The notes under the pieces: model-generated
Told to the model about the DNA's origin: nothing
Databases searched by the model: none
Seen by the model: the letters and a program-made list of their open reading frames with translations, nothing else
Shown: positions 1 to 64,000 of the stretch, in pieces
Position numbering within the stretch: the stretch's first letter is position 1
Layout of the letters: every line of letters begins with the position of its first letter
Origin: Paramacrobiotus metropolitanus
Lineage: Eukaryota; Tardigrada; Eutardigrada; Parachela; Macrobiotidae
Assembly (NCBI RefSeq): GCF_019649055.1
Contig: NW_026570277.1
Coordinates: 682,001-746,000, forward strand
Length of the DNA: 64,000 bases
Reading direction: 5' to 3'
Made by a program: the position numbers and the translations under genes

Positions 1-199
1 TACCCCTATATTACGCATATGGTGAGGCAACTGTAGTCTGTAGAGGCTGAGATTTCATATCTCGCTTCTTAAAGGTCAGATTTGTTAACCCCATGCATGC
101 GTTACTGGTCGATCTCCCGCATGTTAACACTGTTACTGTGAAGAATAGCCTCACTAGCTTTTTTTAATCATTGTTATAGCTACATTAATTATTTTGCAG

Positions 200-1271
200 G
201 TGGGGATCTTGCATCGCTCATTAGACAACTAAACCGCGACGCCACGCCCCTGGATTACCTTACTGCCATTGGCTACGCATTGGAGATCGCCGACGGGCTG
301 AGCTATCTCCACCGAAGAGGCATCATCCATGGGGATATGAAACCTGGGAATATTCTAATCAAAAACCTCAGAAACGGCCAAAAGAAGGTATCCATAGCAG
401 ACTTGGACGATCTCGTTCAAATGCAAGACAGCGTAACTTGTTCCGGGGATATTTCTCACCTGCGTGGCACCGTTCGCTACATGTCACCCGAAATGTTAAG
501 AAAGTTTGCTGCTGCCTCGGATGTACAAGAAAACACTCCCGGACGCAAAACCGATGTCTGGAGTCTGGGTTGTATTATGCTGGAATTAGGTGACTGTGTG
601 TTCCCTGCCGCAAGCAGAAAGAAACAACTATATCGGGAAAATAGTAACAGCACCATTAAAGAAACCGTGGAAGCGGGGCATGAAATAGCTGATACCCGCT
701 TTATGCATCTGGTTATCGAAGGCTATATCCCACTTGTTGCGGAATCGATTCCTCCGGACTTCGCGCAGTGCATCCGACGCTGCTTATGCAGAAATACCGG
801 GATCCGAATATCCTCGATTCAGCTTCTACAGGAGCTATGCAGCGTTGAACGTCGACTTTTATCCGAAGCCGAACACGAGCGGCACGCCACCGGCGTATTC
901 CACTTCAACCGCGATCTGAATCAGTCCAATCAGTTTGACGCCGTTCTAATTCGTTTTGATCCGAAAACATTCACTGTAAAATCATCGCCTTTACCGGAGA
1001 ATGTTCGAGGGAAAAGGTTGTTGTGTGCTTTTCCGGGTCCGGAAAAGACTGTTGTTCTGCAGGTAAAAGAGAAGGCTGACACGGTGCGCCAAACGTCTTT
1101 GTATTTATGGGATCCGGGCAAAAACTCCGTCTGTCGTGTGAGGCTAACAGTCCGCGTAAACCTTCCGGTTACGGTTGAAAATAAGATTTTCTTTTGGCGC
1201 TACGACCCCGTTGTTTTTCGAGCAATTGATATTCCCGATGGAAATCTGCTCACAAAGCTCGCTCCACAGCG
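200..1271 (+). CDS. Protein kinase domain, internal exon of a kinase-Kelch gene
   Basis: Exon opened by the acceptor TTTTGCAG (ends 199). It encodes the kinase C-lobe: the hinge-like GGDLASLI start, catalytic loop HGDMKPGN (H, D, K and N kept; the usual HRD arginine is glycine), a DFG site changed to DLD, activation-segment end YMSPEML, and TDVWSLG of subdomain IX. The catalytic Asp and Lys are present, so activity is plausible. The kinase part ends near 870. The remaining ~130 residues look like beta-propeller repeats, with aromatic and Gly-Trp spacing. The frame meets TAA at 1273, but a strong donor (CAGCG|GTAAGA) lies 1-2 bases before it and splices in phase to the Kelch exon at 1658. The N-lobe exon is upstream of the window. 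Its expected sequence resembles the orphan exon at 8868, which has the matching splice phase. Confidence 0.75.
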
Positions 1272-1657
1272 GTAAGAAAAAGACCGGAACATGAACTGGT
1301 ACATGAGGCGGGTTAGAACTTAGAATGAAAACCTTAATAATTTAAGCTGTGTCCTTGCACATTACTGTACTGCTGTGGTTTACGTTATGGCTGCACACTG
1401 CACATAAGAGCGATTCACATAAAACGCTGTTCAGATACGAAATAAATCACCAGCTGGTCATCGGCAGTACAGGGAAACGACTCAAAGCGCTTGGCTTTCC
1501 AGTGATTTTTCACCATTTCTTAACTTATTTTACAGCAGGCCTTCGTATGCAAGTTTTACTCATACTTGCCCAGAAGAAAGTCGAGCCCTATGGTCAATAG
1601 TCAGTATTTAGCGGTCTATGGCCTGTGGTTTATGATACGGTTCTTGTTTTTTTCCAG

Positions 1658-2210
1658 AATTAAAAAAGTGGAGAATGGCACACGACTCGAGGAAAAGCTA
1701 TTTTTCATTGGATTCGAACGCCGCAACCGGTGGACAATGTTTGTTGAATGCTACGATACGGTCGGTGATCGGTGGGAAACATTTCCCGATTTCCCAGGGC
1801 GCCGGCAAGATTTCGCCGTTGGGCGCCGGGAAGAATTTGCCATGGTTGCGCTACGAGAGTACGTCTACGTTTTGGGAGGACGAGCAATTAATCGAAATAA
1901 CAGCCGGTCGGAAGGTGCGTTATCATCGTGCTTCCGCCTGAACGTCATCACGCGGCAATGGGAACCCGTCCAACCCTTTGTGCAGCCACGGCGCAAGCAC
2001 TGCGCCTTTGTTTGGGGAGACTGTATATACATCGTCGGCGGCGTGAACACACGCGGAAGTTACGAAAATTCTGTGGAAGTTCATAACACAACACGCGGTA
2101 CTCCATGGCGACCTACAGCATTTGCGGTTGGCGATGAAACGGTGGATGGAGTAATGTCTTCGTTATCTCGTCGTACGTACATCGGCACCACTTCTGCGCC
2201 ACTACTTTAG
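1658..2210 (+). CDS. Kelch-repeat terminal exon, spliced to the kinase exon
   Basis: Exon after the acceptor TTTTTCCAG (ends 1657); stop TAG at 2208. It encodes Kelch-type propeller blades: YVYVLGGR followed by an Arg/Trp-containing strand (ITRQWEPV), then RRKHCAFVWGDCIYIVGG. The double-Gly plus Tyr/Trp pattern is the Kelch signature. Joining 1271 to 1658 completes an Arg codon and keeps the frame, so the preferred model is a kinase-Kelch fusion with a 386-bp intron (1272-1657). The alternative is that the upstream ORF ends at TAA 1275 and this is a separate gene, but no convincing start codon lies just upstream. Kelch repeats usually bind protein partners, so here they may direct the kinase to a substrate or scaffold (inference). 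Confidence 0.7.
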
Positions 2211-3337
2211 TCCAAAACTACCTAAACAGGATCCACGGGAATATGGACAATCTGGTAACTCTTTCCTGAATCTTTGTTACCAAAAACTTTTTTTAATTTA
2301 TTCATGAAGAAAAGAATATTGCTTGCTCTACATGCGCAGATTTATGTACGAGTATACAGTATTTGGTTCTTTTTCGGTCTTTGTCGATTTTGGATCTGTG
2401 CTTGGTATTTTTGTTATCTGCAGAGTCGTAAAAAATAGATTTTAACTATGTCACAGTTAATTACTATTTACTGGTGTCTTGGTGTACTTGGGGAAATTTA
2501 TGTCCGCTTTTAGCTTTTAAAGGAGTTACTGTATTTTGTTACTCAGGGATTTTGTTTAAAGATTTTTATTATTTGACCAGGAAATTATCAGTCTTAATAA
2601 AATACCTAATTCGTAGTTTTGTTATTTCTTGGCCTCTTATGTTCGCTTGACACAGGATAGTACTTTTTCTCCCAGGTACGATGGCTGACGTAATCGCTTG
2701 CTTATTGTGCAAATGTAAACGTTAATTCCAAAATACAACACAAGACGATTTCGTTCTTCGCAATTAAATAATTATGTGGCCACAACATCCACATCCTCGC
2801 ATCATCTTTCATCTGGTTCACAACCTTCTGCACTATCTTTTACTTCGTGCAATACCTTTATTTTGCAGGCACTACTTTGTGTACCATTCATTCCATATTT
2901 CCATTCACCATGTTTTAGGTTTTCTGCTTTTAGGTTCTCCTGTTGGCAAAAGTGGGAGAAAACTTTGCGATTTGTTTCCTGCAATTCTCACAATTCAAAA
3001 GATTACTTAATCGTATTTTATACGAGAATACTGTACACCCAAATTCAAATTGGTTCCGGAGACAGCATAAATGGGATTTTGTGCATTATTTACTGGAAGT
3101 GACACCGTTATTTTAGGGAAAATTTACAGGATACATTTTAAAGAAACTGGATCGCTTTAGAACTTTTTAATTTTAAAACAAACATCTGCTGCGAAAACTA
3201 AGACAAAATAAAAACGAATCGGTTTCGCAGTTCACGATGTAAAACGGTTACGTAGCCGGTACCGGGTGTAAAGGCTCTGCTAAGAAGTTTTGCTAAAAGT
3301 ACTATTAACTAGTAAGTGTAGGGAGTGCGAGGTGGTG
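2211..3337. other. AT-rich intergenic DNA, no gene seen
   Basis: No reading frame with recognisable domains and no repeat structure that I could support. The short overlapping ORFs at about 2774-3102 have biased, low-information translations. Confidence 0.6.
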
Positions 3338-4805
3338 TTAAAGGGGATAAGAATAAAACCTGGGATTGGGAACTGGGAATTGGTATTGGGAATTGGTAAT
3401 GGGAATGGACTGGTATTGGAATTGCACTTTATTTATGGGAATGGTATTGCATTGTGGGAATGGGAATGGGCAAACAACTGCCAAAAATTCCACCCAAATG
3501 GTTCGCAGCAAAATTCTCATATACGCATTGTACATACACGCAAACTGTTCACTAATTTTAGTGGTAACTGGAAAATGATGAAATCTGTATAACTAAAGCT
3601 AAATAAATATTGTTATACCGTAGTTTTAGCTTAAAATCTTGATAGTCTTTGAATTCTGCAATTAAGTTTTTATCCGCTCCTATATATCGCGAAATCTGCG
3701 CGGGGCGAGCTGTTTAAAAAACAGGTGATTGCTATGCGCCTCGACAAACCGGGCGCAAAGTATATGGCTATGCGTCCCGATGTCCGGGCGCACAGAATCT
3801 GGCTTTGCGCCCCGATTTTCCGGGCGCAGACATATCGACAACTTGTTGTTTTTGAACGGTTTTTTATACGTGTGTTATTCATTGGCTTCTTTCATTTATT
3901 TAACCGCTCATTTTTCTTGTTGTACCGTATTGTCGGATATCTATGTATATTTCTTGAGGAGGTAAGATATCAGAATGCACCCAAACTTTAGGTGACATGC
4001 TGTCATTGGTATAGTATTGCTACATAATTATATGACCATCGAAGCGTTTAAAATAGAGCAGCTAAAAGTTATTTATAGCTGCCCTTTAATGGTTGCCATC
4101 ACACAATAAGGACCAATGCACTGGTTGCGTATGAATCATCATAGTATTCTTATTTTCTATTGTCACACCCGAGCCACATCCCATTTTAAATAACGCTCTA
4201 GATCTTTCTTAATTGTTCTTATGCTGATTTTACCTTCTGTCCCTGATGCCTAGAAGTATATAAGCAGCACTGCGATGCTGCCAAATGCGCTCTGTTCATT
4301 TGGACTTTTCATCAGTAAAGAGTTGCCACCAGCTGCTGCTACAGTATATAAAACAGTTATAACTCTCTACATAAAACAGTTATAAAAGTTCGATTAGTTC
4401 AACCGGAAGAGAATTGCCGCTCATTTTTGTGTTGTGCAAATTGAGCGGGTTCTCCTAAGTTGTCTAAATTACTGTATTCGATTGGATATAGCCCAATTTT
4501 GGTAGGGTCAATAAATTTACAAATTGCAATTGGTATACAACATGTAAAACAGCTCAAAAATACGAAAATTGTGTCCGTGTGCATATACCGTATCTCGTTA
4601 AGTATCTCCAAGGACGTACTCTGTACTTTGTTACAACTACGAGTATAACTATGATTTTATTATGTAACACTGTACGTAGTATTTCCCATTCCCACAAGGA
4701 AATACCATTCCCATAAATAAAACGCAATCCCAATACCAATCCCATTCCCAGTACCAATTCCTAGTACCAATTCCCAATCCCAGGTTTTATTCTTACTCTG
4801 TTAAA
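3338..4805. repeat. Candidate TIR element with GGGAATTGG-rich arms
   Basis: The left arm (about 3338-3470) reads AAGAATAAAACCTGGGATTG followed by GGGAATTGGTATTGGGAATT-like tandem words and TTTATTTATGGGAATGG. The right arm (about 4678-4802) is the reverse complement of the same string, in the same order. The 1.2-kb interior carries no transposase. It includes CCGGGCGCA-type short repeats near 3747-3830. Arm ends and target-site duplication (TSD) are not clear, so the boundaries are approximate. Confidence 0.6.
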
Positions 4806-4959
4806 GGTCCTAAACAGAGTGGTCGCTAAAACTGATTCGTTATTCCCACGCATCTTGGGTTTACCAAAGGGCTGTTAAAGCAGTTAAAGGATAATCTGGA
4901 TTTTTTAAATTGGACCTGTTTGGAAATGTTTGGAAATGTTGGAAATTACTTGTTTGTAA

Positions 4960-5640
4960 TACGTTTTCTTATACGTTTTTTCGTGCTTATTCTTCTGTTA
5001 TTCTCAGGTTATTCTTAGGTTTCTTATGATTCCTACTTAGGTTTCTTAGGTTTGTTCCTTAGGTTCCTCTTAGGATTTTTAGGTTTTATTGAACCAGTGA
5101 ACTTTCTAGCCGCAGAAATGGTAAAATCAATAAGCCCAAAGGCACAACAGTATGGCGTCTTTCGACTCATTTTTGGCGATGGCCTTAAGGCAGGAAAAGT
5201 TCATGAAAAGAAGGTAGCATACAATGCTTTTATAGACCCATCTACCATTAGTTTTGCAGCTTTCATAAGCTTTTTTGGCTAAAAGTTTCTCGGTTTTTTA
5301 TAACCCAAGAAATTTAAAAAATCTAAGAAACCTAACAAACCTTAGAAATCTAAGAAAACCTAGGACACCTAAGAAATTTAGGAATTATAAGAAAACTAAG
5401 AATAACCTGGGAATAACACAGGAATAATCACGAGAAAGCAGTGTAAGAAAACGCAATTTAAGCTCATAAATAAGTAGTCCAAGTTTGGAAATCCACGTTA
5501 TCCAAGTTAAGTAAGTAATCAAAGTTGAGTATTCCAAGATAGGTAATCCATTTTATGAAATCTAAGTCAAGGGATCCAAGTCCATGTTTGAGTAATCCAA
5601 ATCCAGTTTTGAGTAATCCAACTTCGAATTCGAATCCATG
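4960..5640. repeat. Fold-back repeat of AGGTTTCTTAGG words plus adjacent minisatellite
   Basis: The left arm at 4960-5095 (TTAGGTTTCTTAGG words) is matched in inverse order by 5295-5455 (CCTAAGAAACCTAA words), including the shared outer segment ACGTTTTCTTA/TAAGAAAACG. The arms are themselves short tandem repeats. Immediately downstream, 5470-5630 is a degenerate direct repeat of TTTGAGTAATCCAA. No coding content is evident. Confidence 0.6.
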
Positions 5641-5741
5641 GTTCACCGCGGGCCCGCTTCTTACAGTGCACACTGTACGCACTACGCAGTAATTACTCGT
5701 ATTATGATGATTGGTAAAGTGGTTGCTCGGGTTAATGAAGT

Positions 5742-6390
5742 GGGCCGGTACACGGTACCAAATTCGTGTACCTGCACGAAAACTTTTACTTTCGCGCACT
5801 CCCAAACACTTTGTTTCGGTTTATCAAATTCTGTAGCCAGAAGATCTGTATACACTGGCGTGAAACCGTTTGTGCGCGCAACATCCGGTTCGGGAGTAAT
5901 GGTTGTTAGAAAATTCCAAAAAGTTTAATTTATGCGTATACCAAATTTCTCATTATGGACCGGTCTCTCTCGAATTTTGCACGTACAGATGCACATAACC
6001 ACGAAGATCGTTTTTCCACCGATCCAGACATCCTTGATTTTTTTCAAATTTTAAAATTTTTTGAAATGTGTTTTAAAGTTTGGAAAACATGCTAGAGAAG
6101 TGGATCGGTGTAAAAACGTTCTTCGTGGTTATGTGCATTTAGGTGCAACATTTGTGGGGGAACGGTCCATAATGAAACTTTTGGTACACCCGAACGCATT
6201 CAAACTTTTTTGGAATTTTTTACAGCCATAACTCCCGAATCGGATGTTGCGTGTACAAACGGTTTTCACGCCAGTGTATACAAATCTTCTGGCTTCAAAA
6301 CGTCATAAACCGAAACAAAAAAGAGTTTGGGAGTGCGCGAAAGTAAAAGTTTTCGTGCATGTACACGAATTCGGCGCCATGTACCGGGCC
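5742..6390. mobile_element. Fold-back TIR element, ~310-bp arms
   Basis: The outer sequence GGGCCGGTAC at 5742 is mirrored by GTACCGGGCC ending at 6390. Matching continues inward for about 300 bp: ATTCGTGTAC, CGAAAACTTTTAC, CGCGCACTCCCAAAC, CACTGGCGTGAAA, CATCCG, then CGTGGTTATGTGCAT near the centre. This is almost all arm and no transposase, so a non-autonomous DNA element. I could not settle a target-site duplication. Confidence 0.75.
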
Positions 6391-7233
6391 ATTTCCCTTA
6401 AGCAACATTGGGTCATCAAAAAGAAAGTTAGTTTGCGCAAATCTATCCATTATTTTTACAGAGGCACTGATAATAAATTCTTATACAGAAATACCGAAGA
6501 AGCGGAACCATAATTCAAAGTAACTATTAACACCAAACTCGCACGTTCTTAACGTAAAAAACTTAATACGAGTATTTCGCTCAAAATTTAACTAACCGAC
6601 ATTAAAGTAGCTTGTACTGATTGTACTGCATTTTCTTAAAGAACAAGTTTTTAAGGTACGTATGTCACACTCAGACTGCTTTAATATCTTATGGAAAATC
6701 GCCGTAATTTATAAAACACCTTTACAAACCCGAAGTTAATGATTGATAGGAGTTATCGAAGCAGGAAACAGAAACGACAAAGGAACCTGAAAATGAGACT
6801 AAACGAAGTAGGAACAGCTGCTCCGAATGGCCTGTCAAATTGATAAGATGCGATAGATAAGTAAACAATAATGTCAGAGGTAGCCGAACAGAGAAATTAT
6901 GTCATCGCTCATACATCCAGGGTGTAAAAATTCTCTTGCATATATTGCGAGGGTCAGAAATTTTCGAGTGAACCGGTAAATCTGCCGTCTGCGCTATTAT
7001 GCGCTAATATTAAAACTGGATCCAGTTTTCAATATTAAAAAATAGCTACATGTATCGGTCTAAAAAAATGTAACGATCAGTCGATCACTGTCAGTAACAC
7101 AAGGTGTCACAAGTAATGCTTAAAACATTGAAGCCATAAAGTGAAAAGTGTGCAGTCTAATTTCCCTCCTTGATAGGCCAGAGTGCGCAGTTGATAATCT
7201 CAGTATCAGTCACGAACTACAGTAATAGGACTT
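6391..7233. other. Intergenic, no gene seen
   Basis: AT-rich; no conserved reading frame, RNA gene or inverted repeat that I can support. Confidence 0.6.
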
Positions 7234-7440
7234 TGTAGTGTATGACTGTACGTATTGGTACAGCGACGTACGAGTGCAAAGTATCTCGTGAATTGTTGTC
7301 CTGTGGCTATGGCTAATGTGCCGTAGCAACGGCGTACCTATTGTCCATTGTTGTCGCCTTGTTTAGCGATCAGTTGGTTGGTTGGCTCGGTAGCGAGCAG
7401 TTGTATTAATAAAGTATACACCGCCGCTACATACATCACA
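7234..7440 (+). mobile_element. Solo LTR, 207 bp, TSD GACTT
   Basis: Begins TGTAGTGTATGACTG and ends CATACATCACA, the TG...CA ends of an LTR, with AATAAAG near the 3' end as polyadenylation-type signal. It is bounded by the 5-bp direct duplication GACTT (7229-7233 and 7441-7445). The interior matches the solo LTR at 34183 over most of its length (CTATGGCTAATGTGCCGTAG is shared) and has the same ends as the Gag-only element at 37020. Confidence 0.85.
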
Positions 7441-7759
7441 GACTTTAAGCTAATTTGCTTTAAGCGTTAGTTTGCTAATCTCATTTGTGCACATGGATAG
7501 AATAATGGTATTTCATTCATGCGCTGTTGACACACTATATCAGATCGGTCGAAGGTCGTGCCGGCGTTCTGGCGAGAAACGTCATCGCGTTAATGGGTAT
7601 TTAGTGCTATTACGGACAAATTTTGGCACTATAAATAAATAATCCACTGTTTGAATGCAACATTAATCTGGCAGTCGCCTGACACCGGGTATTTTACAAT
7701 TTATGAAACTTCACATGTTGATTGTCTCCATGTAATGGTCTGGTGTGGATACAGTAAAA

Positions 7760-8862
7760 TTAAGGAACGAATTTCCACGGGTTCGGGCCCGCGGAAAGGA
7801 TTTGGAAAGGAAATTACCATGGATTTCCATGGATTCCGTGGATTTACGGAAATCCAAATGGATTTCCGTAAATCCAAGGATTTTACGATTTTCGTTGGAA
7901 AACGATTTTTTAGCTTTATTTTCACATACATGTAGATAGCTATCCAGCGTAACTCGGCTACCAATTAAACACTATTTCAGTTATTGCCATCTAGTTGTCC
8001 GCTGCAGCTTCATAGTTTCAGCATGAAAGTACCCTGCTTTTGCCAGACCACGAAACCGGTTGTACTTGTTGAAACATGGAAGCTTATTAACGACTTATCA
8101 CTAGATACAAATTTACGTAGCTGACTTGTGAATTTACTTTACTAAAACACTAATTACTGAAATAAAACAGTTTAAAAGTGAAAAAATCATACTAAAATAA
8201 TACACAAAAATCTAATATTAATTTTTATAAACGAAAGCGGTTTGTTTATGCCGTAGATCCGATATTAGAATGCAAATTTCACCCTCGTATGCCATTTGGT
8301 TTGGTACAGCACCTTACAAGTTAATTACGGTGAGAAAAACAACACTTTTATAACAAAAAGCTCTCACCCAGCTGATCGGCTTCGAGATCTTGTATGCAAG
8401 TGATAGATAAATCACATACAGTAACATTAATGTTTTCCAAATTATTATTAGTGCGCTACATGTCTAATCATTAGCACCGGGTGGGCGACAGTGAGGCACA
8501 TTATTTTCATTTTTGCACTCATTGAATGCTAGTGCGCTGGAATTTTCTGTCGCAGCATTATAAACAATGCATCACGTTTTGTTTCCATGCCGCCAAAACA
8601 ATTGAAAACTGCTGAAAATGACATTGGTTTTATGGCAAAAATGTGAAAAAAGTGAGAAACTGCCGGCTTAGTTTCGATAATTTCGTAAGTTTTCGTACGT
8701 TTGGAAATCCAAATACAGAAATTTGGATTTCCATTCGAAAAGTGGAATTCCACGGATTTCCTAAATTCCGTTTTCCAAATCCAAGCAAGTCGCCTGGATC
8801 GCGGATTTGGAAAACGGAATTCCACCGTGGGATTCCATTTTCCGTGGATCTTCGTTCCTTAA
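7760..8862. mobile_element. 1.1-kb TIR element abutting a kinase start codon
   Basis: TTAAGGAACGAA at 7760 is mirrored by TTCGTTCCTTAA ending at 8862. The inverted subterminal zones are full of GGAAATCCAAATGGATTTCC-type palindromic words (7790-7900 and 8700-8850). Both sides carry the 6-bp duplication GTAAAA (7754-7759, 8863-8868). The interior is AT-rich and non-coding. The right-hand TSD supplies the A of the ATG that opens the exon at 8868. Confidence 0.8.
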
Positions 8863-8867
8863 GTAAA

Positions 8868-9212
8868 ATGAACAGTCGATTGGCATCTGAGCTTGCAACG
8901 TTCGGCAGCGGGCTGCGGTATCGTTATAACGTCGAGACGGATTACATTTCCCGAGGAACATTTGGTTCTGTGTACAAAGCAAACATCACCCATCGGCATG
9001 ATTACACCGGAAAAGAGACCACAGTAGCGGTTAAAATCATCCAGCTTCCCAGTGATTCGGAGATTTTGGAGAGATCTGATAAATGGAGGAGGTGGCAGAC
9101 CCGGCTGCAAAGTCTCCTCAGCTTGCAGCATGAGCATCTTGTAGCCTACCATCAAATCAGCATTATGCATGAGGCGGAGAGAACCTCGGTTGTGAAGATT
9201 ATAATGGATTAC
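8868..9212 (+). CDS. Kinase N-lobe first exon, orphan copy
   Basis: The start is ATG 8868, chosen because all upstream in-frame sequence is transposon. It encodes a kinase N-lobe: glycine loop GTFGSVYKA, the VAVKIIQL lysine strand, helix C region and hinge IIMDYHCG. It ends at donor TGCG|GTAAGC in phase 1, exactly the phase needed by the kinase exon at 200-1271, whose peptide begins GGDLASL. This exon lies 3' of that one, so it must belong to a paralogue. No following kinase exon is visible in the remaining 55 kb. A TIR element sits directly at the start, and a SINE, a MITE and the 18.8-kb retrotransposon lie downstream. It is either a truncated duplicate or a gene with a very long, transposon-filled intron. 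Confidence 0.65.
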
Positions 9213-9789
9213 CACTGCGGTAAGCGTAAATAGTGTCGTCGCTGTTTTGTGTGGTTGCGCAATGGCTCACGCATCTGTTTAACCAGCAGTGCAGTGACTT
9301 CTTGAGCGGACACCCGCAGCTGATAACGCGAGAAACAGTGTTTCAAATCCCGACCCAAATACCATAAAGTAGAACGGTACTGGCACTTGACAAAATCTAA
9401 TCAGAAATTTTCCAAATAATCTTTGTAACTTTTAAGCTTTTGGCAAAAGTTTTTCTGATTTTTTTTGCTTTTGCTTTTTTTATGGTAAGAATGGATTCTG
9501 CGGTCATGTGGGTTTTTCGGCGATACCATGTATTCATTCATTGCTGCAGTCCGTGCTTTTAACCTCAGGACAGCTGTGTTTTTTTTGCAAACTGTTTTTT
9601 TTTAACACTGAAAATGAAGGGTGTGATCGGCTGCGGGTTTTTCGTTCGGATTCGCAGTGAGCAACGTAGGACTAAAAGAATGGAAATCGGTCCGCGGTTC
9701 GGTGCACAGAATCGGTACATACTGGCTACTGCCAGGGCTCGTATGGAATTGGTGGGTCCCAGCATGCAAATCGACGCGCTGTATTCTAG
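9213..9789. other. Putative intron/intergenic, no gene
   Basis: T-rich sequence following the donor at 9213; no acceptor-linked kinase exon found. Confidence 0.5.
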
Positions 9790-9995
9790 GCAATTTCTAG
9801 CCTATACTAAGCAGGGCGCCATCCGAAGGAAGCCCAGAAACGGCCGAAAAATGCCCCGATGGGGGAATCGAACTCCGGCTACGTCGTGAGATCCGCGTAG
9901 ACACTACGACTGCCCCACGGCGCAAAGTGTTGAAAATTCCATTGAGACTTTGTCGCTGTACAATACGTGATCCGCTTCTCTCCTTTCACTATGAT
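9790..9995 (-). repeat. tRNA-derived SINE-like repeat, copy 1
   Basis: On the minus strand the 71-nt core 9923-9853 starts GCGCCGTGGGGCAG and contains a B-box-like GAGTTCGATTCC. It is followed at once by a T-run and then CGGCCGTTTCTGGGCTTCC and GCGCCCTGCTTAG. The second copy at 51975-52150 on the plus strand shares the core, about 55 bp upstream (GAGAGAAGCGG...TCACGTA) and about 45 bp downstream. The homology therefore extends well beyond a tRNA, which points to a dispersed pol III element. Acceptor pairing is 5-6 of 7, and the candidate anticodon arm (CTACG...CGTAG) has a 12-nt loop, so it is not a functional tRNA. Confidence 0.65.
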
Positions 9996-10009
9996 ATCAT
10001 GTTTCCAAG

Positions 10010-10539
10010 GCTGAAGTCGCATCGTATCATCGTATGCCATTATTTATAAATTTATTGTGCATACAGCACCAGTATATGAAATACATGACAGGTTTCCGGC
10101 TAATTTCAAATCTGCAGTGCCGTTTGCGGTCACGCGATTTCATCGTATTTGTTTCTAGTCTATGGCGTTGTTGATAAGATAAGTGTTTAGCTATATAATA
10201 ATAATTTACAACAAACATTGAGGGACACCCATTCATAAGTCTAATATGGCACGCGATCGCCGGCATGCTTTTGCATTCAGTACATTAGGTACTCGACTAC
10301 TCGTGCAAATTGCAGTTTAAAATATCTGCGCATCACACTGCAAATTACTGTATTTTACGCGTTTACATTGCTTATCGTATTTTGCGTATTCTGCATAGCG
10401 TATTTACGTTGTATGGTACGTACTTAATTTGCAACTGCCTATTATTATAATTAACGAGGGAGATACCCGAACACGTCCGCGTCAGATCAGCATACACTTG
10501 GTACCATCAGAATCCTTAGAATTTCTCGAAAATCAAAAC
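10010..10539. other. Intergenic, no gene seen
   Basis: AT-rich, no supported feature. Confidence 0.5.
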
Positions 10540-10993
10540 ACCCCCAGATAAAGAACTCGAGTTTAGGGATCCCTGAGAAGCCAACACAGATATGATGGCT
10601 GATTTCCATCGAAACGTCAGCAGACGCCATACAGAGCTATACGGCGCGGCTGTACGGATGCGAGATTGCGCAACCGTCTTTCAGCGAGAAGTTAAATAGC
10701 GCTTTATCGATAGCTATCGCAGTTTTTTAACTCATTAAGCGCAGCAGCATCGACTAGCTGCATAGAGATCAATGCAACCGCGGATGCTGTGCGCGCGATA
10801 GGGCAAAATAGGTGAGACAGCCGTCAACAAAACCAATACAGAATCAACAGATTGCAGCCAGACTATGCGTAACGCATGGCGTATCTAGGCTGGACAATGC
10901 GTATGGCAGCTGCTGACGTTTCGATGGAAGTCAGCCATCATATCTACGCTGGCTTCTCAGAGATCCCTAAACTCGAGTTCTTTATCTGGGGGT
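10540..10993. mobile_element. 454-bp MITE, ~95-bp TIRs
   Basis: ACCCCCAGATAAAGAACTCG at 10540 is the inverse of the sequence ending 10993. The match runs about 95 bp inward with few mismatches (GAGTTTAGGGATC, GAGAAGCCA, ATATGATGGCTGA, CCATCGAAACGTCAGCAG). The interior is GC-richer and non-coding. The 5' LTR of the giant retrotransposon begins at the very next base, so the MITE's right flank, and with it any TSD, cannot be read here. Confidence 0.85.
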
Positions 10994-11352
10994 TGTGAGA
11001 CCGGGATCACTAGCGTTCACGTCAGTGGCGCTACGCCTGTGGCGCTACCCCTTAGGATTACGTGTCTGTGTTGTGTCTCTTCTGATTGGCTTGAGTTGTG
11101 TTAGTGGGCGCGGCATAGCACGTGCTGCACAGTGTTACACACTGTTGAATGGGCTCCACGCTTTACGATCGAGCTGCGCCGATCAGTGTTGATTTTCTGT
11201 TGTCGGAATATTCAATATTATTAAAAGTCAGCGATTACGGTGCAACGTTTTGTGTTTCCGCATAGCTCGCAATCCAGATCGTATTGCTCACTCCACGGGA
11301 TAGATTCCGTTTCTGTCTCCGTCCCTGGATCCATTCTGGATCTAGCTTTAGA
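10994..11352 (+). repeat. 5' LTR of the giant retrotransposon
   Basis: Starts TGTGAGACC and ends GCTTTAGA. The first half has short GC-rich duplications (GTGGCGCTAC). It matches 29438-29796 over its full length. It ends GA rather than the usual CA. Confidence 0.9.
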
Positions 11353-11363
11353 TGGTAGCAGAG
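11353..11363 (+). other. Primer binding site, initiator Met tRNA
   Basis: TGGTAGCAGAG begins directly after the LTR. It is complementary to the 3' end of animal initiator methionine tRNA, including CCA. Confidence 0.75.
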
Positions 11364-11530
11364 CCGACAGCGGTTCTCTGATTTGAATTGATTTGTTTCA
11401 GGCAAAGTTGGCCTGTTATTTGATGTGGAAACCCGACCAGTAAGGCACAGGTCTGTACGGACAGCAAAGCGCACACCACAAGCGGTGAACTGCCTCATTT
11501 GACGTGGATTTCCAGCTTCGGTTTTCGGTA

Positions 11531-11835
11531 CGGTATCTTCAGCGAAGAACCGTGCTGTTTCCTTAGCTGTGCAAGAGTTCAAGAGTTCAGTCGACAGTGT
11601 TCCTCGGTGTGGAGTCTTCAGCGAAGACCCACACTGGTGTCACTGTTACTCGGCAAGGCTTCAGCGAAGCCTAAGCCGTGGGCCACAAGCGGCGAAGCGC
11701 TAAAAGGGGCGCACGGAAAAGACCCGATCAGACTCCTCCAAACTGGAGTAGAGCACCACTACTGTTGCTACGGTAGTCAGCCGGCACAGTAGCATACAAA
11801 AAGCGGGCGGCACAACCGCTACGGAAAAGCGGCAG
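11531..11835 (+). ncRNA. Structured leader RNA: three AGC-loop hairpins and following stems
   Basis: Three hairpins share CTTC-AGC-GAAG tips: 11531-11552, 11607-11634 and 11651-11678. The stems differ in sequence but stay paired (TCTTC/GAAGA, GTCTTC/GAAGAC, GGCTTC/GAAGCC), with a bulged A in the first two and an A-rich internal loop in the third. Further stems follow, including CTCC-AAACT-GGAG and GCCACAAGCGGCGAA. The last word is repeated in the 3' UTR (28331 and 28513). The position between PBS and gag is where dimerisation or packaging signals lie in retroelements (inference). Confidence 0.6.
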
Positions 11836-12224
11836 CGCGGGAACGGACGGTGGAGAAGAATTGGATCATCTGGATCACTTTCCCGTGGAACGGACGGTTA
11901 ACAGGTAGAAAAACCGTTATTAATTACGGGATTGGCTAGTTGGTAAAATTAGCAATTTTCATTGGTCCGTACTGAGCTGAGCGTAGAAGTAGGCGGAGTT
12001 TTGCACACGGCGCGCATGTCTGGCCGTTGACCGTGACGTCAGGCAGATATAAATTTTAAGAGGAGTAACGTGATTGGTCAGTTATTTGAGCTGTGATTGG
12101 TCGAAATTTGAACTGAATAATTTGAGCTAGCGGACCAATAGGAACGAAGTAAACAACGTAAATGGGTATTTTCCGTTGAACTTGAACTGTAATGGGAAAT
12201 TTGATCTGAGATGAGATAATTGAG

Positions 12225-12750
12225 ACGGAAAATGACCTTTTGAGTTTAGACAAAGGAAAAGTGACCTTTGATTGAATTAAGCTAGAAAGTGACCTTTAAC
12301 TTGAATTGAGCCAAAAAGAGACCTTTTGACAGAAATCGAGTTGGAAAGTGACCTTTTGAGTTGAGTTGAATCGGAAAGTGACCTTTAGGACCAGAACGTG
12401 ACCTTTGACTTTGAAAAGTGACCTTTACTGAAAAGCTGGAATTGACCAAATTGACCTATTTAAGTGACCTTTATGATCTGAAACTGAACGGTGACCCTTA
12501 TCGAAGTGAAATTGAACTGAATAGTGGTACAGCGATATCAGCAGATGTAGGATTTCATTCGCAAACGTGTTTCAAACAGTAAAAGCTGTTTCGAAATTTT
12601 GTCCGAAAGTAACCTTTTAGGGCAAATCTCTCGAACTTTTTATCAAAAAAGTGACCTTTAAACAGGACTCCGTCGAAATTTTTCAGTCGAAAAGTGAACT
12701 TTAATAAGGACTTAGAAAAATTTCGGAAGTACAAAGTGACCTTTAGGACA
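12225..12750 (+). promoter_or_regulatory. Leader array of TGACCTTT (AGGTCA half-sites)
   Basis: About 11 exact TGACCT words, nearly all GTGACCTTT, plus several one-base variants, within 525 bp and all in one orientation. Spacing is mostly 20-40 bp, separated by AT-rich linkers. On the opposite strand each reads AAAGGTCA, an extended nuclear-receptor half-site. The same word recurs throughout the rest of the element. Confidence 0.75.
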
Positions 12751-12819
12751 ATTGAATAAACCATACAATAACGTTTGTGTGAGAACAATTGGCAGGAGCG
12801 TCCAAGTTATCCGATCAAC

Positions 12820-14505
12820 ATGGACAAAGACAAAGAAGAACCGACATCCAACAGCAGTCAGGGAAGCAAAAGCTCCCGCAGCTCACAGCAAAGCGCACCG
12901 AACCCGTACAAAAAGGACTTGCACACATACTCACGTCCAGTTGGACATGAGCGGAACACTCGAGCGCCCAAGGCATTCGAGAAGAAGGATTCACGAGGCT
13001 CTGATAGCACTTATCAGAAGGCGCTCGAGGCGGTCGCCGATCAGGAAAGCTCCAGAGACGACCAGAAGCACACTCCCACATTCATGGCGGGAAGTGATCT
13101 GATGAACCAGATAAAGGTCACCGGGGAGGAGAAGTCCACAGAAACAGGAGCGGAAGCAACGGGGGCATCACAGCTGGATGCTACCATCAGCGGAACGAAC
13201 GAGCAGGATAAAAATGCGAACCTGACTCAATCGGAAATGGAAAAGACAAAGGTCACCGAAGAGGAACTGGCCGAACTGGGATTGGATGACCTTTCACTGA
13301 ACGATAAGACCGCAGACGATGACCTTTTTGCAACTCCAATGGTCTCAGATGAATCCAACGAGTCATACTTCACAGATGATGACGCAACGATGAACATGTC
13401 CTTTCAAACTGCAATGAAAGAGGCTGACCGAGCAGAAGAAGTGACCCCGTTTAAGGATATCCCCGAACATTTAATTGACCGGACACAGAATGGAAAGGTT
13501 ATCAATGTACGACCACAGTCACCAAACAGTCCTACGTTAACTCTGAGGAGACGCGTAAGGGAGCTGGAGAATGAACTTGAGGCCACTGAACGTCAAGCGG
13601 ACAAGCGGAAACAGGAGTATCGAGATAGATTATCGACACTCGAAACTCGCTTATTCGAATTGGAACAGCAACAGGGTGACCTCCAGAGCTCCGCAGACGG
13701 TTGGAAAGTCAAATATGAGCGACAAAAGGAAATTGCAGAAGAGTACCTAAAGATGGCAGATGACAGAGAAATGGAAGGTCATCTCGCTGTCAGCGACCTC
13801 AATGAAAGCATGTCGGAAGAGTCAGCGGAAAGGTCACGGCACTTAGCCGAATTGAAGGACGAATGTGACCAGTTACGCCAAAAGGTCATCGAAGCGGAGG
13901 CAAAGCGGGACGAGTATGCGGCTAACTTTGCGGGGGTCACACAACGATTGACAACGCTAGCAACAGAGACCTTCAAACTCAGAAACGATTTGAAGCTACG
14001 AGACGAAGCCTTCAGCACTCTGCAAAGCGAGTCAAAAGGTCATCAGGAACGTGCAGATGAAGCCGAAAGATTACGTAATGAAGCGATTAAAGCGAAACGT
14101 GATGTAAGAGACCTTATGGCATCGGAAGGAGAAAAGTGGAAGGAAGAGATTAAAAAGGTGAACGATGAAAATGAAAAGGTCACCGCAGACGTTCAAAGGG
14201 TCACAAAGGAAGGGCTTAAGTGGCAAAAAGAAGCACGGCGACTGGATACAATGGTCACAACACTGGAGCTGAAGGATAAAGAATGGCAACAACAAGTCGC
14301 TCAGAAGAACCAAGAAGTCACAAGGCTGAACGCTGAATTGCTCGAGATGACCACTACAGCACTGGCGAAGGACGACGAGTTGATTGCAATTAAGGATCAG
14401 GTGAGATCAGCCGCTGGACAATATCAGCAACTTGAAAGGGAAACAACTGAGCTGGTCGAACACATCAAAAAGATGGAACGGGAAAATGAAAAGGTCACCC
14501 AGTAG
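12820..14505 (+). CDS. gag: Gag part 1: disordered N-terminus and long coiled coil
   Basis: The start is ATG 12820 (MDKDKEEPTSNSS), the first good ATG after the leader. Residues 1-240 are charged and probably disordered. About 245-560 is a long heptad-rich coiled coil (for example LRRRVRELENELEATERQ), unusual for a retroelement Gag. The frame stops at TAG 14503, yet the same frame continues for 496 codons and the coiled-coil pattern resumes immediately, so the stop is either a nonsense change or a readthrough site. At least ten AGGTCA/TGACCT words lie in this segment, read in different frames as KVT, DLS or GH. It forms the structural core of the particle by family analogy; the coiled coil probably drives assembly (inference). 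Confidence 0.75.
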   Translation: MDKDKEEPTSNSSQGSKSSRSSQQSAPNPYKKDLHTYSRPVGHERNTRAPKAFEKKDSRGSDSTYQKALEAVADQESSRDDQKHTPTFMAGSDLMNQIKVTGEEKSTETGAEATGASQLDATISGTNEQDKNANLTQSEMEKTKVTEEELAELGLDDLSLNDKTADDDLFATPMVSDESNESYFTDDDATMNMSFQTAMKEADRAEEVTPFKDIPEHLIDRTQNGKVINVRPQSPNSPTLTLRRRVRELENELEATERQADKRKQEYRDRLSTLETRLFELEQQQGDLQSSADGWKVKYERQKEIAEEYLKMADDREMEGHLAVSDLNESMSEESAERSRHLAELKDECDQLRQKVIEAEAKRDEYAANFAGVTQRLTTLATETFKLRNDLKLRDEAFSTLQSESKGHQERADEAERLRNEAIKAKRDVRDLMASEGEKWKEEIKKVNDENEKVTADVQRVTKEGLKWQKEARRLDTMVTTLELKDKEWQQQVAQKNQEVTRLNAELLEMTTTALAKDDELIAIKDQVRSAAGQYQQLERETTELVEHIKKMERENEKVTQ

Positions 14506-15996
14506 GAATCCTTTAAATTGCAGGAACACTTACGAAAGGTCAACTTGGAAAATTCGGACTTAAAGAGAGAAAGGGAAGAACTTCATTTGAGAACTAAACG
14601 ATTGGAAGACGAGAACAAGGCGCTCCAGACGTCTAACAAACACAAAGATGAACAACTCCTACAATACGGAGTTAAAACGGCAACAGTGGAGTCCCCTCCG
14701 CCCAGTTACAGCAAGGCGCATGAAACGGGCACGGGCAAAAGTTTCCACTTTGAAATGCCACTACGAACTGGTACCGGTAAAGGAAGCGTAAAAGCGGAAC
14801 GAGAAGGTGAAAAGGGCAAAGAAGACAAAGAGCCACCTTCGGAAAGTTACCCGCATATGAGTCGAGGTGACCCTTCACAATTTCCCTCGCACTTTGAAAC
14901 AAACGTGTTCATTGATGAAGGGCGACGAGACAGACCCTCCAGCCGGCAGGAGCGCCCTAGGAAATCCCGTTATGGAAAGGCGAGACGAAATCAAAGTGAT
15001 GACGGAAGTAGCGAAGAACATGATGACCAGAGAGCAGAAAATACAGCGGTGCAATTGACAAAAGCACTCAACTCGATGGCCAGGAAAACGCCACTTATGA
15101 CCTTTGACGGCAGTCGTGACACAGTGAGTGGGTGGACACGATTGGTGAAAGAAACCCAAAGGACTTATCAGTTGACGGGCGACCAAATCATGATTGAGAT
15201 AGCCAGCGCAGTGAAAGGTCCTGCAAAAACATGGTTTGAAGGAGAAAAGGACATCGCAGCAGAAGATGGAATCGAATACTCAATAACCGAATGGATGGAC
15301 AAATTTAAAGATGAATACGGTGACCGAGATGAAGAAGTCCTAGGCTTACGTGAGGCCTATGCAAGGAAATTTGAACTCGGAAAAGAATCGCTTGACCAAT
15401 ACTATCAAGCGATGATGCGGTTTAAGGCAAAGAGAATCATTACTGAGAAACAGGCCGTGGGCTTCTTAATCAAAGGATGTAGAGTCGACAATGAGCTCTA
15501 CAAAGCCCTGCGCATACAAAAGTGCAAGACGCCAACGGACGTGAAGGATTTCTTTCGACATTGGGCCACCGGCGAAGAGAAATATAAGGCACCTAAAGGT
15601 CAACGTAACCAGGAATACGTGACCATCCGCCAAGGCCAAGTCGAAAATGTGCCGCAACAGAGAATGGCAGCTGCACCAGTTCAGCAACCAGCTGAATACC
15701 GAGTGGAGACTCCGGTTAGAGAGGTCACGGAAAAAGTGACCTTTATCGACAGTCAGACGGGGCAACCGATAACGTACGCAATGGTAGCGGCGATACAAGC
15801 GGCAGCTCAAGTGAGACCGGTACCTCAGAATGTGGCTCCACCGGCACCACAGAATATGGCCCCTATGAATGTCGTGTTACCACAACAAGGGGGGGGTAAC
15901 GGAAATTTCGGTGGAAATGGATACGGTAATGGAAACTGGAATGGAAGCTTTCAGAATCAAGGGCAAGGTCAAGGCAACTTTCAGCCAAACAGATGA
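14506..15996 (+). CDS. gag: Gag part 2: end of coiled coil and capsid domain
   Basis: In the same frame as part 1. Opens with the last coiled-coil heptads, then a basic linker. From about 15090 to 15600 comes a retrotransposon capsid-type helical domain: MTFDGSRDTVSGWTRLV, AVKGPAKTWFEGE, ITEWMDKFKDEYGD and ESLDQYYQAMMRFK are the usual Gag_pre/retrotrans_gag landmarks. It ends in an Asn/Gly/Gln-rich tract and a TGA at 15994. After the TGA the frame stays open into the zinc knuckle. The capsid domain assembles the particle shell. With parts 1 and 3 this makes an unusually large Gag of more than 1,200 codons. Confidence 0.8.
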   Translation, partial: ESFKLQEHLRKVNLENSDLKREREELHLRTKRLEDENKALQTSNKHKDEQLLQYGVKTATVESPPPSYSKAHETGTGKSFHFEMPLRTGTGKGSVKAEREGEKGKEDKEPPSESYPHMSRGDPSQFPSHFETNVFIDEGRRDRPSSRQERPRKSRYGKARRNQSDDGSSEEHDDQRAENTAVQLTKALNSMARKTPLMTFDGSRDTVSGWTRLVKETQRTYQLTGDQIMIEIASAVKGPAKTWFEGEKDIAAEDGIEYSITEWMDKFKDEYGDRDEEVLGLREAYARKFELGKESLDQYYQAMMRFKAKRIITEKQAVGFLIKGCRVDNELYKALRIQKCKTPTDVKDFFRHWATGEEKYKAPKGQRNQEYVTIRQGQVENVPQQRMAAAPVQQPAEYRVETPVREVTEKVTFIDSQTGQPITYAMVAAIQAAAQVRPVPQNVAPPAPQNMAPMNVVLPQQGGGNGNFGGNGYGNGNWNGSFQNQGQGQGNFQPNR

Positions 15997-16584
15997 AACC
16001 AGAACTATCAGCGGAATCAAGGGTCACGAACAGAGTTCAAGTTCCAGATGATCGACGGATGGGTGGCGAACAACGTACAGATGTGCCAATACTGTATGTA
16101 TGGCAACCACCAGACACAAGGATGCAAATTCGCCAACACACCACCGGAACTGAACCCGAATCTGTTTGCCTTCAGAGAGTGGCAACGTCTTCGCGCAACG
16201 GGCGGATGGCAGCAAGCGGTGGCTAACGGATATGACTTGATTACACAATGGTATCAGGCGAAAGCGAACTTCCAGAATCAGCAAGGAAATGGAAACGGTA
16301 ACTATGGAAATGGAAATGGCGGCGGCCAGAACGGTGGCTACGGCCGTGGTGGCTTTGGCCGCGGTGGCTTCAGAGGAAGGGGCAGAGGCTTCGGCCGCGG
16401 AAATTTCAGAGGAGGCCAGAACAATGGAGGCGGCCAAGGAAACTACCAACAGGGTGGTGGCCAATACAATAACGGCAATGGACAAAACCCTAACCCGGCA
16501 AATGATATTGGGCAACAACAAGGAAATGTGCAGGGCGCGCAACAGGGAGGGGCGCCGGTTCAGGGAAACGGGCAAGATCAGTAG
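15997..16584 (+). CDS. gag: Gag part 3: nucleocapsid zinc knuckle and RGG tail
   Basis: In the same frame, after the TGA. A single CCHC knuckle (C-X2-C-X4-H-X4-C, bases 16084-16125) is followed by a Gly-rich RGG region with GGYGRGGFGRGGFRGRGRG (about 16330-16430) and a Gln/Asn/Gly tail. Both features bind RNA in other nucleocapsid-like proteins. The frame ends at TAG 16582, inside the stem of the frameshift hairpin and 12 bases past the slippery heptamer. This is the layout expected where most ribosomes terminate and a minority shift into pol. Confidence 0.8.
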   Translation, partial: NQNYQRNQGSRTEFKFQMIDGWVANNVQMCQYCMYGNHQTQGCKFANTPPELNPNLFAFREWQRLRATGGWQQAVANGYDLITQWYQAKANFQNQQGNGNGNYGNGNGGGQNGGYGRGGFGRGGFRGRGRGFGRGNFRGGQNNGGGQGNYQQGGGQYNNGNGQNPNPANDIGQQQGNVQGAQQGGAPVQGNGQDQ

Positions 16585-16605
16585 GCACCGGTGAGCCTAC
16601 TGATC
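16563..16605 (+). promoter_or_regulatory. -1 ribosomal frameshift signal joining gag and pol
   Basis: Canonical slippery heptamer GGGAAAC at 16563-16569, positioned G-GGA-AAC in the gag frame. A 6-nt spacer (GGGCAA) follows, then a perfect 11-bp hairpin: GATCAGTAGGC (16576-16586), loop ACCGGTGA, GCCTACTGATC (16595-16605). The loop bases GGTGA (16590-16594) can pair with TCACC at 16620-16624 or 16641-16645, allowing an H-type pseudoknot. Frame -1 from here is exactly the pol frame. Confidence 0.88.
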
Positions 16606-18305
16606 GACCCGACCCTAAATCACCAGATAAAAGGGAAAGGTCACCACTGCAGAATGGTACTGCAGTGAATGTGACCACTGCAACGGCTATAAGGATGCCG
16701 TCAGCGCAAAACGGAACGGCTATATGGATGCCGTCATCGCAAAAAGAAATTGGAGCGGTTATAAGGATACCGCCACAGAATCAAAGGTCACCGCAGAATG
16801 GTACTGCGAGTGGAAACGTTTAAGCGGATAAATGGTCACCGCAGAATGGTACTGCGAGTGGAAACGCGCAACGGGACCAAAGGTCACCGCAGAACGGTAC
16901 TGCGAGTGGAAATTGTCGTGACGGTAGCGCGACACTGCAAAAAGTGCAGCAAAATGAAAGGTCACCGTACTGCAGCGAAGAAGTGTTAGCGCAACGACGC
17001 GCACAACGGAACGCAAAGATTAAACAGGCGTTGCTGAATCAGAAGAAACCGCAGAACGATACTGCGCAAGAGGAAAATGAGCAACATGCGAAATTCCGGA
17101 AATACTTGGCAGAAAATGATAAAGCGAATGAACCAGGTTGCGACTGTTATGGAGAGATAAAGCCAAAGTTCTGGAATTGTTCAGAGGACGAAGAAGAGAA
17201 GTTGATAAGGCAAAAATGGATGGAGCAGAATATCACTAACAGTAAAGACGAAAGGTCACCTTCTGTTGGAAAGGTCCAAGTGAAAGGTCAAGGAGTGAGT
17301 GTGAATGTTAAAGGTCACGACGATAGCGTCGTGTTGAAAGGTCAAGAAACAGACTTGACACTGCGAACAGCGCAGCAAAAGAATAGCGAAACGGCACAAC
17401 AGAACTCCGAAGACTCACTTGTGGATGCAGTAACACTGCAGCAGAAGGAAAGGTGGCAAAAAGTGGCCTACAGACCAAATGAGAATCACGGGATGTGGAT
17501 ACCTGTGACGCCGAAAGCAAAGCTGAAAGCGAGAATGTCACAAGAGGACTACTGGGACATGCAACAGTTGCGAACGCAATGTGAAAGAAAGCGACTGGAA
17601 GAGTTGGTTACCGGGAAACCAGCGCAAAAGTCACCGAACACAGTCCCAGTATTTGACCCAGCTGAATATAAGAAGACATTCGCTGACGCGAATTATCGAC
17701 AAAATGCACCGCCAGAGGATGAACCGCCGAATTATGGAGAAAAAGTCCCCATACAAAAGCTGACAGGTGGCGGATTTGTCATGAAGCGCAACGAAAGGTC
17801 ACAGGACTTAGCGCAAAATGAACAAAAAGGACGGTCAAATGAGATGGCGCAAACGCAACAGAGTAACGCAGTCGAAAGGTCACGGGACTTATCACAAGCA
17901 CTGCAAAAGGATGCAAATGACAAGTCACCAGCCCGAACAGACGGGATGTCTTCGCAAGTTGACCCAACGAAAACGAATAATGAAGTATCTGCAAAAGTGA
18001 TGCAATGGATGACCGAAAAAGGATATGACACGGTTACATACGAAAGGTCACCAGATGAGATGAAAGACAGTGAAGCAGACGAACTGAAGCAAGCCGACCA
18101 AATAACAAGCGAAGTCATCGAGAAGTTGCGAGATAAGCGAAATGAAAACCGTAAAGAGGAACTGATTCATCAGACGATAAATGAAGTGACTAAAGGTCAC
18201 GCGGATAGCACAAAAGCAAATGAGCAAGTGCAGAATGTTAGAAAGGTCACCAGTGGTAAAACGGCCACGGAGAAACAAGTTGACAGGACAAAGCCGCGAA
18301 AATAA
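16569..18305 (+). CDS. pol: Pol N-terminal linker with RSPQNGTA repeats
   Basis: The -1 frame opens at the slippery site and runs, with one TAA at 16821, to TAA 18303. The first 120 codons contain four copies of (R/W)SPQNGTASGN-like peptide, encoded by tandem GTCACCGCAGAATGGTACTG DNA. The rest is hydrophilic, rich in Lys, Glu and Gln, and has no known domain. AGGTCA words are dense here, often read as ERSP or KGH. It may be a spacer between Gag and protease. The in-frame stops fall only in low-complexity sequence. Its function is unknown. Confidence 0.6.
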
Positions 18306-19808
18306 TACGATGTTTGAACTGACGTTCCACACAGGATTGATAAGCTGAGCGAAATATTGAAAGGTCACAGCACTCCAGCTAAAGGACAAGTGTTTCCCGA
18401 TATGGATCCGGGACCAGTATCGCTCATTCCTGTGAAATGTAAGATTCACACCTTGAAGATTCAAAACGGAAAATTGCCCAAGAGAATTGAAGCATACACT
18501 CACGAAGTGAAAGTGGGAGACATAAAGGTCAACGCAATGTTGGACACCGGCGCTGAGACGTCGCTAATCAGCAAACCGTTTTGCGAGAAGAATGGACTTC
18601 ATATGCTCCCACTACCACCAGACAGGCTGGTGCGAATAAATGGAATTAGTGGAACGTCAGGTTTCATGGTGACACACTACTGTGTAGCACCAGTGACCTT
18701 AAGGAAAAAGACCAGCGAACATTCCTTCTACGTCCGACCGAAGTGTGACGACGTACAGGTGTTATTGGGATTCGACTTCTTAGAGAAGAAGTTCGTACTA
18801 ATGGATAATGAAGGCGAAGAAGAAAAAGAAGATGACCCCAAACCAGTCGCCAAGGTTCAAGTCGGAAAGGTCACCGAACTCGTAAAACAGGCGGGAAATG
18901 CTCAAACAGTTAATAAAACGCTAATCCCAGTACCAGAGGCACCGGGAAACGAAAAGAAAGAGATGGCGCAAAAAGAATTGTCAACATTTGAGCAGTTGAA
19001 AGTGATCCAACAGGAGATTGAAAATACATTAAACCGGACAATGCTGCCACAAGAGGGAAGAGAAAAGGTCATCCCAGTACCACAGGCACCGGGAATGACG
19101 AGAGTGCAGCAGAACGAGATTAGCCAACGGATAATCCCGGTACCAGAGGCACCGGAGAAGAAAAGTGAAAGTGGAAAGGTCAAAGAAGTTAACGAAAAGA
19201 AAAAGGAACCGCTTGCGCCGGATATGGATGAGGCGATCATATTTCTCCCGGACGGGAGAAGTATGATCGCAGATGACTGTAAGCAAGGAGACACAGAAAA
19301 AGAAGGTGTTGAAAAAGCTATCCCAGTACCAGAGGCACTGGAAATAAAGACGGCTAAAGTGGGGAAGGATAAAAAGAGTGAAAGGTTACGGGTTTTGAAA
19401 CGAATAGCTGAAGAGGAACAGATGTTTACAAGCGAAATCCGCAACAAGGCACTCGAACAATTGAAAGGTCACCGAACAGAAAAAGAACCAGAGGTCACCG
19501 AAATATCCTCGGAGGATAAAAGCGTGACCCCAGTCGAATGTGAACAAGAAGCCACAGCACGGGAAGATGTTAATCCGCAAACGAGTCAAAGGATATTAAC
19601 TCCAGAAGAACGAGCCAGGAGTTGTCACCACGGTTACTTTGAGGATCCGTGTAGAATACAACCTCAATGGGAATGTGCTGAATGTCGTGAAAATGCCTCC
19701 CAAGATGACCTTTCAGAATGGCCGAAATGTAATGCCGCATTAGCAGACCTCAAAGGTCATGCCCAAAAGGAAGTAAAAAGTATCATGCGGACAAACGAAA
19801 TGTGGTAG
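18306..19808 (+). CDS. pol: Pol: aspartic protease with PVPEAPG-repeat tail
   Basis: In the same frame as the linker, after a second stop (TGA 18315). The retropepsin core is at about 18480-18800: the MLDTGAETSLIS active-site loop (DTG at 18543), the NGISGTSGF flap region, and VQVLLGFDFLEKK, matching the ILG-D/N-F strand. It cleaves Gag-Pol into mature products by family knowledge. The tail holds four copies of IPVPEAPG-like peptide (about 18930, 19075, 19135, 19325), and a Cys/His cluster (CHHGYFEDPCR...CAEC) lies near 19620-19700. The frame closes with TAG 19806, yet continues open into the RT segment. Confidence 0.8.
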
Positions 19809-22800
19809 CCACATATTGAGCGTTATCACTGTAACAGATACCGGACCTGGTTGTCATGCGTGAAGAGCTTCATTATCGGGAAAGGAAGATGGCTAAACCA
19901 TTGGTTGCAACGTGTCGAGAAAGGAATCCAAGATCCTCTCGATCCGGTAGCAACAGAAAGGAGATTTGAACGAGAGATAGAAGAGATGACCGAAGAAGGA
20001 GAAATGTGGGAAGAAGCGAGAGTTGACCTTTTCTGGGACTTCCGTGTGAACCACATGTATAAAGGTGAAGGGAGAACGATCATCTTCCCGGCAGGACTTG
20101 GTACACCTGTCTACGAATCACTTGAAGTGTACTACAACGCGTTAAAAGAGGGAAACGAAAAAGCATTCGAAAAATATTGGAATAAATTTGAAGAGGAAAT
20201 CCCCAGATTTGATGTAAAAGAGATGCGAGAATTACAGGTTACCCGGAAAAGAAGGTTACCGGGATTAATGCAAAAGAAAAAGGTGACCTTTGCACCAGAT
20301 CCAGATGGAGTGGACTACCCAGAACGAGGTGGCGACACGTGGTGTATGTATGAAACGATTCCAAATGATGAATGGGTTACCGAAGAATTGATGGCAAACT
20401 GCATCTTTGTTGGTCCCAAACGACCTAAAAGTTACGAAACAGTCCAACAGAATGAAGCTGACAAGGGACCCGTAAAAGAAGCGGAAAAAGAGGAACCAGT
20501 TGAAGAGATAGTCGAAGGAGGATCGAACGAAACGGAAGAAAGTTCAAAGTCGGCTTTCGACATCGCACGGATGTTAACGGACAGAGGAGAAATGTGGAAG
20601 AAGTTCAAAGAAGAAGTTGAGAGGATATCGAATGAACAACAAAACCCAGTAACGGAGGCAAAAAACGGGGAAAGGTCACTCGATAACGGTGAGGAATGTC
20701 CGCCGGTCGAGTTGACCGAAAAGCCGTTAACGAGCCCCGAAGAAATAAATGAACTGGAAAAGTCAAAATCGGACGAAGAGAGGTCAAACTCCGATCAATC
20801 AGAAAGGTCACCAACGAGAATTCGGGTAGCAAGGAGTCACCCAAGAGTCGCCGCACGAAATGGGCGAAAGGCAAAAGAAGGGGACAAACCTCTGCTCAAA
20901 AATTCGAAAGCGAAAAAACTTAGCGATTCGCGGGAAAACGAAAATGACCTTTCATCAGAAGACGAAGGAGTTGATGAGCGCCCAATTGAAAAAGTTGACA
21001 AAGGTCAAGTTACTGCACAAGAATATGAGAGCAGTAACTCCGACTCCGAGTGGACGAGTTCAAGTGATAACTCAACGACTTCGGAAGATTCACGTGTAAG
21101 TGACCTTTCAGAACAAGAAGATTTAATGGACTTGGATGAAGATGACGAAGTAGATGAGGAAAAAGAAAAGGATATTAAAGTCAGAAGATTGAAAGTGGAA
21201 AAGGCTAGGATGTCGAAAGACGTGATCAAAGTCCTCAGTGACCAAAGAATCAAATTGAAACCGTCCAATTGCACGCGCGTAAAGGTCAAGATGGGAAAAT
21301 ACGCACCGGCCCAAAACAAGTTGATGTTTACACCGGTCCCACAAGTGGAAACGGAAGTGCAACCATTGGCAGGAGTAACGGACCACAGAGGAAAGTACTT
21401 TGAAATCGTCATTGCGAATCATAGTAGCAAATACCGGATCGTGAAGAAAAATCAGCTTCTCGGCTATGTTGAGCCGTATGAACATATGGAGAATGTAAAG
21501 GTCAACGCTGGCACAGTGAAGAATATGCTCGATGATCCTGAGGTGGACGATACAACGAAAGCCGAGTTGAAAAAGATAATCGAAAACTTGAAATTGGGAC
21601 CTGATCTTACCCAAGAACAAAAGAACGACGTGTACAACGCGTTCTGGGAATTCTGGAAGGTCCTACCGACATCAAAGAAACCGTACGGAGATGTTAAAGG
21701 GGTCACTCACGTAATTGATACGGGAGATGCGAAGCCAGTTAAATGTAACCCGGCCAGAACGAGTTGGACAGGCCGCGAGTTTATAACGAAACATATCGAA
21801 GAGATGTTGGCACAAGATGTAATTGAACCGTCAGACGCCGAGTGGAGTTTCCCAGTCGTATTGGCAGTAAAGAAAAATGGCGACGGAACAATGGGAACAA
21901 GATTTTGCGTCAATTACATCATGCTTAACAAGCTAACGAGAAAGAATAATTACCCGCTACCAAATCCGAATGAGTTGCTCGACGCGTGCGCAGGCAACAA
22001 ATATTACGGAAAAATGGATTTACAAAGTGGATTTTGGCAGATCCCAATGGATCCAGCGTCAATCAACAAGACGACCTTTGTTACGCAAGATGGAATGTAC
22101 CGATTTAAAAGAATGCCATTTGGCGTATGCAACGGACCAGCAACATTTCAATTGTATATGGATAAAGTACTCTCGAAAGCGAAAAGAAAAGGATGCGTTT
22201 TCGGGTACATTGATGACGTTATTTTCGCTGGAAAAACTTGGGAAATTTTCATGCAGAATTTGAGAAATGTCCTGATGAGCCTAGTTGAAGCGGGATTTAC
22301 GATTAAGCCAACGAAATGCGAATTCGGAATGAGACAAATGGGATTCCTGGGTCACATACTCAGCGAAGTTGGAATCAGAATGGACCCGGAAAAGGTCACC
22401 GCGGTCTCCGAGTTCAAACGGCCTCAGACTGAAAGACAATTAAGGTCATTCCTTGGACTGGCGAACTATTACCGCAAATTCATAATGGGATATGCACAGA
22501 AGACTTCCCACTTATATGAACTGCTGAGACAAGATAAGCACGTGAAAGAGGACTGGACAGCAGTTTATGAGGAAGAGTTCAATAGCTTGAAAAAGTTGTT
22601 GTGTGAAGGTCCAGTATTGGCAAAGTTTGACCCCGCAAAACCGACCGTCATTAAATGCGACGCGAGCAAAGAAGGAATCGGAGCCGTACTGTCACAAGAT
22701 GGACATACGATCGCGTACGCCAGTCGTGTCCTACATGGAGCGGAGAAAAATTACGGTGTAACGGAATGGGAATGTCTGGCAGTAGTGTTCGCTGTCAGGA

Positions 22801-25046
22801 AATTTAAGCCGTATATCGATTACGCAGAATTCACCGTAAGGACGGATCATCAGGCGCTGACCAATTTGCTAAGGTCAGAGACGAATAAAGTCGGAATGAA
22901 CCCGCGCTTGACAAGATGGGCAATGGCATTACAAGGTCATCAATTTAAAATCGAATACAAACCAGGAAAATATTGTGACAACGCAGACGCGTTATCAAGA
23001 GCACCAATTGAAGGTCCGACGTGTCAGGAGGAGGAATTTGATGAGATCCCAAACTTCGAGGATTATAAGAAGGAATTTGACACGAAAGAACCAGCAATCG
23101 AAATCGGACAGCTGTTCCTGCAGATGGTGGAACAGAGAGAGAAGCGGTTGAAGGTCACTTCAGCTACGGCGAATGAGTCGGCTGAAAACGAAGCAAAAGT
23201 GAACCGGGTGAAAAGTTGGTTGCCCACCGTCAGTGACTTAAAGGTCACCGGACTTGACACGGAATCTAAAATGCAGAATGGAAAGGTCACTGGACTCGAT
23301 GAAACAGCGGAGAATAGAGATGACCTTTGGGAAACGGACAAAGTTACACAAGCGTTAAACGAGTGTCCGATTAAGTTGCTGAGATTCCCAAAACAGATGA
23401 AAAAAAGGTTTAAACCGTTACCACGTTGCAAGGTCATCAAAGACTGGAATGAACTCAGTACGGCGACAGTCCGCATTGTTAACCTGCAAGGTGACGAAGA
23501 AGAAGAGGATGATTCGAATCTGCAGCTACGGAATAAACAACTGAAGGATCCTCATCTGGCGATGATTATAGACGAATTGGAACATCTACCAGACGCGGAA
23601 ACAAGATCGAAATTCGAAGTACATTACCAGTTGTGGAACGGCATATTGTACCGAGTAAAAGATAAGAATGGGAAACTTGAAAGGTCATATGTCGTACCGT
23701 TGTCAATGCGAAGAGCGATTATCCACGCATTGCACGACGAGAAAGCGGCAGGACATCTGGGATTCGAAAAGACATTATCTGCAATCCGACTACGATATTA
23801 CTGGGACAGAATGAGCACCGATGTGAAGAATTACATTCTTGCGTGCAATGGTTGCCAGTTCCGCAAAACACCGAGGAAATGCCCACCCGGTAAATTGCAA
23901 GAGATAAAGGTCGGACATCCGTTCTTCCGAGTGTACGCTGATCTGAAAGGACCGCTGTTACCGACGAAGAAACGTGGATACAAGTACATAGCGGTATTTA
24001 TCGACCAACTGACGAAATACGTGATCGCGGTACCGATGAAAACAGCAACGGCTAAAGAATTCGCTAAAGTGTTCGTGAAGCACGTGATATTGGTACACGG
24101 AGCACCGCACATCCTACATACGGATCGCGGACGACACTTTACAGCGGAAGTATTGGCAAAGGTCACCAATGTGTTTAAGATTAAACACACATTCGGAACG
24201 GCATATCACCCAGAAGGTCAAGGCCAAGTTGAAAGGCAGATGCAGACGATTGCGGATGGCTTGGCACAATATCTGAAGGCGGGAAATGAGCGAAAATTTA
24301 ACAAGTATCTCCCATATGTTATTTCGGCGATGAACAGAGTCGTGCACGCTACAACGGGATATTCAGCATATTATATGCTAAACGGCAGAGAAATGACAAT
24401 GCCGGAAGATGTGGTTACGAGAACGAATATACCCGATGATTATGGAACTCCAGACGAATGGGTTGAGACCATGAAAAAGAACTTGACCTTTGCTGAAGAA
24501 GTGGCGAGATGTAACATTAAAGATGCTTATGAGAAGAATGCGGAAATTTACAATAAGAAGAAGTCGGAACCGAACTTCAAAGTGGGAGATTTCGTACTGA
24601 TACGATTACCAAAGGACACGAAACAAGGGAAGAAAGAAAACCAGTCGGACTTTAAGTCGAAATACGATAAAGTGTGGAAGATTCTGAGTTTCCCGCGAAC
24701 AAACGAAGCTGAGGTCATTGAGCAGAACCCTAAGAAGGAAGCAGACTTAAAGGTGGTCTCGATCGACCGATTAAAGCTGTGGCATCCGCCATTACCTGAG
24801 GAGAAAGATTCGCAAAAAGTATCAGAGCGTACCTCGAATTTTTTCGAACCACCTCTGCTACCTGAAGTAGAACAAGGAACAGAGCGTACTCAAAAAGACT
24901 CGGCAGAATCTTTTTTCGAACCACCTCTGCTTCCCGAAACGGAGAAAGCTAACGGAAAAGAAAATGAATCAGAGCGTAGTCCGAAAAATGCTCAGTCACA
25001 CAACAAAAGCCATTTTTCGAACCACGCACTCTGCTACCTGATATGA
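19809..25046 (+). CDS. pol: Pol: reverse transcriptase, RNase H, integrase
   Basis: A single open frame of more than 1,700 codons without a stop. RT at about 21700-22480: FPVVLAVKKNGDG, NNYPLPNPNELL, the GYIDD catalytic box (bases 22206-22217), RQMGFLGHI and LRSFLGLANYYRKF. RNase H at about 22640-22990: KCDASKEGIGAVLSQ, the WECLAVV Glu, RTDHQAL. Integrase: zinc-binding H-H-C-C at about 23720-23870, then catalytic Asp (VYADLKGPL), Asp (HTDRGRHF) and Glu (GQGQVERQMQ), with a DFVLIRLP / KVWKI C-terminal barrel. No chromodomain was recognised. The first ~600 codons are an acidic linker, and the C-terminus has FFEPPLLPE repeats. It copies the RNA into DNA and inserts it. The uninterrupted frame suggests the enzymes are intact. 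Confidence 0.92.
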   Translation, partial: PHIERYHCNRYRTWLSCVKSFIIGKGRWLNHWLQRVEKGIQDPLDPVATERRFEREIEEMTEEGEMWEEARVDLFWDFRVNHMYKGEGRTIIFPAGLGTPVYESLEVYYNALKEGNEKAFEKYWNKFEEEIPRFDVKEMRELQVTRKRRLPGLMQKKKVTFAPDPDGVDYPERGGDTWCMYETIPNDEWVTEELMANCIFVGPKRPKSYETVQQNEADKGPVKEAEKEEPVEEIVEGGSNETEESSKSAFDIARMLTDRGEMWKKFKEEVERISNEQQNPVTEAKNGERSLDNGEECPPVELTEKPLTSPEEINELEKSKSDEERSNSDQSERSPTRIRVARSHPRVAARNGRKAKEGDKPLLKNSKAKKLSDSRENENDLSSEDEGVDERPIEKVDKGQVTAQEYESSNSDSEWTSSSDNSTTSEDSRVSDLSEQEDLMDLDEDDEVDEEKEKDIKVRRLKVEKARMSKDVIKVLSDQRIKLKPSNCTRVKVKMGKYAPAQNKLMFTPVPQVETEVQPLAGVTDHRGKYFEIVIANHSSKYRIVKKNQLLGYVEPYEHMENVKVNAGTVKNMLDDPEVDDTTKAELKKIIENLKLGPDLTQEQKNDVYNAFWEFWKVLPTSKKPYGDVKGVTHVIDTGDAKPVKCNPARTSWTGREFITKHIEEMLAQDVIEPSDAEWSFPVVLAVKKNGDGTMGTRFCVNYIMLNKLTRKNNYPLPNPNELLDACAGNKYYGKMDLQSGFWQIPMDPASINKTTFVTQDGMYRFKRMPFGVCNGPATFQLYMDKVLSKAKRKGCVFGYIDDVIFAGKTWEIFMQNLRNVLMSLVEAGFTIKPTKCEFGMRQMGFLGHILSEVGIRMDPEKVTAVSEFKRPQTERQLRSFLGLANYYRKFIMGYAQKTSHLYELLRQDKHVKEDWTAVYEEEFNSLKKLLCEGPVLAKFDPAKPTVIKCDASKEGIGAVLSQDGHTIAYASRVLHGAEKNYGVTEWECLAVVFAVRKFKPYIDYAEFTVRTDHQALTNLLRSETNKVGMNPRLTRWAMALQGHQFKIEYKPGKYCDNADALSRAPIEGPTCQEEEFDEIPNFEDYKKEFDTKEPAIEIGQLFLQMVEQREKRLKVTSATANESAENEAKVNRVKSWLPTVSDLKVTGLDTESKMQNGKVTGLDETAENRDDLWETDKVTQALNECPIKLLRFPKQMKKRFKPLPRCKVIKDWNELSTATVRIVNLQGDEEEEDDSNLQLRNKQLKDPHLAMIIDELEHLPDAETRSKFEVHYQLWNGILYRVKDKNGKLERSYVVPLSMRRAIIHALHDEKAAGHLGFEKTLSAIRLRYYWDRMSTDVKNYILACNGCQFRKTPRKCPPGKLQEIKVGHPFFRVYADLKGPLLPTKKRGYKYIAVFIDQLTKYVIAVPMKTATAKEFAKVFVKHVILVHGAPHILHTDRGRHFTAEVLAKVTNVFKIKHTFGTAYHPEGQGQVERQMQTIADGLAQYLKAGNERKFNKYLPYVISAMNRVVHATTGYSAYYMLNGREMTMPEDVVTRTNIPDDYGTPDEWVETMKKNLTFAEEVARCNIKDAYEKNAEIYNKKKSEPNFKVGDFVLIRLPKDTKQGKKENQSDFKSKYDKVWKILSFPRTNEAEVIEQNPKKEADLKVVSIDRLKLWHPPLPEEKDSQKVSERTSNFFEPPLLPEVEQGTERTQKDSAESFFEPPLLPETEKANGKENESERSPKNAQSHNKSHFSNHALCYLI

Positions 25047-25546
25047 GTGGAGATAAACCGAGGAAGAAGAGAGGAAGACCCAGGAAAGAAGACAAAGATT
25101 TCGAGACAGCAGTTACAAAAAAGTTGAACGCAGAAGCTGGAAATTTGGCAGAAAGGTCACCAGCCACCGGAGAAGAAATCGAAGTAGCAGAACGCGCTTC
25201 GCAAAAGGATTTTGAACCTAATCAAAAGCCTTTTTTCGAACCACGCACTGCTACCGGAGATAAGAATGACCTTTCGAAAGGGCGAACTGGCGCTGAGATA
25301 TCAGAGTGCGATTCGAATTCTTTCGAACCACGCACTGCTACCGGCAATGAGAACGACCTCATAAGAAAGAGAAAAGAGGAAATAGAGGCGGTCAAATCAA
25401 AAGCTGAACAATTGGGCCGCGATATAGCGAAAGCAATTAATGAGCGAAAGGTCAAGGAGAACAAGAAGAAACCAACTCCTACGGAACTGCTAACCCAAAA
25501 GGCGAACCTGTGGACGCAGCCGAGCAAGACCTTCTTGATCGGATAA
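25043..25546 (+). CDS. Small ORF with AT-hook, overlapping pol by ATGA
   Basis: ATG 25043 overlaps the pol stop as ATGA, a layout used for termination-reinitiation elsewhere. It encodes 167 residues. Residues 5-16 (PRKKRGRPRKED) are a classic AT-hook (RGRP core), a minor-groove DNA-binding motif. Two FFEPRTATG repeats follow. These repeats continue, at the DNA level, the TTTTTCGAACCAC series at the end of pol. In this frame the upstream sequence also reads as another FFEPRT repeat, so the ORF could instead be the pol C-terminus reached by a frame change near 24985-25020. It is Lys/Glu-rich with no other domain. A DNA-binding role alongside the AGGTCA array is an inference. Confidence 0.6.
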   Translation: MSGDKPRKKRGRPRKEDKDFETAVTKKLNAEAGNLAERSPATGEEIEVAERASQKDFEPNQKPFFEPRTATGDKNDLSKGRTGAEISECDSNSFEPRTATGNENDLIRKRKEEIEAVKSKAEQLGRDIAKAINERKVKENKKKPTPTELLTQKANLWTQPSKTFLIG

Positions 25547-25698
25547 CTAAAGGACGCGAAAACAAATAACCCACACAAATACGACTAAGGAGATTTATGA
25601 CAATAAAAATAGGAGTTGGGAAGGTGTAAATGAAAGGTCATCACCGCGCAAAAAGTTAGTCAAAATTGTTTCATTGTTAAAGAAGGTAAGCTCAGTTT

Positions 25699-27174
25699 AT
25701 GGACAGATTGGAACGACAGAATTCAGATAATTCCGATTCGGAAAGTATTGGAAACCCACTAAAAACATCGACACCAATAAGAATGGAAGGGGAATACGGT
25801 TACGACACCTCATACGGGGAAGGATCGACGTCGTCAGCGGGAACGGCTCAGAATGAACCCGGAACAGTTCAAGGCGGTTACTACGGCGGCCAGGGGTATT
25901 ACGTGTATCACGATCCAGGACAACAGATGAATTACCAGGACACGGTTAGCTGGGTGCACCACGGCTCACCTGCCGGAACCCAGTATTCGGGACAAGCAAC
26001 GGGCGCCCCCTACCAACCGTACCCGGGATCGTATACCCCACCGGCGGGACCCTCACAGGTGATAATGGGACCGGCAAGAATGTTGATGCCGCCACCGCAA
26101 CAGACTACACCGAGTCGATTTACGGGACAGGGAGGATTCGGCGGAATGATGGTAACTCCAGCGCGATCACAAAGGTCATCCCCGATATTACTGCCTTTTC
26201 CGGAGACGGGAGGCTTGTCACTGTCGGACATCGGAGCGCCTCGCATGAGAACACCGCAGCAACTGGGAGCGCAGCGTCCTCATCGTAATTCGCCACACAG
26301 AGGAGGAAGGCGACCGAGAGGCATTCTACCATCACTGGGTCCCAACCTGGATTAGACTGGACCAGATGGATTACGACTTACGCCCCCAGGCGAACCCTCA
26401 ATACATGAATACGCACCGAAACTCCGTTTGGATTTGAGAGACGATGACCCGAACTTGAATTTAATAGTGGATAAGAAGGAAAAACTGACGGAAACCGACT
26501 TAGAAGCCATTCGCGACTTCAATCGGAAATGCCGTGACCTTTATAGAATCCACATGCGAGTTGAAGACGAACACGCATGGTATGGGAAGTTAATCAGCCT
26601 GGAAGCTGTTATCAAACCATGCCACATTGCCATGAAAGATAAAACGAAACAGGTTGAAGCAAAGCGCAAGGAATACGCAATACAAGTTGCATCGATGGTG
26701 CAATATCATCCGACGATAAAAGGTAGAAGGTGGCCGGAGACTGTCGAAAAGATCCTTAGATATCTCAAGGTGTTCCCAGAAACAAGACCGACTACCAGCG
26801 TCGCGGGACCATCCAAAACAATAGCTGAAAAGGACGCCCCGGTCGATGAAATGACGGACGAGGACCTGTTGGCAACAAAGAAGAAAATCGATGCTGAATT
26901 AACTGAACGAGCAGAAAGGTCACGGGCCAGCTCGACCGCAGGATTAGTACGTGGACGCACTAGTTCGGTTACAGAACCATCTAGCGGAGCCACGAAGAGT
27001 GGAAAAAGAGTAAGGTCACCAACGATAAGCCCAAAAGATACTGACAAGAAAGGGCAGCGAACGAAGAAGGCCACGTCAGGTAAAGCAACACCAGCTGAGC
27101 CGGCAAAGCCACAAGGCCCAGTCCCAGTGTTTAGTGGATTTGAGTCTATTGGATGTGCCGCTGGATACGACTGA
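25699..27174 (+). CDS. Accessory reading frame, part 1 (unknown function, one internal TAG)
   Basis: ATG 25699. One frame runs from here to TGA 27172, broken only by TAG at 26353. The first half is Gly/Pro/Tyr-rich and disordered, with a PPPQQT tract. The second half has a helical, charged region (KAIRDFNRK-like, KQVEAKRKEYAIQ) and a Ser/Lys-rich tail. There is no signal peptide, no membrane segment and no resemblance that I recognise to envelope, RNase or protease. It lies where errantiviruses carry env, but nothing supports that function. TGACCTTT and AAAGGTCA words persist here. It is probably a second structural or regulatory protein. Confidence 0.5.
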
Positions 27175-27999
27175 TCCAATTGGGATGACACAATTTTATT
27201 ACACAGATTATCCCGAACGACAAGAATATGTGGCTTAGTACGTTTTACGACATGTGAACCCAGCCTTCAAGTTGCTTGCAGCAAGAGCATCGATAGGACT
27301 ACAGGTGGATCCTAAGGACTATGCCGCAAAAAGGATGGGGCAAAAGGTCTTTGCCGCGAGACTGGCACATTACAAGACACAGAATCAATTGGTGTCTAAT
27401 ACTATGAAGGACGACATTCCACCGTTCTTCCGAGCTCATGTCGCTAAATTGGGACAACCGATGGAACATATCAGCATAGCGCACACAGCTCGAAAGGCGC
27501 TGAAAAAGTGTACGACACGAATGGAAAAGGCAACTTGATACAGCGCCATGCCTCCCAAGTCGAAGAAAGGGTCAACAAGATCAAAGATTCCCTGGGAAGT
27601 GACTACGTCGAACCAGTGGACGGAGTTGAAACGTACATCGACGAATTCCTGGTGAAGAAAAGCGACCGGCGCCCGGAACGCGCTCCTAACCAGATGGGAC
27701 GACGTGGTATACGGAACCAGCAGCTTCGGGATAATCTCGCTGATGTGCAACGTCGATTGGCCAATGACCCTAATAACCGGAAATTACGACTGGAAGAAAA
27801 TGACGCACGTCATCGACTTGAGGCGGTCAAGCGGAGCCGTCAAGGAAAAAGTCGTGGCCAGCGAGAAGTTGACCCGTCAAAGGTCATGGAAGTTGATTCA
27901 ACTGAACCAATCGACCGGACATCTGACCGTAATCAACCCGAAAGCGCTAAGAAGCGTCCGCCAAGAGATGGCGAGGGCGATTCAAATGAAATGGAATAG
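27175..27999 (+). pseudogene. Accessory reading frame, part 2 (frame-shifted continuation)
   Basis: Protein-like sequence continues after 27174, but in other frames. Frame +1 is coding-like from about 27120 to TAG 27237 and on to TGA 27538 (94 codons from 27254). The frame of part 1 then resumes at 27508 and runs to TAG 27999 (163 codons, Arg/Asp-rich, QLRDNLADVQRRLAND). The two overlap by 31 bases, so a -1 type change would restore the first frame. Either two indels have broken a ~760-codon protein, or these are separate overlapping ORFs. The function is unknown. Confidence 0.45.
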
Positions 28000-29437
28000 T
28001 GTTGATCGTTAGGATCACACTATTGAAAGGACGTCTACGGCATTTTGTCGGTACGTCACAAAGATGAAAAATGGTGTTGTATAAAGGTCGTGACATGTGA
28101 CATGTTAACATTAACTGTATTTGTGTATTTGTTGTTTGCAGCATTTATAGCACAGAATTGCCTAAAGAAATCATGTGGAATACTATTGGGGTTGAAATTG
28201 ATTCGGTCTATAAAGCCGGCCCCAAGGGAGTTGCTACGGCAGTTAGCCGGCCCTCCTCTCTAAGCGACTCAGTGTTATAAATGCACAAGAGAAACTACGG
28301 TAATCAAGCCGAATCTCTTGGAGACGAAAGTGGGCCACAAGCGGCGAAAAAGAGAAAGACAACAGGTGGAATTTGATGAGGTTAACTTAATGCGGCAACC
28401 AGCCGGCCTCATTAGAGTTGTTACGGTAAACTGTGCCGGCACTCTTTTTAAGCGATTCAGTGTCAAAATTAAAACGAGAAAAACTACGGTAACCAAGCCG
28501 GATTTCTCGTAGTAATGTTAGCCACAAGCGGCGAACAAGAGTAAAGATTAAATGTGGAAATTTCATGGGGTAAACTCAATGCGGTAACTAGCCGGCCCCA
28601 TCAGAGATGCTTCGGTAAACTCGCCGGCACTCTGGCCGCTCGAGGCATACTGAAGTTGGATGTGCGACGGAAAGGTCAAACTGCAAGTTTTACCAGGGAG
28701 GCAAGCGAAGAAGTGCTTGAAGGCCGCAGAAAATTGGCTAAGTTCCTCCATGACCTATAATGGAAATTTGAAGAGAAGTCGGATGACCCTTGGGACCATT
28801 ACCGCCCAAGAGAGTCATCGTATCGGAATTCAAGTCGCATGACCTTTGGGACCATTAACCCAAAATGAGTCGCACATCTCAACTGATCATCTCAATAAAG
28901 GATGACCTTTACCAGGGAGGAAGCGAACTACGCTTGTCTACATGACGTCCCTCCATGACCTTTATGGATCTTATTTTGAAGTCGTACAATTGATACGCAC
29001 CTTAGTCCAAAGATGAAGCAGTATTCCTAAGTCGTACTTGATACGCACCTGATTCTCAAGCGGATTGTGATGAAGTCGCATTACGGATGCGCAGGCTTGC
29101 TCAACGGAGCGGAATGGATTAAAAGTGCGGAAAACGGTGGACAGGATATGTGACCTTTTCGAGTCAGAAATGGAGGATCCTAGTCTACAATTTGATTAAT
29201 GCTTTTGTTGATCTGTTACTGTTGATCTGTTCCTAATGATTTGATAGTATTTTTATAATGGGATCTCTTTATTCCACATTGTATTAAATGGAATTGTGCC
29301 TTTACGGAATTGATGTGATAAAATGGATTAAGAGGATTTGATGTTTTTGAGCACGCACAGACACTGGCGACCGTCGTCTTCTCGTGGATTCGGGAGTGTG
29401 TCCAGCCTCACAGGAGCTCGGCATCCCCCCAGAGGCA
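28000..29437 (+). other. 3' UTR of the giant element: repeated modules
   Basis: Non-coding. 28190-28640 holds three related modules of about 190 bp containing AGCCGGCC, GTTGCTACGG-like and CCACAAGCGGCGAA words, the last also present in the 5' leader at 11683. 28690-29100 holds shorter repeats: TTTACCAGGGAGG twice, CATGACCTTTGGGACCATTA-like twice, and AAGTCGTAC..GATACGCACCT twice plus a variant. All five or so AGGTCA words after 28740 are in the TGACCT orientation. Confidence 0.6.
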
Positions 29438-29548
29438 TGTGAGACCAGGATCACTAGCGTTCACGTCAGTGGCGCTACGCCTGTGGCGCTACGCCTTAGG
29501 ATTACGTGTCTGTGTTGTGTCTCTTCTGATTGGCTTGAGTTGTGTTAG
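29351..29548 (+). pseudogene. Possible retropepsin-like fragment crossing the 3' LTR start
   Basis: A 65-codon frame reads RRLLVDSGVCPASQELGIPP followed by TRITSVHVSGATPVALRLRI. This resembles the DSG loop, LG and flap portions of an aspartic protease. It starts upstream of the LTR and ends inside it. It is short and could be coincidence. Confidence 0.25.
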
Positions 29549-29796
29549 TGGGCGCGGCATAGCACGTGCTGCACAGTGTTACACACTGTTGAATGGGCTC
29601 CACGCTTTACGATCGAGCTGCGCCGATCAGTGTTGATTTTCTGTTGTCGGAATATTCAATATTATTAAAAGTCAGCGATTACGGTGCGACGTTTTGTGTT
29701 TCCGCATAGCTCGCAATCCAGATCGTATTGCTCACTCCACGGGATAGATTCCGTTTCTGTCTCCGTCCCTGGATCCATTCTGGATCTAGCTTTAGA
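29438..29796 (+). repeat. 3' LTR of the giant retrotransposon
   Basis: Same ends (TGTGAGACC...GCTTTAGA) and same length as the 5' LTR, with three differences by eye. Confidence 0.9.
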
Positions 29797-30790
29797 GTGA
29801 TGCATATATAAGCGTTTAACTACAGATCGTGGGCCACAACAGCCATGTTGTGCTTTTCAGAGTCAGAGACAGCATGCAGATTGGTCATGTGTGAGTTACT
29901 GACCCGGCCATTTTCCTCTGCATCTGTCATACTTAAATTTTTTTGTGGTATTAGTTTGATAGAGAATTTAAAGCTGCACAACTTTGTTCTCTACATTTTT
30001 GCTCTACAACGCAATACGAAGCGTACACAGGCCAAAATGTGCCTGGACATCGCACATTTCCCGTAGACGTCCATGTTATAGAAACTGCTGCAACCCTCTG
30101 AAATCGCTCGAAAGAGGCAGACCATATCACACCTCATTAGGGTTCTGCCTGAACCTAATTCTCTCTCGTTCTGAATGCTCTACTTGCGAGACAATGGTAG
30201 TGTTAGCGCAGACAACGAACGAGATCTCGGCAAAGCCAGTAGAGTGAGTAGACTAATGGCTTTGGATCTCCGTCGAGCTTGAAAAGGAAATGTATAGGAT
30301 AGACAGAAATTTAAGAAAATAAAGGCGCCATGAAAATAAAGAGCTTCTTGCTACTACTATAATGTTATTGAAAGGCAAGTACACTTCGTTGTAAGGATAT
30401 TAGCATTCTGAAGGTGCATGCCCGAGTAGTGCAGTGATCCGTCGTTCGGCTATACAAAGATTGCAGCATCAGGCAATATTTTCGCGGCATATAACGGCAT
30501 TATCAGTTTCTATCTTTGATTTCGGTAATTTCTAGTTAATTGTAAGCTCTAAATTTTTCTCTTGATGTTTAAATTCTTTGTGGCTGTATAGTGTAATTAC
30601 GCATATCAAACTTAGTTTTCGCTAAACAGAAGGCACAACTGTGCAAGTATCGGTATAATTTCCTGCTCTGTATATCAATCGAATTTGAATACTGTTCCTC
30701 AGCTGTAGCCTGTACATTTTTAAATCACCATGCAAATGTACGAGTACATGTAAAGATTTTGTGTTTCCAGGGTGCGCCTAGGTGTCCATT
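29797..30790. other. Intergenic, no gene seen
   Basis: AT-rich, with no supported ORF or RNA. The small ORFs at 29845-30247 have no recognisable features. Confidence 0.5.
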
Positions 30791-30907
30791 ATGTGCTGGG
30801 TCTGGCTGCCGTTCTGGGACGCTGCGGCGTATGCGTGCTTTCTAATTCTGCTATTTGGGCTGGGATTTGCATTTGGTTTCAGAAGTCACCATCAGATGCT
30901 CTCGGAA
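30791..30907 (+). CDS. F-box gene A, exon 1: membrane segment
   Basis: ATG 30791 gives MCWVWLPFWDAAAY then the hydrophobic LLFGLGFAFGF and RSHHQ, ending at donor GGAA|GTAAGG in phase 0. It is paralogous to 59030-59191 (shared FWD..., LFGLGFAFGFRSH). It splices in phase to 31474. The N-terminus may be shorter than in the paralogue because the matching upstream ATG is lost. The gene probably encodes a membrane-anchored F-box protein. Confidence 0.5.
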
Positions 30908-31074
30908 GTAAGGAACTTTGATAAGACGACGTTTACAACCCGACTTCGTTTTTCGATTGAAGGAATATTCGTTTAAATGTGCACAAGCATACTTCTACAG
31001 CTAATAACAAAACTAGCTGATTTAATTAAAAATATTTATTTTTCTGGATAGGTTCAGACTTCAGTGGAATAAAG

Positions 31075-31400
31075 TAGTGGGAGGAGGAGTGGCCTCCCCG
31101 TACGCCCGCACTGGTGCGGGTGCTAAGTTTTGCTGTATTTTGATGTTGAATTTCTTCATCTACCAGATCTTCAATCTGGTAGATTCTTCAGTTGCTAGCC
31201 ATCGTCGTCTGAGTAACTTGCTGGTCATTTAGCCCCGCAGCATTCTGCTGCGGGAGCTTCTGTAGTGTCATATGAATGGGATATAAAGTGTGCAGTTGAT
31301 TGTCGGGTGTCTTGCGTTTCCGCATAACTCGTAGTATACAACACTGCTCACTCTGCAGGATAGATCCCGTTTCTGTCTCTGTCCGTGGATTCTTCCTAGA
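31075..31400 (+). repeat. Diverged LTR-like remnant in the F-box gene intron, with hairpins
   Basis: 31305-31400 aligns with the 3' half of the giant element's LTR (GTTTCCGCATA, CTGCTCACTC, GGATAGATCCCGTTTCTGTC). Upstream are three strong hairpins: CCCGCAC-TG-GTGCGGG near 31108, CTACCAGAT-CTTCA-ATCTGGTAG near 31161, and CCCGCAGCA-TTC-TGCTGCGGG near 31233. It lies wholly within intron 30908-31473. Confidence 0.55.
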
Positions 31401-31473
31401 TCCACCATCATAGTAGATTGAACTGAACTTGTTCAGAGTAAAATTTTATTGTACTGTAAATGCATTTCGACAG

Positions 31474-32238
31474 GCCAAAAAGCGGGCATGCGCGGATATA
31501 ACAGCTGTTGCCCGCTTACCACGAGAGCTTTTATCCATCGTCTTCGATCACCTAAACATCGTCGAGCGACGGACCATGTCACGTGTCTGCATGGGATGGA
31601 GACTCGTGATCCGTCAGCCCGTGGATTCCACAGCCTGGCACCTCAACTGGGATCACTTATCAGCCATACAGTGCACCTGCACGAACGGGAGCCGTGGCAG
31701 TTTCTGGCGGGATGCTTACCACAGCGACAACTTCCACTTTCACATAACACCGGAGGCGGACGAGCATCCGTGGACCGATTTCGTTCCATGGTTTCGGCGG
31801 ATCGCCCTAAGATACCGTTCCCGATCAAAGCTGTTCTTTTCGACGGTGAAATGGCAAGCGGACGCCAGGATTAACGCTGGGTGGCCGGGACGGGGCGTGG
31901 TCAACGATGTGAACTGTTTCTTCGACCTGATGGCGGCCGTATGTCCGGTAGTGAAGCTACGGAATATCCGTCTGGCGTTAACGTATGGGCTCTCATTAAA
32001 CAGGGCGGTGACGGTGGTGGTACACGTTACGACGGGATGTTTCCAGTCAAATCAGCGTTTTACTGCGGGTGACTGGAGGAGTATGATTAACAACGCGCTG
32101 CCTGTAATTCAGCCGGAAGAACGTGGGATTGGGCGCCTGACGGACTGTCTTCGTGACTACGGAAAAATGGCAAAGGAGAAAAATTTTCTGCCTGGCAACA
32201 ATGCTTCAGTTCTCGAGCTGATCCAAGTTGCTTTACAG
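31474..32238 (+). CDS. F-box gene A, exon 2: F-box and conserved domain
   Basis: Acceptor TTTCGACAG (ends 31473), donor TTACAG|GTTTGC. The F-box is at residues ~13-45 of the exon: LPRELLSIVFDHLNI...RVCMGWRLVI. F-boxes bind Skp1 and place a target on an SCF ubiquitin ligase. The rest is a family-specific domain with VVNDVNCFFDLMAAVCP, RNIRLALTY, VVVHVTTGCF, AGDWRSMINNALPV and DCLRDYGK, all also seen at 59450-60215 and in the decayed copies at 54045 and 63670. This copy is uninterrupted and probably functional. Its substrate is unknown. Confidence 0.75.
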
Positions 32239-32413
32239 GTTTGCGGCTACCTTTTGCACATAGCACTGTATACACTGCTAGCTATAGAAAGCGATAAGAA
32301 GTGGAGTAAATGGTTTACAGGCCGAACGAGAATTTTTCCCCATAATCCAAGCCGCAGTATTTTCTAAACCCCCATTAGCTGTGCAATTTGCAAGCTCTTG
32401 CACTGTATTGTAG

Positions 32414-32578
32414 ATTATTAACCGCGTCACCCCAAAAGCCGGGTTCTCCAGCCGTAAGATGTGGTGCATCGAAGACCTACTTACCCTGGACCTGCAGAGC
32501 CTTGAGCCATTAGCCCTTCATGTACTAAACACCGTCTTCGAAAACCAGATCGAACTAGTTACTGATATTTCGTGGTAG
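32414..32578 (+). CDS. F-box gene A, exon 3
   Basis: After acceptor GTATTGTAG (ends 32413), phase 0, 55 codons to TAG 32576. Reads IINRVTPKAGFSSRKMWC, EDLLTLDLQSLEPLALHVLN and a DISW terminus. The same exon, same length and same TGG-TAG end, recurs at 60415-60579 and, longer, at 55005-55190, which supports the model. The intron is 32239-32413. Confidence 0.7.
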   Translation: MINRVTPKAGFSSRKMWCIEDLLTLDLQSLEPLALHVLNTVFENQIELVTDISW

Positions 32579-32924
32579 ATCGACCCCTTGTCGTGGGAGT
32601 AGCATGCGCGACAGTGTAATAATTAAATGATAAATAATTCCGCTCTTCAGTATTTTATGGGACACCAATGTATCATTTTTATACAATGTATACATGTATT
32701 GCGGTTCGAAAGCTAATTCGGAGTAATCGAGTCTGATAGATAACGTTGTTGTAATAATTATTTTTTTGGGTAACGCGGTAATTAGTACATGGATTTCTCC
32801 TGTAAGTGGCACCTTTGCTTTATCTGTACAGGTCGACGATGACCTTTGTGTATATTTATTGTCCCTATAGCGATCAGGCGAAGCACCCGTATAGCAATGA
32901 CCTTTTTCAATAAACAATCAAAAG

Positions 32925-33445
32925 CGTAACGTGTGCATTCACACACGGCAGCGATGCAGCAGAGGAAACAAATAAGCGGTACTAAAGCGAGGGTGAGAGA
33001 GATGCCGTTTGCCTTTTACAATAACTTTTTGACAAACTTGAAATACTTCTGTTCCATAAGCTATATGAAAGGTCCAGGTTATAATCGGCTGTCATAATCA
33101 CTTTTTTAAAAGTTTAGATTAACTTTACATGTGCAAGGCAAACGGCATCTTTTCCCCCTCGCTCAGTACCATTTATCTCTTCCCCGGCTGCATCGCTGCC
33201 GTGTGTGAACGCACACGTGACGCTTTTGATTCAGCCTTTTCACAAGAGGCACAGCGCTCTTATCTGTACACTGGATCAGTTGCGTATCTGCTGCAGCCGC
33301 AAAACCGGTTTAGATGTGAAATGGCTGAATGCAATGTGTCACGTGTGCGCTCACACACGGCAGCGATGCAGCCGGGGAAAGAGATAAACGGTACTAAGCG
33401 AGGGGGAAAGAGATGCCGTTTGCCTTGTACTTCTTTTCTTTACTG
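32925..33445. repeat. Three ~100-bp arms of a TIR element
   Basis: Arms at about 32927-33025 (+), 33129-33235 (inverted) and 33340-33445 (+) share ACACACGGCAGCGATGCAGC, GGTACTAAGCGAGGG and GAGATGCCGTTTGCCTT. Neighbouring arms are mutually inverted, so this is either two overlapping MITEs or one with a duplicated end. Non-coding. Confidence 0.65.
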
Positions 33446-33768
33446 GATGGTTATAGTAATTTTCAAATAATTATTTGTTGTGTCCTTGGATAACCTTTTG
33501 CAAGCGCTCTTGATGCCAGCTTATGCCAAAAATATCTCACATTTGAAAGATAAGGCATGTGACTGTTTTGCTCTGAACAACGGCACTGGAGGTTCAAGAG
33601 GCTTTAACACTGAGCGACTCTGGAAGATGCTTTCTTGTTTACATGGCGGTGTAATATGTACTTAGGTAAATGATACAATAATTTTACGTTTAAAGATCAA
33701 GCCTACTCACGACCTTTGCTGGTACTATTTCACGATGCTTTGTTTTTTTCGTGACCGTCTCATTAATG

Positions 33769-34097
33769 AGCTGTCACCTTGGCTCCCGGGTGGGTCGCTG
33801 CTGAAAAGATCTGGCGTCATTGCAGTGACCTCGGTTTCAGCCTAAAGGTCCTGTCTCAACGGCATGTCATGGCATCCGCCCACATCCACACTGGCTAACA
33901 ACGGGGCTAACTGCTGTCTGCTTTGTTATTGACAGCAGAACATAGCTGCTCTCCTGGGAGATTTGTTGACAACTTACGTCCAGATGCATTGATCCACTGA
34001 GTAAGCGTTGGTTGCATAGGGGGCTGCACTTACGATAATTTCTACTGGTGCCTAGAGCAGAAAGCATGTCTTTCTTATCAAAAGAATTGCTAAAGGT
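33769..34097. repeat. Duplicated ~330-bp block, copy 1
   Basis: Shares GAGCTGTCACCTTGG, GGGTGGGTCGCTGCTGAAAA, GTCATTGCAGTGACC, CGGTTTCAGCCTAAAG and GAAAGCATGTCTTTCTTATC with 45189-45511 in the same order. GCTGAAA and TTTCAGC enclose an inner hairpin (GTCATTGCAGTGAC). No frame is conserved, so it is a repeat or a structured RNA. Confidence 0.6.
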
Positions 34098-34182
34098 GCG
34101 TATTGTGTAGTCCTATTCGCAGTTCTACACAATCATGGTACTGCGGATAGTACAGAGTATAGCTATGGCCTATGGGAGTACC

Positions 34183-34375
34183 TGTAGTGCATGCAGTACT
34201 CGTACAAAGATTGTACGAGTATCTCGTGAAATGGATAATGGCCTATGGCTAATGTGCCGTAGCAACGGTATTGTTGTTGTCCGTTATTGTTGCCATGTCT
34301 AGTGTTTAGTTGGTTGTTTGCTGCTGTCCCGAGCGGACATAATAAAAGATTATGCCGTTCGTTCAATACATGACA
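34183..34375 (+). mobile_element. Solo LTR, 193 bp, TSD GTACC
   Basis: TGTAGTGCATG...CAATACATGACA with a perfect 5-bp duplication GTACC (34178-34182, 34376-34380). The last 12 bases equal those of the Gag-only element's LTR at 37202-37213. The interior is closest to the solo LTR at 7234. Confidence 0.88.
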
Positions 34376-34380
34376 GTACC

Positions 34381-35109
34381 AATCGTGATTGATGAATGAA
34401 TAAGCTCGTACCGGTAAGGTTATGAACATACGGCCTAAATTTCAGATATTGCGGTATACTGATTTGCGTCGGTGGTTTATACGTTGTAGCCGTTTTAAAT
34501 CATCCCTTGTACATGCGAATCTAAACGTATTACCGAAGTATTGATTCACCTTTAACAACAATTTACTTCAGTTTTTAGTGATGGAATTGCCACGACTGTA
34601 TTAAGCATCTCACCTTTTTAAGTTTTAACCTACGGTAGTAAACCGATTTTAGTTCATTTCTCAACGGTAAATGTCTGATCAGAAAGTAATGCCGCCGCGC
34701 GCACGCATTTTATATTACTGTTTTGGTGGATATTGCCTGATGAAAATTTGCTGCACATGATTACACTGCATTACTGCTTGCACTGTATTGGCGTGCTGAC
34801 GATCTTTCGACCTTGGCAAATATTGCTTTCCATCTCTAGACTATTCAACCCTATACTTACCATCGGCTATCGTTTGTCTATGGCAACAGCATAATTTTTA
34901 TATTAATATCGATCTTGTTTATCCACACTGTGAATGCCAGTTCATTGGCTCGGCTACGCGTCCTCACGCCCAGTATTTAACGTTATTCCATACCATCGCA
35001 CCTGGTTCAGTAGTATTCCACTTGGAATAACCCTTGCTTCTACGGAAATTTTTACCATTGAGGGAATTATTTCTATTGCGGTGATCATTTCCAGCAAGAA
35101 GCAGCCGCA
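34381..35109. promoter_or_regulatory. Upstream region conserved with a paralogous gene
   Basis: From about 34560 to 35109 the sequence aligns with 50590-50996 (ATTAATATCGATC, ACGCCCAGTATTTAA, GGAATAACCC, GAATTATTTCTATTGCGG). It precedes the same gene in each case, so the promoter and 5' UTR were duplicated with it. No further motif was assigned. Confidence 0.5.
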
Positions 35110-35523
35110 ATGGCTCCGTACTGGAGATTGGTGACCTTTGGCGCGCTAATATTGTTCGCCGTCGGAATCGATGCTACCGTTAGCATGTGGGCGGCACCTA
35201 CAGGGACGATGCTGCGTCTGTCTACGGAGCGCGCGAGAACAAATCTAGCGAACCTCCTCGGGCGGTCGCCGCTCCCTACCGCGACGACGCTGCCCATCAG
35301 TACGACCACAGAGGCTTCGGTGGAACGCAGTCTGCACCGTAATTCTTTCGGACCCTGGCAGAGCATCCAGCCGTCCGAGCGGGGACTGCGTAGACGCTAC
35401 ATGCTCATCCGACAGGCACAGGCGCTGGCGGCGACCAATCGCGGCTATCCGGCATTCGCTTCAGGCAAGGGAGTTCTTGTAAAGGATTTGCTGAGCATGG
35501 GCATCGGCATGGGATTGATGTAG
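35110..35523 (+). CDS. Small secreted-protein family, copy A
   Basis: ATG 35110, 137 residues. An N-terminal hydrophobic stretch (TFGALILFAVGI) looks like a signal peptide, with cleavage plausible after DATVS. A Thr-rich linker follows (LPTATTLPISTTTEAS, possibly O-glycosylated), then a conserved C-terminal block GPWQSIQPSERGLRRRYMLI and RGYPAFASGKG...GIGMG. Two paralogues are at 50997 and 61951; copy 50997 has identical length. The basic RGLRRR site could be a propeptide cleavage point (inference). No Cys framework and no known family. It is a lineage-specific secreted protein of unknown role. Confidence 0.7.
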   Translation: MAPYWRLVTFGALILFAVGIDATVSMWAAPTGTMLRLSTERARTNLANLLGRSPLPTATTLPISTTTEASVERSLHRNSFGPWQSIQPSERGLRRRYMLIRQAQALAATNRGYPAFASGKGVLVKDLLSMGIGMGLM

Positions 35524-36479
35524 CATCACTAGATTGTGGAAACACCCTCAATGCAATAAGACATTTACCGCAGTACGCACAATACTGGTCCTTCCATTGC
35601 TAGGGTAGAAGATATCGATGTGCTTCCTTTCGCCTGAGATGCTGTTAAGAATTCGCAGTTGTTCACTAGTTGGTGCGCCTCATTTTACGTTTGTTGCGAT
35701 GAATCAGAAAAGATTTGGGTTATTATGGCACCCGGAGCATTTTTATTTACGCGCAGAGCGCATTACCGAACAGTGTTTGCCCTGAATATTGATTTGTTCT
35801 GTTAAAATGGATGAATATTTACGGGTTCTCTCTCCACTAATTATTTGGTAAGATATCGAGCTGAAAGAAGTATATGGAAAATATTTCAGTGCTACTATGT
35901 ACGAAAATTCAGTTATGAATGACGTGTTCTAATGTGAGACAACGGCGGCACTAGCGCAGAACGATGACTAACTTTTTTAGGTTTATTTGGGAAAAATTAT
36001 GTGATGCCATTTGGGGAAGAATATGTGTGATTTCGTTTAACTTTTTGTTTGGGAAAAAATAGGTTCTTGGTAGCCACAATCAGGTAAGCGATGACATGGC
36101 TACAATTGTAAACAAAATTAACTTGGTAAAAAGGAAGCTGTAAGTAAGGTTATCCTCCAGCGCATTTTTGTACAAAGTCGCAGTCTTTGCGGCTGACTTA
36201 GCGCTGGAATACGGGACAGTGTCGAAGTTCCGTCCATTTATATCTTATTTTGAAAGACTTATACTAACTGAAACCTAATATTACTAATTATGTAAAGAAT
36301 TTTCGTATAAGAGTACAGTTTTAATACAATCAGTCAGCTGCTGCACACAACAACCCACCTAAAAGCATCAAGTATTTTTTTTAGAAAAGTAATTGCTGCA
36401 TATTCGCATACACAGTCGACTACACCTCACACATATCACCAACAAAACAAAAACACATTTCATATTTTAACAATTCAAA
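35524..36479. other. Intergenic, no gene seen
   Basis: AT-rich; nothing supported. Confidence 0.5.
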
Positions 36480-36489
36480 ATAAAAAGGC

Positions 36490-36672
36490 TAAGGGTATTT
36501 TGCCGCAGTTTTTTACAGTGCGTCAAAATAGCCTTTTGCTATTTTGACGCACACTGCGCTACAATAGCCTTTCGCTATTTTGCCGCAGTATGCGCGGCAC
36601 AATAGCGTTTTGGTATTTTACCGCACACTGCGTTATAATAACCCTTCGCTATTTTGCCGCAATGTACTCGGT
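36490..36672. repeat. 36-38-bp tandem repeat, hairpin-forming
   Basis: Four units starting 36527, 36563, 36601 and 36637 of AATAGCCTTTCGCTATTTTG + CCGCA..CTGCG. Each contains an AATAGC...GCTATT stem; the first extends to TGCGTCAAAATAGC-CTTTT-GCTATTTTGACGCA. Confidence 0.75.
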
Positions 36673-37019
36673 GGTACGGTTCGTAAAGATAGCTAACGTG
36701 CTATCATCACTGCTCTGCTGCGGACACCTACCGGTATAGTATGCCAAAGTAATAGCCTTTGCGACTATCGGAATGAGGTCGCCGCAGTAGCTGCTTCTGG
36801 TTTCATGATTTAACTTGTTACTTGAACTCCTGTGACATTACAAACAGTTCTCGTCTGGCAAATACAATGCATTTTTGTTGAATTTGCTTACATACAGCCG
36901 TAAATACTGTATCTACTAATAGATATGGACAGGATAGTACACGATAAGTTTTTCAAGACACTTTCTAGCGGATGTATCCTCCGTATCCCACAGTATGCGT
37001 ACGTATGCCACATGTATCC

Positions 37020-38552
37020 TGTAGTGTACTGAGTTCACGTGTTTGTTGTCCTTCTAATACTTTCCTATTTCTGTCCTTTGTCCTTGTCTTCTTAGCAACT
37101 TCTCTTCTGTTTTCCCTGTTCTCTAGTTGCGATTCCTCAGTTTCCTTTCAGTTGTTTTCCTGACCAGTGCGATACAATAAAGATACGATTCCTACACATG
37201 ACAATACATGACAATGGCGTGAAGCTTGTGTAATACTGTTGAAGTGTATGAGTTCTTTATATACGGCTTAACAGCGCTAGTTCGCTTCTTAATTCATTCG
37301 ATTATGGCGACACCAGAAACTCATCCCATTTTACGGTTTAATCCCGAGTCGATGCAGTGGGATATGTGGAAGGAAAACCTCCACAGCTATATCGAATTCG
37401 CCGACATCCCAGTGGAGAAGCAGAAAGGGCTGCTTCTGAACTCGCTGGAGGTCAAGCCATTCGAGATGCTTGTCTCGATGTGCAGGCCGACTGCCATCAC
37501 GGACAAGAAACTCACCATAGAAATGCTACTGGCCAAATTGGATACAGTGTACAACAAGTACACATTCAAGGTCGCGGAGTGGGCACACCTGTTCCGAACA
37601 GTCCAAGGGAAGGACGAATCGCTGGCGGCATACTCCAGCAGGTTACGGTACAGGAGTACAGTATGCAAGTTGCCCGTTGACATCATCGACCCGATGCTCA
37701 GCGCCGTCTTCATAAACGGCATCCAGTCGGATTCCGTCCGCCGTCACCTACTCATAAACGAATACCAGACCCACGAAGAGACCCTGAACGCCGCCAGGAA
37801 GATGGAAACCGGCATTGAAGAAGCTACGGCCAGTACGTCCAGCCAAGACCGTGAAACTGTGATGAAAGTCACAGCTAGCAGAAGGTCAACGGTTGTCAAG
37901 CAAAATGCATCCAATTCCAGTGGTCATCCAGTGCAAATGGAAGCCACAAGCCATCCATCAGCAATCAGAACGAGTCCGATTCCGATTCCAGTTCCCCTAA
38001 GCGAAGATGCGATTCCTGTGGATCAACCGATCACATGCGCGAGCGCTGTTTCTACAAGAAACACGTATGCCATAACTGTGGGAAGAAAGGTCATATAGCA
38101 AAGGCATGCCGCTCACCGAAGTAATCTGACGTCGCTACGAATAACTACATTACGGATTACGCACCGCGTCCTCCATACGACATACTGTGATTCCAGTTCC
38201 GGTTCCTACGACGCTTCGTCTCAGTGGTTCAGAGTTCACTAACTATATGGTTCTGTTGCCGTGGTTCTTGTTGCTATGGTTCTATGGTTTGTATGCTGCT
38301 AAATATATGGTTCTGATGCAATGGTTCAACCCAGCTCTTTTTGGGCGAGGGAAGGGAATGTAGTATACTGAGTTCACGTGTTTGTTGTCCTTCTAATACT
38401 TTCCTATTTCTGTCCTTTGTCCTTGTCTTCTTAGCAACTTCTCTTCTGTTTTCCCTGTTCTCTAGTTGCGATTCCTCAGTTTCCTTTCAGTTGTTTTCCT
38501 GACCAGTGCGATACAATAAAGATACGATTCCTACACATGACAATACATGACA
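37020..38552 (+). mobile_element. Gag-only LTR retrotransposon (TR-GAG type), 1,533 bp
   Basis: 194-bp LTRs 37020-37213 and 38359-38552 (one difference by eye), TG...CA ends, 5-bp TSD TATCC (37015-37019, 38553-38557). A purine tract GGCGAGGGAAGGGAA lies directly before the 3' LTR, and TGGCGTGAAGC, a PBS candidate, one base after the 5' LTR. The interior is only 1,145 bp and codes for Gag alone, so it must borrow Pol in trans. Confidence 0.9.
37304..38124 (+). pseudogene. gag: Gag of the small LTR element (frameshifted)
   Basis: ATG 37304 (MATPETHPILRFNPES). The capsid region shows the Ty3/gypsy Gag pattern: W..W...L..Y, LLNSLE, KLDTVYNKYTFKVAEWAHLF and SLAAYSSRLRYRS. The ORF then loses frame between about 37940 and 37990. 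One base over, two CCHC zinc knuckles are perfect, C-X2-C-X4-H-X4-C twice (about 38010-38052 and 38070-38112), followed by TAA 38122. A single indel has therefore separated capsid and nucleocapsid, unless a frameshift is programmed. No protease or RT follows. Confidence 0.8.
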
Positions 38553-38959
38553 TATCCCGTAAGCTATCTTTATGTATAACGACCGTTCAATTTAGAGACC
38601 TTCCTGTACCTGCTCCGTATCCCACAGTATGCGGACCTATGCCACCTGTATCCCGTAAGCGATCTTTATGTATCCCGACCTTTCAATTTAGAGACCTTGC
38701 TGTGCCCGCTCAGTATCCCACAGTATGCGTAAGTATGCCACATGTATCCCGTAAGCGATCTTTATGTATTCCTACCGTGAACTTTAGGAATCCCGCTGTA
38801 CCCGCTCCGTATCCCACAGTATGCAAACGTATGCCACCTGTATGCCGTAAGCGACCTTTATGTATCCCGACCGTTCAATTTAGAGACCTTGCAGTACCCG
38901 CTCCGTATCCCACAGTATGCTTTCTTATGCCACGTGTACGTATGCTAGGCTCACTGCTG

Positions 38960-39535
38960 TACTCCGCCATGAGCTTGGGTGGTGGATGACCATTGCCTCC
39001 TGAGTAAAATGACTCGTCAAATGCGCGTTCGAGACACCTGGACAGGAAGTTTGCATCACTACTGACGCTCGCTTGAAAATAGTTGGCGCCTTGACAGGCA
39101 GTAGCTTGCTGGCTGGGTCTTGGGTCTCATCCGACACACCCGGCATGCTGCAGAGCATCTGGGTTCAAGCCCCAGAAATCAGTGCACCAAAAAGCTCGAA
39201 CATCAACATGCTGGAGTTGATTTGTGCTTGTATTGCTTTGCTTGTTTTTGCTCCCCTGTTGCGTGGAAAACACGCTCGTATTTATACGGATAATATCTCC
39301 CCCTTCGTCTTTCTTAATAACGGCACCACTAAAAACCTGGTAGCTTTGAAATGGTTACGACTTGTGTTTTATTCTTCTTTATTACATGACTTTCGACTTT
39401 CGGCTACGCATGTACCCGGCTTGGAAAACGCAGCAGCGGATGCTTTAAGCCGCATTCGAGATGGTGATAAATATATCGCCCATGTCACCCAGATGCTTGC
39501 TCACTCTGAACCATTACTGTTGTCTGCTTGTTACA
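38960..39535 (+). pseudogene. DIRS-type element: RNase H fragment
   Basis: Reads WWMTIAS...FETPGQEVCITTDARL, then SSNINMLELICACIALLVF, ARIYTDNISPFVFLNN, the VALKWLRLV helix and THVPGLENAAADALSR, which is the RNase H of DIRS/Ngaro-type tyrosine-recombinase retroelements. Two stops lie at its start, and the 5' end merges into the tandem repeat. Downstream it continues by chance in the same frame as an inserted RT element, making a chimeric 815-codon ORF. The rest of the DIRS element resumes at 41580. Confidence 0.75.
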
Positions 39536-39537
39536 GC

Positions 39538-41577
39538 TTCCCAAACCGCGAAACTGGAGGAACGCTTGCGCAGGTTGGCCTGACGCTGCGCCGCATAGTT
39601 GCGAAAATCGTCTGCTCCAAAGTGGCTGACCGCGTAACTGCCACCCTCTGCCCACTGCAGTTAGGATTCAACGTACGCGGTGGAGCTGAGGCCATAGTCC
39701 ACGGAACCAGGAAATACATCGAGTCGGATCCTGAGACCGTTAAGGCTATCCTGAAAATCGATTTCAGGAATGCGTTTAATACGGTTTCCAGAGAAGCCGT
39801 ACTGAACGCCGTACACAAACATTTTCCTGAGTACGATGCATTCCTGCAGTCAGCGTACGGATACCATACTGCGCTGTTTTTGGAACAGTTCATCTTGTCT
39901 TCTGAGTGTGGCGTGCAACAGGGAGACCCTTTGGGCCCCTTACTTTTCTGTCTTGTTCTTCATGTTTTAGTCATCACCTTGACTACGGAGCTCAACGCTT
40001 GGTTTTTGGACGATGGAACTTTAGGCGGATCCCCTGCAAGAGTGCTTGAAAATTTTACCCGAATTGTCGAGAACGCTCGTTCCGTTGGGCTGGATATCAA
40101 TATTGCGAAGTGCGAATTATTTGTCTCTGGAGGGACGGCTAGTATTCAGAAAGAAGTGATTGCTGACTTTGTCGCTCGACACCCTCAGCTCCGTGTCTTG
40201 TCGAGCTCCACCCTCACACTACTTGGAGCCCCCGTGCTGGACGATGCTATTGGTTCATCGCTAACTGAGAAAGCTACTTCATTGTCCAGAGTATGCGAAC
40301 GGCTCCAGCTGCTGCCACGTCATATTGCGTTATATCTCCTGAAGCACTGCCTCGGCGCGCCAAAAGTTATTTACATGCTCAGATGCTGTAACGCATGGAG
40401 ATACCCAGAGAAGTTGTACGAAATGGACGATATGATGCGCTCCTGTTTCCAGACCTTGTGTAACGTCAGAACAACTCATGACGATTACCCGTGCTGGCGC
40501 CAGGCTAGTCTTCCTGTTAGCAGGGGCGGTATCGGCATACGCCGGGCGGAGGAATTAGCACTTCCAGCCTTTCTGGCTTCGATTCACTCCGTATCCGATT
40601 TGGTGTCCTCACTGCTGCCTGGTCACTCTGCCGTTGAATTTCCTGACGCTCTTGATTTGTGGAAAAAGAACGCCTGCCTACCCGAACTGCCGGAACCTAA
40701 TTTCCGTAAGCAACAAAAAACTTGGGATATACCATTATGCAACGTGTCTCTGTCTACGCTGCTGGAAGTTTACCGCAACGACGAAGTTAATAGAGCCCGC
40801 CTTCTTGCTCAGTCTAGGCCAGAGGCTGGGATCTGGTTAAATGCGTTACCCTCCGCTCACATTGGCAACCTTCTGGATGACGATACCCTTAAAATTTCCG
40901 TAGGCCTCAGATTGGGAGTTGCAATATGCGAGCCTCACGATTGTATGAAGTGCCAAAAACATGTCGATAAATTCGGGCATCACGGTCTGTCTTGTGTATT
41001 TTCTGCCGGTAGACACCCACGACACGGAGGATTGAACAGCATCATATGCCGATCTCTTGTGTCAGCTGGGATTCCGGCGAAATTGGAGCCACGTGGCACG
41101 TCGCATACGTCCGAACGACGTCCTGATGGCTGCACAACATTCGCCTGGCAGAGAGGGATGTGCTTGGCATGGGACGTCACTTGTGTGGACACGGTTGCGC
41201 CATCCCACGTCAGGTCTACGGCCGCAAACGCAGGTGCAGCGGCATTGGAAGCGGAAGAGAAGAAATCCCGGCTTTATTTGTATCTAAGTGGCAGATACAT
41301 CTTCGCACCGATAGCTTTCGAAACCATGGGCCCTTGGGGACCGTCCGCTATCGCCATTATCAAAGCACTGGGTAAACGACTCGAGCAACACACAGGCGAA
41401 GCCCGTTCCCATGAGTTTTTACGCCAAAGATGGTCACTGGAGATACAGCGCGGCAACGCGGCATCGGTTATGGGAACGATGGAAGGAGCAGAACAGTTAA
41501 ATGAAATTTTGATGTTATAAGGAAATGTCGATGTTTTCAATTTTCTAAAATTACGTTGTACCACAGGTGAAATAAAA
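39538..41577 (+). mobile_element. RT/nuclease retroelement inserted in the DIRS element (5'-truncated)
   Basis: Coding to TAA 41518. RT motifs: VGLTLRRIVAK, KIDFRNAFNTVSR, GVQQGDPLGPLLFC and the WFLDDGTLGG box (FLDD instead of Y-x-DD). The C-terminal region has a C-X2-C...H-H-G-L-S-C zinc-finger-like patch (about 40930-41000) and RPDG...GMCLAWDVTCVD, a plausible PD-(D/E)XK-type nuclease core. It ends in ACCACAGGTGAAATAAAA with no poly(A). The 3' end is defined by comparison with the inverted copy at 45607. Related fragments lie at 53165 and 56612. The start is inferred from where the homology and frame of the family begin (truncated N-terminus). Confidence 0.75.
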
Positions 41578-42447
41578 CACAGTTTGATAACGAACTGCAG
41601 GACAGATGCTACTCGCAAAGCGCAATGGCTATGCTTTACCGCGTTTTGTGCTCGCTTTCGCTCGCAGAACCTTCCGGCTTCTGTCAATACGGTTGCCCTA
41701 CATATCGCTTCGCTTGCCGAGAATGGCCTGGAATATTCAACAATATCGAATTATGTTGCTGGAATCGTGACGGCTCACCACGACAGGAACCTTCAGCGGC
41801 CTGATAAAAGCCACTTCATTAATAAAGAAGCCCTTGCCGGCCTTCAGCGCTCTCGGCTCGAATTACCGCACAAAGCTCGCGCAATGTCTATGGATATTTT
41901 GCTTGAAATTTTCCGCGCGTTAAATAAAATCCCGAATGAAAAGCGGAAAACATTCTGGGCCGCCTGCTTGGTTGGATTTTGCTCGTTGCTTCGCAGCTCA
42001 AATCTGTTTCCATCTAAAGACGGAGCTAGCGACAAATTTCTGCTACACAAAGACGTGACCTTCACCGAAAAAAGAGTAACTTTGTCAGTCATCACACTGA
42101 AAACAAATCGCTTTGAGGAAGAACGCTTCTTGATACCGCTCGCAAAGCAGGAACGTGGCTCGAAATTATGCCAAGTGAGCGCGCTTGTCGATATGCTGCG
42201 CCATGTGAAACCTCATCCGGAACAGCCGCTCTTCAGCTATCGTTCTGCTGGCTCAGTCAAACCGCTAACTGATGCAGAATTTCGTCGGTTACTAAAAGTA
42301 ACGCTCGATGCAGCACATATTGACCACAGCCGCTACTCAAATCCATTCCTTCCGACGGGGTGGCACAACTGCGGCGTCTTTCGCCGACGTCTCTGTAGAG
42401 GCTATGAAAGCCGAAGGAAACTTAGCAATCGTACTATGATACTATGA
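41578..42447 (+). pseudogene. DIRS-type tyrosine recombinase, 3' truncated
   Basis: Continues the DIRS element after the insertion: KAQWLCFTAFCARF, TISNYVAGIVTAHH, then FWAACLVGFCSLLRSSNLFP (first catalytic Arg) and LSVITLKTNR. The second catalytic cluster should read H-x-x-R. Near 42345-42400 the coding signal moves to another frame (FRRGGTTAASFADVS), so there is an indel just before it. The sequence then stops at 42447, before a catalytic tyrosine could be confirmed, and the following DNA is a short duplication and another retroelement. Inactive. Confidence 0.8.
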
Positions 42448-42510
42448 TAACGATAAAGAAATCGTATTATGATCGTACAATCGTACTATGATAACGATAA
42501 AGAAATTTTT

Positions 42511-43975
42511 ACAGCACTTCTCTTAATAGAAGAAACAGAAGCACAGAAGCAGGTTCGACATTCGCACAAGCAAACAAATGAATAGCAGAATATCTCCCCA
42601 GCACTATCTTGGTCCGTGACGGTGACGGAAACATGGAAAAAGGCTGTTGACAACAAAAAGGCTGTGGCTTGCGTCTTTCTCGACCTAAAAAGTGCCTTTC
42701 CTTCGGTGTGTCATAATCTCTTGTTGCAAAAACTCCGCGATCTGGGTTTCAGCAGAGATGCACTTGAATGGTTGCACTCGTATCTTACTGGAAGAATGCA
42801 GCGTGTGCGTATTGGTGAAGTGCTATCGATTTGGGAACGCGTGTGTGCAGGTGTGCCGCAAGGTTCCATTCTTGGTCCGCTACTCTTTATCATTTATTTA
42901 AACGAACTGTTAAAAATCGACTTACATCTACCTGATGTGCGGTTAGAAAGTTTTGCTGATGACACAATCTGCTATGCGATAGCGGACACGAAGTCTGAAG
43001 CAGCAAACAAAATAACTGCGCGGCTTCCGTTAATTTGTAAGTGGTTTAATTTGAATCGTTTGGTGGTCAACGAAAAAAAGTCAAAATTGCTTATGGTTAC
43101 ATCTGCGTACAGTCGGGATAAAAGTGTCGTTTCGGTTGATTTGAATGGGCATAAACTTGAACCGGAAGAGTCAGTAAAACACTTGGGAGTGATAATTGAT
43201 AAGCATCTTAAATGGACTGATCAAATTAAAAAGGTCCAAAAAAGTGCCTATCATGGAATCGCCCTCATAAACAGTGTCAAAGACGCACTGCCGGTGCCCC
43301 AACGCGTTGGACTTTATCACGCATTTGTCCAGTCACATCTGGACCGTTGCTCCGTTATATGGAGTGGTGCGCCTGCGTCCACGCTGGAGCCATTGGCTGT
43401 CGCGCAAAGAAAAGCTGTTCGAGCCATTGCCAATTTTCCTGAAACATCCGCTGCCCAATTGATGACACAATTTGGAATTACACCATTGTTTGAACGGTGG
43501 AAACACCAAGAAGCAACCTGGCTGTATAAAATTCTTCATCCAGAAAAGTTCCAGGTGCCGCACTACCTCATCGAAATGATCGTTGTGAAGCAGACGTCCA
43601 GCGCGTATAACCTTCGTAAAGGAAACCGCACGTACATTGACGCGGAAGCAGCAACAAAGATAGGGAAATCCACGTTGGCCTGGAGGCTGGACAACATCCG
43701 AACCCAGCTGGTTGCGAACGGAAACGGCATCCTTGATAGCGCATCTCTCTTTGTTTTTCGTAATGCGCTGAAACGTTTTAACTTTGCTCCGTAACTGTCA
43801 TTTTTTTTACGATCATGATTTTCTGTATGGGCTTTCTCTGACTTCCTTCACGTGCTAGATTTTTGTTGTTTTTTCTGTGAGCCAGGTTTAAATTCCCACG
43901 CTAGAATACGATCCTAGTTCTTAATGGGTTACCTGCCTACCGTTTCAATAAACAATAAATAAACAATAGTACGAT
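42511..43975 (+). mobile_element. Jockey/CR1-like non-LTR retrotransposon, 5'-truncated
   Basis: The coding part (42616-43794, 392 codons, TAA) is the RT from its palm onward: CVFLDLKSAFPSVCH, GVPQGSILGPLLFIIYLNEL, the ESFADDTICY catalytic box, VKHLGVIIDKHLKW and a thumb/C-terminal RAIANFP...YNLRKG region. No endonuclease remains. The 3' end is AATAAACAATAAATAAACAA rather than poly(A). Insertion lies next to a doubled segment, GTACTATGATAACGATAAAG (42432-42511), at the broken end of the DIRS recombinase. Confidence 0.8.
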
Positions 43976-45188
43976 TCGCGCCACTACATTTCCACCCCAT
44001 CCGTTTTAAATCGAACATGATTTAGCTTGTACAGAAAGCTGGATTCGCAATAATCTTTATCAGACGCGTTCTTTAGGGTGAATTTCCACTCACATTATGC
44101 CATTTTAAATTATACAGGAACCTAGAGAGAATTCATTCCTTTATCTACTGATGTGAAGCAAGCGTTTATGGAAAAATTGTACCCAGTTATCTAATTTATG
44201 TTATCTAATTTATGTACACAGTTACCTAATTTAACTATGACTGAGCAGAAATCTTTTACCAGGTTTTAATATTGCGCAGAAGAGGAGATATCTCTGTTCT
44301 GGGGGATGGCAAGTTTGCTGATCACAAGCCGCGATATTATCAGCGGCAGAAAATGTGTTTGTATATGAACCATAAGATAAGCGCGCTATCATGAATGACC
44401 AGGTTGAACAATGAAATTTATTGCCTTAACCACTGGCGCTTGGGTGTCAGAGAGTCATTCCGTAGTGCATGTGAAGCCGCGTATCTTAAAGTCTCCTTCA
44501 TATGCACTACGGTCCTTCCTGCTCAGCTGCAACAATACATGACCCGATGAGGCCGGGGCACAACAGGAAGCGCAGTACTCGCACCAAGAATAGGCCTGCG
44601 GTCCAGCCTAGTCTATACCGTTAACAAAAAATTTGATTTTCTCAAAATTGCAAATCTGGGGCAAATAATTCGGTGTTTTATCCGACTCCGAGTTTGATAA
44701 CTCCATCACATGGAGCGAATTCCCATACACATTCTGAACCAAAATAAAGCTGGTCACGTCTAAAATGACCAAGTTATAAGAGTTCAAAATTTTCGAAAAT
44801 TCACTGCATCTTTGTTTTTTAAGATATCCCCACCATAATGGTTCAGAAAGCGCTTTAGATATAAATTTACCATAATGGTAAATTTGGTCGGAGTCAGAGA
44901 GATAGGTGAACTATTTGACGCGTCGAGTTATTAAACTGTTTGCGGTGATAGTACAGCAGCCGGTTATTGCGCGCACATTTTGAGTTTAGATCGGTAAAGT
45001 TCAATGTTTTGAACACCGAAAGCAGTAACGTACAGTCGTACACTATAGAACTGTTTACGAGTGCTCGGTGGTGTTTTTTCTCGGTGACGTAGCAACGTAT
45101 ATTAATGTGAACAGCAGCAGCATAATAAGCTGCCAGTATGTGCTGTGAAGAGCTGAGTGAATAAATGACGTTGTGAAGACGTGACAAT
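43976..45188. other. Intergenic, no gene seen
   Basis: Contains a small inverted pair (GTAGTGCATGTGAA / TTCATATGCACTAC, 44463-44514). No coding region is supported. Confidence 0.5.
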
Positions 45189-45511
45189 GAGCTGTCACCT
45201 TGGCCCCCGGGTGGGTCGCTGCTGAAAAGATCTCACGTCATTGCAGTGACCTCGGTTTCAGCCTAAAGTTCCTGACTCAACGGCATATCACTGAATCCGC
45301 CACATCTACAGCGCCTGATTCCGGGATTGAACTGCTATATACCTTGTGATTAACGGTAGAGCAGGCTACCTGCTGCTCTCCTGGGAGTTTCTGTTGACAA
45401 CTTACGTTCAAATGCATTGTTCCGCTGAGCAAGCGTTGGTTGCATATTGGGCTTTACGATAATGTCAACTGGTGCCTGGAGAAGAAAGCATGTCTTTCTT
45501 ATCAAAAGAGG
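45189..45511. repeat. Duplicated ~330-bp block, copy 2
   Basis: Partner of 33769-34097, same orientation, with the same conserved words and the same hairpin. Confidence 0.6.
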
Positions 45512-45606
45512 CGCTGAAGGTCTGTAGTACCATGATTATTATCCACATTTCTATGCGGTGTGTAGAACTCCGGACAGTACAGAGTACGCATAACGGCAAA
45601 TTATTT

Positions 45607-48600
45607 TATTTCACCTGTGGTACAACGTAATGTTATAACAATTGAAAACATCAGCCTTTTTTTTACAACATCAAAATTTCATTAAACTTTTGTTCTCCTT
45701 CCATTGTTCCCATAACTGATGCCGCGGTGTATCTCCAGTGAGTCTTTGGCGTTAAAGCTCGTGAGAACGGGCTTCGCCTGTGTGTTGCTCGAGTCTTTTC
45801 CCCAGTGCTTTAATAAAGGCAATAACGGATGGTCCCCAAGGGCCGATTGTTTCGAAAGCTATCGGTACGAAGATGTATCTGACGCTTAGTTACAAATAAA
45901 GCCGGGACTTCTTTTCTTCCGCTTCCACCGCTGCTGCACCTGCGTTGGCCGCCGTAGACTTAACGTGAGAAGGCGCAACCGTGTCCACACAAATGACGTC
46001 CCACGCTAAGCACATTCCTCTCTGCCAGGCGAAGGTTGTGCAGCCATCAGGGCGTCGTTCGGACGTATGCGACGTGCCTCGTGGCTCCAATTTCGCCGGA
46101 ATTCCAGCTGACACCAGAGATCGGCTTACGATGCTGTTCAGCCCGCCGTGTCGTGGGTGTCTACCGGCAGAGAATATACAAGATAGACAGTGGTGCCCGT
46201 ATTTATCGACATGTTTTTGACACTTCAAATAATTGTGAGGCTCGCATATTGCAACACCCAGTCTCAGGCCTACGGAAATATTAAGAGTGTCATTGTTCAA
46301 AAGGTTGCAAATGTGAGCAGAGGGTAACGCATTTAACCAGATCCCGGCTTCCGGCCTTGATTGGGCAAGAAGCCGGGCTTTGTTAACTTCGTCGTTGCGG
46401 TAAACGCCCAGCAGCGTAGACAGAGACACGTTGCATAGCGGTATATAAGATAGACAAGGCACAGCGGAAAGCACTGCGGGCGATTTCTGATTACAAGGAG
46501 CGGGTTACACTCGAGCTGTATCAGAAACTGCGCATCCTGCCGGTGTATGACCGTTGGAAGCAGTCTGAAGCGGTCCGGCTGTATAAGATTTACAACCACG
46601 AAGCATACCATCCGCCGCGGTATATGGTCGAAATGATCGATTTCACAGAGTTCGGAGCGCGGTACAACCTGCGGAACCCGACGAGAATTGCTGCCAGTGC
46701 AAAGAAGATCGGAGAAGGGACGCTGGCCATGCGACTTAAGTATATCTTTGAACGCATACAAAAAGTTAACCTGCAGATTCTCAGTGTTGATGGTGTGGGA
46801 TTTTTTAAATTTGCTCTCCAAACTGTTGATCTGTCTTTGCAATTCTCTTAGCTTTGTTTAGTTTTTTGCCGACCAGACGTTGAAGTCCCGTTTAGCGGGT
46901 TGTCTGTTCTCGATGTAACAATAAATAATAATAATAATAATATCCCAGGTTTTTTGCTGCTTGCGGAAATTCGGTTCCGGCAATTCAGGTAGACGCGCGT
47001 TCGTTTTCCACATATCAAAAGCGGCAGAAAAATCAGCGACAGCATGACCAGGCAGTAATGAGGACACCAGATCGGATACGGAGTGAATCGAAGCCAGAAA
47101 GGCTGGAAGTGCTAATTCCTCCGCCCGACGTATGCCGATACCGCCCCTGCTGACTGGTAGACTAGCCTGTCGCCAGCACGGGTAATCATCGTGAGCTGTT
47201 CTGACATTACACAGGGTCTGGAAACTGGAGCGCATCATCTCATCCATTTCGTACAGTTTTTCTGGGTATCTCCAAGCGTTGCAGCATCGCAACATATAAA
47301 TGACTTTCGGTTGCGCCAAGGCAGTGTTTCAGGAGATACAACGCAATATAACGTGGCAGTAGCTGAAGCCGTTCGCATACTCTGGTCAGGGAAGCGGCTT
47401 TCTCAATAAGCGATGAGCCAATCGCATCGTCTAGCACGGGGGCTCGAAGCAGTGTGAGGGAGGAGCTCGACAAGACACGGAGCTGAGGGTGCCGAGCTAC
47501 AAAATCAGCAATTACTTTTTGTTGAATGCTAAGCGTCCCTCCAGACACAAATAATTCGCATTTTGCAATATTAATTTCCAGCCCAATGGAACGTGCGTCC
47601 TCGACAATTCGGGTAAAATTTTCGAACACGCTTTCAGAGGATCCGCCTAACGTTCCATCGTCCAAAAACCAAGTGTTGAGCTCCGTAGTCAAAGTAATGA
47701 CCAAAACATGAAGAACAAGACAGAAAAGTAAGGGGCCTAAAGGATCTTCTTGTTGCACACCACATTCGGATGACAAAATATACTGTTCCAAAAATAGCGC
47801 CGAATGGTAACCGTACGCAGACTGCAGAAATGTTTCGTACTCATTGTCAGCAAAATCTTTGTGCACGGCGTTCAGCACGGCTTCTCTGGATACTGTGTTA
47901 AAGGCGTTTCTGAAGTGGATTTTCAGGATAGCTTTTACGGTTCCAGAATCCGATTCGACCTATGTTCTAATTCCATGGACTATCGCCTCACTCCACAACG
48001 AGCTCCACAGCGTACATTGAATCCTAGCTGCAGTGGGCACAGGGTGGCGGTTACGCGGTCAGCCACTTTACAGCACACAATTTTCGCAGTTATTAGGGCG
48101 CAGCGTCAGTCCAACCGCAGTGGGGCGTGGGCCACCGTTTTTCTTGCGCAAGGCGAGCAATTTACCACCGAAGAACGTGGGACGTATGTCAGGCGGTATT
48201 TTTCCGTTCACCACTATGTTCAGGACGGATGCTAGTGCCTCACAGAATTGGCTGCTCTGCTCGTCCATTTTCGGGCCTGTTATATCCAGAACGCGTTGCG
48301 GCCGCAGGCCGTCAGGCCCGGCAGCAGAAAGCTGTGGATTGCTGCAAAAACGTCCGCGGCAGTTATAGGTGGCGCTGCAAAAACTGGGTTGAGCAGAGGC
48401 ATGGCTGGGGGCGAACTGTTTGGGTGCTTCGTCTTGAGCTCTTCCAAGACGTCTGCGGTGATAGCTGCAACCGAATCTGTAGAGGAAATAACACGCATTG
48501 CGCCGGAGACAGATCCGTCGTCGATTTTGAGACCAACCTGACGAACGAGAACGTCTTGACTGTTCCGCTTCTTCTTGTGCTTGGGGGGTGGCGTAGGGGG

Positions 48601-48747
48601 GATCTCAATGTCGCGGTCGTAAAGATCCAGATTCTTCTTCACTGCGGCTGCATTGCGTTCAGATTTTGTTTTTGCAGGAAGACGTAGAGCGTTAGGAGCG
48701 AAGGCGAATAGCTTGAACCAGGACTTGCTGTCGTTCTTACTCGCCAC
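45607..48747 (-). pseudogene. RT/nuclease retroelement, inverted fuller copy, broken
   Basis: Minus-strand relative of 39538-41577, here with its N-terminus. ATG near 48747 opens a region KSWFKLFAFAPNALRLP and PTPPPKHKKK that the plus copy lacks. Several frame changes follow, around 48270, 48065 and 47890. RT is readable at 47878-47240 (GVQQEDPLGPLLF has Glu for Gly; WFLDDGTLGG is kept) and 47319-46950. The zinc/nuclease C-terminus is readable at 46440-45890, then the shared 3' end TTTTATTTCACCTGTGGT at about 45607. A 0.5-kb LINE fragment interrupts it at 46447-46940. Not functional. Confidence 0.8.
46447..46940 (+). mobile_element. Jockey/CR1-like 3' fragment nested in the RT/nuclease element
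   Basis: The plus-strand frame to 46851 reads KAQRKALRAISDYKE, LPVYDRWKQSEAVRLYKIYN and YNLRNPTRI, the C-terminus of a jockey/CR1-type RT like that at 43380-43794. It ends in an AAT microsatellite (46920-46940). Both sides carry the interrupted element, GGTATAT on the left and ATATCCCAGG on the right, fixing the insertion point. Confidence 0.8.
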
Positions 48748-49064
48748 TTGTGGGAGGGTCTTCTGCAGTGAAGCTCTGGCGGTCGGTCTTGCGCCGTGCG
48801 GGATGCGTCACATGATCCTCTCTTAACGGCAATGTGAGCACCAACAGTGATAGATGAAAGACTCGTACGTGCATGCGCAAGGTAAGCCATATGCGGATCT
48901 ACGTTGCTGGTTGGTACGTAGAAGTTCCACTTTACATAAAAAATCGTAAGAATCAAAACATACAGATAATACCAAGATGCAGATTCGCCTTTGACAACAA
49001 TCCACTGCAGTAGTTACTTACTGAAGGACATGCCACGACTGTAATAAACAGCTTACCACTTTAA

Positions 49065-49793
49065 CCAGGGCAGCGTCACCGGCCCCCCTCTCAGAAAAAT
49101 TTCGTTTTTTGCAGGATTGCAGAGTAACACTAGGGTATGCTTAAAAAAATAGTTTCATCTGCCATGGTCAGTAGGGCGTGGCCAAACAGAATTTAGAAGT
49201 TTAAAATTTGCTATGTTATGGCCTATGGCCAATGCATTGCTTCGTACTTTAAGCACATTTACGGTTTAATACAAACCACTTCACGTGGTATCGTACGAGG
49301 CTTATGTGCGCTAAATGTTCTCGGCTTCCCGTTTCTGAAACGGGCTAGTAGATGACAGTTGAATATTTTTAAGTTTAGTGTAGGTCCTCATTACCTCGGT
49401 TTTCGTGCTACCGGTATGTGATAAAAACTGATAGCGCGAATCGAAATGGAAGTATTTACATCTGCTAATCTAGCTCTTACAAAATATTGTTAATTACCAC
49501 GTACAGGCCGCTTCAGAAACAAAAACGGTTAACGGAGAATATTGGACACACATAGGCCTCGTACGATAGCGCATTCAAGTGGTTCGTATTAATTCGTAAA
49601 TGTGCTCAAAGTACGAAGCAATGCATTGGCCATAGGCTATAACATAGCAAGTTTGTAACTTCTAAATTCTGTTTGGCCACGCCCTACTGACCATGGCAGA
49701 TGAAACTATTTTTTTAAGCATACCCTAGTGTTACTCTGCAATCCTGCAAAAAATGAAATTTTTCTGAGAGGGGAGCCTGTGACGCTAGCCTGG
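49065..49793. mobile_element. 729-bp TIR element, TSD TAA (PIF/Harbinger-like)
   Basis: CCAGGGCAGCGTCACCGGCC at 49065 is mirrored at 49793. The arms match for about 235 bp (CCCCTCTCAGAAAAATTTC, GCAGAGTAACACTAGGGTAT, CATGGTCAGTAGGGCGTGGC). The TSD TAA flanks both ends (49062-49064, 49794-49796); a 3-bp TWA duplication is typical of PIF/Harbinger. No transposase. Confidence 0.8.
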
Positions 49794-49796
49794 TAA

Positions 49797-50996
49797 GACG
49801 AGTGGTACCCAACATATGGTTAAATTGGTACACCCCCCGTGATACATATTGTTGGAAAGAGCGTTTTGTGATCTACAACCTGACATTGGCAATGTTCATT
49901 AAAATTTTAAACTGAAACAGCTATTTTCGCGTTAAACAGCAGTGGCTTCAGTGGTCACTTGCCTGTTGGACTAAATTTTGACGCGATAGTGGCTTCTGAT
50001 TTATCAAGTCCAAGAAGATATTCCTGTTTGTTAATATTAGGATGTGATGTTTCTGTTGTGAATTGTAAGCTTATCTTTGTATTCGATCAATAAAATAAGT
50101 AGAAGATATTCCTGTTACAGTGTACATTGTCGGCATCAAAGTGAACAGGTAGACAATTACTCGCGCTATCCGTTGCACTAATTTTTATCTCGATGTGACG
50201 TCGGGTTCGCCCGGAATTTCGGTTTAAAATTTTGTTTTTGATAGTTCTACGGCGTTTTTTTCGAATTTTTAAAAACCCTTCCAGCAACGGATAGTCGACA
50301 TCAAGATCTATCATAAGGCGACATACCGTCCTAACCGGATGAATAGTGAATATTTTACCAGGGTCAAAGTTAAAAATTAATTTCCTCATTATTTAGTTAA
50401 TGACCCTACACAACTTCATAATAAAATTATCGGATGATAGCACAACATCTTGGTGGCATACAGTAATAGTTAAATTAACCGTAGATTTACCACCGCGTGC
50501 ACACAAAAAATTAGCGCAAGGGGACCATATGTTCGGTACCCCTCGTCTTAATCTACTATACTCTGTTACTCTGTAGTTCACAAAATTACAGATTTTAGTT
50601 CATTTGTCATACCGCGCGCACGCAATATATAATACTGCTTTTGTTACTGCCTGATGAAAATTTGCTGCAAGTGACACTGAATTGGTGTTTAGCAATGCTG
50701 ACGATCTTTCGGCCTGGGCAAAATTGCTTTCCTTTTCTAGACTAATATTCCTATATTTATCATCAGCTCACGTTTGTCTGTCGCAGCAGCATAGTGTTTA
50801 TATTAATATCGATCCTGTTTATCCGCACGTTGAATACCGATTCATTGCGTCCTGACGCCCAGTATTTAAGGTTATTCCAGTACATCAAACCTGAATTAGT
50901 CTTATTCCATTTAGAATAACCCTGCTTTTAAGGGAATTTTTGGCACTAAGAGGATTATTTCTGTTGCGGCGGTCATTAGAGCAAGAAACAGCTGCA
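49797..50996. other. Intergenic; 3' part is a duplicated promoter region
   Basis: 49797-50580: nothing supported. 50590-50996 is the counterpart of 34560-35109 upstream of the secreted-protein gene. Confidence 0.5.
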
Positions 50997-51410
50997 ATGG
51001 CTTTGTACTGGAGATTGGCGACCTTTGGCGTGCTGACGTTCTTTGCCGTCGGAATCAATGCTGCCTTTCGCATTTATGCGGCACCTACAGGAACGATGCT
51101 CCGACTGTCTACGGAGCGCGCGAGAACTAATTTAGCGAAATTCCTGGGCCGATTACCGCTGACTACCGCGGTAACGCTGCCCATCAGTACGACCACAGAG
51201 GCTTCGGTGGAACCCAGTCTGCACCGTAATTCTTTCGGACCCTGGCAGAGCATCCAGCCGTCAGACCGGGGACTGCGTCGACGCTACATGCTCATCCGCA
51301 AGGCAAAGGCGCTGGCGGCGGGAAATCGCGGCAATCCGGCTTTCGCCACGGGCAAGGGAGCCATTGTCAAGGATTTGCTGGATATCGGCATCGGCATGGG
51401 ACTGAAGTAA
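50997..51410 (+). CDS. Small secreted-protein family, copy B
   Basis: The start ATG 50997 is chosen by alignment with copy A; an in-frame stretch upstream is not conserved. 137 residues: signal-like TFGVLTFFAVGINA, then APTGTMLRLSTERARTNLA (also in copy A), a Thr-rich linker, GPWQSIQPSDRGLRRRYMLI and RGNPAFATGKG...GIGMG. Coding changes relative to copy A are few and the frame is intact, suggesting constraint. The stop codon is followed immediately by a 66-bp perfect palindrome. Confidence 0.7.
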   Translation: MALYWRLATFGVLTFFAVGINAAFRIYAAPTGTMLRLSTERARTNLAKFLGRLPLTTAVTLPISTTTEASVEPSLHRNSFGPWQSIQPSDRGLRRRYMLIRKAKALAAGNRGNPAFATGKGAIVKDLLDIGIGMGLK

Positions 51411-51476
51411 CATCGCCAAATTGTGGCGATACCCGCGGTGTAAATACACCGCGGGTATCGCCACAATTTGGCGATG
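51411..51476. repeat. Perfect 32-bp-arm palindrome directly after a stop codon
   Basis: Left arm CATCGCCAAATTGTGGCGAT.. (51411-51442), 2-nt centre, and exact inverse (51445-51476). The left arm corresponds to the 3' flank of paralogue A (35524), so the right arm is the new, inverted copy. Confidence 0.9.
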
Positions 51477-51974
51477 CTACGCTACCGCAGTTACGCACTC
51501 ACAATAGCTTTCGATGTTTTAAGATATCAAAGCGCTTTCTTTGGCGGGCGATTTTATCAATATCATAGTTATAGCTGCGCCAGATTTTATTTTCATTGCT
51601 ATGTGTCAAAAAAAAGGAAAGACGCAGAATGTCTGCTTTCATTTACGCACATGGCAGTTTACTGTATGGTGTTTACGCTGAATTCTGATTTAATCAGTGA
51701 ATTAATCCATAGTTAAGAAGACATCATTCAAGCTGTCACAAGTATGTAGACACTACGTGACATAATCTCGCGATTGTATAGCGGCAAGTTCCGGAAAATA
51801 ATAATATTGACACAAATAATTGAAGAGTGTCGTATAAATAAGGAAATATCAGTAGGAAAAGCAAGGATCATGGAGATAAAAAGGAAATGGAGAGTTAGCA
51901 GCGCCATCTACAAATCTGGACGGGATACGGGTGTAATACCTTACTCGTCCCGCATAACGCATGATGCATCTGTG

Positions 51975-52150
51975 AGGAGAGAAGCGGCTCACGTAATGCG
52001 ATAAAGTCTTTCAAATGATTTCAACGTGTTGCGCCGTGGTGCACTGGTACTGCCTACGCGGATCTAACGACGTAGCCGGGGTTTAATTCCTCCATCGGCG
52101 CCTTTTTCAGCCGTTTCTTGGTTTCCCTCGGATTGCGCCCTGCTTAGACA
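51975..52150 (+). repeat. tRNA-derived SINE-like repeat, copy 2
   Basis: Core 52031-52102 (GCGCCGTGGTGCACTGGTA ... GGGGTTTAATTCC ... ATCGGCGCC), six of seven acceptor pairs, then TTTTT. It has the same flanks as copy 1 on both sides (GAGAGAAGCGGCTCACGTA upstream, GCGCCCTGCTTAG downstream). Confidence 0.65.
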
Positions 52151-53164
52151 TCGCTGCTCGGACAGAACATAACACACGCCACACATCGCTGTTAGCCTGA
52201 CCGCTGCCTTCAACTTGTTAGGGGATTCCGCACTCTGCGACCGCCAGAAATTTTCTTTTGTTTACACACGCATTCCGACACCAACCACATAAGTTACAGC
52301 TTCTTATATGCTACGACGGATACCCGTCGTACTCCGTATAAATGAACAGGGAACGGTTCGCTGGAACTGGCCGCAAAAGTTTTGGAGTATACTGAATTAC
52401 TAGAAATGCGTGCCGCATGGTATATTAACAGTAAGTATGAGAGTATCGTAATCGTGAACGATGTGCTCTACTTTGATACAGTGGTAGCATTAGTAGCGCT
52501 GAACTATGCATAGGTCTCGGTCAAGCTGCTACAGCCTGAAGAAGGACTGTCCAGGATAGATAAAATTTTAGGAGATAATGGTGCCATTCTGCTTTTTGCT
52601 ACGTAAACTGCTAGCCCGGTTATCGACAATGATCAGATCGAGCATCACTATTAAAGCCCTTAGACTAGCAGAGTAGTTATTTAGAGTAGAGTAGCAGAGT
52701 AGCAGAGTATTATAGCTTTGTGCAAAAGAATGCATTGTAAGAAGCCATCTACATGTATATTCCATGTTGCTGTCGCGGTTTTTATTTAAATCTTATATAC
52801 CGATAATCACCTGCACAGTATGCAGTGTTGTCTTTGGTGTTGTCACAACACACAGATGCAAAGTACGAGAGAAACTGTTACTTCATTGCCCCTTCATGCA
52901 AAAAAACATCAATGTGATTGCATTTTTCGGCAGCAGCACTTTCCCGATTGGCAACGATGTGCTGGCCCTGGCTAAACATTAGACGCGCGAATAATACGGT
53001 GAAGTTTTCCATCGGGAAAGGATATTCTTGCCTTCCAGTTAACTACGTTCAGGTAAGCGACTGTCTAAATGCAATCAAAAAATGACAAACTTTGATCAGA
53101 AGGTAACTATAAGTTAACTATCCGTGAAAGATAAGTAGAGGCCGGATGTGATCACCCTTATTCC
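52151..53164. other. Intergenic, no gene seen
   Basis: No supported feature. Confidence 0.5.
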
Positions 53165-53515
53165 GTGGAAGTGCGGAAAACCGTTGGCGGTGAATGTTAC
53201 CCGTGTGGACACGCTGACGGCCTCATAGATCGACCGCACGTGCGTGAATGTCGGCGCAGCAGCCGAACTCGCGGAAATGGGAAAATTAGCGACACTTCCT
53301 GGCTGCAACCAAGATACGATTTCGCTGCAGCAGCCTTCGAAATTTACGGACCTTATGGAGTCGGAACTAAAAAGCTAGTGGAAACTGTTGGAAACGGAAT
53401 AGCAACTTCCGTTGGCCAGAAGTGGGCGAAAAAGTTTTGAAGCAGCGAGTGTGTGTGCAAATACAACGGGGAAACGCGATTTGTGTAATGGGTACGGTCC
53501 CCAATCAAATAGCAT
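53165..53515 (+). pseudogene. Decayed RT/nuclease element, C-terminal fragment
   Basis: Across two frames it reads VTRVDTLTAS, THVNVGAAAELAEMGK, RYDFAAAAFEIYGPYGVGTK and GNAICVMGTV. This is collinear with the end of the nuclease domain in 56612-57349 (VVDTVARS, GRYEFAAVGLETFG, IAASVIGTVE). Stops and frameshifts throughout. Confidence 0.6.
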
Positions 53516-54044
53516 AGAGGAAGTGTGAAGTACAGTATTGGATACGTACTTCATAATGCTATAATATCAATGTTTATTGATGTTTACTGCACTTACTAAC
53601 TGCACATGCAGTTGTACGTGACAACAGCGTATATTCGTATTTAAGCAAGTCAGGGCGTACAAGGCTATAATATCAGAATACTCGCGACCGGCAAGGTCGC
53701 ACACATATACCACAGGTGTTTCTTTTATAAATGCTCTTTCGTTTCGGTACATAGTTTGTACTCGTATCAGGATACTTATTAAAGGTACTCTGTAATATGA
53801 CTTATTTTACACACATTCAGCTGTTGCCGCTAAATATGCGAATAATCCTACCGCTGTTATTTTTATTCCTTAAAGAGAATTTGGTTGAATTGAATTTATT
53901 CTTCCTTCACTCTCAAATTCACAAACTTTGTTTAAACTCACAAAAATGAATTTTTTGTTCGTGTTTTATGACGTAACAGTACCGTATCACGCTAGTCGCT
54001 TTAAATTGGCAATACCCAGATTAACAAGTTAACGCTTGTGACAG
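53516..54044. other. Intergenic, no gene seen
   Basis: AT-rich; nothing supported. Confidence 0.5.
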
Positions 54045-55190
54045 ACGAAAGAACGCGAAGGCGATCTAACACAGCGAGCGGATGAAGCTACTATTGACCG
54101 CTTACCGATAGAAATTTTGTTGATAGTCTTCGGCTATCTCAACATCATCGAGCCGGGCGCCATACGCCGTGTGTGCATCAGCTGGCGTTTCTTCATCTGC
54201 CAGCCGTTGATCCACAAAACCCGGCGTCTCAACAGGGATGACATGGTGGCCCTGTGATGTGGGTGCGCTAACCGCTGCGAGGTCCGCTTCCGTGCGGGAG
54301 AGTGCTTCAGCGAGTCCATGCAACTGCAGACGCTGGAGCCGAAAGAGAACGACTGGCATGATTTCGCCACATGGCTGCAACGGATCGCCCAGCAACGCTG
54401 TCGCAGCGCCACGCTCCTTATCTTCTGGAGTTACTTGGCGGCCGGCAGTTAAATGTGACGGCGGATGGCCGGGATGGGGGCGTAGGCTGCGTAGCCAATG
54501 ATGTGCACCTGCTTTTCAACGTGATGGCCGCGGTATGTCCGGTGGTGCAGCGGCGGAATGTCCATCTGCTCCTGATGTACTGAATCTCGTCCACGAGGAC
54601 GTTCACGGTGGTGGTGCATGTAGTCACTGGATGTCTTCGGAATCAAAAACGCTTTACGGTGAGCGACTGGAGGAAGATCATTAACAGCAAGCTGCCCGCT
54701 GTCCAATGTATCCATCCGAAAGATTGTGAGATCAAGCACCGGAAGGACTATCTTGGTGATGGCTGGCAAAGGGCAATGGGAGGAACGTTTCAGGTATTAG
54801 GAAACAACACCGAAGTTCGGATTTGTTGGAAGCTGCACTTCAGGCAAATTAATGAATAACCCAGCTGCAGAATGCGATTGACAATGTAAGAAAATTGCCG
54901 GGTGCTTACGAAATCCGCGCCACGTGCCACGCTTTTTTCCGTGATTTTATAACTACATCAAACATGTACACTTTGCGCATCGCCTAAGTTGTATTGTGTT
55001 GCAGATTATGAATCGCACTGCGCGACAGCGAGCTGCTAAGGCTATGCCGCCGGAGCTCTCCCGTCGTAAGGTGTGGTCTGTCGACGATCTACGCACTCTG
55101 GATCTGCGCAGCTTACTGCTGCTGACATTGCATGTGTTAAAAGCTGTCTGTGAAGGCCGCAGCGAATTTGAGCTCGATCTTTCGTGGTAG
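54045..55190 (+). pseudogene. F-box gene B, decayed
   Basis: Acceptor GTGACAG (ends 54044), then an F-box IDRLPIEILLIVFGYLNI and VCISWRFFICQP. After 54258 stops and frame changes appear. The family domain is still readable in pieces: NDVHLLFNVMAAVCPVVQRR at about 54500-54570 and FTVSDWRKIINSKLPAVQ at 54650-54705. The donor CAG|GT of exon 2 has become CAGGCA. Exon 3 (55005-55190, after TGTGTTGCAG) is intact, 62 codons, IMNRTARQRAAKAMPPELS...LDLSW. No membrane exon was found upstream. Not functional as read. Confidence 0.75.
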
Positions 55191-55875
55191 TGCTTGGCAA
55201 AAACGATAGTAAACGATATTCATAATGGATAACGACACAGTTCTTCCTGTAGAGCCGTAGTATTCAAATACAGCGCGGAAATGTTCCAAGTGCAATGATA
55301 GTGTCAATGATATTTACTGTGCTTGCTGTGTTTATGGGTGTGATGTTTGAAACTGGCAGATGTAGCTGGTAACCAAATTAAAAAAAGGTAAAAGCCTGAA
55401 CTTCTAGTCTGTAAATTACCGAAAACTGTAATAAGGTGACTTCAAACAAAGTAGCTGAGACGCCGGTCAGGGCTATCACTGGCAAGGCATGACGCCAAGA
55501 CGCCAAGTCGGTACGCCGAAACGGCCGAATGTAGTTGAGCGCAACAAATTGCAAGGCACTGCAGGTGTACTGCGTTTGGTCGACGCGGCCTGGCTCGAGA
55601 AAGAGGGCCGGTCTTCGGTCCGATATGCATCCGGGCCATCCTACAGCACAACATTGGTCCACTCCGAGGGTGTGGTCACGCAAGAACTAGCAGCTATGTA
55701 TGATAACAGGAAAACAGGCGGATACCCAACTCCAAGTCTCCAAGTAAAAGCAGACAAACCAGTGGAAATCGAAAAACACTTCGATGTTTTTCACATTCCG
55801 GTCGTCGTGCTTGTACACTCATGGACTCACTATCCAACTACACATCTTGGCCACATGTCTGCATTAGCGCACGCC
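55191..55875. other. Intergenic; one unsupported 138-codon ORF
   Basis: The frame 55489-55905 shows no domain, runs into the next transposon and has no paralogue here. Probably chance. Confidence 0.45.
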
Positions 55876-56502
55876 TGTAACCGTCGAAAACGACCTTTCG
55901 TCTGAGACGACCGCCGGTCGTTTCAGCCTCTAAACCGTCCGAAACGACCAGGGGTCGCCAAAACGACCGCCGTAAATTTTGCCCTACCAGTTTTTTCGAT
56001 CTTTCAGTCGCAAACAAAACGAATGAATGCAATTTCGTATCCGGTCGTTTCTGCCGGAGTGTAATTTCGTATCCGGTCGTATCTGGAGGTACACTCCGGC
56101 CGAACCGACCGAATACGAAGTTACACTCTGGCAGAAACGACTGGACACGAAATTACGCTCCGGCAGAAACGACCGGACACGAAGGCACACTCCGGCTTAA
56201 ACGACCGAATACGAAATTACACTCCGGCAGAAACGACTGGACACGAAATTACACTCTGGCAGAAACGACTGGACACGAAATTACACTCCGGCAGAAAGGA
56301 CCGGCCGCGAAAGTAAAATCCGGCAGAAACGACTGGCCGCGAAATTGCATTCATTCGTTTTGTCTGCGACTGAAAGATCGAAATAAACTGGTAGGGCAAA
56401 ATTTACGGCGGTCGTTTTGGCGGCCCCCGGTCGTTTCGGACGGTTTAGAGGCTGAAACGACCGGCGGTCGTCTCAGACGACCGGTTGTTTTGGACGGTTA
56501 CA
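55876..56502. mobile_element. 627-bp TIR element with internal minisatellite, TSD CACGCC
   Basis: TGTAACCGTC at 55876 is mirrored at 56502; arms about 165 bp (GTCGTTTCAGCCTCTAAACC, TTTTGCCCTACCAGT, GATCTTTCAGTCGCA). A 6-bp TSD CACGCC flanks it (55870-55875, 56503-56508). The centre (56036-56345) is about nine copies of a 32-33-bp unit, ACTCCGGCAGAAACGACTGG + ACACGAAATT. Subterminal ACGACC words occur in both orientations. Confidence 0.85.
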
Positions 56503-56611
56503 CACGCCCCAGCGCGCGGTTACATTTCCTATGTAGCGCAGATTTCGCTTGCTGTACAGTATAAACTTGCAATTTATTTCCGTAATGCGATAACAATATC
56601 AAGGTTCAGGT

Positions 56612-57349
56612 TCATTTAAACATAACAGCATTTTCTACGGTACCAATAACAGAAGCGGCAATACCTCTTTGAATAGCTAAAGAAATGTTCTGCCTTAAAA
56701 ACTCGTGGCTGCGCGTTTCGCCTGTTTGTTGCTCGATTCTCTTTCCGACCTCTTTAAACAGCTTCTTCGCTGATGTGCCAAAACTACCAAAAGTTTCCAA
56801 ACCAACAGCGGCAAACTCGTAGCGCCCGGACAGGAAGTTGTATTTTCTCACTTTTTCGGCTTCGGCCTGGTCGGCTGCCGATCCGGACTTTACGCTGGTG
56901 TGATCCAAGTAAGAGCGGGCAACAGTATCGACAACAGTTACATCCCACGCTAAACACAGCCCTCTGGTCCAGGGGAAAGTGGTGATTCCGTCGGGGCGTG
57001 TTTCGTTTTCGTGGTGCATGCCTCGGGGTTCCGTTCGCGCGGGGATGCCTGCCGAAACCAAAGCCCGTCGCAGGATATCGTTAATGCAGTCGTGTCTTGC
57101 CAGTCGTCCGGCAGAAAATTTACAACTTAAGCCATGATGGCCATCGGCGGCAACTACGGCACCGCACCCGCACTGGTGATCGGAGGATGCAGGTGCGCCA
57201 AGTCGAATGGCCACGGCGATGCGGAAGGCTTCGTCATCTAATAGGTTTCCTATCGGCGAAGAGGGAAGAGCGTGTGTCCAGACACCCGACTCCGGTGTTG
57301 AAACTGCCAACATCCGTGCCTTGTTGACTGCATCGGGAGCTTCGTACAA
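56612..57349 (-). pseudogene. RT/nuclease element, C-terminal domain, second subfamily
   Basis: An open 245-codon frame to TTTAAACAT at 56612. Zinc patch QCGCGAVVAADGHHGLSC; nuclease-like RPDGITTFPWTRGLCLAWDVT and VVDT; tail RYEFAAVGLETFG, IEQQTGETRSHEFLRQ and GIAASVIGTVE. It aligns end to end with 40780-41500 but is clearly diverged, so it is a different subfamily. The RT domain is absent upstream, so it is a 5'-truncated copy. The frame is intact, hence young or still constrained. Confidence 0.7.
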
Positions 57350-57838
57350 GTTGGTCTGTACAGTTGGTCTATAACTGTACAGTTGGTCTCTAACATTCCC
57401 TAACTCTGAACGCTCCTCCTCCGAGCATTCCCGATTGCGTTACCATATCATGCCAATGTACCAAACGATGCAGAAAACATTCATTAGATGTTTTTATCCT
57501 AAAGAAGGTGGACACTCACTGCGACTGCGAAAGTTACAATCATTTGTCTTTCTCGTGGACTCTCTACGAAAGAGCCCTTGGCCGTTGATCGTATGCTTAA
57601 GCAGTTAAACGTACGACAAATCGCGCTTCCTTAATCTTCCAAATGGTGTAGAATTTCTCCACATCGTTTATTACATTGTTTGGGGGTTTTTATTTCGCAG
57701 TTTACGAGAGCTGACAATTAAAATCAGCCTTACGATATGGATTTATCATTTACCTACGTAATTCTTTACCACCAGAAAAGCGGCCACAGCATGCCATCAC
57801 TATCTTTGAATGTAACCGCGCGCTGTGGGTCTACTCAT
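57350..57838. other. Intergenic, no gene seen
   Basis: Nothing supported beyond a short CTGTACAGTTGGTCT direct repeat (57355-57392). Confidence 0.5.
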
Positions 57839-58814
57839 GCAGACAGGTGGCCAGGACGTGAAAGTTGACACTAGTGCTGATCAGACCTGGCTAAACATTT
57901 GGCAGATGTTTTTGCGGAAGTAGGGCACAACGCTCTCTTGCGCGCCCGTGAAAGATAACGCGAGTTAGTGACCACAACATTCTCAAGCCGAAAGCTAACG
58001 GCTGCGCTCATTGGTCCGCTACGTGATCCACAGATGAATTACAAAACGCAGCCTTCGAAGCTGCGTTTTCTATTTCACATACACATTCACCTCCGTTGTT
58101 GTGCATAGCCAACCGAGCTTTACATAGTGGTCACCGGAACCCGTAACATCTAATAAATATTAAAGCATTCTAATTGCTAATTTGCTAATAAAATGTGATC
58201 AAGTATTAATCCGCATTAATAATTTAGCCTCACTCGGATTTAAAAGTTGTTACTAGTAATAGGCTATTAGTGATTGTTAATTTAGTAATTACGATTAGTA
58301 ATTAAAGTAATTATTATTAGTGATTACGATTATCAATGCACATTTGTAATATTGTGTAGGTTGTGTTACTGTAATTAAGTCTAATTACATTATTTAATAA
58401 CGCGTATTAATTAGCTAAGTTACGTTGAGTAAATGGATACATTTTTTTCTTCAATTAAGTTGTAAATTATTGCATTAATTAATGACACCTCAAGCATGCG
58501 GATTAAAACGCGCCTGCGGCCCTGCTTTACAATTCGTTTGTGTGTACGCAGCACGATTCATTTAACAGTCAGTGCTTGCGTTTTCTCTGATGATCCACTG
58601 CATATTACTGGTCCAACGCATTTGTATTTTTTGCTGTGTGTCATCCATCGGTGCGCATTCTCCTTTCACATTTTATTTTGCGATATCTTTCTTGAGAAGA
58701 TTAGCTAGGATTGATCGGACCTACTGCTAAAAACAGCGATTAGTAGTGATTCAGTACTAATAGTAATCGCTGTTTTTAGCAGTGTCAACTTTCACGTCCT
58801 GGCCACCTGTCTGC
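57839..58814. mobile_element. 976-bp TIR element, AT-rich interior
   Basis: GCAGACAGGTGGCCAGGACG at 57839 is mirrored at 58814; arms are 34 bp (through GTGAAAGTTGACACT). The interior has TAGTAATTACGATTAG words and a 19-bp hairpin, CTGCTAAAAACAGCGATTA (58724-58742 and 58764-58782). Also AAAACGCAGC..GCTGCGTTTT at 58039-58065. No transposase; TSD not clear. Confidence 0.75.
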
Positions 58815-59029
58815 ACATACTGATATTCAAGAGCAGTAACACTGCCATCGCCGTTCCGACCACCAGAACGCTTTCAAGTTTAATCAGTTTTAGTCAGGCT
58901 TTGGGTTTTAATTGTCTCTCTTATTGTTTGTTGAATTCGAATGTTGCTGTGGTGTTTTATTGCTCCTTCTCACTTTGGCTGTCGCTAAACACAAGGTGCT
59001 AGCAGATTCTTTGTAAGTGATCGTCAGCT

Positions 59030-59191
59030 ATGGGTCTTACATCATATGTGTACGGATTTCTGCTCCTCTGTAGTTCCATATCGTCCATCATGTGCTCGGT
59101 CGGGCTGACGTTCTGGGACGTGGCGACGTTTGGGTTCTACACTCAGCTATTTGGACTGGGATTTGCATTCGGTTTTCGAAGTCACAGTCAG
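59030..59191 (+). CDS. F-box gene C, exon 1: membrane segments
   Basis: ATG 59030, 54 codons, ending at CACAGTCAG|GTGCGT in phase 0. Two hydrophobic stretches (YGFLLLCSSISSIM and the LFGLGFAFGF region) are separated by LTFWDVATF, then RSHSQ. It splices in phase to 59450. The paralogous exon is at 30791. Confidence 0.55.
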
Positions 59192-59449
59192 GTGCGTGGC
59201 GCTCTCGAAGTTGAAGAATCTTGAAGAACCAACCCATCCTCTGTTTTTCTCTCGAACGAACATTCGCTCACAAGTGTATGATCATTGATTTAACCAGAAC
59301 ATTCGGATTGATTTTTCGAATATGTTTGGGACTGCAGTACAGTAATGTAAACCGAAGTGAGGTTAGAAGGAAAATTCTACTGTACGCACGTGCATTTTAC
59401 TGTTACCACTGGTAATTTACCAGCATTACGGTTCTCGTATTTTCGACAG

Positions 59450-60215
59450 TCCAGAAAGCGCGCACTGCCGGATAAAACCGCTGTTGCCCGCTTACCACGA
59501 GAGCTTTTATCCATCGTCTTCGATCACCTGAACATCGTCGAACGCCGGACCATGGCCCGTGTCTGCATGGGATGGAGGCTCCTGATCTGTCAGCCCGTGG
59601 ATGCCACAGCCTGGCACCTCCGCTGGAAACATGTACGGCGCATGCACTGCACTTCCACCCGCGGCTTCAAGATCAGCTTCTTGAGGGGTGCATATAGCAG
59701 CTACGAGATTATGGAAGAAGTTGTACCCCAGCCGAACGATGACGACTGGCCGGATTCCGTTAATTGGCTGAAACGCATCGCCGTCAACAGCCGTCGCCGT
59801 TCGACGCTGCTCATTTGTGCAGCTAAATGGCACGCCAACTTCGTGACTGCCAAAAGGGTGGCCGGGTTGGGGCGTGGTCAACGATACGAACTGCTTCTTC
59901 GACCTGATCGCGGCCGTGTGTCCGTCGGTGGAGCTGCGGAATATCCGCTTGGCGCTGACATATCCGGTGACGTCGACGCAGACCTTCACGGTGGTGGCGC
60001 ATGTGGTCTCGGGACGCTTTCATATTAAGCAACGTTTTGCCGCCGGAGACTGGAAGAATATGATTAACAGCGCCCTGCCTGTATTTCAGCCGGAAGAATG
60101 TGGGATTAAGCGCCTGATGGACTGCCTTCGCGATTATGGAAATGATGTAAAGAACGGCGATTTCCTGACGGACAACAGCACTGAAATTCCCGAACTGATC
60201 GATGCTGCTTTGCAG
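59450..60215 (+). pseudogene. F-box gene C, exon 2 (one-base frameshift)
   Basis: Acceptor TTTTCGACAG (ends 59449), donor TTGCAG|GTATGC. The F-box LPRELLSIVFDHLNIVERR and RVCMGWRLL is the same as copy A but for a few residues. The frame breaks near 59850: by comparison with copy A there is one extra base in CCAAAAGGG. Beyond it the family domain resumes (NDTNCFFDLIAAVCPSVELR, VVAHVVSGRF, DCLRDYGND). A base-call error in the A-run could equally explain this, since exons 1 and 3 are intact. Confidence 0.7.
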
Positions 60216-60414
60216 GTATGCGACTGTTGTTTGCATAGTACTGTACATTGTACAAGTACACATCATTAGCTATAAAAAGCGATAAATAGTGGAGTAGGAT
60301 TTTTACGGGGCGAAGAAATAGGAATTTCGCGTCATACGCCAAGCCGTTTTCCATGGTTTCTTCAAATCCTACATAAAATCCCTCCAAATTGCAAGTTATT
60401 TTTATGCTTTGCAG

Positions 60415-60579
60415 ATTATGAACCGCGTTACGCCGGAAGCAGACTTCTCCGGCCGAAAGAAGTGGTGCGTGGAGGACCTACTTGCCCTGGACGTGCAAAG
60501 CCTTCCGCCATTAACCCTGCATGTATTAAACGCCATCTGCGAAAACCGCACCGAGATGGTTATTGATATTTCATGGTAG
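60415..60579 (+). CDS. F-box gene C, exon 3
   Basis: After acceptor ATGCTTTGCAG (ends 60414), 55 codons to TAG 60577: IMNRVTPEADFSGRKKWC, EDLLALDVQSLPPLTLHVLN, DISW end. Matches copy A exon 3 in length and sequence. The intron is 60216-60414. Confidence 0.7.
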   Translation: MMNRVTPEADFSGRKKWCVEDLLALDVQSLPPLTLHVLNAICENRTEMVIDISW

Positions 60580-61950
60580 TGCTGACGCGCTTTGAAGGAC
60601 AAGAGCGCGGTAGCGTTACAACTAGTGATTACTGTAAATCCGTTTATTAGAATTTTATGGGAATAAATTTGACTGCCTTTACCTGTTAAAGTATTAACGT
60701 TATTCTGGAGAAATCTAACCTGAATGCGGTTTATTCTGAATTAAAGTATATTGCTTGTGCAGTGCGTTTCTGAAGCGAAAACGTGTATTGAGTTTGTGTA
60801 TTGACGTGTACTGAGTTTCTGAAGCGAAAACGTGTATTGGGTTTCTGAAGCGAAAAACGTCTGAAGCGAAAACGTGTTCGAAATTAAGTAATGATGCCAC
60901 TGATTTAATTCCTGGAACTGCTTTAGAGGGAAAGTGCTGAGTACACATAATGTTATACAAGATTTAGACTAACTATAAACGCAGACATTTTTAACTGGCG
61001 ATAGCCACCCAAAGAACAATAATCGCAAGCGCCGGCACACTACTTCATGGTTAAAATTTAAACATTAAAAAAACAAATCAAGTCTCCATCCTCTCTAGGG
61101 TTAAAGGATAACTTGGTTGAAGCAGCGGTAGCGTTGAAACAGCGGTAGCGTTTCCCTAAACAACAGCTAAACTAAAACGCTGTTTAAGAAAAGCAGTAAA
61201 GCGCGCCTCGCCAGTTAAATAAATGCAGACTAACTATAAATAATCATAGGATCACGGAGGCTTCCAGGGGCGATGTGTTGGCAACAGGCACTGCAGTAGT
61301 AAGCGCTTGTTGCGTCATCAATCATATTTTACGTTAATATCTACTGGGGCGTGTAGAGGGCAGACGTCTTTCTAAGGAATACTGACAATTTGTGCAACCG
61401 ATGTTGCACCTGCTGTGTTAAAATAGATCCAATGCATAAGCTCGTACCTGATGGGCCGTTGGTTAATGGTGCACACTTGTGTTGGCTAATCATTATTCCG
61501 ACCCTTCGCGATCTCCTGTTTCATACGAGTACAAACCTGCTATTTATTCACACGGGTTTACGGGTATAGCTTAGTACTGTTGGCGATAGCTAGGTCTAAG
61601 CAAATTAATGCTTTCGGTGTGTATCGCTAGACAGCTCAGCTCAATAAAATTATCAGCTCACATTCTATGTCCCATTGGCAATGACGACGGGATCATTTCT
61701 ACCACAAAATATTGATTTCACATATTACCATTTACCTTCCTCTGTTCCTCATATAATTATTACCAAATATATTTAACCACAAAATTTCCTTATAAACTGC
61801 CAAGGATTTCCGATAAATTGCCGCATCTCTCAGTCTGATCGTCTGGTTGATCGGGTTACGGCGGCTTGACAAGTATTCTATCTGTAACAACGTCTCCAGT
61901 TTTTGTTATTGCAACAAAACTGATTTGCCTGCTGTGCTCACTATAGCGAG
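60580..61950. other. Intergenic with a short minisatellite
   Basis: 60755-60880 is a degenerate repeat of TTTCTGAAGCGAAAACGTGT. The rest is AT-rich with no supported feature. Confidence 0.55.
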
Positions 61951-62397
61951 ATGTCGTTGTGCTCGAGATTGGTGTCCTTTGGCGCGGTGTTGCTGTTGGC
62001 CGTGGAAATCAACGCTACCTTGAGCATGTCGGCGGCACCGTCATCGACGATGTTTCGTTTGTATATGCACCGCACGAGAACGGCTTTAGCGAATCGTCAG
62101 GGGCGATCGCCGTCCAACACCACCACGACAGGGTCCACCACGACGACCACGGCAATCCCAGTGGAAAGCAGTCGGCCCCCGCACCACTTAGGACCCTGGC
62201 AGACAATCAATCCATTCGACCGAGGACTGCGCCGACGGTATATGCTTCTGCGCCGAGTACAAGCACAGGTAGCGGCCTATCGCGGCAATCCGGCTTTCGC
62301 TTCTGGCCAAGGCGCAGTTGTCAAGAATGTGCTGGACATCGGCATCGGAATGGGATGGATAGCACCGTGGAATGATCCTAAGGATTCAGTAGTATGA
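61951..62397 (+). CDS. Small secreted-protein family, copy C
   Basis: ATG 61951, 148 residues. Signal-like LVSFGAVLLLAVEINA, a Thr-rich linker longer than in copies A and B (NTTTTGSTTTTTAIP), GPWQTINPFDRGLRRRYMLL, RGNPAFASGQG and GIGMG. It is followed by an extra tail (WIAPWNDPKDSVV) absent from A and B. More diverged, but all family landmarks are kept and the frame is intact, which implies long-term constraint. Confidence 0.7.
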   Translation: MSLCSRLVSFGAVLLLAVEINATLSMSAAPSSTMFRLYMHRTRTALANRQGRSPSNTTTTGSTTTTTAIPVESSRPPHHLGPWQTINPFDRGLRRRYMLLRRVQAQVAAYRGNPAFASGQGAVVKNVLDIGIGMGWIAPWNDPKDSVV

Positions 62398-63375
62398 TGG
62401 CAGCTACGGAGACCGCTGCTCTTTATACCGGATGATAACTAGGAGCTTTCTTTGTCTCGTGACTCTGTCGAGAATGTGGCAGTGTTAATGTTGATGCTTG
62501 GCTTTATATTGCCGGGATATTCAATGAGCTTTCTTATGATCTGACCCCGTGATTCTGTTGAAAATGTGGCAGCTTTAATGTTGATGCATGGCATTTTACT
62601 GCCGGTTCATTTCAATGGGCTTTCTTTCCCGTGATTCGGTTAAAAATGTGGCTTCAGCTAATGTTGAGCTTTGCTTTACTTCGCTTGTGATGTTGAAAAA
62701 TTGTATAGACCTCGAGTGTTGTTTGGGAAACACAAAACTTAGACATCTACGTTTGCAATTTGTGCTTACTGATCTATGCTTGTCGTGAACGCTCATTAAA
62801 ATCACTGTGAACACCAGCCTTTATATAACAGATACACAGCTTGACAAGGATAAATCATGACGTATACAATGCATATCATAGCGAATTTATTCAGATTGTC
62901 ATGTCTTGCTTGACCCCTTGCTTGTCATGTCTTGCTTGCTTTAACTGACATCTTTCCCGCCTCGGACGTACTTCGTTAAATGCACGAATTACGAGGACAC
63001 CCTAGACTGCAGGAAAGAAAAATCGGAAATTCTATGTAGTGAACGCTTTTTATGATTTTTTTCGAGTCGTAATTGTGTATTATCCTGAAGCGCTGAGTTG
63101 AGTTTGTAGATAGCGGATTATGTCTATATCTTATCTTATCTCATAACTTATTATTGTTTCTCCACAACCTTCTTTTCACTGGACCAAATTCAAAGTGATC
63201 AAACCGATTCTATCGCCTAGTGGCCTCTAACTGTTCGAAATCCTAAAACAACTTAAGTTGTATACCGCTGGTAATTTATCAGTCACTAATTGCGTGTTAT
63301 GTACTAGCTGCAGTATAGTATAATGAAAAGCTAATGAGCTGCTTAGTTTTTCTACGTCTTTTTCCATATTTAACG
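62398..63375. other. Intergenic with a ~85-bp imperfect tandem repeat
   Basis: 62440-62690 holds three units of GAGCTTTCTT...GTGATTCTGTTGAAAATGTG + GCAG..TTAATGTTGATGC. No gene seen after it. Confidence 0.55.
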
Positions 63376-63377
63376 TC

Positions 63378-63511
63378 CACAACGGGCCGCGGCCCGGGCC
63401 ATGGCCCATCTCCCCGGGCCGAGGGCCGCGGCCCGGCGCGGCCCTCCCAAAAGTGCCGGGCTGACCTCGGCCCGGGCCGTTCGGGCCGCGGCCCTGGGCC
63501 GGGCCGGCCCA
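63378..63511. repeat. Extremely GC-rich palindromic island
   Basis: About 134 bp of GGGCCGCGGCCCGGGCC-type words, nearly all G and C in an AT-leaning region, with many mutually inverse segments. Confidence 0.8.
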
Positions 63512-63659
63512 ACACTAAATGAGCATTACCTCCAGACAATCGCAGTATTAGCGCCAGTGAATGCAACGGGATCTCGGTCAATCTGCAACAGCCTGGATAC
63601 AGCAGCGCATTGCAGAAAAACGCCGCTGCAATTCAAGGCTGTTCAAGGCTGTGCAATTC

Positions 63660-63960
63660 TTCTCCGGCGTCCCGCGTTGACCGACTGTAAGGATGAGCAT
63701 CGGATAGCCGGGAAGGGGCGTGGTCAGTACTGTTTACTGTTTCCTGGATGTTATCGCTGCCATGTGTCCAGTTGAGCAGCTGCGGAATATCCAGCCGACC
63801 GTGACTTAGCGTGGTTCAACGACATGGACGTTGATGGTGGTGGTGTGAGTGATTACAACGCTTTACTGTGGATGACTGGAGGAATATCATTAATAACAGT
63901 TGTCCATTAACAAATACAGAATCAAACTGCATATGATGTTATTCGATGCAGCCTGCAGAT
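63660..63960 (+). pseudogene. F-box gene family fragment, decayed
   Basis: In mixed frames reads GWPGRGV.S..YCFLDVIAAMCPVEQLRN and then ..TLMVVV, collinear with NDVNCFFDLMAAVCPVVKLR of gene A. Stops at several points; no F-box seen. Confidence 0.5.
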
Positions 63961-64000
63961 GCTGGACCGCGCTGTGCTACAACGAGAGACTGCTTGTGGT

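Follow-up and report, generated by a model that had tools for sequence, protein, structure and literature searches.

An exact 8-nucleotide word kept by nucleotide-level selection throughout a tardigrade Ty3/Gypsy retrotransposon, and its possible role in self-recognition

Why should a retrotransposon carry one short word at scores of places, in genes and untranslated ends alike, and what might read it? The window, a stretch of 64,000 nucleotides from Paramacrobiotus metropolitanus that was analysed as a whole, raises this question through the hexamer AGGTCA and its complement TGACCT, of which a first-pass annotation had counted about 90 between 12225 and 29165. The exact count is 90 (59 on the plus strand and 31 on the minus strand), with 1 elsewhere in 1-12224 and 10 in 29166-64000.

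The word is carried by a Ty3/Gypsy LTR retrotransposon with paired plus-strand LTRs (10994..11352 and 29438..29796; 359 bp, 99.2% identical) and with Pfam matches to protease, reverse transcriptase (RT), RNase H, and integrase in the order found in this group. These parts are shared with ordinary Ty3/Gypsy elements, from which the window element differs in its length of ~18.8 kb, its additional ORFs, and its saturation with the word. No word lies in either LTR or in the proximal leader, the 880 bases that follow the 5' LTR (11353..12232, plus strand); 10994-12232 was counted, and the 3' LTR likewise. A leader array follows (12233..12742, minus strand), with 11 words in partly 29-30-bp repeat units. 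Ten ORFs then lie on the plus strand: an ORF upstream of gag, mostly low-complexity or coiled-coil-like (12775..14505; 11 words); a gag-like ORF, called by position and by homology among relatives (14518..15996; 6 words); a Cys/His-cluster ORF (CQYCMYGNHQTQGC) with a GN-rich tail (16048..16584; no word); a low-complexity ORF between gag and protease (16944..18305; 10 words); the aspartic protease ORF (18357..19808; PF13650, 1.1e-8; 10 words); the pol ORF (19851..25046; 24 words), in which an N-terminal region of unknown type precedes RT, RNase H, and integrase (RVT_1, RT_RNaseH, Integrase_H2C2, and rve); an ORF with the AT-hook KKRGRPRK (25043..25546; 3 words); and three ORFs of unknown function (25699..26355, 26428..27174, and 27508..27999; 1, 3, and 1 words, respectively). 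Dispersed words, 74 on both strands, span 13115..28678, and the distal 3' part (28751..29156, minus strand) holds five more.

For the interior between the LTRs (18,085 bases), a second-order Markov model predicts 11.8 hexamers, and 90 are present; the chance figure of about 8 in the first-pass annotation was slightly low. The 8-mer AAAGGTCA/TGACCTTT is found 73 times in the interior (1.5 expected) and the 9-mer AAAGGTCAC 41 times (0.33 expected). The unit is the 8-mer AAAGGTCA, and it is nearly all-or-none: in the window and a distant relative, relative D, it occurs 125 times (3.6 expected), and each one-mismatch neighbor 0-7 times. Among the 158 hexamers of these two elements, an A is found at offset -2 in 134 and at -1 in 144. 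Spacing outside the leader is near random, with a mean gap of 206 in the window; regular or helical spacing is ruled out there (CV 0.95 in the window and 1.06 in relative D, with no clear 10-11-bp phase), as are paired half-sites, for which no favored arrangement was found. Pairs in opposite orientation within 15 bp are scarce, with one in the window and two in relative D. A likeness of AGGTC to tRNA variable loops was dropped because the flanks beyond +6 have no common extension. Genome-wide, AAAGGTCAC occurs 19,414 times compared with 3,461 for its reversed word, an excess that corresponds, as a rough estimate at 41 per element, to ~390 full-length elements.

Within the ten ORFs, AGGTCA is used in all three frames (16, 24, and 14), as previously claimed, and TGACCT in both stop-free frames (5 and 10). 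The ORFs contain 69 words, against a sum of ~15.7 for the means of codon-preserving shuffles (synonymous codons, 500 per ORF); in pol, 24 are observed and the shuffles have a mean of 3.6 and a maximum of 9. The first-pass annotation had offered similar counts in such shuffles as grounds for abandoning its reading; these were not obtained, and its view that the density is not accounted for by selection on the protein stands. Taken singly, not all ORFs are significant for word excess: one shuffle of the first ORF (12775..14505) also attains its 11 words, the 3 words of the 25043 ORF equal its shuffle maximum, and the single words of the 25699 and 27508 ORFs lie below their own maxima.

Absence of the motif from related copies, the other ground offered, was not found either, the motif being present in relative D and in a set of 30 loci (window included) taken from 40 places listed. 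Among these 30 copies, the window's 20 hexamer sites are kept in 96% of comparisons, compared with 58% for all hexamers, and none of 20,000 random hexamer sets matched this retention. Third codon positions within AAAGGTCA have a diversity of 0.019 (38 positions) versus 0.204 outside (1,277 positions), a difference of about tenfold, and 0.209 at codon-matched positions (0/5,000 resamples). The diversity minimum around AGGTCA spans offsets -2 to +6, the profile has no sign of a partner half-site, and synonymous sites near the words vary freely. GGGTCA is also constrained (0.034 versus 0.244; 3 sites, 19/5,000 resamples), and for AGTTCA no constraint was detected when its third positions were compared with codon-matched ones. 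Many words do lie in low-complexity stretches that bear the peptides they encode (ERSP, KVT, and KGH), and the words could be a by-product of a preference for these peptides in such linkers. This we find hardly credible in view of the use of all frames and both strands, the words of the untranslated leader, the codon shuffles, and the reduced third-position diversity; the last two rule out codon or protein selection as the sole cause.

Relative D (32-85% protein identity, depending on the piece) extends the comparison to a greater distance. In the alignable codons it has 51 words and the window 49, of which 29 are shared in place and orientation, compared with ~3 expected by chance at 62% identity (our own arithmetic), and the others have turned over. 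Words are therefore gained and lost while density stays constant, the pattern for which the first-pass annotation had suggested a test. Together with the excess over shuffles and the low third-position diversity, this reveals that selection acts on the word as nucleic acid and retains it also at places where the encoded protein could do without it. That one exact word persists at ~75 places and overrides the choice of codons implies a system that recognizes the element DNA along its whole length. A biased process without benefit (gene conversion, template switching, or a nuclease or repair preference) that makes and keeps the word would account for all frames, both strands, constant density, and a clade-specific word. 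It is nevertheless a very unlikely explanation: the LTRs and proximal leader lack the word, yet nearby synonymous sites vary freely, and no process of this kind that acts on a single 8-mer is known to us.

The orientation of the words bears on whether they act in RNA. All 11 at 12233-12737 and all five at 28751-29151 are TGACCT, in agreement with the first-pass annotation, whereas between them AGGTCA dominates by 59 to 15, nearer to 4:1 than to the 3:1 that it gave for coding DNA. Same-orientation leader arrays are also found in copies L001, L003, L004, L005, and L056, and all six words at 2061-2283 in the leader of relative D have the array orientation; three further upstream (two AGGTCA and one TGACCT) have an unsettled place in that element. 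This skew (16/16 at the ends), and the complementarity of the two forms, would suit a signal in genomic RNA that serves packaging, or one in which GUGACCUUU in the untranslated ends pairs over long distances with AAAGGUCAC in the coding part. The RNA-level function suggested earlier is, on its own, hard to square with the similar conservation of the two orientations between the window and relative D (9/13 TGACCT and 20/36 AGGTCA shared). Furthermore, the stretch before the first long ORF in clade B, described below, has both orientations (3 and 3), close opposite-orientation pairs are few, and one fixed sharp word is unnecessary for pairing; we consider an RNA signal unlikely.

The RT tree contains an A+D clade (96/97) and a B+C clade (100/99), and sister pol loci lack AAAGGTCA in 10 of 10 cases. 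Clade B was sampled as nine related pol loci and one 9-kb gag region. In the 9 kb, AGGTCGG occurs 34 times versus 3.45 expected (16 and 18 on the two strands), although 12 of the 34 sit in a peptide-repeat tract; AGGTCG occurs 60 times versus 14.3, whereas AGGTCA occurs 3 times versus 6.4. AGGTCG is within the six most enriched hexamers at 8/9 pol loci, and its third positions have a diversity of 0.096 versus 0.224 codon-matched (15/5,000 resamples); AGGTCGG in pol is only marginally constrained (0.118 versus 0.221; 184/5,000). Further CG-containing words are enriched in this clade as well, and GGTCGG in its pol is nearly one-stranded, with 146/149 as CCGACC. In clade C, AGCCTC was rejected as the word, being enriched (38 versus 9.1) yet kept at only 3/8 sites. 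AAGTCC is only suggestive as a candidate (22 versus 8.8 expected; 7/11 kept, mean 0.36), with unrelated hexamers retained as well or better. Genome-wide, CGAGGCTC has no excess (1,959 versus 2,065 for its reversed word) and GAGGTCGG a mild one (5,730 versus 4,198). The words of A/D and B and the candidate AAGTCC all begin with ARGTC and differ in the base that follows it. A search of IMG/VR for relatives gave six pattern matches, none confirmed. As regards possible dialects, the counts separate A/D clearly from B, conservation in B is moderate to marginal, and the C word is not secure. Clade-specific words would point to a reader that co-evolves with the element.

A host nuclear receptor is a further candidate reader. 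ERR/FTZ-F1 and ROR sites have a C at offset -2 or a T at offset -1, unlike the A's found here. The word is instead identical, both 5' A's included, to the NBRE, AAAGGTCA, the response element that NR4A receptors bind as monomers at single sites according to the available text of PMC4777543. This exact match favors a host receptor as the reader; the element would then be a platform for the tardigrade's NR4A, or another AAAGGTCA-binding orphan receptor, that opens, activates, or otherwise handles the provirus or cDNA. Each word would be a putative site without need of a partner, and monomer binding would explain why neither a set spacing nor partner half-sites are seen. The host genome has 63 zf-C4 matches (each exon piece counted separately), and an NR4A gene read exon by exon has the two zinc fingers as well as the RRGRLPTKPK extension, with its DNA-binding domain exons at C45:296.8-298.4 kb. 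The constraint on GGGTCA, a half-site variant, points the same way. Against this, AGGTCGG is to our knowledge neither a nuclear-receptor half-site nor another known receptor site, the word is all-or-none with hardly a trace of weaker sites and AGTTCA unconstrained, and it fills coding DNA while being missing from the LTR, the place where one would look for a promoter enhancer. The half-site link of the first-pass annotation is sharpened, in that the 8-mer equals the NR4A NBRE (PMC4777543, in the text available) and the host has the gene; reading by a host receptor we nevertheless regard as possible but doubtful.

We tentatively propose, at somewhat less than an even chance, that AAAGGTCA serves this lineage of retrotransposons as a self-recognition word, read by a co-evolving protein. 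A sequence-specific protein would bind double-stranded DNA at single AAAGGTCA sites and coat the integrated copy or the ~18.8-kb cDNA, with roughly one site in every 200 bp. Such a reader would most simply be element-encoded, or could be a host factor adopted by each clade separately. The benefit would likely be in cis, for example by helping the long cDNA to enter the nucleus or protecting it, by avoiding self-integration, or by keeping the provirus active. The exact NBRE match and the weaker case of clade B count against this proposal, and so do the one-oriented leader words in A and D, as a strand-blind reader does not require them. The AT-hook put forward in the first-pass annotation is real, with KKRGRPRK present in the 25043 ORF, but near-identical AT-hooks recur in four families (one copy examined each) whatever word these carry, so that an AT-hook does not by itself decide the word. 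Also against the proposal, the eight ORFs besides protease and pol have no Pfam matches above cut-off; no element-encoded sequence-specific DNA-binding fold was found by Pfam on the ORFs, and a single structure prediction, for the beginning of pol from a three-sequence alignment, was unusable (pLDDT 38.8).

Several known systems resemble the element in part. The Drosophila gypsy insulator is an Su(Hw) array between the 5' LTR and gag, and is similar in being a leader array of protein-site-like repeats; its motif is different, and it is confined to the leader, whereas 79 of the 90 words here lie outside it and run through the genes to the 3' end. Alu repeats are short and non-coding. They contain HNF4-alpha binding sequences in human, so that receptor-site-like sequences are likewise spread genome-wide by retroelements, with no selection across coding frames claimed in the available text (PMC3252374). 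NBREs offer an identical 8-mer at single sites, in that case as response elements of target genes (PMC4777543, available text), whereas here scores of copies, known from sequence, run through coding DNA. In the available main text of the tardigrade Mob DNA paper, the word Paramacrobiotus is absent (PMC11071193). Literature searches, within the texts available, found no report of such a word-saturated retroelement, in keeping with the first-pass annotation, which knew of none. The observation made in that annotation is confirmed and its interpretation partly supported.

The nearest analogue in form is the DNA uptake sequence, which occurs on both strands and in coding DNA, more sparsely than the window's word. 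In Neisseriaceae it is a short exact word repeated in the genome, with dialects among related species and the receptor ComP (PMC3630211 and PMC3868556, available text). The element likewise repeats a short exact word far beyond expectation, on either strand and within the frames of its genes, and its relatives may have dialects; the uptake sequences belong to a bacterial chromosome and have a known receptor and uptake function, whereas the word here belongs to a retroelement and is known from sequence alone. With more reserve than for the self-recognition word itself, we suggest that retrotransposons of this lineage may carry clade-specific passwords (AAAGGTCA, AGGTCGG, and perhaps one containing AAGTCC) at ~200-bp intervals in coding and non-coding sequence alike, by which a co-evolving double-stranded DNA-binding protein would distinguish the element's own DNA from any other; these would be the counterpart, in eukaryotic retroelements, of bacterial uptake sequence dialects. 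Were NR4A the reader, the element would have swamped its host's receptor sites; were the reader element-encoded, retroelements would own a mark of self and non-self.

The Ty3/Gypsy retrotransposon in the window (C57:682001-746000, from a 169.8-Mb host assembly of 533 contigs) carries 90 copies of the hexamer AGGTCA/TGACCT, compared with 11.8 expected, and the saturation described in the first-pass annotation was not only borne out but strengthened, with the enriched unit being the 8-mer AAAGGTCA, found 73 times over the two strands together against 1.5 expected. The preference for this word is sharp. When the element is pooled with its distant relative D, the exact word occurs 125 times (3.6 expected) and every one-mismatch neighbor at most seven times, and a G directly following AGGTCA is rare (1/90 in the window and 5/158 with D included). 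The first word lies 1,239 bp from the element start within a leader array built partly of 29–30-bp units, beyond which spacing is near-random up to position 29151. A total of 40.4 kb of DNA around host receptor genes contains 22 hexamers and six 8-mers.

The element is bounded by two 359-bp LTRs (10994-11352 and 29438-29796) that are 99.2% identical and therefore indicate a young insertion. Where the 5′ LTR ends, the sequence TGGTAGCAGAG (11353-11366) resembles an initiator tRNA-Met primer site and is a candidate for one. The protease, RT, RNase H, and integrase recognized with Pfam are of the Ty3/Gypsy type, and eight further ORFs searched in the same way gave no match above the cut-off. Two arms (10540-10632 and 10901-10993, 92%) form an inverted repeat, the second arm stopping exactly at the start of the 5′ LTR, which suggests either that the insertion took place at another element's edge or that the boundary is longer. 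A 189-bp tandem repeat (1.8 copies, 28288-28633) lies in the 3′ part, minisatellite-like repeats are common to the window flank (4990-5408) and that of the copy L057 (774-971), and two 70-nt repeats with an inverted repeat at 32916-33397 are perhaps a small separate element.

The density exceeds what codon-preserving shuffles produce, as had been proposed, with 69 words in ten ORFs of the element and an average of ∼15.7 after synonymous shuffling. The motif is also present in related copies: over one 4-kb pol stretch, 30 copies (∼91% identical) contain 19–22 hexamers each. Each of the window's 20 sites in this stretch is found in 26–30 copies; one additional site, missing from the window, is found in 28, and five others in one or two. 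Third-position diversity is 0.019 inside AAAGGTCA (38 positions) and 0.204 outside (1,277), and four-fold sites behave similarly (0.019, 17 positions, versus 0.211, 496). In incomplete words, where AGGTCA is not preceded by the full pair of 5′ A's, four-fold sites are unconstrained (0.195, nine positions), whereas other third positions are constrained (0.026, ten). With all words pooled, 57 third positions average 0.048 compared with 0.224 for codon-matched positions, and none of 20,000 resamples was equally low; the copies are related by descent and not independent trials, but serve as their own control. AGGTCA shows the lowest diversity of 31 hexamers scanned, but is not alone, as AAGAAA is also low in the window pol (20800-24800; 0.038 versus 0.166, eight sites). 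In gag and leader, four copies share 29/35 (L056), 21/24 (L057), 13/16 (L004), and 13/15 (L005) words with the window, against a retention of 0.39–0.48 for all hexamers; the L056 leader, taken by itself, shares only 6/11.

Relative D (C1:206001-221000, minus strand) contains in-frame stops. Its identity with the window element is 32–38% for most pieces on the gag side and after the protease, 60–61% for those covering the Cys/His cluster and the protease, and 60–85% for pol pieces. D nonetheless holds 71 hexamers in 15 kb. The predicted turnover of words at constant density was observed, with alignable codons containing 49 words in the window element and 51 in D, 29 of them in common; at seven of the 20 unshared window sites D is one base off. 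We consider it very nearly established that selection in the window family (A) and D acts on a nucleic-acid word. Since both orientations are kept alike, it is likely that the word is recognized as double-stranded nucleic acid.

The sister clade B, and perhaps clade C, appears to prefer a different word. AAAGGTCA is absent from all ten further pol loci (4.6–5.4 kb; nine clade B, one clade C), where hexamers number 0–3 with 2.1–2.6 expected. The tree, rooted at its midpoint, was built from four A copies (out of 30), D, nine sequences of B, two of C, and five from outside, with D and one C row partial. The most raised ARGTCN hexamer is AGGTCA in A (90 versus 11.6) and D (68 versus 13.5), AGGTCG in B (60 versus 14.3, with AAGTCG also raised, 28 versus 15.1), and AAGTCC in C (22 versus 8.8, one copy). 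As the word of clade C, AAGTCC is weak; it is kept at 7/11 sites in a pairwise check (mean 0.36), with other hexamers equal or better. In the 9 kb upstream of pol in clade B, AGGTCGG occurs 34 times (3.45 expected): 12 in a peptide-repeat tract, 16 in a further two coding stretches, where several frames and both strands are used, and six before the first long ORF, a stretch delimited here by the ORF start. At the clade B locus L069 (1736-2290), the pre-gag ORF includes a low-complexity tract in which AGGTCGG and CCGACC words alternate and encode EVGQ and PT peptides. Across clade B pol, a scan of 45 hexamers placed AAGTCG, AGGTCG, and CCGACC lowest in third-position diversity, and of 5,000 codon-matched resamples 15 were as low for AGGTCG, three for GGTCGG, ten for AAGTCG, and 184 for AGGTCGG, the exact 7-mer thus being only marginally conserved. 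Part of the clade B excess may be wider composition, because other CG-containing words are also enriched and GGTCGG is almost one-stranded in pol.

The NBRE, the binding site of NR4A nuclear receptors, is given as AAAGGTCA (PMC4777543). The host genome includes an NR4A gene, with a DNA-binding domain (a 69-residue segment plus VVRTDSLKGRRGRLPTKPK) read from three open stretches. Known 8-mers exist for many animal factors, and so this single after-the-fact match, although striking, is moderate evidence for a host receptor. A predicted reading of the word by the host NR4A or a similar protein fits both the NBRE identity and the presence of the gene, but the clade B word does not fit the NBRE, and we consider this reader rather unlikely. 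A single copy from each of A, D, B, and C shows an AT-hook with the same surroundings (KRGRP.K...DFET). This protein, encoded by the element and a probable DNA binder, could serve as an anchor for the reader, although it hardly differs among the putative dialects. The pol ORF starts with ∼230 residues between protease and RT (19851-20540), for which the three protein-search matches all come from elements of the host species itself, the eutardigrade Paramacrobiotus metropolitanus, and structure prediction gave no usable fold. A putative reader that is element-specific or co-evolving, somewhat more probable than the host receptor, is a tentative but credible possibility.
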